A DNA stretch of 64,000 nucleotides, taken from positions 8,468,501-8,532,500 of the forward strand of contig NC_092580.1 of assembly GCF_037975245.1 (NCBI RefSeq), read 5' to 3'. The DNA comes from Apostichopus japonicus (lineage: Eukaryota > Echinodermata > Holothuroidea > Aspidochirotida > Stichopodidae). A program made the position numbers and the translations under genes. The notes below the pieces were generated by a model. That model did no database searches, had not been told where the DNA came from, and saw nothing but the letters and a program-made list of their open reading frames with translations. Positions 1-64,000 of the stretch are shown one piece after another (position 1 is the stretch's first letter; each line of letters begins with the position of its first letter).

Positions 1-381
1 GGGGAGGGGTCTAAGGGGAAGGGTCTCCCCCTCCCCTTTGAGATATTTTTGAACAATTGAAGGTCCTTAGATGCGATCTGGTGCAATTTGTTGCCAGTTT
101 CATCATTATCATATGATATCATATTATCAGCAGATTTTGTTTCCTGTTCGAATTCTTTTACATGTTCTTTTACATTATATACCAGAAATACATTTGACAA
201 ACTTAACTGATGGACAATATAAACTTTCATATTTTTTAAGACAGCTAGATGTGCAGTGGCGTAAAAACAAATATTGTTATCGCCGTGTATTAGCAGTGTA
301 ATAACAACAGTTTTTAAACATATTTTTCGACACTGAAAGGGGGGAGCAGTCGCTCCCTTGCTCTCCCTGGCTACGTCCCTG
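1..381. mobile_element. Dispersed element copy, cut by the window edge
   Basis: It matches 13223-14050 and ends CTGGCTACGTCCCTG at 381. The matching copy starts with the same G-rich run, so most of this one is probably present. There is no coding content. Confidence 0.65.
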
Positions 382-900
382 TATATCCTGAACTTACTTG
401 AAGCTAGCGAACAGGGTCGACCCACCCAATAGCAAAATTAATACATAAATTATCCGAATTGAAGCTGGCGAACGTTGTATTTTTTTTTAGAGTATTCAAA
501 ATCATACGAAGTTTTGTATGGTGGAGTATAAGGATCGCGAGATACAATTTCTCAATGTGACGAGGAAAACGTGGTAAATATGACTGATTAAAGGTCAATT
601 TTGATCGAAAATTTTATGCCACTCACAAATTACAAGAACATATGAAAATAAGAGTGCGACAGTCAGAAAAATTAGAGTGCGACAGTCGGAAATTCCGAAT
701 TGAAGCTGGCGACAGTCGGAAATTCCGACAGACGGAAATTCCGACTGTCGCACTCAAATTTTCCAACTATCGTCATTTTTACCAAGATTGGGGGGGTGAG
801 ACACCCCCCCACACCCCCCCTCTAGCGACGTCCCTGGACGCACCTCGACTCTGCGATTGAAAATTTCACGCTGCCCACGATATAAATATGCAAGTTTGGC
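382..900. repeat. Non-genic stretch with inverted repeat
   Basis: GAGTGCGACAGTCGGAAATT at 675 onward is met by its near-complement ending at 755 (arms of about 23 bp). GACAGTCGGAAATTCCGA occurs twice more between the arms. The stretch ends near a C-rich run and ACGTCCCTGG, again resembling the dispersed element end. Confidence 0.6.
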
Positions 901-904
901 TGTC

Positions 905-1232
905 ACTCAAATGGACTATCTCTGAGACGACGATCTCTGATTGAACGATCTCTGAATGGACGATTTCTGAATCACGACCATTTCTCAGTCGCGACGGTTC
1001 TAAGTCAACGGCCATTAATGAATGGACGGTTCCCGAAAAGTTGGGTGGGTGTGTTTGCGCGGCAATCTCTGATTAGACGGTCTGTGTATCAACTGCCATC
1101 TCTAAGTGGACGGCGCCTCACGTTAAACGGCGATTTCAAAATGGACGGCTGCTGTATTTGAGCGGCGATCTCTAAGTGGACGGTTTCTGAGCGAACGACC
1201 ATATCTGAGTGGACGGCGCCTCATGTTTACCC
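905..1232. repeat. Degenerate short tandem repeat, TCTCTGANTGGACGG-like
   Basis: About 15 diverged units of roughly 17-25 bp, such as ATCTCTGAATGGACG, ATCTCTAAGTGGACGGC and GTTTCTGAGCGAACGAC. There is no coding content. Confidence 0.65.
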
Positions 1233-1808
1233 TTTCCGCGTTTCATACTGGCCATCATCATGCCGAGCCTCCCATGCTGATGACATCATAGGTTTCAAGG
1301 TCGGAGGTCGAAGGTCTATAACCAAAACCGCCTTTTTGGCTATTACGCGTATACTGAAAGGACAAAGTGGCATAACAACCCTCAATACTTAGGATATTAG
1401 ACTCTGCAAGTTTCAAAGCACTATAATGTAAAACGCCAAAGATCATGTGATTAAAGAAAGTCGAATGTCACACGTAGGCCCACATGGTAAAACTTGTTCG
1501 AAAAAGTGTTTTGCAAGCTACTTCTAAACCGTAAGGCCGATGGAGTTCAATCAATTGGTGGGCATGTGCCCAGGTATGAGATGTAGTGCCATCATGACTT
1601 ATGGCGTCATATGTCACAGGTCAGAGGTAACAACCTTCAAAACAGCATTTTCGGTTGCTATGCACATACCAAATTACAAGATGAACGAAACTGAACGTCA
1701 TAAGCTCCATGGGATACAATGTGGTATCACTGCAGCGTAGGTGTACCCAGTATAGGTGCTCCGGCATCCTCACCATACTACCCAGAGTGGAACCACCATG
1801 CTGCCCAT

Positions 1809-2153
1809 CAGGGGCGTAGCGAAGGGGTTTTTGTTGGGGGTGTGGAGAATTTGATTTGCCGACCGATCTGGAAGTGGTGACTGAAATGGGGGAGGGGTCT
1901 AAGGGGAGGGGGTGTCCCCCTTTGGAAAATTTTTAGTTTTGAAACGTCCTTAGATGCAATCTGGTGCATATTTTAAGTCAAATTTGGCACGGAAGAAGCT
2001 CCCGTTCTCCTTTTCTCTATTCAGTTTTCCTTCTTTCTTCCCCTTCCGCTCTCTTCACCTTTTCTCCTTTTGCCGACATACCCAAAGTTTGCCGACAGCG
2101 AACAAATTATTGGGGGGTGACACCCCCCCCCTCCCCCGCTCGCTTCGCCCCTG
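1809..2153. mobile_element. hAT-type MITE, 345 bp, with 8-bp target duplication
   Basis: CTGCCCAT at 1801-1808 is repeated at 2154-2161. The element begins CAGGGGCGTAGCGAAGGGG and ends CGCTTCGCCCCTG, which are inverted. The 8-bp duplication is the hAT-superfamily signature. The inside resembles the 1-381 family (GATGCAATCTGGTGCA). There is no transposase. Confidence 0.85.
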
Positions 2154-2161
2154 CTGCCCAT

Positions 2162-4315
2162 ACCCGAGGTTAAATTTGGCCCAATTCAGTCTTAGGAAAC
2201 CGTTTAGCAGCTGGTATCGAGCATATCAACGAAGTAGGCGTGTTTTCACACAAGTCGTTATCTACTTACCAGGTGGTTTGTTTACATATCTGAAGACCTC
2301 ACTTCCGCATACAATGGTTGGCCAGGGATCAAAGTAGACTGTTCCGACGGTTACCACGTAGGCAACCGAACAGTGCATGTCACACGCATTACAACTGTAG
2401 ACCAATGTACTCTTACGTACTGTACTTCACTGCACGTTGAAGACAAATGTTGGTTTTCGGTCATCAAGTTCTCTTTTGTGAAAAATACGTATCTGCAGGC
2501 GCAAGGTAAGTCAGAACTAAGCAGACTATTTTTTCCTATGTTTAATAGGCCCGTCAAAATTACACCAATGGCATGTTACATATTCTCTTTTATTTCGCAG
2601 AATCGGCCCATGTAGAGATTAGCCAACCATTAATGAAGTAGCCACGTAGTAAGGTCTAACCATAGAGCAGAATATTAAAAGTTCTTATATTCTGCTCAAT
2701 GTCTCTAACCAAATGTTGCCTTTACAGAATCGCCGGTACCATATTTACAAATCGAGAATAGGCATGGAAAATTTACCGGGACTAAATCATATACGGAAGC
2801 ATTTCTGTGATTGCCTGCAAATTTCAATATATTTTAACTTCCAAGTATTTATCTTGTATTTGGAATTTGACCTAGGGCCTGAGTTGGTCCTAATGTTAGG
2901 CTGCTATTACTAACAGTCCTAAAACTTCAGACAGAACCAGGAACTTCTGATGGTCTGTGCCTGTTGTAAAAAATTCTGAATTATGTCAGAAGATATTGTT
3001 TCCCATAAAGGACCACAATTTGTATCATGTGTTCAAAAATGTTGAATATATGAAATGGACAAAAAGGTTCTTCATACTACTTTGCATCCAATAAAGCAGC
3101 ATCAACATTTGTACAGGTTTTGATTTCTTTTTAGGCTTTCATAATTACCAAATTCCATAATATAATAGTTAATCACTGAATCTCTAATTTCATATTTCCT
3201 ATTCTTGGGCACTGATTCCATACACAGTTACTTATTGTTCGAAATATCAACTTCGTGCTAAATTTAATTTCGTACAGCAAACCTAAGAAGCCAAAATTCA
3301 AGCGAAACATTCAATGATAAAGAATCATAACAAGGGAGGATCAAATTAATAAGTCTGGAGTTAATGTTATGTCTAGAAATGTTAGAGGTTCAGATAAATG
3401 GCTCCTTAGTGTAATTATGCAACCTCTAGGACCATTGCCTTCATATTATTGATGTTAATGGGAATATGTGTCATATCCAAATTGATTAGTTGTTACCAAG
3501 AATGCCAAAAGAAGACTAAAGTTATTCAGTTTTACCTGATAGTCAACTAATCACAGAAAATCAACCCAAAATTTTAGAACCCCAACCAAAAGTTAAAATC
3601 ATCCCAATAACATGTTACTGCACCCATTCAAGCGAATGGTTGAAGAAAGTCATTCTAAATGTTGATGTTCATTATTCTAGGCAATATACGTAATACCACT
3701 TCATCATAGTTAATCTGCCTGGTGAGGATTAACTTAAGTTTGTTTCAAATACAAGGCAATGTAGTAAACATTGAACAATGTTCCTTTACATATATCTGTA
3801 TTACTGATTCCAAGTCTGTGGTTCTGTTCGTCGTTTCCAAGAAGCGATTCTTTTTGAGGTGTATGCACATGATCTGTTTTCTTGCATTAATTATATGTTA
3901 TTATGTTCTATACATCAGATGTTCACTTACTGAACATTGTAGAGCACTGTTTAATGTTTGCTTACTTAATTCTGTAGTCTCTCATAATATTGTATCTTGA
4001 ACTGTATTTATACATGTGTACTCTTGTTATCACTCATCAGTTTTTCACCCTGCACATTTGTCAGTTAGATGAAGCTTTCCTCAGTAGTTCAGTGTCATGC
4101 TGGATAAGATATAAAATGAGTATATATCCTATCCAATGCTGTTAGCAATATATTTACTACTGGATTAACTTGTTGCAAGAAGTTGTTTCAGGTCAGTTTA
4201 CATCATGTGCACTCCAATCTATCTAACCTTCCCTAACTGCATGCTGCTCTTAATATCACTTGCCTGTTCCAGCTCTGTATTTTTGACCAATTTCACTGTG
4301 TTCTTTCAATTGCAG
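2162..4315. other. No gene recognised upstream of GMPPB
   Basis: Short open frames only, with no coding signature. A GMPPB promoter and 5' non-coding exon should lie here or left of the window. A GCGCAAG with donor GTAAGTC at about 2505 is a weak candidate. Confidence 0.5.
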
Positions 4316-4456
4316 AGGACAGACAACATGAAGGCTTTAATTTTAGTAGGTGGATATGGAACAAGGTTGAGACCTTTAACCCTAAGTGCTCCGAAACCTC
4401 TGGTAGAATTCTGTAATAAACCAATGCTGCTCCATCAAGTCGAGGCTCTTGCCCAG
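4316..4456 (+). CDS. GMPPB: GMPPB exon 1 (5'UTR part 4316-4327, coding from 4328)
   Basis: A polypyrimidine tract and AG at 4314-4315 precede the ATG by 12 nt, so an upstream non-coding exon probably exists; I could not place it. The coding part gives residues 1-43 with the GTP-binding signature. The donor is GTAAAT at 4457. Confidence 0.9.
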
Positions 4457-7400
4457 GTAAATATTCTTTAATTATCTTAACAATAACATATCACAGTGCT
4501 GATGTTACTGTCCAATATCGCCAACTCCACCCTGACCCAATGTTTCATAGCAAAACAATAGCTTTGAAGGTTTTCATTTCCAAGTCTGTTCCTCACTTTA
4601 GTATGGATACTGTCAGAAGATATACAGTAGGAGAAAATGTGTGCTATCTATGTAGAAGATGGCTTGGGCAGAGAGAAGTGCATTCAACTAACATTGATGG
4701 CACACCACACTTCTCAAAAGCCTTCTTCCACCAGAAGCCTTGAAGCATAGCCTTGAAGATATTGTTGAGAGGGTCACATGCGTGCATTGTTTATAAACAT
4801 TGACTTGTGAACAGAGAAGTCAATATATGAAAATTGGGACTTTAATAAAACAAGAAATCAAGGCTTGTGACAAAAGGAGCTCTACTAATGATGAAGCTGT
4901 GCATTGTGCACCCAGATTTAGTATATACACACAAAGAAGGCCTTAACTTGATAATTATTTAATTAAGATTGATATTTTGATCAATTAGCAATGCTTTACA
5001 AGTATAAAAATTGTATGGCAGTGAATATCATGTTTTTTGACAGCCAGATAAAACCGCAGATGAAAACCACACATGTCTAAAAGCTGGTGACTTCTGCTGA
5101 GACATTTTCATTTTCAAATATTTAATGTTCTCTGATATGATTTTTAAGGCACAAAATACATTTCAGAGAGGAATTCAATGTCACTGGAATGTACGTATTT
5201 GAAGCCACAGTGGGGGGGGGGGGGGGAGTCCAGTGGTTGGTCTTAGTGAAGACATAGTGGTCATATACCCAAACTTTGTGATGAGATCTGCAAACTGCTT
5301 GGATTGCCTACTTGATCAAGTTGGTGATGGAATGTTATTTCATGTTAGTATTGTATTCATCTTCACCACAATTAACCAGTGATTTAAATTATGAAGAAGG
5401 AAATATTGATTCAGTAAAAAAAATTGAAGTCAAAGATAGATTTACCAGGTATGACATCACAAAGTTTTGTGTAATGCAAAGTGAAGAAATTTCAAAATTG
5501 AATTATCTTAGAAATTGACATGCTATCACTATAGCAGTTGAACCAATGTCTATTTACTTGCTCTAGTTATGAATGTTATGAGGAGGACTGATGATGCCTG
5601 ACATTAGATATTAATACCATATTCATAAAAGATCACTTGCCTTTCTTCTGATTGGTATTTCCCTTTGTCTTCAGGTTGGAGTTAAAGAAATAGTTCTCGC
5701 GGTGAGCTACAGAGCCGAACAGCTGGAGAAAGAATTGAAAGCTCATGAAAAGAAGGTACATTTGCAAAACTTTAATGTGACAATAGTTTACTCTTCTTTC
5801 ACCCATCTCCACACATTAAAATGCATCTTCCAAATTCAATGTCTTAGGAAGTCCAAACCATTCTTCTTTGTTGATTGTTTCCATGGAGTAGTGGAGTGGC
5901 AAGAAAGTTTGATACATGGTTTGGCAATAAAAAGTTTGTATTCCAATAAGAATAGAGGTGTGCCACTTACTTTGTGAGTAATTTGCTAAATCTATGGCAG
6001 TTTGTTAAGTATAGTGATGATCACATATTTACTGTAGGCTAGCATTGTCTCATGTTTGTATGTTACCTTGAGTAAAGCAGAATGCATCAGACATTTAAAC
6101 AGTCTACTGTGAGTAAAGTTGATGGCAGCAGATAATTAAACAGACACAGTGAACTACTGTTCATCTGTGTGCAGTGAACTGCTGAGAGCTTTCACATCAC
6201 AATGAGATATGTAGGCTCTACAGGTATATCTTACAACAAACTAATCATATGCTATGCTCTGGTTCACTTTAACAGACAAGTAATGTTGCATGAAACTTTT
6301 CACTCTATTTGAATGTTTCAATATAAGCTTTTATGGTTTCTTCTTCTTTCTTGCTAGCTTGGAATAAAAATCACCATGTCACATGAAGAGGAGCCTTTAG
6401 GAACTGGTAAGAAGCCTATAGATTTAATGTTAAGAGGCTGATAATTGACTGACATAATACTGTATGTAGGTGTCACATAAAGAGGAGCCTTTAGGAACTG
6501 GTAAGAAGCCTATAGATTTAATGTTAAGAGGCTGATAATTGACTGACATAATACTGTATGCAGGTGTCACATAAAGAGGAGCCTTTAGGAACTGGTAAGA
6601 AGCCTATAGATTTAATGTTAAGAGGCTGATAATTGACTGACATAATACTGTATGTAGGTGTCACATGAAGAGGAGCCTTTAGGAACTGGTAAGAAGCCTA
6701 TAGATTTAATGTTAAGAGGCTGATAATTGACTGACATAATACTGTATGTAGGTGTCACATAAAGAGGAGCCTTTAGGAACTGGTAAGAAGCCTATAGATT
6801 TAATGTTAAGAGGCTGATAATTGACTGACATAATACTGTATGTAGGTGTCACATAAAGAGGAACCTTTAGGAACTGGTAAGAAGCCTATAGATTTAATGT
6901 TAAGAGGCTGATAATTGACTGACATAATACTGTATGTAGGTGTCACATGAAGAGGAGCCTTTAGGAACTGGTAAGAAGCCTATAGATTTAATGTTAAGAG
7001 GCTGGTACTTAATTGACATAATACTGTTTGTAGCTTGGTATTAAAATCACCATGTCACATGAAGAGGAGCCTTTAGGGACTGGTAAGAAGCCTATAGATT
7101 TAATGTTAAGAGGCTGGTACTTAATTGACATAATACTGTTTGTAGCTTGGTGTTAAAATCACCATGTCACATGAAGAGGAGCCTTTAGGGACTGGTAAGA
7201 AGCCTATAGATTTAATGTTAAGAGGCTGATAATTGACTGACATAATACTGTATGTAGGTGTCACATAAAGAGGAGCCTTTAGGGACTGGTAAGAAGTCTA
7301 TAGATTTAATGTTAAGAGGCTGGTAATTAATTGACATAATACTGTTTGTAGCTTAGTGTTAAAATCACCATGTCACATGAAGAGGAACCTTTAGGGACTG

Positions 7401-10400
7401 GTAAGAAGCCTATAGATTTAATGTTAAGAGGCTGGTAATTGATTGACATAATACTGCTTTTAGCTTGGTGTTAAAATCACCATGTCACATGAAGAGGCAC
7501 CTTTAGGGACAGCTAATGAGCTAGGAGATAAAGTGCAGGATCTGTTGATAATTGACAATATGATAGCTAGCTGTCTTGTCACATGAATATGAACTTTATG
7601 GACAGGTTAAAAGCCAATAGATTCAATGCCAGGATAGTAAGCCACTTGTTACTTCTCCATAATTATATTCAAATTTAAATGAACCTGACAAAGAAAACCT
7701 TGTCTTTCTCAACCACCTACTGTACCTTCTTTGAATAATTCATCACAGGTAATTGGAAGAAGAAGCTAATATTGTCTACTGTAGGTTCACGGCAGCAATA
7801 GAGAATTCATAATAATAGTGAGAACCAATGTGTCCTATTATATTACTCTCATAGTGAGGGTTTACATCATCTGTCCAGTAACATGACATTTGCTGACATC
7901 AGTTGGGGTACATACATTAATATGTTCAATAACATTTGAACATTATTCACTCTAACACATTTCAGAGTGTCTTTTCTTTCTTTCTGTGCAGCTGGTCCTT
8001 TGGCTTTGGCCAAGGGCATCCTGTCAGCAGATAATGAGCCATTCTTTGTTCTAAACAGTGACATAAGCTGCGAGTTTCCATTCCAAGAGATGTTGGACTT
8101 CCACAAAAACCATGGCAAGGAGGGCACCATTGTGGTCAGTATTCTGATCTAGATATTTTGAGCAAACCCTGTTTTTGTGACTCGTATTTTTCATCAATGA
8201 AATGGGGAGCTTTTTTATTGAAATAAATGTTAAAGGATGACCTTTGGTATAGATCAAGTGCAGGAATGTCACAGGCCAAAAATAACAGAAAAGCTTTAGT
8301 ACACAGTATGTTGCTATAATATCTGTTTTGATTGCAAGGTGCTCATCATTAAAAATGGGGAATGTCTGGCATTCTGTTGTACGGCCAATCAGTGATATCA
8401 GCTGGTCATTTCTGGCCCAACTGCATTTATCAGTCCTTTGTTGTATTTATTCTCATTGCATTGTCAAAATATGTGTATTGAACCTCATGTCGACGAGAAA
8501 ATACACAATGGTGTTTAACTTGTGCATTTGCGCTGGTTGTGACCTGTCTCATGGAAGTCATTCTTGTTGGTCTAAGTTAATTTGAATCAGCATTCTGATG
8601 TGGCTGGCTGAAGCAGTGCCTTGTAATATAACACAGGTACCAAAGTAGTTAAGCATTTTGAATAATGTTAGGGCTAATGTAGAAAGTCATTAGAGAATTA
8701 TAGGTTTTAAAAAAAATTGGATATTATGCTAACTGGAGCAATGAAGTTTTTGTTGTGGTATATATCAAGAAGCTAAATAATCATATTTTGTCATTTATTG
8801 GTTATAATGTTGAAGGTTCAGTATTAAACTTTGCAATCGTTATAATGTGTGTTTGCACATATGTGTGTGTATTTCACAGTGCATTTATTAATGTGACATA
8901 GATCTCTCAGCCAATAATAACATATCTTAAAGGGATTGCAAGCTCAAAATTGATAACAGAAAATTTCCTTTTACTCATACAATATATGTGTCTACTGTAA
9001 ATTTCACATAGGATTTTAATAAATTCTATACTTGTAAACCCTTCCCAGTGAATTACATAGTTGATGCTTTGTCAACATGATAACTGATTCCTGAGACCTT
9101 TCTCTATATGTTGGGTGCAATAGTCAATGTATGGCTTACCACACTATGAATATGTTTAGGCATTACTAAACATGTTTGTTTTCGGGTTACTAATATTTGA
9201 ATATAAAACTACTGTGTCATGAACGAGTTAGCAAAGAGTCTTATGAGGTATATTACCAGCAATGAGAAGTAATAGAATCAAGCTGAAGTTGCGGGCCCCT
9301 CCTTCTACCAGAAGGGAGAGGATCAAAAACATTGATAGGTGTATTACATTAAACCTTTTAACCACATTGGATGCAAAATGTTTCTTTGCTACCACATTGA
9401 ATGCAATATATTTTATTCCCTAATATCACAATATGTTCATCATTGAATAAAATATGGTAATCCTTAACTACCACATTGAAAATTAAGTATATTTCCTTAA
9501 TACCACATTGAATACATTATACTTTCTTAAATATCACATTGAAACTATTATATGTTTATCATTGAATAGAATATGTTAATCCTTTAATATGACATTAGAT
9601 ATTCCTTAATAACACATTACAATATGATCATCCTCATTAACACATTGAATACAGCTTATGGAAGACTTGTAGATATCAAGAAATTAATGTTTTAATATCT
9701 AATCTTTATTTATCTTTATATTGACAGGTCACAAAGGTCGAAGAACCCTCCAAATACGGTGTAGTTGTTTATGATGATACTGGTAGAATTGAAAGATTTG
9801 TGGAAAAACCTTCCGTTTTTGTTTCAAACAAGATAAATGCCGGCATGTACATCTTTAGTCCAGCCATCCTTGACAGAATTGAGGTGAGTTGACTCCTGAA
9901 GTTATTCATCAATAGCAAAGGATCAGCTAAAAATAGGGGCTATAATATCTCTTTCTGTTTTTACTTCATAGTTGAGACCAACATCAATTGAGAAAGAAGT
10001 CTTTCCTTTTATGGCAAATTCTGGTCAGTTGTATGCCATGGAACTTTCAGGTAGAGTTATTTTGGATTTTTATCACACTCTATTAATCTTTTGACAATGA
10101 AAAGCTTTTTAATTATCAGTTGAATGCTTCTGTTCCGATGATATTTGTAATTTTCAGGCACATATGACCAAAGTTTATATGACAATGCATACAACTTATA
10201 GAGTGTCATGTTCATGATTACATCATTCAACCACATGCCTCAAATTATATGTATACAGCTAACAGATCCTGATGCCCCTTTATGTCAGGCATTCAGTGAC
10301 ATGACTCAAGTGATATATACCTAGGTTACAAGTCCTGATGCCCCTTTATTGCAGGCATTCAGTGAAATGCCTCAGTTTATATATACCTAGCTTACAAATC

Positions 10401-13400
10401 TTGATGCCCCTATATTTCAGGGATTTAGTGCCATGCCTCAAGTTATATATACACCTAGTTGATAGAGCATGCTACCCTTTTATTTAATGCATTCATTGAC
10501 ATGCCTCAAGTTGTATACACCTAGCTTACAGATCATGATACCCCTTATTTCAGGCATCTAGTGACATGCCTCAAGTGATATATATCTAGGTTACAAGTCC
10601 TGATACCCCTTTATTGCAGGCTTTCAGTGACATGCCTCATGTTATATATAACTAGCTTGCAGATCTTAATGCCCCTATATTTCAGGGATTCAGTGTCATG
10701 CCTCAAGTTATATACACCTAGTAGATAGAGCATGCTGCCCTTTTATTTAATGCATTCATTGACATGCCTCCAGTGATATATAGGTAGCTTATTGATTCTC
10801 ATGCCCCTCTTATACCTGACAAATCCTAGATTACAAACTGTGATTCTTCCTCCTCATCATTACTGGCCTAATATACAACATGTAAATCTCACAAGAATAT
10901 CATCATTTGTACATGTCCTGCTGTCAACACATCGGAGATGTCTAGAAGTGCATTAACAATAGTCTGGGATATATTCCTCTGTTAACAACTTTCAATGCTC
11001 TTCATGTGCAAAATGGACATTTGCACTGAAACGTTATTTTTCAATTTTATAGAATATATGTAGTATTTCCTACTCAATTCTTACTAATTCTGAAGTCCCA
11101 GAAAGACTCAAATTGTGATTTCACACTTTTCTCTTTTGTTGAGGTAAGTTTGTAGTAATCGTGAATGTTTCTGATGTACATGGAGTTTGCATTGCTTAGA
11201 TGTATGATTTTATGATTTGCTTTTCAGGATTTTGGATGGATGTTGGTCAGCCAAAGGACTTTCTGACTGGTATGTGTATGTACCTAACTAATCAAAAACA
11301 AAGGTCTCCAGAGAGATTGTACAATGGACAGGGAGTGCATGGCAATGTACTTGTGGTAAGTCCCTATGGCTTCAACTAGCCAATTATCAAATACAGAAAG
11401 TGCTATTGATGAAAATACTTTGTTGAATACTACTATTACTATCTTTTTGATTCCTTGCTGAAGGAATCTATACGATGGTGATTGCATATGTCTGTGTGTA
11501 TGTGTGTATATGTGTGTGTGGTTATGTGATGCCCTGGCTCGTAAATACAATGACTCACCAGGAGTACAATGCATAAACTTCAAAGTTAGTAAGTAGATTC
11601 CATTGGTAAGTTCTTGGCCCATTTTTAATTGAGGAAAGTCATTTGTGTTTCAACACGAGGCAAAAACTTGAAAACACTGTAAACAAGCTCACTGAGAAAT
11701 TCTAGCTTTGATGAATCTCGTACTTGGTATATAGGTTCCCTTCAGTAAGTTCATGCCTGCTTTCGTTACTGGGCAAGGTCATTTGAGGTTATTAAATGTT
11801 GAAGTCTGAAATCTTTGTAAACATGATAACTCTAAAAGTAGAGTTTGGGTGAACCTCATAGTTAGAAAGATGGTGTCCCACTGCGACTTGGTTGTAGTTT
11901 GCTTTTGGTAAACATAGTTGAGTCAACTTCAGCTCAGTTGAAGTTGTGACATTACTGGTACACTACGGGTTAAATGCGTAATTTTCACAACGCCATATTC
12001 TGTGGATGTTTTTGCATTAACTTTTTCATCTGGAAACCGCAAAGATGATTTCACTTACAAAATTGGCAATCAAGAGCTGAGTCCAATAATTGATACATGT
12101 GAGTTGTGCTTTGGAAGTGTATGCCTGAAGGTATTACCTGACTTGCCATTATACATAGCCACTGCTTGTTCTAAAGAAACCAAGCATGTGTGCACTCTCC
12201 TTGCAGATAACAACAATACTATAATTTATATACTGTTCATTCAAGGTTGACCGCTAATGTTATATGGTATACAGATAACTCATAACCAATCTATGTTCAA
12301 AGCAACACTTTCATCTCTTGGGGAACTATTGGAATATACTGTAGTATTGCCAGAATTTTAAACAATACAGTACGTCAAGTCATTCATTAATCAACACAAA
12401 CAAAGGTATGAAATAAACCCTTTATGTACAGAGTTGTGTTTGTAATTCTTCATCATTTCTTGCAAGTAGTCTAGAAGAACTTGTTAGAACACAAATACTC
12501 AGTGCAAATAGTTTCTTGTGACAGTTTGAAAATCATAGGAATGTTATGACCAATCGATAAATTTAAATCTGGGTTTTCAAATGAAAACCGATAGCTTTAT
12601 GACATTTAGGTAAATGTTGAAATACTGTAAGTATAGTAAAGAAATGTCCCACTGGCGCAATATTCTGTGAAGATACTGACTTCTGCTTCAAATGCTTCAT
12701 TCCATGGAACTTCAATGAAGCTAAGTTGAAAACACCAGTTAAGTCAGAAAATTAATCTACAGTTGCCTAACCATCAAATAGGCCTATATTCAGAGGCAAA
12801 CATACAGGGGGGGGGGGGGGGGGGTAGAGGTCTCACCCCAGTGAAAATCAATAGTTGGTCTCAAATTGATGGTAAGTTGGTCTCATTTTGAATTGGTGCC
12901 ATGGTCATTGTGGTCTGAATGTAAGAATAATAAAAGAAAAGTATATAACATTTATATATATTCGGCTGAAACACTTACAGGGGCTTCCCCTTCAAGCTCC
13001 CAAAGGAACTTTTTAGTACATTCTGCTGGAAGATTTGAAATTTGAATCTATTGCGGTCATTTGCACCATGGAACAAAACAGTATTCAAATCTGTGGCGGT
13101 CAGTTACACCATGGAAACGAAGAGTATTCAATCTGTTCATTCAGGTGTACCATGGAACCAAACAGTATTTGAATCTTTTTGTGGTCAGTTGCACCATGGA
13201 ACCAAACAGTATTTTGCTCATTTTGTGATTGATATGGGGGAGGGGTATAAGGGGAGGGGATGCCCCCTTCCCTTTGAGATATTTTTGAACAATTGAAGAT
13301 CCTTGGATGCTATCTGGTGCAATGTTTTGCCAGTTTCATCATTATCATATGATATTGTATTATCAGCAGATTTTGTTTCCTGTTTGAATTCTTTTACATG

Positions 13401-16400
13401 TTCTTTTACATATTATATTGGAAAGACAAACACAGTGCTCTTTTACAATTGTTCCAGTAGGATGATTCTTGTTTATTGTCCATTGTCTGGACTTTAATAC
13501 TTTTGACGAACTTAACTGATGGACAATATCAACTTTCATATTTTGTAAGACAGCCAGATGTGCAGTGGCCTAAAAGACAAATGCTGTTATTGCAGTGTAT
13601 TAGCAGTGAAATAATTATTAATAGGAGGCGTGTATCGGTACGATTGCTAGCTTAGCTTCATAACATGCTGTTCGTGCAAAAACTTAGGACGAATCATAGA
13701 AAGGATGAGAAGGAATGTTGTCGACGTCGTTGTGCATACGGTGCGTAACACTCCATCGAGTGCGGTTAGGTAGGCAATATGTATTTTATTACGCAGTGGC
13801 ACACTCTCGGCTTGTTAATGGCTATATGCTAAATTTAGCTAATTGCATCTGCCAAACTAAGTAAGTAGCTGAATCAGTAGGCCTGAATGTTACAACGATT
13901 ATAATCAAGTTAACTTAGCTGACAAGTATTCAAGATCAAAAGAGCACTGACAAAATACCATGCTAAAAAAACAACAGTTTTCCTTTTGTCGACACTGAAA
14001 GGGGGGAGCAGCTGCTGCCCCCCTCCCTACTCCCCCTGGCTACGTCCCTGGTACATAGTAGATTTGAAACATATCTTGAACAGTCAGTGAGGAGATGAAA
14101 TCTTTCTTCAAGAGCTTATTTAATTTCTCTTGCCTTACTTATACTTCCTATAGGATCCTTCTGCCAAGATAGGTAAGAATTGTCGCATTGGACCAAACGT
14201 TGTGATTGGACCAGATGTAGTTGTGGAAGATGGTGTCTGCATCAAGAGAAGTACAATACTGAGAGGGACGACTATTAAATCCCATTCTTGGATCGAATCA
14301 TCAATAATAGGTTGGAGATGTCAGATTGGCCAATGGGTGAGTTTATTGCTTCTACAGTACTCAGCATGATTTAAAAAATGTATCTCGAGTTAGACAGTGG
14401 TTTGGGTGAGTTTAATAGAATTGCTGATAGATTGCTCAGTTTGGTTTTAATGATATACGTTGAGTTAGCCAGTGTGTGCATTAGTAGACTTAAAATGATT
14501 GGTTGGGTTTGGCCTTTTATTCCTATACATGACTTATTACTACTGTTTTCACCATGTTTGAAAATTATAGTCGCCTCTCAAACATAGATCGTGCTAAAGG
14601 TGAATTTCTGACTTGATTTCAACCATTTATTGTTGCTGTTATTGGCTACATATATATATATAGGATTTAACTTGTTTAGCTTTCAGCCTAAGGTAGGAAA
14701 TACCGTCATACGTCTCTATGTTGTGTCATTCCATAAGTGAGATTTGAAAGTTATTGCATCACATAGAATATTGGTCTGTGTGGCTGCATAATTACCACAT
14801 TGTAAAAGAGATGCTACATGCATATTCATCAGAATGCATGAACAGATTAAATAATTAGCATGTTAAGTCAAGTATGACAAGTGCAGGTCTGGATTCAAAT
14901 GTGGATCTTATTAAGAAAGTATATTAACTGGGATTTATTCATGTGTGATTCTTTAAATAACTAGATTTTCCTTGTAAGAAGAAGTAGTTAGGTATGATTT
15001 CACATCCTATACAGTTTGTAATGTCTCAATTACACCATGTGATCTTACATTGCAATTACATAACCTCAAAATGGAAACTGAGACTGCTTTGACTTCAGTT
15101 GATTTAAATGTAAGGAAATTGAAAGAGCTACTGTTTAATGATTGACATTTGTCAAAGTACTTTAGGGAGCTCTTCTATGATAACAGCCTGATATGACAAC
15201 TAATAAAAGCTCTTGATTGTTAAGATTTATCAGTGATATATCAAACCATTCACATTTCCTGAATGATTAATATGTATGATATAGTAGTGTGCAGTGAAAA
15301 CATAAGAAACATGAGAAACTTCTAAGCTTGGTTATGAGGGAGTAATATTGAATTTATACTTGTGAATGACAAATACTGACCCAAGAGTGGATCTGGAGGT
15401 CAAGATGCAGATTAATTCTGAGGTGTCAAGTTTTCTCTCTTGAAAAAGTTAACTGTACAATTCACCAGGTGGTTCCAAGTGGGGGGGGGGGGGGGGGTAT
15501 AAACCAATGAATACACAGACAGGTGTTGGTTGGTCATCGCCAGAGTGTAACTGTCTCCTGTATGTACTCAATACTCAATTTAGCAAACAAGTCTTGTACA
15601 TTTGGAAGCTCATATCCCTGGTTTTCAATCAGATTAGTTTCTTTTTTCTAGTCCCCACAGACCCTAACAGATCTTGCTGCCTTAGGTTCATATTTATTGT
15701 AGGAGACGCCCATTCACTCAACGTAACAGCATTAATGATATCTGCCTCGATTAGTCTATTAAAACTCTTGTTCTACTCGGCCAACGATGGAATACGGAAC
15801 TGCCCTACTCTTTTGTTACACCTGATTTGCATTTGGTTTCAGTTTTAGGGAAGCCGCAAACCACTTGATACCTGAATCTTTGTCTGAGAAGAGTTTACTA
15901 TGCTTCTGTAGTAGCTCACAAAAACCGTGTGGATATTTAGGTTGGGGAGTGTGAAGAACCATACTAGCAGTATTAGGTTTACTACAGGCAGAAGTAGCAT
16001 TCTTGGTACTATGACTATTCACATTTGTTGGCTTAGGGTTCAGACAATATTTGGTTTCAATCTAACTTAATCTGGCTAAGCAAATCTTTACCCAAACAAG
16101 GGCGGGCATTTTACCTTGTACAACAATAATATCAGCAATTTGGGTGGGGCCTGCTTTAAACTTAACAGGAACACTAATGTAGCTTAATGTAGAAATTGAT
16201 CATGTAAGGTGATATGTTAGAACCTCACTGTGGTTGACATTGTAAAGTCCATAGCCTTGATTCTGGTCTTCTTCTTGAACACTGTTGAAATACAAAGCCT
16301 TGATTCTGGTCTTCTACTTGAACCCTGTAAAGTCCATAGCCTTGATTCTGGTCTTTTTGAACACTGTTGAAGTACAAAGCCTTGATTGTGGTCTTCTACT

Positions 16401-18677
16401 TGAACACTGTTAAAGTCCATATCCTTGATTCTGGTCTTCTTGAACACTGTTGAAGTACAAAGCCTTGATTCTGGTCTTCTACTTGAACACTGTTAAAGTC
16501 CATCGCCTTGATTCTGGTCTTCTTGAACACTGTTGAAGTACAAAGCCATGATTCTGGTCTTCTTGAACACTGCTGAAGTACAAAGCCTTGATTCTGGTCT
16601 TCTTGAACACTGTTGAAGTACAAAGCCTTGATTCTGGTCTTCTACTTGAACCCTGTAAAGTCCATAGCCTTGATTCTGGTCTTTTTTAACACTGTTGAAG
16701 TACAAAGCCTTGATTCTGGTCTTGTTCTTGAACACTGTTGAAGTACAAAGCCTTGATTCTGGTCTTGTCTTGAACACTGTTGAAGTACAAAGCCTTGATT
16801 CTGGTCTTCTTGAACACTGTTGAAGTACAAAGCCTTGATTCTGGTCTTCTACTTGAACCCTGTAAAGTCCATAGCCTTGATTCTGGTCTTTTTGAACACT
16901 GTTGAAGTACAAAGCCTTGATTCTGGTCTTGTTCTTGAACACTGTTGAAGTACAAAGCCTTGATTCTGGTCTTGTTCTTGAACACTGTTGAAGTACAAAG
17001 CCTTGATTGTGGTCTTCTTGAACACTGTTAAAGTCCATAGCCTTGATTCTGGTCTTCTTGAACACTGTTGAAGTACAAAGCCTTGATTCTGGTCTTGTTC
17101 TTTAACACTGTTGAAGTACAAAGCCTTGATTCTGGTCTTCTTGAACACTGTTAAAGTCCATAGCCTTGATTCTGGTCTTCTTGAACACTGTTGAAGTACA
17201 AAGCCTTGATTCTGGTCTTCTACTTCCAGGTTACTCAACCTGGGGTCCGCGGACCCCTAGGGGGTCCGTGAAATTTATTTGGGGGTCCGTGAGGGCAAAG
17301 AGGTCCGCAGGGGGTCCGTGAAAAAATAAGGGTCCGTGAAAAAAATAAGGGTCCGCGAAAGCTGAAGAGGTTCGTGAAAAATGGAATGAGAGATATAGTC
17401 GAAGGAAGAAGTATGTATGCCTCTAGAAATCTAGGCTAGGCTAGCCGTCAATATGTCGGACCCTGATGATCAGACCGTATCGTCAGTAGTCGATAAATGT
17501 TGAATCGTGCGTTCCCCGATGAAAACAAGTTATATAGTTCCTCATTGGTATACATTCGGTGAAGTATGGATAACATGCCACCCGAGTGTTGTGTACAACT
17601 TAACTGCACACTATACATCCTAATATGCAGAGCAATAACTATGATGAACCACTGTTAAAGTCCATAGCCTTGATTCTGGTCTTCTTGAACACTGTTAAAG
17701 TCCATATCCTTGATTCTGGTTTTCTTCTTGAACACTGTTGAGGAGTCCTTTCTACTTACATTTATGACACATAACATCATCATATGGACAATCTGCATGC
17801 TTGTGTTCACCACCACAACCTCTGCACTTGTAACGGAATGTTCCACCACTTTCAGATAGTTTCGAGCGAAAATGTGACTTTGCTTTATAGAAAGCATTAT
17901 TGGCATGTACGAGAGATGGGTTAAGGTAATCTTTGGTAGCGATAGAAGCTATTTTGTCTGCTTAGGAGCTTGGTCATTGCATCTTCCAGTGTTAGATCAG
18001 CCCTTGAAAACAACTGCGTTTGAGTTTTGGACATTTTGGCATGTAATCCAGACACAAGATGGTCCCGAAGTGCTTCTTGTAGAAAGTTCCTCACTTTACA
18101 ATGAGTGCTAATATTTTTAAGTCTAACTATGAAGGATGATACAGAATCATTCTCACTTCGTGTAGCAGTCCAGAATTTATGTCTTTCAGCAATGACAATT
18201 GGACACGGAGAATAATGATCTTGCAAGAGTTTCTTCAGATCTACGTATTTCTTACAACTCAGTAGGTCAGGGCTACACAGGTTTTTTAATAGTTTATAGG
18301 TGTTGGCTCCCACGACAGCTACAGTAGTAAGAAACTTGTATGTTTGTCAGCTGCTATGCCATTATAGCTGCAATAAACGCATCGGTCACAATAATCTTCA
18401 AACTATTCCAACTTTTCTTCGAATACTCCAATGTTTCCGAAAACTATTGAGTTTGCATAAATGTTCTCTTTTAACCCAATGCTTGAATTCCTTCTAAGAT
18501 GCGCATCTTGATGTTCCTAAAAGTTGTATATTATTTCTTTGATAGGTACGGATGGAGAATGTCTGTGTTCTTGGAGAAGATGTTATAGTGAAGGATGAGC
18601 TGTATATAAATGGAGGAAGAATCCTGCCCCACAAATCCATTGGAACATCTGTTACAGAACCCCAGATCATCATGTGA
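4328..18677 (+). CDS. GMPPB: Mannose-1-phosphate guanylyltransferase beta, nine coding exons
   Basis: This enzyme makes GDP-mannose from mannose-1-phosphate and GTP in the cytosol, feeding N-glycan, O-mannose and GPI synthesis. Coding exons are 4328-4456, 5675-5755, 6358-6406, 7992-8134, 9728-9883, 9972-10050, 11228-11355, 14154-14336 and 18546-18677. They sum to 1080 nt, giving 359 residues plus TGA, against about 360 for animal GMPPB. All introns are GT-AG and all phases match. Residues 8-18 hold the nucleotidyltransferase signature [15 protein letters not shown] at 107-110 gives the metal-binding Asp, and FVEKP follows in exon 5. The C-terminal third has hexapeptide repeats of a left-handed beta helix ([13 protein letters not shown]). 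The protein ends in IIM, as family members do. The chosen ATG starts directly with MKALILVGG, the conserved N-terminus. Exon 3 is the start of a tandem array and intron 8 holds a Gypsy remnant. Confidence 0.97.
5212..5227. repeat. Poly-G tract
   Basis: A run of about 16 G in GMPPB intron 1. Similar G runs lie at 12807-12823, 15481-15497 and 63967-63983. Confidence 0.95.
5675..5755 (+). CDS. GMPPB: GMPPB exon 2
   Basis: 81 nt, phase 0 to 0, residues 44-70, including ILAVSY-like [15 protein letters not shown]. The acceptor is TCTTCAG and the donor is GTACAT. Confidence 0.95.
6358..6406 (+). CDS. GMPPB: GMPPB exon 3, founder copy of the tandem exon array
   Basis: 49 nt, phase 0 to 1, encoding [16 protein letters not shown]. 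The acceptor is TTGCTAG and the donor is GTAAGA. It has the best polypyrimidine tract (TTCTTCTTTCTTGCTAG) of all copies. Eleven further full or shortened copies follow to about 7512. Confidence 0.95.
6358..7512 (+). repeat. Tandem array of GMPPB exon 3 plus intron sequence, 12 units
   Basis: Full 49-nt exon copies begin at 6358, 7034, 7146, 7352 and 7464. Shortened 31-nt versions lie with their TGTCACAT at 6471, 6565, 6659, 6753, 6847, 6941 and 7259. Shortened units have a period of about 94 bp and full units about 112 bp. Each unit carries exon end, GTAAGA donor, intron start and an AG acceptor. Only the last copy (7464-7512) has lost its donor (CAGCTAAT). The 7034 copy encodes the same peptide as 6358 with silent changes. 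Copy 7146 has G-V instead of G-I, and 7352 has S-V. Confidence 0.93.
7992..8134 (+). CDS. GMPPB: GMPPB exon 4
   Basis: 143 nt, phase 1 to 0. It carries LNSD with the metal-binding Asp110. The donor is GTCAGT, a weaker form. Confidence 0.95.
9340..9660. repeat. Degenerate AT-rich tandem repeat in GMPPB intron 4
   Basis: TACCACATTGAATACA-like units alternate with stretches such as ATATGTTCATCATTGAATA. Spacing is irregular, so this looks like an old minisatellite. Confidence 0.6.
9728..9883 (+). CDS. GMPPB: GMPPB exon 5
   Basis: 156 nt, phase 0 to 0, with [13 protein letters not shown], the FVEKP motif and [10 protein letters not shown], all typical of sugar-phosphate nucleotidyltransferases. 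Confidence 0.96.
9972..10050 (+). CDS. GMPPB: GMPPB exon 6
   Basis: 79 nt, phase 0 to 1, encoding [15 protein letters not shown] and the start of GFWMD. The intron before it is only 88 bp. The donor is GTAGAG. Confidence 0.95.
10225..10815. repeat. Minisatellite of about 75-80 bp in GMPPB intron 6
   Basis: About eight diverged units share TAGCTTACAGATCCTGATG, CCCCTTTAT, CAGGCATTCAGTGACATG and CCTCAAGTTATATA. Confidence 0.85.
11228..11355 (+). CDS. GMPPB: GMPPB exon 7
   Basis: 128 nt, phase 1 to 0, encoding [15 protein letters not shown], the link between catalytic domain and beta helix. The donor is GTAAGT. Confidence 0.95.
13052..13215. repeat. Short tandem repeat, about four units of 45-50 bp
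   Basis: Units share GTCAGTTGCACCATGGAACC and AACAGTATT. It borders a dispersed mobile-element copy to the right. Confidence 0.75.
13223..14050. mobile_element. Dispersed element ending in GGCTACGTCCCTG, intron 7 copy
   Basis: Sequence closely matches bases 1-381, from the G-rich GGGGGAGGGGT start to the CTGGCTACGTCCCTG end. This copy has two extra segments, at about 13419-13500 and about 13617-13970, absent from the other. It codes for nothing recognisable. The end motif is shared with elements at 1809-2153 and 45980-46646. Confidence 0.7.
14154..14336 (+). CDS. GMPPB: GMPPB exon 8
   Basis: 183 nt, phase 0 to 0, encoding most of the hexapeptide-repeat beta helix, ending in the GWRCQIGQW segment. 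The donor is GTGAGT. Confidence 0.96.
16240..17230. repeat. Minisatellite of about 41-44 bp within the Gypsy remnant, about 24 units
   Basis: Units contain GCCTTGATTCTGGTCTTCTT then GAACACTGTT and either AAAGTCCATA or GAAGTACAAA. About 24 copies lie here and two more at 17650-17715, split off by another insertion. On the - strand the units stay largely open, in frames reading [13 protein letters not shown] or [13 protein letters not shown]. Confidence 0.92.
17227..17651. mobile_element. Possible hAT-like non-autonomous element
   Basis: It starts CAGGTTACTCAACCTGGGGT with GGTCCGCGGACCCC, a form seen at ends of hAT-type elements, and ends ATGAACCACTG. The ends are only roughly inverted and I saw no clean 8-bp duplication. 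It splits the minisatellite, with array units on both sides. The GGGGTCCGTG motif recurs several times inside its first 150 bp. Confidence 0.45.
17740..17910 (-). pseudogene. Gag zinc-knuckle remnant
   Basis: The - strand frame gives [13 protein letters not shown] followed by CHKCK and an in-frame stop. This is the Cys/His nucleic-acid-binding knuckle pair expected at the end of Gag, with the second knuckle interrupted. The next codons lead into the minisatellite unit [10 protein letters not shown]. Confidence 0.7.
17921..18313 (-). pseudogene. Gag-like fragment of the Gypsy element
   Basis: An open frame of 130 residues resembles metazoan Gypsy Gag: [18 protein letters not shown] at the start, then a stretch with [23 protein letters not shown] and LTLEDA. 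The arrangement matches the conserved Gag core (C-F-L, LRD-x-LV-x-GL). It continues, in another frame, into the zinc knuckle at 17740-17910. It is part of a decayed element, not a host gene. Confidence 0.75.
18546..18677 (+). CDS. GMPPB: GMPPB exon 9 and stop
   Basis: 132 nt including TGA. It encodes [24 protein letters not shown] and the conserved C-terminus. It lies 4.2 kb from exon 8 because of retroelement material in intron 8. Confidence 0.96.
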
Positions 18678-18863
18678 AAGCTGAATTGCTTGTATAACAT
18701 TCCAATCTTCATCCTTTCCTGTTCTGTGTTGCTGCATCTCAGGGAAGCAGTGTAAGCTGCCATTCATTTCAAAATTCCTCCTTCTTGTTAATTTTAGGAT
18801 TGCTCATAGATAGTTTAGCATGGCTGGTTGATTCCAGAAATTATTTGATAGTATACATGTTAA

Positions 18864-18869
18864 AATAAA
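18864..18869 (+). promoter_or_regulatory. Possible GMPPB polyadenylation signal AATAAA
   Basis: First AATAAA after the stop, 187 nt downstream. It lies inside the 74-bp insertion at 18862-18935. A second AATAAA near 19151 is an alternative. Confidence 0.45.
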
Positions 18870-18880
18870 CTTGTCATTTA

Positions 18881-18919
18881 GCCTCTGAAGAAGATCCTGC
18901 TAGGATCGAAACGTCAGGC
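18881..18919 (+). ncRNA. Hammerhead ribozyme-like motif (minimal stem III)
   Basis: In order: stem I GCCT (18881-18884), CTGAAGA core (18885-18891, fits CUGANGA), one A, stem II GATCC/GGATC with loop TGCTA (18893-18907), GAAA (18908-18911), C then GTC (18912-18915), stem I return AGGC (18916-18919). The GTC would be the cleavage triplet. Stem III is a bare C-G step with no loop, as in minimal forms thought to act as dimers. The extra A at 18892 is a departure from the ideal. Activity is an inference. Confidence 0.6.
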
Positions 18920-18999
18920 CAACTTACTTTTACACGATAGTATACATGTTGTTAGATACCAATCTGAACGGCCTTAAAGATTCTCTGTTTATGCCAGAT

Positions 19000-21120
19000 T
19001 TGTTAATTTATAAGTAATTAATATATAAAAATTATATTTAAGTTATAGTTTTCCTTGCTTTTTTGCTTTACAGTCATGATGTAAGGTGCTCTTTTTTTTA
19101 CCTCCTGTGCCTTATACTGTAGGCCCTAAGTTTTTTTTCTGTGCTTAGTTCAATAAATGTGCTACTTGTGTGGGTCTATAGGAGTAGTCCATTCTCAAGT
19201 CATGAATATCCTGCACAATGAGGAGATATTATAAACATGACACTTAACCTGCCTAAATAGTAGACCTAATCATGCAAAGGAGTGTGTTTATGTGTGTACC
19301 AGCTACCATCTGGGGGTTCTGCAACACCTGTAGAAATGGGGCATTATGGTGGCTAGGAATTTGTATCATGCAAATATTTAACTGCTTTTGTGCTTTTTGT
19401 CTTATTGTGTCACAAAAGGCTATGTGCATAGTCATTAATTATTATAGTTATTAATTACAATAGGCACCAAAGTGAAAGCCCAGGCATAGTCTTTAATGTT
19501 TGAACATTTGAAATTACTATTAAGCAATTACTAAGAAATTAATAAGGGGAAAGCCCTAGTGTTTGCAATTTTAAAAGCAGTAGGATATTGCTCCCAGTGT
19601 AACAAATATATATCACATGTGGAAACAGGACATTCTTCTGTGATTAACTGTATAGTGATCTCCTCATTCATTAGTCACTTAAATGGTTTGCATATTTAGC
19701 AGCAGAGTCGAGGTAGCATGTTATCAAAATATTCAAGATATGATTTATCTTTGTGACTGAGATGAAAATAATTAACAGTAGATTTGTTTCATGTTTGCTT
19801 TCAAATGTAGTTGCCTATTAACACTGTCAAACTATTATATGCAAAATTTGTGCTGAAATTGTGGCTATAATTAGCTGCTAGTTTGGTGCTAAATTGAATA
19901 GAAAAAAAAATCATGCTTTTTTACTTTATATACTGATGTTAGTACTGCTATTGAAATTGAAAGGTCTGTTGAATGTCAAATGAATATAACTCAGTGATAT
20001 CTGTCTTTGACCTTTGACCTAGACACCAGATACATCTGTTGCATATTCATATTTCAAGCTAAAACCATTTGTCCATAATATTTGGAGTGTTTATTATAAT
20101 GTACCACAATCTTTAGTAATGTTACTTTATGAGAGCATTGCCACTGATTGATAAGAGTCTTAGAATTATGGACTAGGCCCAGAAGTTTGTACAAGTTAAC
20201 ATAATCTGCACAAGTTTGAGCATTTAATTTTTTTAGAAGATGAGTTGATATTTATGTACATGAAAAAAGTATTTTGTATGAGGCAGAAGTTTTATATTAT
20301 ATATCATTACATTGCACTACAGAATGAAAAAGCAGTCTTACTACTACAATAGTCAATTGAAGCTACCTTCTAAACAATGAGAACATTTTTATCCGTTTAA
20401 ATCTGCTTCTTTAATGTTCTGTTCAGTGATGTTTTACCTACCCCAACCCCACCCAAGACATCACTAAATGTACCCAAACCCCACCCAAGACTTCAATAAA
20501 TGCAATGGCCTTTGAAATTAACAACTTGTTTTCTTCTTTTTTCAAGTTTTTTCCTAGTATTTACAGTCTAGTACTAAAGGGAAATGAGCCAGGTCATTAC
20601 TTTTGCAAAAAGGTATGAATTATTTCTTCTGGCTGAAAATGGTACACATAGCTAACAGTATTACCCTAAAGCTGTATTTACTAGTACTTAGTCTTATCAC
20701 TAAAGGCATGTACAAGTTGTAAGTCATTTATCTAGTAGTAAGTCTTGCTGTGAAAGCTATATACTGGTATCAAGTCTTACCTTATCTAGTAGTAAGTCTT
20801 ACTACTAAAGCTGTAAACTAGTACTAAGTGTAACCACAAAAAATGTCACTATGATCTCATAAATTTCTTTGACATTAGGGAAGGATGATTTCCACAGTTT
20901 AGTTTGTATGATGGTCATGTGGAGGAATGATCGCTGCTTTGCTGTGCTAGAATTATTAATTCAGCATTAAGCTGGTTTGTCTTTCAGAAATGATTCTGGG
21001 GACATTCCTTGATTTCAAGGCTTTGTATAGGCTTAATACTCCCGGCTTCATCAAATCTTTGTATTTGCATCATTCGTATGTGATATAACGAGCTATGTGA
21101 GTGGGCTCCATTACATCTAA
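19000..21120. other. Non-genic, AT-rich 3' flank of GMPPB
   Basis: No coding signal. A weak repeat of TAGTACTAAGTCTTACCACT occurs at 20670-20840, and two near-identical CCCAACCCCACCCAAGAC-type segments lie near 20442-20500. Confidence 0.6.
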
Positions 21121-22105
21121 ATCTCAACATTTCTATTAGAATCACATAGCTTGCAACTCAACCTTTCTGTTAGAGTCACATAGCTCACAACTCAATCTTT
21201 CTGTTAGAGTCACATAGCTAGCAACTCAATCATTCTGTTAGAGTCACATAGCTCGCAACTCAACCTTTCTGTTAGAGTCACATAGCTAGCAACTCAACCT
21301 TTCTGTTAGAGTCACATAGCTCACAACCCAACCTTTCTGTTAGAGTCACATAGCTCGCAACTCAACCTTTCTGTTAGAGTCACATAGCTAGCAACTCAAC
21401 CTTTCTGTTAGAGTCACATAGCTTGCAACTCAACCTTTCTGTTAGAGTCACATAGCTTGCAACTCAACATTTCTGTTAGAGTCACATAGCTAGCAACTCA
21501 ACCTTTCTGTTAGAGTCACTTAGCTCACAACTCAACCTTTCTGTTAGAGTCACATAGCTCACAACTCAACCTTTCTGTTAGAGTCACATAGCTCACAACT
21601 CAACCTTTCTGTTAGGGTCACATAGCTAGCAACTCGATCATTCTGTTAGAGTCACATAGCTCGCAACTCAACCTTTCTGTTAGAGTCACATAGCTAGCAA
21701 CTCAACCTTTCTATTGGAGTCACATATCTCACAACTCAACCTTTCTGTTAGAGTCACAGAGCTCACAACTCAACCTTTCTGTTAGAGTCACATAGCTAGC
21801 AACTCAATCATTCTGTTAGTCACATAGCTCGCAACTCAACCCTTCTGTTAGAGTCACATAGCTAGCAACTCAACCTTTCTGTTAGTCACATAGCTAGCAA
21901 CTCAACCTTCCTGTTAGAGTCACATAGCTTGCAACTCAACCTTTCTCTTAAAGTCACATAGCTTGCAACTCAACCTTCCTGTTAGAGTCACATAGCTTGC
22001 AACTAAACCTTTCTGTTAGAGTCACATAGCTAGCAACTCAACCTTTCTGTTAGAGTTACATAGCTTGCAACTCAACCTTCCTGTTAGAGTCACATTGCTT
22101 GCAAC
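21120..22105. repeat. Minisatellite, 34-bp unit, about 28 copies
   Basis: The unit is GTCACATAGCTAGCAACTCA followed by ACCTTTCTGTTAGA. Variation is concentrated at AGCTAGC, AGCTCGC, AGCTTGC and AGCTCAC. Two units lack AGA and are 4-5 bp shorter. Confidence 0.95.
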
Positions 22106-22599
22106 CAGAATACTTTCTTTATGGGTCACATTGTCAATGACTTGAATATCTGAGTTTTTTGAAGATACACACATTGTCTGTGATAGCACAGATCATCATT
22201 TTAAGAGTCACATTGTTTGTGACAGGAAGGAACTAGAATATCCTACAGTTGTCACACAGACACAGAAATATCCCTTCAGGTACACATTGTGATTGCAACT
22301 TGCTTGTTTCACATTGTCATCATATGGAGATTCTTATTCTTTGCAACCGGAAACTAATCATGGCTGTCTCCATAGATTTGGTGATGCAAGTCTCATTACC
22401 CAGTCATTATATACATGCATACTATACTATATGCACGTATTCAGGAACTGTAGAAAGGCTATCAAATATGTGAATGCAACTTCATTTCCTTGGAAAGAGA
22501 AAGCAACACTTGTCAGTTTGCTATTGTGAGGAGGAGTCAGAATGGGCTGCATTACTGTGTAAGGGAAGTACGTCACAATGTGGGAGTATTATCCTGGCA

Positions 22600-22735
22600 G
22601 AGTATAAAGTACTTCCATTGTTACATGAAAATAACAATGCCAGAGTATACATAGTACTTCCATTGTTACATGAAGACAACAATGCCAGAGTATATGTAGT
22701 ACTTCCATTGTTAAATGAAAACAACAATGCCTACT
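22600..22735. repeat. Short tandem repeat, three units of about 42 bp
   Basis: Units share GTACTTCCATTGTTACATGA and AACAATGCCAGAGTATA. Confidence 0.85.
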
Positions 22736-23479
22736 TGCTTTTGTTTCAGGACAATTAACTTCCGTCAAGTCAAATGCAAATGAGTTACCATACATAACAT
22801 GGTTTTCAGACCTCTACCTCTGTTGACCCCAAATGACCATTGAACTTCACAGAAAACAAAATGGTTCTTGTACTTAGTAATAAGATGGATCCACATACCA
22901 AGTATGAAGCCAATCCGCATTGAACCTTTCGAGTGACAGCGTTTACAAGCAAGTGTCACATACACACACACAAACATACACATGCATAGATTCTTTCTGC
23001 CTCTAACAAGGAATCAATAAAATAAAACAATGCAAGTGTGATATCAAATTACACTTTATTACAAGGTTATTTCAAATTGGTTTTGATTATAAATATATCT
23101 GATGAAACAGCTTGCGTACATAGTGATTTATTAGCTAAAATTACTGTAGTTTGGCTTAGTAAAATACGCACTCGATTCTCCAATGGCAAAGTCTTACTAG
23201 TAATCATAGACAAGTAGGAATGAATGTAATCATTACGATATATATATATTACATGATCCACTAAACATGGAAAAAATAGGCACAACAGAAAATGATGTGA
23301 CCACAAATATTTAAAATAGTACTGAAATTAATTGGATTCATGACACAGCATAGCAAAACAAAACCTTGTACACAATATCTCAGGTTAGAAAGGTTTACTC
23401 TCATGGTTATCAACATTCACGTCTAAATTAGAAAATAAGTGAGGTAGTGTAAGCTTGCAACTAATGTTACCTATATATA

Positions 23480-24525
23480 TAGGTATTGATATAATGGTAG
23501 TACAAGCTTGTCTGCAGCTAATATTACCTAAGACCAGAAGGTAATCATCTGCTGAAGCTGATATAATGGTAGTACAAGCTTGTCTGCAGCTAATATTACC
23601 TACGACCAGAAGGTAATCACCTGTTGAAGCTGATATAATGGTAACTAGTACAAGCTTGTCTGCAGCTAATATTACCTAAGACCAGAAGGAATCACCTGCT
23701 GAAGCTGATATAATGGTAACTAGTACAAGCTTGTCTGCAGCTAATATTACCTAAGACCAGAGGTAATCACCTGCTGAAGCTGATATAATGGTGGTACAAG
23801 CTTGTCTGCAGCTAATATTACCTAAGACCAGAGGTAATCACCTGCTGAAGCTGATATAATGGTGGTACAAGCTTGTCTGCAGCTAATATTACCTAAGACC
23901 AGAAGGAATCACCTGCTGAAGCTGATATAATGGTAACTAGTACAAGCTTGTCTGCAGCTAATATTACCTAAGACCAGAGGTAATCACCTGCTGAAGCTGA
24001 TATAATGGTGGTACAAGCTTGTCTGCAGCTAATATTACCTAAGACCAGAGGTAATCACCTGCTGAAGCTGATATAATGGTAGTACAAGCTTGTCTGCAGC
24101 TAATATTACCTAAGACCAGAAGGTAATCATCTGCTGAAGCTGATATAATGGTAGTACAAGCTTGTCTGCAGCTAATATTACCTACGACCAGAAGGTAATC
24201 ACCTGCTGAAGCTGATATAATGGTAACTAGTACAAGCTTGTCTGCAGCTAATATTACCTAAGACCAGAAGGAATCACCTGCTGAAGCTGATATAATGGTG
24301 GTACAAGCTTGTCTGCAGCTAATATTACCTAAGACCAGAAGGTAATCACCTGCTGAAGCTGATATAATGGTAGTACAAGCTTGTCTGCAGCTAATATTAC
24401 CTAAAACCAGAAGGTAATCACCTGCTGCAGCTGATATAATGGTGGTACAAGCTTGTCTGCAGCTAATATTACCTAAGACCAGAAGGTAATCACCTGCTGA
24501 AGCTGATATAATGGTGGTAGCATTA
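23480..24525. repeat. Minisatellite, about 70-76 bp unit, about 14 copies
   Basis: The unit contains ACAAGCTTGTCTGCAGCTAA, TATTACCTAAGACCAGAAGG and CTGCTGAAGCTGATATAATG. Unit types differ by presence of AACTAGTAC or GGTAGTAC, and of AGAAGG or AGAGG, suggesting higher-order arrangement. Confidence 0.95.
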
Positions 24526-25304
24526 GGTTGATAAAATGATACTTTCACATCTATCACTAAATGATTTGAATTATGTTCACTAGAGCTATGGGAAAGGTTT
24601 TTTTTAAATATTTTTTTACAGTTGTATAACTTCCAACCTACATTGTAATGAAGATGGCTTTGCTATGAAGACTCAACAAATATACCATTTACTTCAATAA
24701 AATGTTATGTACCACAAATTAAATGTAATGTTTCAAATGTGCCATTGTGCCTTTAATTCATAAATCCTTGTTCCAGTTTTGTTGGATCAAAGCAATTATT
24801 TGTGTCTGATACCTTTAACCAGTGAGTATTTGTACCACATACAATTCAAATCCAGCTTAAATATATTCAAGTATACTGCAACTTTTTACATTCAATACTG
24901 AGTAAGCCTTGCCAGAAAATGAAGCGACTCCACCTCAGTTATTCTTTTAATATTGCAAACAATGCAAATATGAATTCTTTTGTGGACAAAGTTGCTGATG
25001 ATACCAACTTGTATGCCAAAAATTGCCTCTGAAAGTAGTTCTGATTTATTCCAGAATTCTAGAGTTGCGGTGCCATTTAATGCTAGTACGTACAGAGTGT
25101 TGGTGCAGGTAATCCCTATGCATTCACACAGCCTCAATGGCAAGAAAGTTTTCTAGAAATGGATCTATATTGATAATATGATGCTGTTTCCTAGGCACTT
25201 TAGTGAGGCTACAAAGAATGGGCAAAAGGTTTCTTGCTATAATTAGTAGAAATTTTTTAAACTACTGTATTCAAAGAAATAAATTGTTGTTAGATTTTAT
25301 AAGC

Positions 25305-25805
25305 AGTTGGTCAGGACTCATCTTGAGTATGCTATTTAAACTTGGAATCCAGGGCTCATCTTGAGTATGCTATTTAGACTTGGAATCCAGGGCTCATCTT
25401 GAGTATGCTATTTAGATTGGAATCCAGGGCTCATCTGAGTATGCTATTTAAACTTGGAATCCAGGGCTCATCTTGAGTATGCTATTTAGACTTGGAATCC
25501 AGGGCTCATCTGAGTATGCTATTTAAACTTGGAATCCAGGGCTCATCTTGAGTGTGCTATTTAGACTTGGAATCCAGAGCTTATCTTGAGTATGCTATTT
25601 CGACTTGGAATCCAGAGTTTATCTTAAGTATGCTATTTAAACTTGGAATCCAGAGTTTATCTTGAGCATGCTATTTAAACTTGGAATCCAGAGTTTATCT
25701 TGAGTATGCTATTTCGACTTGGAATCCAGGGCTCATCTTGAGTATGCTATTTAAACTTGGAATCCAGGGCTCATCTTGAGTATGCTATTTTGACTTGGAA
25801 TCCTG
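25305..25805. repeat. Minisatellite, 37-38 bp unit, about 13 copies
   Basis: The unit contains CTCATCTTGAGTATGCTATT and AACTTGGAATCCAGGG. Confidence 0.93.
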
Positions 25806-26069
25806 ACTTTTCATATAAAAGGAAGTTATGGATGAAGTTCAAATACATGCTCCTAGATTAATACAGCCCCTGAATGATGTTAGTCTAGACCATAAGTGGT
25901 TTTACCTTCTCATTCTCACCAACACCCTAGATGTTAACAAGTTTACAAGGGATTTAAGCATACTTAAAGGGTCTTTGCATGTTAAGTACATTGTGATCCC
26001 CTTTTCTACAAAAGTAAACTAACCATCCATCAAAGAGCAAGAATTTGACACACAACTGTAACCAGTTTT

Positions 26070-26345
26070 GTGCAGCATGATCAACTAAACACCATAGATA
26101 TGATCAAATAATCACCATACATATCATCATATAAACACCATTTATATGATCAAAACATAATTTGATCTTAAGAAAAACTAATTAAAACTAATTTCACTAA
26201 TTAAAGCTAATTTAAGCCTATTTTAATGAACTACTTTGATCAAATAAACACCAACAATTTGATAAAACACAATGTTATGGTGGAATAAACACGACCAATA
26301 CAATAAAACCATTGATATGATCAATTAAACACCACTGATATGTTT
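26070..26345. repeat. Degenerate ATGATCAAATAAACACCA repeat
   Basis: Irregular short units on both sides of an AT-rich stretch with AACTAATTT repeats. Confidence 0.6.
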
Positions 26346-26539
26346 TTTTGTTGTAAGAAGCCGTTTTGAGGATCCAGCCAAACACTTTTACAAAAATAGA
26401 GCAAAGGATGGAACAAATTTTGTCATTTGAAACTAATTTCAAAGTTAATAAACGACTCAGAAAAATAAAATTTTCATTTGGCAACGGAGAATCTCCATAC
26501 AGCAATATGAATCACATACAGACTATATGCTTGACAAAC

Positions 26540-27150
26540 TAACACACTGTGTGCTTAGTGACATTACAACACTGTGTGCTTAATGAAATAACACACTATA
26601 TGCTTGATGACATTAAACAGTGTTTGATGGCATTACACACTGTGTTCTTGATGATATTACACACTATGCTTAATGGCATTACAGTGTTTGATGACATTAC
26701 ACACTGTGTGCTTGATGACATTACACACTGTGTGCATGGTTACATTACACACTGTGTGCTTGATGACATTACACACTATGTGCATGGTTACATAACACAC
26801 TGTGTGCTAGGTGACATTACACACTGTGTTCTTGATGATATTACACACTATGCTTAATGGCATTACAGTGTTTGATGACATTACACACTGTGTGCTTGAT
26901 GACATTTCACAGTGTTTGATGACATTACACACTGTGTGCTTGATGACTTTACACACTGTGTGCATGGTTACATAACACACTGTGTGCTAGGTGACATTAC
27001 ACACTGTGTGCTTGTTGACATACACTATGCGCATGGTTACATTACACACTGTGTGCTTAGTGACATTACACACTGTGTGCATGGTTACATTACACACTGT
27101 GTGCCTGATGACATTACACACTGTGTGCTTGATGACACAGTGTATGTTTG
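26540..27150. repeat. Minisatellite, 24-bp unit, about 25 copies
   Basis: The unit is ACATTACACACTGTGTGCTT plus GATG, with GCATGGTT variants. Open frames across it (DDITHCVL) are a by-product of a unit length divisible by three. Confidence 0.94.
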
Positions 27151-27519
27151 ATAGCATTGCTTGATATTACACAATATACATATATATACAGTACATCTTT
27201 AAGAGTTTATTCCCCAATTATTGCATGATTTGGGTATTGCTAATAATTGTAATTATTAATACCGTTCTATCAATTATATTGCACTGTTACTGTTTGTCAT
27301 ACATTTTAAACATATGGATACAGTAAGATAGGAAACATTAAGTGCTATAGAAATATTAATATAAAAACGGTGACCACTGTTTTAGTAGTGTACTACTCCT
27401 CTGTGATTTCATGTTAGGTCTGCCTAATATGAAATCAACCAGTAAGCCTCACCAAATCTAGCAACACCATCCCTGTCTATGTGAATAGGTCTTCCCAATA
27501 GAAAACAAAAGCAACCAGC

Positions 27520-27635
27520 TTCATAAGGGATTCATTAGGTCTGTAATCAACAAGCTTATCTTCATAAGGGATTCATTAGGTCTGTAATCAACCAGCTTAT
27601 CTTCATAAGGGATTCATTAGGTATGTAATCACTAC
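27520..27635. repeat. Three-unit tandem repeat of about 43 bp
   Basis: Units share CTTCATAAGGGATTCATTAG and TAATCA. Confidence 0.85.
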
Positions 27636-27639
27636 ACTA

Positions 27640-28950
27640 CTTACATGCCTCGTCCAATAGGTCTCATAACTCATGGAATATTGTCTTTGTCCAAATATTT
27701 CCTTTCTTACACCACACCACACTCTACCTCATAAACAAGGGACTTATGTTGAAATGAATTAATGCTTACTATTATTAAATGAATAATGAAAAACTAATAA
27801 GGGTTTGGTATCAATATGACTGGTATGTAGCCCAGAAATAGCAGATATTAACATTTACAAACATACTCTTTGATAGTTTTTCAATGTTAGTAACATTGGT
27901 ATATACAGACATACTGATCATCTGAAGTTTTGGGCTGCTGATAAGACCCTGAATGTAGATTGTCTTCTGATTTTGTAATGTCACATTGCTATGGCTTGTG
28001 TACTTTGCAAGTAAATAATTAAGTACTAAATGTTTGCTTCTCATAAATTACTGAAATGGTTGCTACACACACAAAGACTGCTATAAATATTTACATTGGT
28101 GTAGCACTTTGGCCATTTTTGAATTGACACATTTTGCTATGGGATTCTAACTACTGTCATTTGTTTATATTGATCATCAATTACCAATGATCTCACCTCC
28201 TGTCAATAACTTCATTGAACAGTCCTGACTCCTTCCCCCCCCCCTCCCTCCTTCTCACCCTCCCTACCTCACCCATCCCTTCTTTTTGACCTTTTAAAAT
28301 GGTCACCAAGAAATGTTACTGATAATGACTATCCTAGGTCAGTCTCTTTCCCATCACTTTCAGTGCTGATCTCATATTTTACTGAAAGTATAATATTATA
28401 ATTTATAGTAATATTGAGCCCATGCCTCCTTTATTGAAGGCAATGGCAGCCTACAGTATTTAGATCAATCCAGGTTGCTGGTACTCGCAACTTTGATAAC
28501 AAAAAACTTGGTGAGGTGTTAACAATCAAACTGACTGCATGATTATCACAATGTTTAATGTACAATGCAAATAAAAAAAACTTTTTGTGGAAACAAATAA
28601 GATGCTTGCTGTAGACAAACACTTTAAATGTCATGTGACCTAAACAGGACGTACTAGTAGCTCTACTGCCGAATTAGCATATCATAACTGGTGCATTTGA
28701 CATTCAGCCAATGCACTATTATTGGTGCACCGGAAATTGACGTGAGCAGAATACTCCCAGTAATTGCAAACATTGATAGGCTGAGCAGCAGTTAGCTGTA
28801 GCTGTTCATTATTGTTCATGAGAAATACTGTATCTTCAGGGAAAGCTTTGTAAGTTTGTTGTGATTGGTATGGGGCCCTAATAATAATAAACAAGATAGC
28901 AATTACACTGGGGCCACAACTTACATTAAAAAAGCTGCCATTCTGTTAAT
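27640..28950. other. Non-genic; 3' flank of the - strand SH2 gene
   Basis: No coding signal. A C/T-rich run lies at about 28229-28280. TTTATT at 28430 could be the - strand AATAAA for the SH2 gene, but this is weak. Confidence 0.4.
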
Positions 28951-28956
28951 TTCGTT

Positions 28957-29542
28957 TCATTTCTGGTTAGCATTTTTATTCGCTGCCTTTTTCAATTTCT
29001 TCATGTTCTCCCACTTGATCAAAGAAGTGTCCATTAATTCTTTCTCAATATTCGGTGGCAAATCCCAGGCAGAATTGTTTGTATTGGTGTCCAAAAAGAA
29101 TATCTGTCCTTGAGCATCGGGACCCTCGGTATCCCTGTGCATCATCCATCCTCGCACCAGATCAGACTCCCACATGTAGAGTCCACAAGAACATTTCTTT
29201 GATCTTTGTTCAAAGTAGTCATCAGCCTCTTTACACCTGGCTAAGACTGTGTCTAGATGGTCTCTCTCTTGAGGATCAGAATAGTAATGCTTGTTTGAAT
29301 TGTAGATGGGGTCTCGAGGTGTTGGCATGGGAGGTCTTTCTTCCACCACTTCTTTAGAGATATGTTTCCTCTCAATTGGATGGCTCAGGAGTAAGTGAGA
29401 GTTTTCATGTCCAGGAACCGACTTCTTGTGAAAGTGGTCCATGATTTTCTGTATGGAGTCAAAATGGTGAGAGCCGCCGACCCCATATTTGCCATCTGGG
29501 AGATGGGTGACCCGAAAGTGATAGATATGGGTTTTGTTATCT
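28957..29542 (-). CDS. SH2 gene last exon: rest of SH2, linker, WW-like module
   Basis: The longest coding exon seen (586 nt including TGA), phase 2 in, acceptor TTCCAG. It holds the remaining SH2 strands, a Pro-containing linker (VEERPPMPTPRDP), a Cys pair (KKCSCG) and the WW-like segment before a basic C-terminus. Confidence 0.8.
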
Positions 29543-31929
29543 CTGGAACGACACAAATGACACAGTAAACTGATATTGGGTGAAGATCAAGATGATGTAT
29601 GTGTTTAATACACAGATTATGACTAGCGTGACTCGACTCAATGCAAAGGTGAATAACATTACTTAGGAGGAAACAAAGTCTCAAGACAATGGACATAGAA
29701 TTATAAGTCCACTATAAGGAGGATTCTACCCCAGTGGCTGATAACAAACATCTTTACAAAAGAAGCCCCATTCAGCCTCAGGATCTGTGTCATGTACCCA
29801 GCTAATATGAAAACTATGCATGTAGAGACACTGGAATAAAGACAAGAGTTTACTTACACAACTGATATGGTCAGGGCATTGTTCTCACTGTTGCTATTTC
29901 TCAGGATGTATGCTCCCCTCTTATCCATGAATGGTCTGAACAGTCTCTCCACCTGTACCCAAAATGAGATAAACACCAACTGTATACAGTGCTGTATGTA
30001 GTACTTAGAACTTAAAAGTTGCACATCGTTTAACACATGAACTCCGTCATTTGAATTCATTTTTATCTTCATGATTTAAAATGCAACAGGTCTGTAACTA
30101 AGTTAGCCATCAACAATTCTTGATATTAAGAGCACCAACCTTGCAGTTGTTCATACTGCTGAATGACAGTTGAACATTTTGAGAAACGGTTGATATCGAA
30201 TTCTTGAACAACGCTAGTTGCCCACCATTCAAAGATTCTTTTGTCCAACTTTCATCTAAATTTAAAAACAAATGCAGCACAAGGATGCGAAAGGATTTCT
30301 TTGACCTCAACTGTAACCTGAGCAAGTCACATGACCCACTACTAGTGCGTCATAGATGCAAAGTGTGCTGAACTGTCATTGCACTCTGCATGTACAGTAG
30401 TAATTACAATAGTTTGACCCAAGATGTCATTTGACTTCAAATTCCTGCACAACTTCACTAGCCTAACACAGAGGGCAATCCATGGAGTTGCAGATCTCAT
30501 CACCGTCTAACTTTATAATTTTGCTAAAAGTATGCCATTTGTTCACACAGTTAGTTTGAACTTGCACAGACTTACAGGAGTTCCCCAACACACTTTTCTC
30601 AGAATTTCGGCCAAATTGACCTCTGACCTCAATTGACTTTTGTCCTAGATCCTAACCACCCAAAACCTGTCCTATTCTAAAATCTGCCTCATCCACCTCT
30701 AGATTCTCTACATATCCTCTGGTTTAATGCCTTTTTCCAACATGTTGACAAGCAGAAAATGGCTAACACCGATTTTCAGTTGTTTTTACCTGACATATGA
30801 CATCATAAATCATGCAGGCACGGGTTTTTTTGGTGATGAAACTACCTACTAAGTTTAAACTTTATCGGACTAATGGTCTTGTAGAAGTTTGCGACACTTT
30901 CTGGCTCACTCACTCACACACACATAGACATATCACGTTTCTGATGTGGGGTGAAGTAGTACGGTGAAGTAGTATAATATACATTACATACAGATGGAGA
31001 TGAGATAATATTAATATATTAGTTGAAGCATGACAAAGATACAGTATATTTGAACCAAAGTGATGACCCTCCCACACAGTGTTTGCATGAGATAATGTCC
31101 TCCTCATAAAACCAAAAACAATTAAGTAATTTGTGGTCTTTAATACTTGCGAAGAAGCAAGTTTAACTAAACTGAGAACCAGTGACACAAAAAAAGGGGT
31201 CTGTGTTGGGGGCATGACCCACTCCACCAATCATCAGTAGGAGACCACTTCTACGGGTGTATCCCTGCCCCCATTTCCAACTCACACAAAACATTTATAA
31301 GCAAAACCTTGCATTAAAGCCTACAGTAAATTACAGCGTACAGTGGGTACGCTCTGAATGCATCCTTTGATGTCTACTATTTTCTGGGGAGACCCCAATC
31401 CCCTACATAGGAACATAGGAGATGGCTTCAATGACAACATGGTAGCATACCCTAGCTGCCTTTATAATATCCTTGATTCATGAGACTCCCTCCCCATTCA
31501 TGAGACTACCTCCCCAGACCCCCATTCATGAGACCACCTCCCCAGACCCCCCATTCATATGAGACCACCTCTCCAGACCCCCATTCATGAGACCACCTCC
31601 CCAGACCCCCCATTCATATGAGACTACCTCCACAGACCCCCCATTCATATGACTTGGCTTCAATGTCTGGAGGGCAGCCCCACCTTCATAAAGTCCTTCA
31701 TTCGTCTAGAACCTTTATAGCATTATAGCATATTTTGAACTTTGTTTATTGTTATTTCATCATAATGTGAGTAAATTACTCATTGACTCTGTTACTGTTT
31801 ATATATATGGAAAGTGGAAAATAAACTTGAAACTTGAAACCACCACAAAAGTTGAACCCTTGTATAATACCTAAATCAGTCAAGCAAAATGCAGTTTAAA
31901 CATGCAAAACAAACCCTCTTCCTTTCCTA

Positions 31930-31961
<32 letters not shown>

Positions 31962-34900
31962 CCTATGTCCCATAGCTTGAGGGCTGTAGGGGCGGCATGA
32001 TGACACGACACAAGCTTTCCACAATTCACGATTGTCAGCTGTTCTTATGAGCTGGTTGAAGTCCATCCCAGTCCAGGTTTTTATGTTGCCAACCCAGGTT
32101 TTAACCGGCCTGCCTCTCCTTCATACCCCATCTGTCCCTCCTTGCAATATAGTGTTTGCCAGGCTGTTCTTCTGTCTAATTACATGACCAAACCACTGAA
32201 GTTTCCTTTTAAACCCCCCTGAAAGTAGGGGATCCTGTTCCCCTATGAAACCATTATTTCCATACTTGCTTGTTCGTGGTCTGCGAAGTGTAATGGAACT
32301 GGAGAAGTCTCCGGATACAGTTCATTTCAAAAGCATTTATTTGCTTTTCCATATATCCGCATTTAAAGTCCACGCTTCGCCCCCATACAGGAACACTGTT
32401 GTTACTAGTGCTCTCAGGAGACCCATTCTTGTTTTCATTGTGATGTTCTTATCCCTCCAGATGGGCTTCAGATTTGCCATTGAAGATGTTGTAACTGCGA
32501 TTATGATCTTAATCTCTTGCACTGACTTTGCATCATCCATGATTGTTGCCCCTAAATATTTGAACTGAGCCTCTGTTTCAAATTTTGACCTATAATATGT
32601 ACCGTTACTGCTTCGACAGAACCCATCTTCATGACCTTGATCTTCTCGGCATTGATTTCCATGCCAAGTTGCTTTACACTTCCTCTAGTATTCTTGTAAG
32701 GGTGGTAAGTTCCTCTGGTTTTCCTGCTAACTGCGGTCAATGTCATCTGCAAATCTTAGGTTGGTAATAGCTCTTCCCGCAACACTCACTGTTCCTTCAT
32801 ACCCATCAAAAGTTTCTAACATGATATATTCTAGGAATATATTGAACTATGTTGGTGATAACAGACATCACTCGGGGGTGGAACCAATCGTTGATTTCAT
32901 CTCCCATTAAGACAGCACTCTTGGATGCTTGATACAGGGCCATGATCGATTTACAATCCCCTTGCTAATATTAAACTTCCTTAGTATCTCACACAATCCA
33001 TCTTGCCAGACCCGGTCAAAAGCTTTCTTGAAGTCGATGAAGTTATGGAAAAGTGGTTTCTGGTCGGTACTGTATTTCTCATTCAGTAGCCTGAGATTCA
33101 AGATTTGCTCTACTGTGCTGCGTCCTTTCCTAAATCCTGCTTGTTCCTCTGCTATTATTCTTTCTGCTCATGGCTGTAGTCTATTTAGAATCACTCGTAA
33201 GAGTATCTTGCTTGGGTGACTGATCAGGCTGATGGTTTGGTAGTTGCTACAAGACTTAGGGTTACCTTTTTTTATAGAGTGGAATGATGACTGATTTTGT
33301 CCACAAAGATGGCCAAACTCCTCATGACCATTCTTCAATACAAAGTCTAGTATAGGCCTCAACTGTCCCCATTCTTCAGCATCTCTGCAGACACATTGTC
33401 AATTCCTGGAGACTTGCCATCTTTGAGGCTGTCAATAGCTTCTTCAACCTCTGACATATTAATAATTGGTAGGTCTTCTTCTTGTTCTGCATTTGCCATT
33501 CCCCTCCAGAAATCTAACAAGCTCTGATCTGCTGTCAGCTGATAGTTGTAGAGCTTCTCGCAGTATTCCTTCCATCTACTGGATATTGATCTTCTTTCCA
33601 TGAGGATGTTGCCATTTTTGTCTTCTACCACAGTTGTTTGTCCTGGCTTTGTTTCTTCTAGTTAGTCTTTTGATTGTCTGGAAAGCTGCTGCTGTGTTGT
33701 TGCAATTCATATTAGTGTTGATGGTGGAGCTGCACTGGTCTTGAATCCATTGCTCCATGGCTTCTTTGGTCACCTTCTTGATCTCTTTATTGATCTTGTT
33801 GTAGTTAGCATCGTCGACGTCACTTACATTGCGTTTCTTTCTTACTGTAGCTGTCTGTGTCTATCATCTAACACCTCATCTGTCATCCTCTTCTGCAGTG
33901 TCAATGAAATGCTTATTGAGCTCGTTGTTGAAACTCTCTATATCTGTGTGAGCTACTAACAATGGAGCAAATTTACCCCCCAATCTTTGCCTGGAACTGA
34001 CAAGCAATGTTTGGGTTTTTAAATTTTTCTAGATCAAACTTCTTTCTACAGTAGGTGATCTTTCTTTCTTTTCAGCTTCACTCTCATGGATATCATATCA
34101 AGTCAGTCACAATATATGATGAATGGTTGTCCCTCTGAATACAAAAACTTCAGCTTGTTCCTCAAACTTCACTCTGAAAACAGTAAAAGGCTAGTGTAGT
34201 TTAATAAACAATACAGTCACTACAGGCTGCTAAATTGTGAAATTCCCACCCTGAGTTGCAGTATTAGGGAAGTACCCAGTATGAAGACAAAATAAACACA
34301 ACAGATACTGAAAATATTTTCATATGCATTTTATGACTTGTAATCATAATCATGGGTGCTTTCCAATGGGATCCTAATACACTGTTATCAGACTGTGATC
34401 AGATACCATGTGAATGAAGCCCCAGTGGTTGCTTGCCAAATTAAACAAAGGGATATTTGGACAACAAGTCTGTGTTTGAATGACTGATATTTTGTCATTT
34501 TTCATTCTATTTGGCTGAAATTTAGTCAGTGGTTTGCGAGTTAGGGGTTTTGTTTTTCAGCTTTTTAGAATTCATGACCAGTATGCATTTTGGTGTGAAT
34601 AATAAAATGTCTTCCATCTTAATTTTCCCTTCATTTTTGGAAATAGTTTCACCCATGAGAGTCTTAATCTAGTAAAATATTTGTTAGTTTCCTATCTAGT
34701 TCGAAGTCATTCTCTATAAAAGGACTACTTTGCAGATTTGCAATTGGAACCTTTCCAGTTTGTGTGTAGAAAACGACATGTGAGAATGACCTATATTGTT
34801 GGAGCCAATTCCATTTCTGGTCTTTAATGTTTCTATGTGATAAGTCGATTGAAGACAAATTGCAGGCAGGGGTTTAGGCCGAAAAAGGCCCCTACAATGT

Positions 34901-37900
34901 GGGACCCTTGACCCCCGCCGTGAAGGGGGAATCACTTCACGTTCCAAATGATGCCTTCCGCATCATGTTGCCCTAAAAAGGTAGGACACCCACTTCAACC
35001 AGATCTGCCTCAACCCCTGGTTGCAGGTCGTTCCATTATTGTATGGGTGCATTTGAGTCAGTGCAATTCAAAACTACAGAGCCACAACAGTTTAGCAGAT
35101 TTAGCAGAGGAATACTTTTTTTTACCTTTTTCAATTTCTTCCACATGGTAGCCTAACACCACACTAAGTCAATGAGAAATCTAGCTAAGCCTAACCATCT
35201 GTTTATTCACTGAAATTGTGACGCGGTTATAAGATATCCATGGAATACTTTCATTATTGCTGTTATGTTCGACCATATGGTAGCCTAACACCACACTAAG
35301 TCAATGGGAAATCTGCCTAACCATCGGTTTGCAAAAAATCACACTTTGCGTAGGATTCGGGTAATAAATTAGAAACCGGGTAGTATCGAGTCGGGCGGGT
35401 ACCCGGGTAACCTGTGCATCAGAATAAACTACATCGGACATGCGGTTGCAGAGGTATTGACATTTAAAAAATTTTGTGGTAAGTTCCACCCACTCATTAA
35501 TATTCAAGAGATGGGAACCAAAATCAATTAGCATGATAGCCCCACTACACAGAATACAGATTATCTACTGACCCTAACAACATACCTGTACATAGCAGGT
35601 AAGACACAATCACATAGCTTTCTTGAGATACCATGTTTACAAGCTACGGTGTCACATCCATATACACACAACTTGACTGCACAGGTTCCGATGCAAAAAA
35701 TTAGAACCAAAACTTGGAAAATATCAAAACTTAGGTTAAAATTCCGTCCCTCCTGTTACGACACATAAAAATTTAGTTTTCAGATGGTAAACTGGCAGCG
35801 ATATGTGAAACTCTCCAAATGATACACCTTACCTTACCTCACCTACAACTTACATTAATGAAAAATAAAAAATATTAGGGGGGCGGGGGGTGGATAGCAT
35901 TGAGAATTTTTGACAAGGGACGGAATTTGAGTGTGAGGGACAGAATTTGGGTGCGAAGGACGGACTTTCAAACAACAGTTTCATGTGTCATTTTAGCAGT
36001 GGATTTCCAGATAACATATATATACACATGTATAATATAGTCACATAAATATTAAACTCTGTATTAACCAAAGTTGTCAAGATATTACAGCCCTCCAGAA
36101 CCTGTTGTCCATGTGATTCTACCCAGTTTGGACACTAATAACTTTTCACAGCAATTATGTTTTGAATGTTTTAATTCTATCATTTTGTTGTACATGCATC
36201 CTTTTATTGAATCAATTACTAATAGGTAACTTATTTTACATATTTTAAGCAAGCACTACTGAGTATGCATCAAATTCTACCCTGGGAGGTATTGGCTTTG
36301 ACCCCAGTACACAACTTTCAGTAGACTGTGTGAAGTAATGCTTCAGTTTGCTTCATTGCAGTACATTAGTTTCAGAAGACTGTGTGAAGTAATGCTTCAG
36401 TTTGCTTCATTGCAGTACATTAGTTTCAGTAGACTGTGTGAAGTGATGCTTCAGTTTGCTTCATTGCAGTACATTAGTTTCAGTAGACTGTGTGAAGTGA
36501 TGCTTCAGTTTGTTTCATTGCAGTACACAACTGTCAGTGAAGTAATGCTTCAGTTTGTTTCATTGCAGTAGGCATGAAGTTTTCTTCCGCCCATTGAATA
36601 AGAACTAAGCTTTTGCTTTTAATGTGGATTATGAAGGTCAAGATAGCAGTGTGTATGATACTACTACAGAGCACACAATTTTGTGCACTCAGCGAGTCAT
36701 GGTTACAGAACGTTTGTTAGGGATTTTGTTAGGGGAACTTCATATGTACTGCTTTTGTTCTTTTGACCATACAGCCATTATCACTTGACAATAGCTTTAG
36801 TACTGCAAAATTCCATGGTTTGAAAAACAAGCAGCAAACAAGCAGTGCATTTTATCAAACAGGGAGGCAATTTGACTTGGATCAGAACTTCCTTCTATCA
36901 AAAGCGAAAGCATGAGACGTATATTTAGAAAGAAGTTATTAGAAACAGGAAGGTCGTACTGTTAATTACTATAGCTGAATGACAATGTCTTTGCAAGCAA
37001 TCAATTATCATATCACCAGGTGGCCAAATGCAAAGACAGGAAGTTCTGGGGCAATGTCACAGTGCATGTGTAATGTGCATTTATCTTATAGCATGTTCTG
37101 TACAGGTTCAGTTTCTTACTCATCACTGCAAGTATACAGCAAGTACAGCTCTGTACTTTTGAGAGCAGGATCCTGTGGATATTCCAGACGCAAGACTTTG
37201 GCCATGGACACGATCTCCTAAAACTGTTTGTAATCGGATTGATGCAAAAAAAACCCATTCAAAACAAAACAATTCAAACACACACAGTAAAAATCAATTT
37301 CAAATTTTCAAAACACATTTTATTAAACTAAACTGAATCCTTTTCACCCCTTAAAAGTAATATGTAACATCTTACGTACAAATAACAACATATGTCTTTG
37401 AATATCAACATGTAATGATATGTATTTTACTGCGTAAAGATTTTGAGTTCCCTCGTCACAGATCATAAATTAGCCACCTCACTACAGTAGCCCATGATGT
37501 CCTTCTGTTTTGTTTGTGCTACCAACATCCACAGTATATACTTATTACTGCTAATATTGTTAAACTATTTACTACTCTGCCACATTTTTGTAAACTGTGT
37601 AGAAACGTAACCAACAGTTGTAGTGGTACAGTAGTTGGATGAGTTCCTGTCACAGGAAGCCATTGAGAAGTTTTTGACACAACTGCATGAGAAATAGCCA
37701 AGGTCAAGCCACATTGCTTCCAAAGTCTGGTTGACCATGGATGGGTTGACATGCTACAGCCATAGTGCACAGGCTCACCACAGACTGTAGTGATTATGTG
37801 CTTAATTCTATTAATAGCCGTCAATATATTCAAAAGTTGCATTCACAGCAATATAGTTGAGAACTTCAAACTATGTCACTATATTAGACTCTTAAGCCCG

Positions 37901-38353
37901 GGTCACATCTGCGCGATTCAACACGCGATTCAATTCGCAACTAAAATCACACGAATCAGAGAAGTTGCTTCTAAGAACTTGCGCTGATTAGGACATTGCT
38001 CTATTGCAGATCAACCCAAATCGACGGCGCAACTTTTATTGCGCAACAAGTTGATACCCGTGTCTTACTACGCGATTCAACCTTCAATTGTATTGCGAGT
38101 TGAATCGCGTGTTGAATCGCGCAGATGTGACCCGGCTTTACACTCACTTCTTTCTCTCTCATGGATCCATGGTAATAGTCCAGCTGATCTGCCTCCATCA
38201 TCATCATCATGTGTGGATTGGTAGCCATTTTCTTAGGAGCAGGAGGATCTTGACTCCATTTTCTCATGAGATGCCGCATCTGTTGGCAGATTGACTTCTT
38301 CCCCCAGAAGACTGTAAGGAAGGTCCACCAGTAGCGTTGTATCTGCCAATAGT
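28957..38353 (-). CDS. SH2-domain protein with WW-like module, 3' exons (partial gene)
   Basis: Three - strand exons join in phase: 38353-38148, 29952-29858 and 29542-28957, ending TGA. Together they give about 295 residues. The SH2 domain starts YYHGSMREKE at the end of the first exon. It continues VERLF and GAYILRNSNSENN, with the phosphotyrosine-binding Arg in ILR, and then HIYHFRV in the last exon. After it comes a segment with GWMMHRD, FFLDTNT and AWDLPP, the spacing of a WW domain (W ... W-x2-P). The tail is lysine-rich. The first exon starts in phase 1, so 5' exons are missing; they were not found between 38354 and 45000. It is probably a phosphotyrosine-dependent adaptor. I do not recognise the orthologue. 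Confidence 0.75.
29858..29952 (-). CDS. SH2 gene exon with the phosphotyrosine-binding Arg
   Basis: 95 nt, phase 0 to 2, acceptor TACAG, donor GTAAGT. It encodes the alpha-A helix and the GAYILRNS beta-B strand. Confidence 0.8.
31470..31655. repeat. Tandem repeat, CCCCATTCATGAGACCACCT-like, about six units
   Basis: Units of 29-32 bp, with ATGAGA or ATATGAGA variants, in the SH2 gene intron. Confidence 0.85.
31928..31965. repeat. CTGT/CTAT microsatellite at a LINE 3' end
   Basis: A tetranucleotide run directly beside the end of LINE homology, as seen at 3' ends of some non-LTR elements. Confidence 0.85.
31966..33980 (-). mobile_element. Decayed non-LTR retrotransposon (LINE), RT to C-terminus
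   Basis: - strand frames in order give a linker (VTKEAMEQWIQDQC), GKSPGIDNVSAEMLKNG, SNYQTISLISHPSKIL, IDFKKAFDRVW with its catalytic Asp, LRFADDID near 32750 (the second catalytic pair), then MKTRMGLLRAL with LYGGEAWTL. Near 31990-32110 the C-terminal RGRPVKTWVGNIKTWTGMD-like tail follows. Frames shift several times, so it is dead. It is in the same orientation as the SH2 gene, inside its intron. The endonuclease part was not recognised. The clade is uncertain. Confidence 0.85.
34000..35150. other. Intronic, no gene recognised
   Basis: No domain-level coding signal in either strand. Bases 34870-35030 are GC-richer with GGCCCCTACAATGTGGGACC and look like an unclassified repeat. Confidence 0.4.
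35150..35335 (+). repeat. Dispersed repeat, reverse-complement copy at 47370-47500
   Basis: TAGCCTAACACCACACTAAG, TCAATGAGAAAT and CTAACCATC occur here twice (35150 and 35282). They match the reverse strand of 47370-47500. Confidence 0.7.
36320..36570. repeat. Tandem repeat, 54-bp unit, about five copies
   Basis: The unit contains GTGAAGTAATGCTTCAGTTT, GCTTCATTGCAGTACATTAG and TTTCAGTAGACTGT. Confidence 0.92.
37895..38137. mobile_element. PIF/Harbinger-type MITE, 243 bp, TTA duplication
   Basis: The terminal inverted repeat, about 39 bp, is AGCCCGGGTCACATCTGCGC at the left. Its complement ends at 38137, with a single-base difference (CCGGG or CCCGGG). TTA at 37892-37894 and 38138-38140 is the target duplication typical of PIF/Harbinger. 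The core has GATTCAACACGCGATTCAA-type repeats, no transposase. Confidence 0.88.
38148..38353 (-). CDS. SH2 gene exon with the domain's N-terminal edge
   Basis: 206 nt, acceptor TTCCAG, donor GTGAGT, no stop in frame. The encoded start is aromatic-rich (DYWQIQRYWWTFLTVFWGKK), then a linker with a run of five Met, then DYYHGSMREKE, the W/Y-Y-H-G start of SH2 domains. A MITE ends 10 bp downstream of its donor. Confidence 0.75.
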
Positions 38354-41300
38354 CTGGAATAGAAAGAACTGACCAGTTTTAAAGTCTGTAAGCTTTGAAA
38401 ATCGCAAACTAAATCAACTTGATGAATATATCAGGTTTTCTTGTCAAAATTTCACAGAAAATATGGACATGGTAATAAAGACTGTAAAGTCCTTGAAAAG
38501 TTGTGTGCAATCGGTTGGTTATAACTATAATGAACTACCAAACCTATTGACTACTGCTAAAAACATAAATCATATAGACCTACCATCCTAATAATGACAT
38601 GTTCTTGAAAATACTATGGTGGTGTTGAATACATAGTAAAAAGTGAAACCATTATAATGTGCCTTTTGACCTACAAGAGTTGTATGGCAGATCATCACAC
38701 ATGCAATTGCACACTTAATCTGGATAGTATTAACACATGTTGCATAATGGTTAAAGTACTACTACTGTACAGTATGTACAATTTCCATTGAAGATGTACG
38801 GTACATGGCAGTTTCATACACTTTATAAGAGATAAAATCCAAAGTTTTCAAAACTACTACTCAAATTTAAAACTGTTGGCTTCATCAAGGAATGAAGCAG
38901 GATAGAACTTATGGATACAAGACAAACTGTCTAGTCCTTGTTAATACATGACAGATGTTAACTACCATAGATGACACACAAAGTAACTACTTCATGTGCT
39001 GAAGTGTGCTGCACAAGATCTGTATTGATTGGGAATGAAGAGGTCTCACTATGTACACTTGAACAGCTCACTTTGCATTTGATTCTCTTTAATGGTCATT
39101 AATTATTGTTTCATATTAATGTTTGAGGGACAAGTCGCTAAGTGCTAACCAGATTGTTTGAGAGTTGTAGGGGTGCAAACCTGATAAACAATATTTCTTA
39201 GTGAATACATTTTCCATAATTGTCATTCTACATTCATGTGTGCTGTTTTCTCATGGTCTCCAGTAACTGAACAGTAGAAGACTCTTAGAGGTAATTACAA
39301 AGTCAATTTGTCTCAACCAGAAATGAAAAATATGCATTGTAGTTTTCATGATGTAATTAGGTACATATTTTCAGCATCTGATATCTTCTTAAAGGAATTT
39401 TTAAGAGGCAGTCTATTGGGTATACCAAAAAAACACTCCATAATTTTTGCATCGCCATTCCTACAGTAGTTCGGGGATTTTTCATCCTTTGATTCAGGAG
39501 AAGTAAATTTTTGAACCTCGGGCCAACTTAATCTAACATTATTTGTACACTGGAGAACAATGAACTACTGTGAAGTCATTGCGGCACTTCGTTTCGGGGA
39601 CCACAAGTTGACCGAAGGGAATCTCTTACATTCATATTTAACGTCCATGAATATGAATTGTCAATTGTCAACAACTCTGTAACTGGATGACGTACATTAA
39701 TCTTGGAGTGACTCCAACCGGTAACCTTATATGATTGGAAGGACCTTATAATTGGAAGTTGAAAATGTTTTTCTGTAAATTCTGTCATGCTCAACAAATG
39801 ACACTAGATCTACACTCACTTGCTGTGCCTTGGCATACCTCTAGATGTACATAGGGGAGGGTATAGATCTTAGGTGGATGCAGGGCCTGGGAGAGGGTGA
39901 TGGAGCAGATGGTATGGGATAAACTGGAGTGCAGCAGGGAGCTGCCAGGGGGATAAAGCTTAATAGGAACCAATCTCCCATCCCATCCCATCCCTCCCCA
40001 CTCCAAAGCTGCAGCATCTCACATAATTCTCAAAGTGTCAGTAACCGGAATTATTCTGAAAATGAAAGATGACTGGAGAGAGCAACACATGCAACTCAAA
40101 ATGTACTTCAATTGAGTAACACATCCACTCAGACCATAGGCTTTCATTATTGATGGGCAACATTATCAAGCAAACTCTGATATTTGTTAAAGGGAGGGCT
40201 AAAAGACTGGTTGAAAAACAAGTACAGGGCTGTAAAGTAGTAAAAGACATCTACTGCTGCAATTTACTTGATGTTTTCACATTCTAACATCCTCATGATT
40301 ACCTCTGACTAAACTCTAATGTTTAGTCTTAATCAACTGTTTCAAGCTAGCTTGCTGACTATGTGAGGAAGCTTCTCAGAGAGAAGGTACAACTTTTGTG
40401 TCCCCTAACAAACCAAACCCCCTGCCATAAAGGTCCATCCCCAGATCAGATTCAAATGGTAGCAGCTTCTATATTGTGTCTTTGGATCTGCCTTGACCTC
40501 AAATGACTTTACCATAATTATGTACACATTAATGAAGTCATTAACATCCATGACACAAACTTAGACAAGCTTCCATCAGGATTGAATAAGAAATTACATT
40601 AGTAAATGTTGACAATATCATGTAATTAGCATGTCTATGTTAAACTACATAGTGTTTGATACAAAAATTGTTAACCCCCTATACAATAGTATGTGTACTT
40701 GAAGCTTTGGTTAGAACCATTATTTGATAGGGGTCATGTAATTTTAAACAAAAATGGAAATATATATATTACTAAAATAACTGCTTGCACGGCAGAATAC
40801 ATATAAGAAACACATATATTTTTATGTTCTACTACTCAAAAGTGTATTAAATGCCAACCTTACACATTATGAGTAGAACCCCTGTGACAAATCTTACATG
40901 GTTCATATTAATAGGTTCACATTCCTTTCCGGAAACATATTTCATACTGTAGTTTTGATTCTTAATGAAACTATCATGGCCTCCAATGATGGAGGCTATG
41001 CCAACACTCACGACACAACCTCAGAAACAGCAACTAAACCATTTTCTTTTCTTTGTGTTCCAATTTTGTTGCAAAGACCTTTTATTAATGAAGCTATTGT
41101 GGGGCTTCAATGATGGCAGATATGGCAACTCGGAGGTTTGAGTGTGAAAAGCACACAAGAAAGTTATCAGAAAACAGCAACAAAGCAAGATTGACACTGT
41201 AACCTAGAAACAGTCATCAGAGAATGTTAAAGGTCAAGGGACATATAGAGTTGACTTTCAATAATGTAAAACTTAACAATTCTATTGTTAAGAAAACCCC

Positions 41301-44300
41301 AACTCTGTGTCCATTTTCCATCTCCAAATGGATAGAAATTGGTAACAAGTACTATTAAGTAATAGTTTTTGTCACGTCTGGGGGGAAGCGCAGAAAAGGG
41401 CAAACTTGAACTGTTCTGCGCAGTGTATTGAGTATGGAGAAATCTCAAACTAGTGAAAAAAATACCTTCCTCAACAGTCTGTTACAAGAAAGTTCAGATT
41501 GGGATTTAGGTGAAAAATCACAGATTGGTAGATAAGACATCAAACAAACCATTGAACGACTTCTTTTTCAAAAATTCCTTGCATTTTCCTCCTATCAAGC
41601 AACAAAAGCTTCGCAAAAATCCGCTAAATTGCCTCGGTTAGGAATAACAGAAAACAAATGACGACATTTATTTACATACTGTACCAAGTCAAAACTGTAT
41701 GATAACGTGCTTACTGCAACCATACAGTTGGTATACACTCACTAATATGCATACACAGCATGCATACAGTAGCTAGCTCACACATATTGCCAAATGGCGG
41801 CCGGTGGCATTGAACGTTAATTTAATGATCATAGACTTTGGATTCAGATTTCAATAGCGAATAAGGGCGAGAAATGGAGGACATGTTTGACAATCGTGGG
41901 TAGGTTTTCCCAACATGTTAGAACCGGAGACCAGCGAAGAGGAGTCCTGATTGGACAGTGATGTCGAGATTGCTCGTATTGGCGGAACTCAATTAGTAAC
42001 GTTAGGCCTAGTGTAATATATAGGCTAGTTGTGTGACTGGTTAGGCCTGGTTAGATCCGATATTGTTACCTAACTGTCCCCATGATAGAAATAACTCGGA
42101 AATAAATCTTGGTCTTATAGGTAGCTAGGCTAGCCGAGTGAAGTGTTACTGAGCTATCAGTTTTAGACGAACACGAAACTTGCGCAAATCTCGGTACTGT
42201 TGTGCACCCATTTTCAGATATTTTGTCGATTGTCTGTGACGTATTGTTTACGTCTTGGATCTTGGTTAGCAACTTAGCACATTTTGCCTATTTAGTTTTG
42301 GCCACTGTGGTAGTTCCCCCCATAACGTCTATCATCTTACGGGATGAGCTTAGTGATTAAATAAATTAAACAGCAAAGAAACAATCGTGGAACTCCAAAT
42401 TTGGTGTACAGTGTTTTGATATATAGCTTCTCAATCTGTGCAAGTTTGAAGGGAATCTGCTACGTGTTGCTTGACCTTTAAAGAAGACCAAAAGATTAAG
42501 ACATTACAGAGGAGGTCACAGGAAGAAATTAATGTTAAAGAAAGATGGAGTTGTGTGTCATTTTTAGATATCAATTATGGACTAGAAATGCAGGTAAATT
42601 CCAGATGAATAGGCCGAACACGCCAACTTAAAATTTCTCCTTCATTATAAATGTTTTATTTTGAAATTTCGACACATTTTTAAGTTTCAAATGAAATTAC
42701 ATTCAGAAAAAACACACAGGCATGTACCTTAACGATAATGAATTATGACCTTCATGAATATTTAATTAGGTACACAAATATATAAATTTTCCGAATGTAT
42801 TGTCAAATACCATATATAATTTCTTAAACTTTTATCCTCTCAAATATAATTGTCGATTCATATCTAACCTACAGTAGTGTGCAAAATACCATTGGGATGA
42901 AGGATGGTCATGTTACCGTATGTTGAATCAAAGTTATGTACATTCTAACTGACCATTTTGAACACACTCATTAATATTCATGAATTGAATAAAAATAATT
43001 GTTACTATTCTAGGATTACAACTATACAGTATATGAACTTCCATAAAGGGATCAATGCAACTAAAAATTCAGGGTATAAATTAAATAAAGTTACTCAAGA
43101 TAGAGTTTGAGCATGAAACCAACAACTTGGTCAAGTCTTAAACCCTAGTCCCTTTACTTGTATTTAGTATCACCTGTCCCTTGGAAAGGGATTGGATATT
43201 TATTTCTACCATAATCAGGTTAAAGGTTGTCAAGCAATCTACTGAGTGACCACATGATGTTTTCTGAACATACAAATTTTATGTACTTTTCCAATCTTCT
43301 GCAAAGAAAACATTGTAATATTTTGAACTAAGACTTTATCTGAAAAGAAAGACAACTTATCAAGCTTGTTACTTGCATTTTTGGGAGTTTAAGTATTGAA
43401 CAGGATCGAATTCAAGTGATGTCAATTAGCATACATGTAAATTTATACTCAACCTACACACTTAAACTGTTTATGCATGTGACCTGACCAACATGTTATT
43501 GACCTGTAAGACTTACAGTAGGTAAAGGTCTCACAATGATTGCTAGGAGATGTGCTCTCACAGCTATTGTTAACTATGATTGTAATTTAAATCCATTGGA
43601 CCCTTTATGGGCAGAACAGAACCATCCCTTTAATCTGACATTGATAGTCACTCACAGGTAGTCAATTCTGTGTTACAGAGATGTACAGTAAGTACTGTGT
43701 TTTGGAATCGGAGGTAATGTTCATGGATGGATTGATGGGTGGATGGATGGATGAATGGATGGAAATAAAATGGTGACTGCCAAAGGTGAGTTTCCTTTTC
43801 CTTCATTGCAACCAGTCAGCATTAATACACTATTTGAAGAAGGTTCATGCTTTGATCCATGGATTTAGTAGACATTTATGGACTGCCAACTAGTCCAAAT
43901 AACACACAGAGGCCTCAACATATATGCTGGTCAATGTATTATAACCTTTCCAGTTGTTCATGGTTTCATTATGGCTTATGGACAGCCTCAACTGTCCCTC
44001 TTTCACCCCCTTTTTCGAAAAAAACCACCTCCCTAGCTCAGAAGAAAAGGATGTACCTTTTCTTTGTAGACTTTAGTTACACCATATGCAGACTGTATGC
44101 CACAACAGGATCAACAAATGTAACAAGTTGTACAATAGAGTAACCAGTCTATTACTAAAATACAACGATTTTGTTAAAAAATAGTTAACATGTTATTTTC
44201 AAAATTTGACTGCCCTTACAGTTACAGTACTCACACTTATTTGAAAACATTATGCAAATTTTCAAACTGCCTTGTGCAAATGCTTTCTACAGAGCCTCAA

Positions 44301-45380
44301 TAACTGTAATGTTACTCTAAGTGTAGGGAAGGCTCACTACTCTTCATGTGGCCAAATCCTAATATCTATATTCAGCTCAACTTAACTCACATTTCATGAA
44401 ATTTAATACAACATAATATTGAAAACTTAATGATCACTGTATGCTTGAGAATTGCCATCATTATGGTCCATTGCCTTTGACATGCCATCATCACATACAA
44501 TACTTCAGTTAGGTGTATTAACTTCAAACTCTAACTTAGTGTACATATTTGGTCTTTGCTGAGAACAATGTAATGAATGAAAATGATGTTAACAAAACTA
44601 CAATCTGTCAGTGATGTTTGTGCAGAGGCTAACCACACTTGACAGAATAAACTGACATCAAAAGCTGAACTTTATAGGCAACCAGGATATGACATGAAGG
44701 AATGGTCCAGGGGTTTCCCTATTTAGTTTTTGCAAACAACCCTATCATTGCCCCCAGTATTGTCACTAAACATATATGCCCACCAAAAGCAACTGATGAA
44801 CAGAGTAAAACATCCACAACAAATAGCTTGGCTTCTGTATCATTAGGGCTTCTCTAGTACTAGGCATATACAGTACTATAGCTAGGTGTGCGAGTCCTAA
44901 GCCAATACAGTAACTCACTGCAACTTTGAGCTGCTACTTGATTAGCGACTTCGTACATTTTTGTATTTGTGTTAAATGTTTAACTCACAAAGTATCCCCC
45001 ACTGCTCCTAAAATGTCCCCCTAAAAATTGCAACCTCCATTTTGATGTATTGTCGATGGCCATCCTACTCATAGGCTATAGGCTAGATTTATATGTTATT
45101 GTACATAGACCTTGGCCTATATTCTGAAAGATGAAAGCAGTACCTTGATAAACTTAAAGCAAGGTTAAGTTGTAAATTGCTTTTTGTCAATGACCAATCT
45201 CAACAGGATTTAACTGTGTAATCTGCAGATCTCTGCTATTTGCACCTCCATTATGTACGGGAATTTTTCAAGTGCAGAAGTGGTTCACGAACATAACAGA
45301 GCATTTATAAACATACACCGAAAAAATCATTTAAAAACTAATTTAAACAGGGAAACATTATTACAGGGAACGGTTTGAGC
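38354..45380. other. No gene recognised; may hold 5' exons of the SH2 gene
   Basis: No supported coding exon. A GGAT microsatellite lies at 43733-43763. An ATGGCGGCC start at about 41794 runs into a stop after eight codons. Confidence 0.4.
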
Positions 45381-45389
45381 TTCTCATCT

Positions 45390-45562
45390 CATCTGTCTTC
45401 TTCTTGCCTAGAGGCAAATAAGGCCTCCACAGAGGGTCTCCATTCATCTCTGTCAGCAGCTGCGTTTATTGCCTCATTCCAGGATTGCCAACCAGCCCTC
45501 TCTCTCTTTGTCTACTGTCCTGTGCCATCTTGAGGTCGCCCTCTCTTTCTCATACATGCACC
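45390..45562 (-). mobile_element. LINE 3' remnant
   Basis: The - strand gives RKRGRPQ, then GWQSWNEAINAAADRDEWRP and a stop after ASRQEEDR. This is the usual C-terminal end of a non-LTR RT (RGRP ... W ... A-x-DR-x-W). It differs from the 31966-33980 element, so a second lineage is present. Confidence 0.7.
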
Positions 45563-45979
45563 TGTGCTATCCATAAGATGTAACATGGAATTGCCGTTCA
45601 GGTATGATGTACAAGATTATACCATTTTTGATCAAGGGAAGGGGAAAGTGCTAACTGGGTCATTGCAGAATGGTAAACAAGTTCCAAGAACTGACTCATG
45701 TGTCGCGGTGAGGATTGATTCGGACCTAACCATGCTGCCCCTAAACATACTCCAAGAAACTTTGAAGCCAAACTGACTACTTACCAGTTTTTCCTCTAAG
45801 AAATTTCCCATTGAGTCAAAATGGCTAATATCTGAATATTTGACTCACCCCGTCCTGGGGGATGGGTCTAAGGGGAGGGGTAAAATTCTCGGGAAGATTA
45901 TTTTATTGAACCAAAAACACTATCGGTCAATGTTTTCGTGACTTTTCACGATGTTACATTTTGCCGACAGTATTAGTAC

Positions 45980-46646
45980 CAGGGGCGTAGCCAGGATTTT
46001 CAAAAGTTGTAGGCACGACTAAGTGGAGCACCACCATCGGTTGGCGAGGAGCGTACAAGAAATTTTTGGGTTTTACAAATCCCCCAGATGGCCAGAAACG
46101 GCCCTTCCCGAGTGTTCATTTTGGTTCCCTGGCCTCTTGGTAACATGAGACACCTCATTCAATATCACTTTTAAACCAAAAAAACAAAAAAGTTAAAAAA
46201 GTACTTAATTCAATACTGTATTTAAAATTAGCAAGGTACTGTACATGTACAGAGTAAGCCAGTTACAACAGGCAACAAAGTGCTGCAGCTCTATAAAGTC
46301 TGTTAATCAACGATAGGCTTATTTGACTGTGGAATGTTCTCAACTGAAATATTATCTGCGTAAACAGGTTCTTAACTACTGTAGATGTTAAAAAACTGAC
46401 AAAATCGGATCCTAGTCTTTTTCGGCGGGTAGAGTGTTGATTAAAACGGCACGCGATAGAAATGACAGCCTAGATGGCAGAAGAATAGGTCACCAAATTT
46501 AGCCATATTCTTGCTACATTCATTTCAATAGTTTTTCCTATCTAGACTCTAAAACTCGTCCAGCACGCTTATGGATTGGAATTATGGGTGTTATAAAAAA
46601 AAAAAAAACTTGGCCAAAAAAGTGCTACATACTGGCTACGCCCCTG
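45980..46646. mobile_element. Element with CAGGGGCGTAGCCAG inverted ends, 667 bp
   Basis: It begins CAGGGGCGTAGCCAGG and ends CTGGCTACGCCCCTG. Flanks read TTAGTAC and GTACTAA, an inversion rather than a direct duplication. There is no transposase. It shares ends with the 1809-2153 element. Confidence 0.7.
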
Positions 46647-47369
46647 TGTACTAAACATGGGCCAATCCAATGTCTGATTTTAAATTGGAGCATGGAACTC
46701 TGAGCTTTATTTAAACAATGATTGCTAAATAATAATAAATTAGTTCGTTGCATATTACGCTTTATTTTTACAAGCTAAATTTGGCTCAAATATAGTGCAC
46801 CACTTGCAATGCAGGGTAGGAATTTAGATTTGGCTCTGTGGGGCTACTTTGGACAATGAAAAGTTAAAAACGCCCCCCTTAATGTATTTACGAGGGCTTT
46901 TGTAAGGTTTAAGGGGGCGCTTTTCCAAAGTTCAATATGCTGTTTACAGAAAAGGTTGTAAGCATTCATCAGGATCAAGTAAGCACAATTACACTCTTCC
47001 TAGTTAGCTGCGACCATATAGCAAATTCATTGAAAGTTTAATTGCCAAAATTTGCGATCGTTTAGCAAATAACGTCAATCCACCGAACATATGACGAAAA
47101 ACCAATAACCCATCAACTGAATTAGAAAACACAGGTTTACTTCTACTGTAGGTGCCCTTTCCTTTAATCATGAATTTTTTCGTGTGTGGATAAAATCACC
47201 CACCACCAAATACGAAACCATTATACTGTACCGCTGAAAAATTATGGAAGTTAAATCCTTCAATCTATCGCCACAGCAACGGTGTACCTAAAATACAACA
47301 TTCCCTCTCTAAGACAAAGCACATACCTTCCAAACAACTGCCGATTTCCAGCAATTTTTTTTTTTTTTT

Positions 47370-47500
47370 TGCAAACCGACGGTTAGGCTTCATTTCCCAT
47401 TGACTTAGTGTGGTTGTTAGGCTAACATGTGGTCGAAGGTTGCAGTATTTCATGGATATTTTAGTTCTAGCTAACCGGTCACAATTTCAGCGAATAAAAG
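47370..47500 (-). repeat. Dispersed repeat, reverse copy of 35150-35335
   Basis: The sequence here, CCCATTGACTTAGTGTGGTT and GTTAGGCTAACATGTGGTCG, matches the reverse strand of the 35-kb copy. Confidence 0.7.
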
Positions 47501-47509
47501 GTTATTGTC

Positions 47510-50140
47510 GCTGCTACTGAAATTGCTTAGTGGAGGCCGTAATTTGCCAGTTACTGCGCGGGAAGTTCGCGGTGATTGTGCGCGACCCTCCCCAATGCTT
47601 CAAATTTGATCAAATGTGATGCAGGATTGTGAGAACTGTTTGTGTGATTCGAGCTGCTACTGAAAACCCTAGCTAAAGCAAAAAGCATGTCTCAATTAAC
47701 TTTACACAGATTTTCTTATATTTCTTTTTCGCCCTCGCAATTGTGCTTTCGGAGGGCTTTTTTTAGCACTTGCTAGGGCGAATCGCTCGTTGCCCCCTCT
47801 TATTTCTGAGCCTGTTGCAATGTAAGGTAAGGTAGGTTATACACATATTATATTTAGTACACTGGTATTGCGAACCATCGTAGTGTAGGCAATGCATCAG
47901 TGCACGTGCACGTTATATGATTTAGCTTTACAGCAATCGAGCTAAATCTATCTGACTGTATATAAAAACAGCTCTACGGTAAAGTTAACGATCGCTAATT
48001 TAAAATTTCTGACGATAAATTGGAAACAATTTACAGTAATAATTTCTTCACTTCAAGTTGAAGTTCTGAACACCATGCCTTTTGAAACAATTTTTTTTTC
48101 TATTTACACTGTATAAAATTCAGGAGAAAATGAAACCCTCTTTTTTTTTCTCTCTCTCTGAACGCCAGTGCGTCAAAACGACAAGCCATTGCGTCAAAAT
48201 CGTGTCATCGCGGCTTAGCGGAAACACTGCTACTTACTCCTATTTGTACAATACATGAAAGAAAAGGGCACAACTAATTCATAGCGGGTGTTGATCTAGT
48301 GTGATGAGAAACTTTTCTGGAAGCATGCCAAGATTTTTGTAACCTTAAACGCAGAGCATGGGAACCGTAGTCCATTAGGTAGGTCACAGCCCAACATCAT
48401 ACCACTGCAATTGTTATGTATTGCATGGGCTATTCAGTGTGTGGCAGTCTAGAAACAGCAATTTAGAAACAGCAGAGTACTGCCTTACGATGTTTGTTTT
48501 ATAATATCGGAAGTTTCGTACATCTTCAAACTTTAAAAGTTTGTAAGAAAGATAAAATATATTTTCATTTAAAGGGTGTGAAGACTCGCGCACATAGAAA
48601 CGTGTCATGCCGGTAATCTGACCTAGTTTTGAATGAGGTGTAACAGAAGTGTTAGACACCACCATCGATCCCAGAAGATACACAAACAGCTTGCTACCGT
48701 CGGTAATTAGACACTAGTGTACAGTCAATACATACAGCTACGGTCAATACCCACAACGCAGTGTACATAGCAGCGTGGACATCTCAGGTCTAGATAAAAG
48801 ATAACAAGGTATCACGTTTCATTACTGTCTGCATTTTGTAGCGACAAGAAAAGTACGTCATTTGCAAGCAACGTAAAGTTAACTTTTTCAGAGCGCGGCA
48901 CGCGGTTTGGGTGAGTCCCCAATGCCTTTAATAACATTAAATCATAATGTAGCTTACTTTAACTTGTCATTTTCAAGTTTTCCAGCAGTTTCGTGACAAT
49001 GTAAATACAAAAAGTTGTCAGCATTTTGCATCCGCACAGGTCTACAAACTTTTTTATTGCCAGATACGCAAATATACCAAACGCCAAACTTTTTCCAGGG
49101 CTTCACCACCTGCAACCTGACAAGGGGTTCTACCCCTTGACCAAATGAGGGGTTCCACCCCTTGACCCCACTGGGGCCCTACAGCGGGCCCATGGACCCA
49201 CGCCCAATTCTTTGCACGCTTCGCATGCTCGATGTGTTCACCGCGCGAACACTGGCAGGAAATCAGCAGTTGTTTGCAGGAAATCAAACAAGGTTTTTTC
49301 AACACTGTATGGGAGAATGTTTCAGTTTTGTTTAACCCAACTAAGAAGCCAAAACCACTTCCCACTGATTACGATTTAGAAAGCAATCATAAAATTGGAA
49401 CTTAGCTTTGGGATTCACTTCAAACACTGCAATACAAGGCCTAGCCTAGGGGATATACTAAGAAATTGGGGTTAGTGTTACTTATTTTAGGTAGCCTAGG
49501 CCTAGGCTAGGTCTATGCCATTGGCAAACTATACCAAACATTAAGGGCCTGACCAATGAACTAGTTCCTTGGCCCTTAACATTAACGTGCATGTTAAAAT
49601 GTTTGGCCTCACTTTCTAGTCCTAACGTTAGGTCTCATTTTTAGGTTTATGCCTAGGCCCTAGCATATGCTCCCGTAAGCACTTCTATATAGGGTATAAC
49701 TTAGTACATTGGACAGTATTCAGTTTTGAAAGAATATTTAACTCACTCAGTCAAGTAAGTAGCCAACGAGCAGCTCCAGATAGACGCTTTTGAGTTGTTA
49801 TCACAATAGCATTCAGCAAACATTAAAATGGTAAAATATGTTGTGTCCGTGTACCTACGTCCTTTCAATAGACGCAGGACCAACACAACCGATGTTAGGC
49901 TAATAGTACTACTATACTAGTACTAACTACCACTAGTTACGCTCGTCTAGCTAAGTTAACGGAGGTTGTTGATTTTTGTCCTGAGCCATAAGAATATCAT
50001 ATACATATATATGGCTCTGCAGTTGTCGGTTGAAGAAAGATGGCGTTCTTGCCCTTTAATGTCCCATAGGAGTTAAGCGTCTACCATCGACTTATCACTG
50101 CAGAAGGAGGAATGCTTTCAGACTAAAGTAGCTTCGCCGA
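47510..50140. other. No gene recognised
   Basis: GC-richer at 47.5-47.8 and 49.1-49.2 kb; the latter has tandem GGGGTTCTACCCCTTGACC-like segments. CCTAGGC palindromes cluster at 49440-49510. Confidence 0.45.
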
Positions 50141-50169
50141 TATGGCAAGCCGTTTTACATTTTATTCGA

Positions 50170-50560
50170 TATTTGATGATATCAGCAAAAATGTAATTAA
50201 TATATTACCAATTAACTGCTTATATCATCAAATTATTTGATGATATCATCTGATAATTGCTGATCAACAAATATTTGCTGATATCAAGAATTATTTGGTG
50301 ATGTCAGCATAATTGCTGATATCAACAAATGAATTAGCCTATATGAACAAATCATTTAATGATATCAGCAATTCATTGTTGATATCAGCGATTCCAACAT
50401 ATCACTAATTCATTTGCTGATATCAACAAATCAATTGATGATATCAGTAACTATTTTAATATCTTCAGCAAATGAACCGTAAATATCACTAATGCATGCT
50501 TTGTTGATATCACTAAATCAATTGCTGATATCAGTAATTCAACCGTGACGATGATATCAG
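50170..50560. repeat. GATATC-rich subterminal repeat
   Basis: About 20 copies of TGATATCA with variable AT-rich spacers (GCAAATCAATTGCTGATATC-like) in both orientations, since the motif is palindromic. Confidence 0.85.
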
Positions 50561-50712
50561 TAATTCAACCATGTCAACCCGTCTTACAAACATGCGCAAA
50601 CATGTGTACTGTAAAAATGACAACGACGAGACAACACGGGAACGTTACTTTCACCATCGCGATTGCAGTGGGATGATGAGGCACACATCGTTCTTGACAA
50701 AATTTCTCGGAT

Positions 50713-50923
50713 CTAAGGCGACGTAGAAAGGCTCTTAAATTAACTGACAATGACAATGCTTCCGAAGAGAAAGAACGTCTTCACCAAACAAAAAGAAATT
50801 TTACAAAGAAGAAAAAAAAATGGAATAAAAAGGATAACTGTCGGACAACATCGAAATCATCAGTATCTGCTTCCGAACTAGACCCGGCAATAGCTACTCT
50901 TGCTCTTCCGACAAGATTATAAA
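50713..50923 (+). other. Open frame inside the TA-flanked element
   Basis: About 69 codons, without a start ATG, reading DLRRRRKALKLTDNDNASEE, then a very basic stretch, then SASELDPAIATLALPTRL and stop. It looks more like a coding fragment than random sequence. It could be a captured host or transposase fragment. Not recognised. Confidence 0.3.
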
Positions 50924-51281
50924 CGGTTCGCTGTGAACCGAGGTTGGAACTTGGACGCGCTTCTGTCTGCAATTGGTACGATGCAGTGTCACAGAAATGC
51001 ATAGGCTAGGCTAGCCGATGTAGCTTTTGTTTGTACCAAATATGCGTAGGTACTGTCAAACTCTACGACACAGGTAGGCTATTACTAGAATAGGCAACTT
51101 AATTTCAGATTTAGCGGGGTTGTCGAAGGGATTCTGTTGATGGCGCTCGTTTCCAATTCCCTTTTTGTAGGCGTTCGTGAGATACGCTTGAATTGGTGAT
51201 ATCATTTAATAATTGCTGGTATCACCAAATAGTTATTGATATCATCAAATATTGAATAAAAAGTGAAACGGCTTGCCATAC

Positions 51282-52740
51282 ACCGACGGAACCAAGATAG
51301 GTTTTAGGAAAAACGTGATCTGGACGAAGTTTCTCGGTATAAGTTATTCAATAACTTGGATTACAAGCGGTTAAGTTTAATGCTGCACTGCAATAAACAG
51401 TCAAGCTTATTGGGAATTTCGACCCGTCCCCTGAGTTAAACAGGGAGCATCTATCGAGCAACTAAGTTTCCGATGTGAGAAATTTGTTGTCAAGATCTTA
51501 TCGGTGCAAAACGGCAGGTTTGAAATTTTCATATCACTGGAACGGTAACAGGAGATGTTCTTTTAACTTTTATCAGTTTAATGACTTACCAATTAACGGA
51601 GCTACTAGGGAAAATGTGCCCTCCTAGGCAAGTACCAAAACATCAGAAAAGAGTTCCAGATGGCCTTTACAAATGCTAAAAAATAATCTTCTGAAAGTTA
51701 ATGACAGCAGGGTAGTCTTAATAAATCCTGCTACAGCCTGTGATCGAAGTTAAAACAATGATGTTGTCTGTGAATTTGTCTATATTTGCCCCCCATACAT
51801 ATTGCACGTATTTTGACAACTAGGGATTTCAAGACCGCCCCATGTAACGAAGGCCCAGGCCATGGGTCCCAAAATATTGCTGCGTTATATATGATCGATG
51901 GTCCCTTGACGATAAACGCTGTAAATTTGATGACCGTAGCCAATTTCCTGTTGAAGTGGTGAAGGGTCAAAGTCGTGCTAGAAATGTTAACGTGCAAAGT
52001 CAACGGACATTTTTTTTCATAATTTGCATAATAATTTTAATGACTTTGTAAATGTATCTCAAAATAGGTGCCCCAACCTCAAATTGGACACGTAGTTGTA
52101 AGAGAAGAGATATGTCACGCTATACCTTGCATAATCAAGTACGGTGTACAATATATGCCATGTTTGCTGCTTCGTTCTGAATTCTTTGCTTTCTCAAAAT
52201 TACGATATGTCTACGTTATATTTTCATGTGTTGTTTAATTGAAAGAAATATAAATCTACGACAAAAAGTATTGTCTGAGTTTTTTTTATTTATTGTTTTT
52301 AGTTAGTTAATTAATTACGCGTTTTTTTTTAACAAAACAACCATATGTTTAGCTATGTTGTTGTTAGCCATTACAGTGTTCATTGCTATATTATTGAAGC
52401 CCAGTAACAACCGGACAACATGCGATGTGAACCTGACCTTCTCCCAACTTGACAATCTGCCAAAACCGAAGCCAAATAATTATGACAAAGCTTATGTTTG
52501 TTATACTTTTAAGTTAGTGATACTTTCATTAAAACAAAAGGAAGAAATCTTTCTTGAATTTTTAAATTTATTTTCTCTTTCAAACTTCATCTCATATATA
52601 GGTTTCCCTATTTTATTTCATTGAACATTTTTTTTATCACTATATACATAATAAAGAGATTTACATGAAACTTACTGACGCACCGGGCGCTGAAAATGTT
52701 TTTAACTACTAAATATTAATAAATTAATATAATAATATTC
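51282..52740. other. No gene recognised
   Basis: AT-rich, with short open frames only. Confidence 0.5.
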
Positions 52741-52748
52741 TTTCTCCT

Positions 52749-53422
52749 CTACCCTGCACTCCTCCATCTAGCGTAGCTGGCCTGTCTATCTTTAATATAA
52801 GAATCAATCTCTTGTATCAATTCATGGACATTTGGTCTTTGGTTCCAGTCTTCAGCTAAACATTTGAATCCAAGTTTTCTCAGAAATCTTATACAGGAGA
52901 CGTGTCCACGTTTGATAGCACTAGTCCCAGAGCGTATACGTCTGTGCACAGACTGTATGGCCTGGTTCCAAATACAACCTCTGGGGCAATCTGGGAGCAT
53001 TGCTTACGGATATTAACATGTTCGTTTCTTGGGAAGTGTTCGTATTTTGATAACCCTGTCCTGCTCACCGCTTTCCCAAAGTCAATAATTTTTATCTTTA
53101 CGTCCCCATCTTCCGCATGTGGACCTCTCAAGAACATGATGCTATCCGTTTTCAAATCACACTGAATCATTCCTGCGAAATGAATGTCCTTAATGGTGCG
53201 ACAAACTCGAATGGCTGCACTGAAAGAGCTCGGCCCATTCAGGCCCTTGGCATCGATGACGTCAGCTACCGTGGTAGATTTAAAGATGACCGAATCACCG
53301 ACGAACTCTTGAACGAGGACAGGTACATCGGTCTCGCTGCCAATTCTTGAAATACCGAAAAGTTTAGGAATGCAGTCTAGATGGCTCAGAGATGTCAGCA
53401 TTGAGGTTTCTTTCTGCAAATC
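52749..53422 (-). pseudogene. Kinase C-lobe exon with frame break near 52905
   Basis: Acceptor TTTGGCAG. One frame runs from DLQKETS to DVYALGLVL and stops within about eight codons. The neighbouring frame carries the final helix (CLAEDWNQRPNVHELIQEID) and stops at 52749. A GT-AG intron cannot fit between them. Confidence 0.7.
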
Positions 53423-53709
53423 CTGCCAAATGAAATCAACGATAAGTATTGATAGGATGAAGTATGTAATAATCCACAGTCGGGTCTTAACAACGATGGC
53501 GAGTTATAACGAAGTTGTGGAGTTGACAGATTGTACATATTGGAACTTAAGGAGAGAAAAAGGAATCATCTGTAAATATCTTTTAATATCAAAAGCGGCA
53601 TACCCATTTTAATCTCAAATTCCATCAAACAACGTAATATATACCGTAAATTACAAGATTCTATTTTGTTTTATTTCTGTGTTATTAATATAAACACATT
53701 GACGTATAC

Positions 53710-53932
53710 CTTGATAATACTCTTTTCATCTCGGTTTTTGTGATGAACTTTGACCGCACACAAGCGTCTTGAAGATAGCTGCCTCATCAACCTGACTTCA
53801 CCAAAGCTTCCACTTCCTAGAATCGTCGGCATCTGCATCGAGTTACAAATATCTTCAAAGTCACACTCTGCGATGACGTCACAAGACGAAGGGAGATTGT
53901 AGTCAGAGGCATTTAATGGCTTAGGAGATGGG
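53710..53932 (-). CDS. Kinase N-lobe exon
   Basis: 223 nt, acceptor CTACACAG, donor GTATAC, ends in phase 0. It starts with a Pro/Ser stretch (PSPKPLNASDYNLPSS), then the Gly-rich loop and the VAVK-type Lys. It joins in frame to DLQKETSML in the next exon. Confidence 0.75.
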
Positions 53933-54727
53933 CTGTGTAGAATGATTTTTTTTGATTGGTATCGTGAATTTCATGTTGTTACCATGGTGATACAGGTCAG
54001 TTCATCAGTAACCATAGCAACTGATAACATTTTCCGATCACAATCGTCATTTTATTGTGAACATGACACTGAGCCATGATGAGCTAAAGCAAGTTGCAAT
54101 GTGTACGTTTCATCAATTACAGTTATATAAGAACTATATACGAACTATACGGACTGTCGTAGTGGCATGACTTGTCATTAGCTCATGAATTTATCACTAT
54201 AGTTATATTATATTTATTACAGTGGTTCTCGTTCTCGTTATTTTTACTCTGAATCTCTGTTTTTAAGTTAGCATTATTAGTATTTTTATTTTATGGTGTA
54301 AACAAGGAAGAATCATATAGATTCCTACCTGTGCTAAGCAAGTTACTGGGTATTCCACATTCCAGCAATATAATTCTGAAATGAATTCTGAAAGAAACGG
54401 ATGAAAGAAAAATACGTTTATGGCGTGCGATAATACACTGCTGAGCAGTAACGTTATAACTAGGTTACTAAGTTAGTTTAATTATTTTGACTCATTCTAT
54501 TCCAAATGTAGTCATGTTATAAAAGGCATAGATTTTTATCAAGTTGCACCAAATTATATCATTGTGTGTAGGATTATCTGACAGAAAAAGTGTCATGAAT
54601 ATGCATATGACATACATATCATACATATATGAGATACATATCATGACGCGTTCTCGCTTACATGTATAAACATAACGGTTTTGATTCAATCATTCAGTAA
54701 CCATGTGATGTCTTATACAGTACTCAC

Positions 54728-55917
54728 ATATAGTGGTTGTTGCTGGACGGCTCCATTTATGTTCTGCGCATTACCAGACAGGGAATTCTTGGCGATAACT
54801 GCTGTTTGAACGTTCTGCAAGAATGGATTCTTCCAAGGATATTGAGGTACAATCTTTAACGCATTTGATGAGGTGGACAGATTCGGCGCGTTGTTTTGTG
54901 GTGGAGTAATCGGTGATTCTCCGAGCGTTCCCCAAGCTGGTGAAGTCAATTTAGGTGTCTTGAATTTAAATCCACCGATAGGATTTACTCCTGCTGCGGT
55001 AGGTATCAAGGACGAGTTGACATTTTGTCTAAGTGGCTGACCAACGGTCGCACCATTTGATGCACCTTGGTGAAAAACGTTAGATCCCATCCAATTTACT
55101 GCAAGATTCCAAGCAGGTAATGACAGGCTGCGCATGAAATGGTATACTTTGTGTATCAGTGTTGCCAAAGATACCTGGTGTTTTCACGGGGTGATTTGAG
55201 AACCAGTGTGCTGGCAGTTTGCATCCATTATCAGGAAGATGAGCATACACCCGACGGTTGGCAGACATAGATTGTATGAGGTTGACATGATTCTCTGGCG
55301 ACTTAACCACTTTGGAAACTGGATGTGAAATGGAGAGCTGACCGAAAATGCTGTTTGATGATGAGCATTGAGCAGGTGTGTGAGTACCAAATAGTTGATG
55401 TTTCACACTCATTTGTACAGGTGTGCACATTAGTGGGATAACGTGATGGTTGATACATGATGAGGCACCATCCTTGATAGACTTGATAGTAGGTGTGGTA
55501 AAGGTCACGGTGTTATGTGTCCCGAATTTGATGGCGTTGGCTACAGACAACATAAGGGGCGACGGCCCTGCTGCTTTCTCGAGGGCGGAAACCTCCCACG
55601 AAGAGTCTGCTGTGGTAACAAGAGGGCGGTAGTGTATCAGCTGGTGTGGCGCTGAATAACACCTTCGTTTGTTCTCGGGCCTTGTCATACCCGTGATGAT
55701 GAGAGATTCGCAGTTTGTCCCGAATGTGACGAACAATCTTGCAAAGCAGATCGTTGCCGGTTCTGATTGGCATCTCGTTCGAGTTAAGCGATTGATGGAG
55801 GAACTTAGTATCTGGCAACTTAGTCCATCATGTATTTGAGCTGGTGCGGATGGTGCACGTTCATGACTATTCATAATAACCATTGGTGTCACTAAAGACT
55901 GGACCACTCGAACATCT
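54728..55917 (-). CDS. Ser/Thr/Pro-rich N-terminal coding region of the kinase gene
   Basis: Two long frames, about 280 and 120 codons, overlap at 55080-55170. A 76-bp GT-AG intron at 55174-55099, phase 1, would join them. The 5' acceptor CTTTCAG at 55918 expects phase 2, which the 57446-57388 exon supplies. The donor is TAT|GTGAGT at 54728. The content is low-complexity (TFTTPT, SPITPPQNN, STSSN) with no recognised domain. Confidence 0.55.
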
Positions 55918-56133
55918 CTGAAAGAAATGAAATGTCCCATGTTGCTATGGCTACTTCTGATATTACCGGTAGCAGTTGACGAATGGAAGCACACTCCACT
56001 TCAAAGGCGAAGGGTAGGCATGTCACCTGATAATTGACGTGAGGGCGTATATGATCTCGGTGCAGATACCATGACCTGATGTTGAAAGGAGTATATGGGG
56101 TAGTAATATGGGGTATGTTGGTGATGTAACTCA

Positions 56134-56942
56134 CTAGGCGATGTTTGTTTGCCGACGAGACCTGAATGCAACGTGACAGACGTGAAAGGGGGAGTGATAT
56201 TGATGTCGTTATCAGCTCCTGATGATGGAATGATTTAACAAAACGACGGTCATTACTGACGTCACTGGGCGATGTTGGTATGACGACGAGGACTGAATGG
56301 TAGTCCCTTTAAAGGAGGTGGATGTTAAATTTTTGGTGGCTACATCTTCTTGACAACCAAGAAATAAATATCCTGCTTTGATGAACGTAGAGGATGATGG
56401 AATACCGCATTCAACATGGCGGTCAATCGACAACTCACGGGTATGGTGGTTCTGAATTTGTGTAGCCTTTTCTGAGTTGTTGGCTGCTGGCAGTATTTCC
56501 TGGTGATCAGAGGGGTCTCAGTTGTTGGCTGATGGCAGTATCTCCTGGTGATCAGAGGGATTGCGATGGTGTTTATACCCGGGGTGGTTTGGGTTAGGTG
56601 CCGTTTAGATTCATCCCTTGTGCTGGTAGTAAAGGACGATGGCTCTCTTGAGAAGATAGTATCAATCAGTGGTGAAGACTTAGTGGAAGGCTCGGCACGG
56701 GTGCCTTCATCTTCTCCAGGAAAGCTTAAAACTCGCGAGACAGGTTTTTTGCATCTCGCTTGATACAGTCACGTGACCGTCTTCTTGTATCGGGCCATAG
56801 TATGGAAGACGACGAGGAATAGGGTGGATATGAGCAGGAATATATTCTCCGGCTAGACCATCGTCATCAGCGTATGTGCGGCCACGACAAGGCAAGGTAC
56901 AAAATACCTTCTTCCAAACGTCTGAAACGAAACGAAACAAAT
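56134..56942 (-). other. Coding-like open stretches in three frames, unresolved
   Basis: An exon-like piece begins after TTTCGTTTCAG at about 56923 (VWKKVFCTLPCRGRTYADDD, then PIPRRLPYYGPIQEDG). It is followed in another frame by FPGEDEGTRAEPSTKSSPLI, then in a third by VECGIPSSSTFIKAG. None joins in phase with its neighbours. They may be frameshifted or alternatively spliced exons of the kinase gene. Confidence 0.4.
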
Positions 56943-56995
56943 ACATTGACAAATTAATAGTTTAAACATTGTATAATATGTCGATATATCATACT

Positions 56996-56996
<1 letters not shown>

Positions 56997-57039
<43 letters not shown>
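56997..57039. repeat. AT dinucleotide microsatellite
   Basis: About 21 TA units. Confidence 0.97.
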
Positions 57040-57041
<2 letters not shown>

Positions 57042-57387
57042 TTCTACCTAATTAATCGATTCATCTACTCAACAATTGAACTTGTAATGCGTATTAAAAT
57101 GAGTGTCTGCTGTAATAAAGATAAAGTTAAACAGATTGATCAGCATGAATAGCTGTGATTTGATTCCTCTAATAGTGTCACGTGATAATGACATATGTCT
57201 TCTATGACGGAAGGTATGGCAGTTTGAAAGTTATAGAAAGTGAAAAACTTTGATGGAACCAGCCACTATCTTTGCAAACATAAAAAACAAATATGTGTTT
57301 CTTCCCTTACCTGACCTTCTCTCCCTCCCCCAGTCCCTTTTTTAACACTCTTGAAGGATAACAACATTATACACGTTAAATTCTTAC

Positions 57388-57446
57388 CTCTCAAGACGTG
57401 GTCGGGACGAGACAGATGTTCGTCTGAAAGGACTTCCGAATGGCAT
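57388..57446 (-). CDS. Candidate first coding exon of the kinase gene
   Basis: ATG at 57446, 59 nt, MPFGSPFRRTSVSSRPRLE, donor AG|GTAAGA, ending in phase 2 to match 55917. It is short, so support is moderate. Confidence 0.45.
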
Positions 57447-57459
57447 TGTGGTAACCGAG

Positions 57460-60085
57460 CTGTAAGAGATTCCAGAAAGAATTTATTTTTTATTAAAAAG
57501 TTAATACACGATGGTAAAGGTACGTTGTATGTTTTTAATACTCCTCTGCGGGGATTACACTTATCCGTATAGATGTATATGATTTTTACTTGAGGGGTGG
57601 GGGAGGGGGGCAGTGGTCGTGTAATGGAAGCTTTTGTTACAAATTATAATATTAGAATCACCCACAAAGGTAGACATAATACCATCACGATCACATGGTC
57701 ACATTCCAATGTTAGGGGAATGAACTGGGTGTATAAATGAGGGCAGTGTTCATCTTATTGTTTGATGCTCTTGCTCTATCTTTCCTTCACAAGTTTCATG
57801 TACATTTAACCTAAGACACACAGCTGTAAATAACTATACGGTTTCATACGAGGGCATCTAGGATGCATAAATGTTTCCCTTTATAAATGTCAATAATCTT
57901 ATATTTCATTCAGTTCAAGGTGTGCGTGTGTCTCTATTTACATGGATATTTAATATTTGTTGTACCTAGCTATAGGGGAGGTTTGGATAAGATATAGAGA
58001 ATGACTTCACCTGGACGTAAGTTTAACTTTAAGGTACAGTAGACATATAAATAATAGCCCCTCTAAATGTGTAGCCTAGTAGTATTAGGTTATACAACGT
58101 GAACAATCTTACTCAACCACCATGCCTCAGCACGCTTTCACTTTTACCGCAAGGAAATTCCCCTAATAGTTGGACTGGAAATATCACCAAATAGAAAATA
58201 TACGTAATAGCTTGCCGCCCTCTCTCCCATGAAGTGTTTGCCGATGTAGTTGGAACGCCATCTCAGCGGTGCCCGATGCTAGCCTAAGCTACTTAGTCTT
58301 CTGAATCATCCGCGTAGAGAAAAGATTCGTAGATTCTTTTCCCGATGTTACAAATTTTCAGATATATCTCCATTTAGTAAAACCATTCAACACAAAGGCA
58401 AATAATGACAGACTTACCGGAAGTGCAGTTGTAAGATATCCAGAAACTGGTAAAATAATCGCTGTACTATTCGCTTTAAGCAAGTACGGTGTGTTCGTGA
58501 TGCAGAAGCAAGTCGAACTTAACCATATATCAATATAGTTGCTACGTTGATAATTCTTGTTTAGGTTTATTCTATGTTGCGTCATAAAAACAAAAGATTT
58601 TTTTTTTACGACGCAACGCGATTTTTGTTACGACGCAACGCGCGCGCATTCGGAATCCGCGTAGTACTTGCGCGGTTGCTGATTAAACAAAAAGAATCGC
58701 AAAGAAATAAATACGCAGAATATGACGTCCGAATGCGCGGATACGTACAAAGTGGCTTTATCATTAAGTTTATACGAACGATTGGAAGAAATCATGCCAT
58801 CAAAATGTGCGCGCGTGCAAATGGCTTCATCATTTTGTGTGTACATACATCTAGCCATATAGGCCGTCTTCCATGGCTTGCTTTTCGCTTCCTTTGCTCA
58901 ACTTTTTAGGGGAATGGTGTTACTGTAGCTTAAAATGCGGAGAATAATCACGAGATTCATAATTTGCTATGCCAACAACAGGATTGTTGCACATTACTCT
59001 AAAAATGCAGTAAAACTGTAGTATTTTAATTGATTATGGGACATGCCTGATTTTAGGCAACTGACCAATCATAGGGCTGCTTCTCGTGACCTTTTGACCC
59101 GGCCCGAACTTATTTTGTTTACATCTACTGTGGCGAGCCTAAATCACGCACTGTCTGCATATAGAGCCTGTAGCCCATCCATTGCTCCAATCTATCGGAG
59201 ATGGCAGTCCAAATGATCAGAAAACGTTTTGACAAAGGTAAGAATAGAATAACTGTAGACGCCAAAAAAAAATCGTAAAATATATGTGTACACTTGTATG
59301 ATATTGTAGGCAAATGAGGTCGAAATTTCTGTTGATTAAGTACGTAGGCCGACGCTGCAAAGTTGTAACGCATAACGCCGGTTGGGATTGCGATATTGCA
59401 TTAGCCTACATTATATATCTGCCTGACCAAAGTCTTCGTTGACGTTAGACTTAGCAAACAATATAGGCTATGCATATGCTTGGCCTAGTTTATGATATCC
59501 TTATAGTACGGACGATTGAACGTTGGTACATCCAATGTTGTTTATTCCTAGATTTCTAATCGAGGAATTGCTGCAATGAACAGGGTTGACTTTCGTATCA
59601 ATTTGTATTGGCGTAGGCCTACGCCTAATGTTAGTTGTTGCTCCTATTAAGTTTTAGCATAAAAAATAATCAGAACCATCCTTGGCATGGGCCTACTTAA
59701 CTGATGGTGACGTTAGATCGTAGATGGTATACTTGCTCAGACTAACCCTAATGATTAGCCTACTGGCATAGATGCTAGACTTATCCTTTTGCCAAATTTG
59801 TTTGATTTATAATTGTAATTACTGTAACTGTACATTAGATGCAATAGGGCTAGGCGCTGCACAAGTCAATAAGAGACAAAGAAGTTTTGATAAAACAACC
59901 AAGGCTTTGCAAAGTACCATAACAGTAGGATCTGTTCAAGTAGATTGCACTTGGCCTACCCTCTATCCCATGGACCAGGAAAGCAGCCACTGTGCCTCAC
60001 ACTCCACATCGACTAGCTATGGTTATGAATGCTTGAACTAGTAACGTTCCAGCTTTTTGTTTTATTTTGCTATTTTCTCTAACAG
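57460..60085. other. No supported gene; possible 5' region
   Basis: At 58605-58645 TTACGACGCAACGCG occurs twice beside a CG-rich stretch. At about 59199 ATGGCAGTCCAAATG leads to a GTAAGA donor, a possible first exon for the + strand gene at 60 kb, with weak support. Confidence 0.35.
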
Positions 60086-60360
60086 TTCCATGATGACTTC
60101 TCACAAATGTGCATTCCATTGTGCTGGAAAGATTGGGCCATTAATGAGGTTCACCCCAATCAGTTGGTCTAAAGTTATTGCCAGTGCTGAGGAATGGTGC
60201 AAATTATCTGACCCACAGTGTGATGTTGCTCACAAAGTTCTATCCACCTGCAAAGAACAGCCTGACAGCTTTGAGGACATCTTCTAACATCGTGATTGCT
60301 ATGCGGCTTTTACCAACAAAACAGATATTATCAGAGCCAAGAAATGACAGATGAAATAAC
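60086..60360 (+). pseudogene. Decayed exon of a Cys/His-containing repetitive protein family
   Basis: After acceptor CTCTAACAG the frame reads MMTSHKCAFHCAGKIGPLMR, ISWSKVIASAEEWCKL and DSFEDIF, then stop TAA, HRDCYAAFTNKTDIIRAKK, then stop TGA. The YHR-x-CY-x2-FT-K ... AKK pattern is common in expanded invertebrate gene families of unknown role. Both stops sit at codons (Tyr, Arg) one base from sense. Related coding continues at 61524. Confidence 0.55.
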
Positions 60361-61523
60361 CTCAACATAAAGCAGTTGAAGGTAAGAAGTTTGTCAAAAT
60401 GCATTTTGTTATGAGTTAAAGGTATGCTGTATTGATCCCAAATATGCCTCATTTTCAAATATGGTAACTTTTGGTCAAAATTCTTTAACTTTTTTTATTA
60501 CCACCCTGGAGGAAATTTACCTCACCAGGACATTCAGTCATCTTGTATGCTCATGTAGTATGTCTAAGAACAAATTGGAAAGTAAAGACCCACAGGGAAC
60601 GATTTTTTGAAAACTTGTTGTTCTAAATTATAGCATGCTATAATTTGGGGCTAATACAGACTACCTTTAAACAGTAATGAAATACAGAAACATGTCAATG
60701 AACACAAACAAATTGATTTAATGATGTGATGTAACACTTCTTGGATCAATTCACTTGTTGGAACTTTAAAAGCTCATTTCCCTTGCATACAATGTAATTG
60801 AACTGCTTGAATTTACATTGGTATGTGAATATGTGGTCAATAAGTACTGCAGATTTCTAGAAGATTTAATGTGAGCAAAAAGGGCCTTTTATTGTTTTAT
60901 TCCCAAATGTTCTTTTTATGCCTGATCCTGGTATTTAGATATCCTGTCTTGAAGGTTGTTGCCTCTAAGGCATGATTTTGTTAAATTTTGTTTATCTGAT
61001 TACACATGAAATTGGGAATTGAAGAATTGTTAGAAAACCTGCAGTGCAATATGAATTTTGAAAACATTAGGTGAAATGAAGGAAGATAAGACCATTAGAC
61101 ATCTTGTTATCATTTATGAATTTTAAAATGAGGTTAGTTTGTTATGACTATCAACAAAAAAGGATGTTCAATCATCATTTTATCTTTAAACTGTTAGCAG
61201 AAAGGAATAATTTGAAATTGATAAAGATCAGTTGTATGTTTTCTAAATTGAGTGAGGCTTCACTGTGCTATGTGTCATGCTGCCATTTCTAAGACAAAAA
61301 TAATTTTCTGTGCAACGAATAGTCAGTGTCTGTTGGGCCCACATAAAATGTGAGAAAAGCTGTCACTCACAGACATCTCTGAAAAGGAATTGTTCCAACT
61401 CAACATAGGAATGTCATACACAAAAAACATATCAACCCAACAAAGCAACTGTAAGTCACTTTCAGATATAGGAGGTATCCTGAGGGATTTTAATTGCTTT
61501 ACATTTTCTTAATTTGATTTCAG

Positions 61524-61678
61524 ATCTAGATACCTCTATGGAAGAAGATCAACACACAGAAACTGATGAACCTCTGGAAAAACAACTCCTATCATCAACG
61601 TTGGCTTCTTCCTCATCAAGGTCACAGAATGTGCTATCAGAGGAGTGTATAATCTATAATATGAAGGAAGGCCTTTAG
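61524..61678 (+). pseudogene. Second exon of the same decayed gene
   Basis: After acceptor GATTTCAG the frame reads LDTSMEEDQHTETDEP, a Ser-rich linker, then SQNVLSEECIIYN and stop. VLxEECIIC is the usual form in this family, so the second Cys has become Tyr. This fits decay after loss of function. Confidence 0.5.
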
Positions 61679-61699
61679 CAAATCTAACTAACCAGCAAT

Positions 61700-64000
61700 T
61701 ATAATTTATTTCCAGAGTCATCATCAAATTGCTTAAAAAAGTATCATCTATTTGCAAGTACCCTATGTTTTTGTTGCTTTCAAATGTGAAATATAACTAC
61801 ATAAGTGAAACAAGTGTGAAAAATTTGTGGGGATATACATTGGTGTACATACAGAAATGCACATTGATGAAAAATATTAATTCTAATAAAAAACCAACTT
61901 CCCACTTCGTTTGACCTAAAGTCTGTCGCCCTCTATTTATCTAGGCTACATGTCACTGTTTTCAGCCACATGTGCATTCGATGCAAACAGTGACATAAGT
62001 ATTACAGGTCATGTGACGTTTGTTCATCCACTCAGCTGGATCAGATTGTGACACTTGTGAATCAGTCTTCCCTCCCGTTCTGAATCGTTTGGTTCGGTAG
62101 TAGCCCTGGCTCCGATCATTGTGGTCGTACTTGTATCTGTTTTGTTTCGTCTTTTATACACTATTGTATGTATAGTTATAGGACACTACTTCCGTATTGA
62201 GACCTCGTTTGTGACCATTTTTGTTTAAGTGCATGTTTTCTACCTATTATTGAGGCTTCGTCCTGATGTATTGTTTGTACCGTGGCTGATTATAGTAATA
62301 GATTGCAAAATCTCAGCGCTCCTTCTTTACTCTTTAATCTATGTGTTATATTCTTTGCATGCAATAGCGAGGTTCAAGACTCGTCCTTATTAACACACTG
62401 CCATCGAAGCCACATTTGTTTCCATACCACCACCAGTCCTCAGTAGGGAATATTCAGGCACCAACCCCACCCCCCCCCCAAATACCCCGAATCTTAGAGT
62501 GAGTTAATGTTACAATATGCCCTATAATTTATACAGAAAGCTGAAGCAAGTGTATCATGAATTTCTGACCACCAGAAATCTATTTATATCAAAGAAACCA
62601 AAGAAAAGTTGTTATGAAACTGGTCTCAATCAAGAATAATACATTCCTATCAAGATTCGAGGTTAAAGCTCAAGTAGATATCACAGCTTAAGTTCCTTCT
62701 GGTCAATCCTAAAAAACGACAAAATGTTTGGTAACCTTGGCAACAGCAATACTTTCTGAAGTCATCGTAATAGCATTGAATATTCTATGATACCATATTT
62801 CACATGTATATGTAACTTTCAGTCATAAATTATTACATACAACCTCTGCATTGTTTCTTAAACAGGTCGGTAGATTTTCTTAAAAAGTCTAATCAACGAG
62901 TAAAGGGCGCCCTCTATTTGGTTTTCTGTTAATAGTTCCCCCAGTCAGTATCGGACAAATTTCAAATTTGGTGGGCTCTTTGTTCTCCAGAAGACCCTTC
63001 ATAGAGATTGTTTTATATTACTCTAATCTTCCACCCTGGCTATTAAAAAAACTTCCAAATTCATCATAGCCATATATGGGCAGCTAGCCGCCATTTTGGT
63101 TCTTGGCACAGCCGTGTGCACATTTGGTGGCTGCCAACAAACAGAAAACCAAACCTTATATCAAATTGTACTCATTTTCACTCAAATCAAGTATTCCCTA
63201 AAAAATTGAGCAAAATCCAGAAACTAAGCACTTTTTAGGCACATGGAAGACGGCCTAATAGGACGCTATCGGGCTAGAGCGCTAACGTTAGATATAGGAG
63301 ACGCGCAAAATACGTAACAACCACGGCGAATAACCTAGTGTGCTACGATTTTGTAAAAGCGCTGAAGGGACTACATCTCAAAATTCCGGTTCACAATTTT
63401 GAAATAATCTATAAAAACATAATTTTTCAAGTGAGAATGAGGTTATGAGAAGAAATGATGAAGTCATGGTAAAGTGTTGTATCAATGTCACAACAGCTGC
63501 GACAAAGCTCGATAAAACATGTTAGCCTTCAAAGTGGATAAAACAAAAACTCTTAGTCTATAACGATCACACATTCATAATGTATGCAAACTAGTAATAC
63601 AAATCTAGGGCCGTAGTTATTTTGACATTATTGCTGGTTCCCTGAAGTAGCAAAATGGAGTAAATTTGTTTTGAACCCAACCAAATCCATTAAATATTTC
63701 AAAAGGATTTTTAGATAATGATTTTTGCACATGCACATGTGTAGTCCTTTTAAATTGAAGTTGCGATTCAACAAAGATATATTCCGTATGTCCAGATCAT
63801 ATCTTTACATGAACACTCCCGGTAGATGATTAGGCCTTTACTATTCCACTACACACAATGATATGTGTGATAATGAACTCATAATGTAATGAAGATCAAC
63901 GTCATCATATACATATTGATCATGTCTTGCTAATTGATTTGATTAAGAACGTGTTTTCCACATTGAGGGGGGGGGGGGGGGGGCAACTGAGGACTTTATA
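61700..64000. other. No gene recognised
   Basis: Short open frames only. The stretch ends near a poly-G run at 63967-63983. Confidence 0.5.

Follow-up and report, generated by a model that had tools for sequence, protein, structure and literature searches.

The GMPPB locus and the array in intron 3

The window analysed here is a stretch of 64,000 nt from Apostichopus japonicus (GCF_037975245.1, contig NC_092580.1, positions 8,468,501-8,532,500 of the forward strand), and all coordinates given below are positions within it. It contains the GMPPB gene and a minisatellite that starts within the third coding exon of this gene and extends into intron 3. The features are as follows.

4328-18677, + strand: GMPPB gene, nine coding exons, full-length protein of 359 amino acids
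4328-4456, 5675-5755, 6358-6406, 7992-8134, 9728-9883, + strand: GMPPB coding exons 1-5
9972-10050, 11228-11355, 14154-14336, 18546-18677, + strand: GMPPB coding exons 6-9
6358-6406, + strand: GMPPB exon 3, which is unit 1 of the array; 49 nt, phase 0 to 1, donor GTAAGA, strong polypyrimidine tract (0.94)
6377-7510, + strand: minisatellite of 94/112-nt units
6470-6970, + strand: units 2-7 (starts 6470, 6564, 6658, 6752, 6846 and 6940), 31-nt exon-like copies with AG and GTAAGA, weak acceptors
7034-7082, + strand: unit 8, full exon copy, peptide identical to that of exon 3, GTAAGA, weak acceptor
7146-7194, + strand: unit 9, full copy of the exon with I to V; GTAAGA, weak acceptor
7258-7288, + strand: unit 10, 31-nt copy, E to K, GTAAGA, weak acceptor
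7352-7400, + strand: unit 11, full copy of the exon with two changes (G to S, I to V); GTAAGA, weak acceptor
7464-7512, + strand: unit 12, full copy of the exon with two changes (I to V, E to A); the donor is lost, the site reading CTAATG, and the spacer after it (7513-7575) is heavily decayed
7577-7628, + strand: unit 13, what is left of a decayed unit at the array's 3' end

GMPPB appears to be single-copy in the A. japonicus genome, since a protein search of the genome revealed no second GMPPB gene; all eight listed matches fell at the GMPPB locus, with exon 3 not among them. A separate NTP-transferase search of the genome pointed to two further places, C2 and C23, the first of which we guess to be GMPPA.

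Tandem Repeats Finder reported overlapping rows that together span 6377-7510, one row reaching 7628, and 12 copies spaced 94 or 112 nt apart, to which a decayed 13th unit is added. A full unit consists of exon 3, its AG and 63 nt resembling the start of intron 3. The complete 49-nt exon is present in five of the 12 units (1, 8, 9, 11 and 12), while the exon part is 18 nt shorter in the remaining seven (2-7 and 10), whose 31-nt form gives the 94-nt unit. The initial annotation had described twelve exon-3-like units, each with an AG acceptor and eleven with a GTAAGA donor, and reading unit by unit confirmed this count, unit 12 having CTAATG in place of the donor. The full copies at 7034, 7146 and 7352, said to encode the same peptide or one with one or two changes, do so (identical; I to V; G to S with I to V), and a further full copy at 7464 had been absent from that list. 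At the codon level, full copies 8, 9 and 11 are told apart from copy 1 by GGA/GGT (AGT in unit 11), ATA/ATT or GTT, and GGA/GGG. In all seven short copies V replaces LGIKITM, and five of them also show an E to K change where two solved homologues have the same residue.

Units 2-7 are nearly identical to each other, and divergence is greatest at the far end of the array, in the spacer after unit 12 and in unit 13. The local alignment that defines unit 13 ends at 7628 and scores 63, against a maximum of 38 among 300 shuffles. Chance is excluded as the origin of the array. A genome search with the array unit, which passes over very common words and stretches of N, gave 12 matches, all at the GMPPB locus on C20 and none elsewhere, and introns 1, 2 and 4 contain no older array units above shuffles.

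As the array is known from a single assembly and tandem repeats are prone to error, an assembly artefact has to be considered. We regard it as extremely improbable because the matching published assembly is described as built from PacBio HiFi reads (PMC10344927), the array measures 1.2 kb and its units are distinct from each other. It also has a single placement in the genome, and comparable arrays are reported as documented in lancelets (PMC3087553, PMC3902484).

Only the first copy has a real polypyrimidine tract

We measured the polypyrimidine fraction at positions -20 to -4 of each acceptor, with the eight acceptors of GMPPB and AGs throughout the gene as controls. All eight GMPPB acceptors lie between 0.65 and 0.94, that of copy 1 being the highest (0.94), whereas copies 2-12 range from 0.47 to 0.59. 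The background, taken from 879 AGs gene-wide with exons and array included, has a mean of 0.49 and a standard deviation of 0.13. The gap is narrow at two weak real acceptors, those of exons 5 and 9, which stand at 0.65 compared with 0.59 for unit 12. Among the array copies, a real polypyrimidine tract is found in copy 1 only. Other splice signals are retained downstream: GTAAGA is kept in ten of the 11 downstream copies, and all 11 have CTGAC or TTGAC at -18, a branch-point-like motif. Acceptor strength points towards normal splicing being undisturbed by the array, as far as can be predicted from these signals.

Combining two to four copies breaks the reading frame

Used singly, any one of the 11 copies that have a donor keeps the frame. 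When combinations of two to four of these copies were computed (55 pairs, 165 triples and 330 quadruples), a premature stop resulted in every case, in agreement with the earlier claim that two copies together break the frame. Skipping exon 3 gives a premature stop too, so that a working transcript with zero, two, three or four copies is ruled out by frame. The short copies, if spliced in, would shorten the protein by six residues.

It is conceivable that occasional mis-splicing into the array lowers GMPPB output, through a shorter protein or premature stops, and that array length thereby tunes expression. The computed frames (a short protein, or stops on multiple inclusion) would provide for both outcomes, and copies 2-11 have AG, GTAAGA and the branch-point-like motifs. 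However, the array acceptors stand at the background pyrimidine level, and we consider such tuning very unlikely.

The frames also bear on whether the full copies could be mutually exclusive alternative exons, one being used per transcript. The choice would be enforced by the frame, with copies working singly and never as two, three or four, and by the 63-nt spacers, which are possibly too short to splice; the shortest GMPPB intron is 88 nt, and intron 3 has 1,585 nt. Moreover, exclusive splicing is reported to be frequent among tandem exon duplications (PMC6071210, PMC9013439). Against this, the acceptors of copies 2-12 are weak, unit 12 has no donor, and the peptide diversity of the full copies is almost nil.

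Divergence of exon copies and spacers

Among units 1-11, pi was 0.0461 in the exon core compared with 0.0479 in the spacer, and 3/30 core sites were variable as against 9/63 spacer sites (Fisher P 0.75); the exon core shows no extra constraint in these units, which counts against exclusive exons. For units 8-11 the corresponding values were 0.033 and 0.066, with 2/30 and 8/63 variable sites, a difference that is not significant (P 0.49). Inclusion of unit 12 changed the picture (pi 0.060 in the exon core versus 0.148 in the spacer; 5/30 versus 43/63 variable sites, Fisher P 5e-6). The exon of unit 12 differs from that of unit 9 or 11 at 3/49 sites. Its spacer (7513-7575) aligns with a full unit no better than shuffles do (P 0.35), but end to end against the other spacers alone it matches at 22-24/63 sites without gaps and is still related (P 0.004-0.008). 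We read this contrast as an exchange tract ending at the end of the exon, which does not fully explain it; earlier selection on the unit 12 exon would leave the same pattern, and the retention of this exon next to a decayed spacer counts in favour of exclusive exons.

The same holds for the three differences that separate copy 1 from copy 8, all of which are silent (P 0.012-0.022). Across all full copies, 5/8 changes are silent (P 0.019-0.045; silent and replacement changes were counted by eye). We read both excesses as selection on copy 1 itself. When the changes that separate copy 1 are set aside, there are 2 silent and 3 replacement changes in the full copies, and 3 and 4 with the short copies added (P 0.20-0.43), a ratio that seems to be as expected without selection.

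Docking/selector pairing, the mark of the structure-dependent class of exclusive exon clusters, did not exceed dinucleotide shuffles when two spacer types were set against intron 2 and against the part of intron 3 that follows the array (p 0.21-0.95). The folds computed for two units and for two spacers were ordinary as well. The initial annotation had offered a minisatellite with a captured exon or a set of interchangeable exons. The former is supported, and the latter is disfavoured by the weak acceptors, the lack of extra exon conservation in units 1-11 and the lack of docking/selector pairing; we give mutually exclusive use little credence.

Probable capture of an exon by a minisatellite

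In our judgement it is highly probable that a minisatellite captured exon 3 of GMPPB and is now passive in intron 3. The minisatellite would have grown out of exon 3, its units multiplying by slippage or unequal exchange, and the short unit would derive from a full one. Splicing would use copy 1 and remove copies 2-12 within intron 3, so that the eleven extra exon-like copies are probably skipped, and the array would have no dedicated function. Since the peptides of the full copies are identical to that of copy 1 or nearly so, an exchange of sequence between one of them and copy 1 would in many cases still yield a working exon. The decayed edge unit and the loss of the donor in unit 12 count for a passive minisatellite, whereas the kept exon of unit 12, the branch-point-like motifs, the ten GTAAGA donors and the identical peptide of unit 8 count against it. 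There is some chance, albeit a small one, that at least one full copy, at 7034 or 7146, is sometimes spliced as a silent spare, that unit 12 was a working duplicate exon before it lost its donor, and that exchange repeatedly replaces the working exon in a form of concerted evolution.

The array lies in a genome in which minisatellites are common: a sample of 100 kb, taken as twenty 5-kb pieces of which one reads N throughout, held 13 arrays covering 15.2% of it, and four of the eight GMPPB introns have an array of at least three copies. Similar structures in amphioxus (lancelet), termed "mirages", reportedly do not disturb splicing (PMC3087553, PMC3902484). As these are described, the GMPPB array resembles them in its minisatellite-size units within a gene, with coding sequence and splice signals in the unit, in its many copies with AG/GT signals, and in having homogenised inner units and diverged edge units (PMC3087553, PMC3902484). 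It differs in its host, an echinoderm and not a lancelet, and in that the globin units as described cross one exon-intron boundary, whereas full GMPPB units take in an exon as a whole, with the splice sites on either side of it. A paper on amphioxus huntingtin, checked for such terms, has no mirage.

Like arrays of mutually exclusive exons made by tandem exon duplication, the GMPPB array has tandem same-phase copies with splice signals, and its frame is lost when two, three or four of them are included; unlike in those arrays, the downstream acceptors of GMPPB are weak, the search for competing RNA pairing was negative and coding constraint is unproven. Variable internal tandem repeats in human segmental duplications share minisatellite expansion inside a gene, which is reported to be able to activate or create splice sites (PMC2812944), but these are described in recent human paralogues and GMPPB here appears to be single-copy. 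Judged by titles and abstracts, none of the literature found on sea cucumber intron minisatellites, or on exon duplication, echinoderms, mutually exclusive exons and minisatellites in combination, concerns exon-capturing arrays. We found no literature joining GMPPB with A. japonicus, or joining tandem exon duplication, minisatellite and mutually exclusive.

With this array, exon-boundary minisatellites, known from lancelets in the literature found, gain an echinoderm example, and one whose full units take in an entire exon. With eleven downstream exon-like copies, ten of which have good donors and all of which have weak acceptors, it is a natural case for asking why splicing picks the first copy. 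If such arrays are common in the minisatellite-rich genome of A. japonicus, they would cause annotation errors and also provide raw material from which new exons and introns could arise.

GMPPB and the tandem copies of exon 3

The gene under study and the last unit of the array that starts at its third exon are as follows:

4328-18677, + strand: GMPPB gene, nine exons that join into a 359-residue protein with no internal stop
from 7577, + strand: unit 13 of the array, decayed

The best solved chain for GMPPB was 7d72_K, mannose-1-phosphate guanyltransferase beta (E 1.2e-187, full length covered), which we take to be the human protein. GMPPB appears to be single-copy in the genome, because all eight exon matches listed for the protein fall at the window locus. 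Exon 3 encodes a 16-residue peptide, and the next solved homologue, 8yre_D, reads LEIKITCSQETEPLGT at the same place. Judging from the enzyme superfamily, the PLGTAG loop of GMPPB is presumably nucleotide-binding.

The array comprises 12 units in register, spaced by 94 or 112 nt, the first being exon 3 itself (copy 1) and the rest lying in intron 3. The full 49-nt exon is present in units 1, 8, 9, 11 and 12, and a 31-nt form in units 2-7 and 10; the latter is 18 nt shorter and therefore leaves the phase unchanged. All 12 units carry the acceptor AG and 11 the donor GTAAGA. The first half of the 63-nt spacer that follows each exon copy is near-invariant across units 1-11. The second half occurs as two main types, one ahead of every short copy and the other ahead of every downstream full copy, as would be expected if a single founding deletion had occurred and the segment linked to it had then spread.

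In computed transcripts, any one of the 11 donor-bearing copies on its own restored the frame, full copies giving 359 residues and short copies 353. Premature stops resulted from zero copies and from every pair (55), triple (165) and quadruple (330). The proposal in the initial annotation that copies are usable only one at a time is thus right for working transcripts, among these combinations of zero, two, three and four copies.

Splice-site strength

Acceptor strength was measured as the pyrimidine fraction at positions -20 to -4. The eight GMPPB acceptors score 0.65-0.94, the highest value being that of exon 3. The array copies score 0.47 (units 2-7 and 10), 0.53 (units 8, 9 and 11) and 0.59 (unit 12), and the background of 879 AGs from about 4466 to 18500, exons and array counted, has a mean of 0.49 (SD 0.13), with 6.6% at 0.7 or above. 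A branch-point-like motif (CTGAC or TTGAC) lies at -18 in all 11 downstream copies. This motif cannot separate used from unused sites, because three of the eight real acceptors (those of exons 3, 6 and 7) lack it in their last 45 nt. The shortest GMPPB intron is 88 nt, compared with 63 nt for the array spacer. The array is most likely passive in splicing.

Divergence between units

Across units 1-11, diversity in the 30-nt exon core (pi 0.0461, 3/30 sites variable) was similar to that in the spacer (pi 0.0479, 9/63; Fisher P 0.75). For units 8-11 the values were 0.033 (2/30) versus 0.066 (8/63; P 0.49). Silent and replacement changes between copies were tallied by eye. The full copies show five silent and three replacement changes, against a neutral expectation of 23-28% silent (P 0.019-0.045). 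Three of the five silent changes distinguish copy 1 from every other full copy, and selection on copy 1 as the putative working exon can account for them. With the copy 1-specific changes removed, the full copies retain two silent and three replacement changes (P 0.32-0.43); adding the short copies gives three and four (P 0.20-0.31). An E to K change occurs in five of the seven short copies, at a position where 7d72_K and 8yre_D both have E.

Including unit 12 alters the comparison, with 5/30 core sites variable versus 43/63 in the spacer (Fisher P 5e-6; pi 0.060 versus 0.148). Compared with the exons of units 9 and 11, the exon of unit 12 shows 3 differences over 49 sites, whereas its spacer matches theirs at only 22-24 of 63 sites ungapped; gapped alignment still shows relation (P 0.004-0.008). 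Selection on the exon before the donor was lost would fit this contrast as well as an exchange between units. We lean towards a homogenising exchange tract that would have stopped at the exon end, because the donor is lost and the spacer directly upstream is of the common type.

Minisatellites in the gene and genome

To estimate a base rate we sampled twenty 5-kb pieces (one all N), counting arrays of period at least 10, at least 3 copies and at least 100 bp. The sample held 13 arrays, or 15.2% of the 100 kb with the N piece counted in, mostly from three long arrays. The window holds 6,604 bases in 12 arrays, and GMPPB introns 3, 6, 7 and 8 each contain an array of at least three copies. The minisatellites of introns 6, 7 and 8 have 66-, 43- and 40-nt units:

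10233-10813: minisatellite
13040-13214: minisatellite
16243-17221: minisatellite
17645-17739: minisatellite, 2.3 copies

Directly downstream of GMPPB, large minisatellites are dense (21123-22105, 23487-24519, 25312-25803 and 26542-27137; 34-, 72-, 38- and 24-nt units).

Other features

Elsewhere in the window we recorded:

28963-29586, - strand: open frame, 208 aa, with a conserved-gene look by eye; no Pfam match at E 0.001
32910-33167, - strand: reverse transcriptase fragment (Pfam RVT_1, E 4.9e-9)
52895-53503, - strand: protein kinase domain fragment (Pfam Pkinase, E 6e-11)
55086-56000, - strand: open frame, 305 aa; no Pfam match at E 0.001

By eye, minus-strand frames beside the reverse transcriptase fragment resemble the remainder of a retroelement. 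The genome has 671,581,487 bases in 35 contigs, and the window spans 8468501-8532500 of contig C20. Contig C35 (16,099 bases) is the mitochondrial genome, with a COX1 frame open under the echinoderm code and a run of tRNAs, in what we take to be the order of sea urchins and sea cucumbers. Separate COX1-like pieces on contig C29 (14745-31219) may be copies in the nuclear genome or may come from a second assembly of the mitochondrion.

Discussion

Tandem repeats across splice sites are described for lancelet PGBD5, with Adh and troponin C cited (PMC3902484). Among the literature matches listed, several judged by title and abstract, no echinoderm case of an exon-boundary minisatellite was described. 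Ivanov and Pervouchine propose that duplication including part of an intronic stem-loop yields competing structures and exclusive splicing (PMC6071210). A pairing test of two spacer types of the GMPPB array against intron 2 and the part of intron 3 beyond the array found no competing RNA pairing above shuffles. The array would work like a mirage, the lancelet (amphioxus) minisatellite that spans an exon-intron boundary, and shows those mirage traits that sequence analysis could check. Two things set it apart from the globin mirages: its full units enclose an entire exon, and the phylum is another one. The published A. japonicus assembly combines PacBio HiFi and Hi-C data (671.60 Mb, 34 scaffolds, 23 chromosomes; PMC10344927). 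The GMPPB array is a real, well-assembled whole-exon minisatellite, and where minisatellites are so frequent, the occasional array would be expected to take in an exon.
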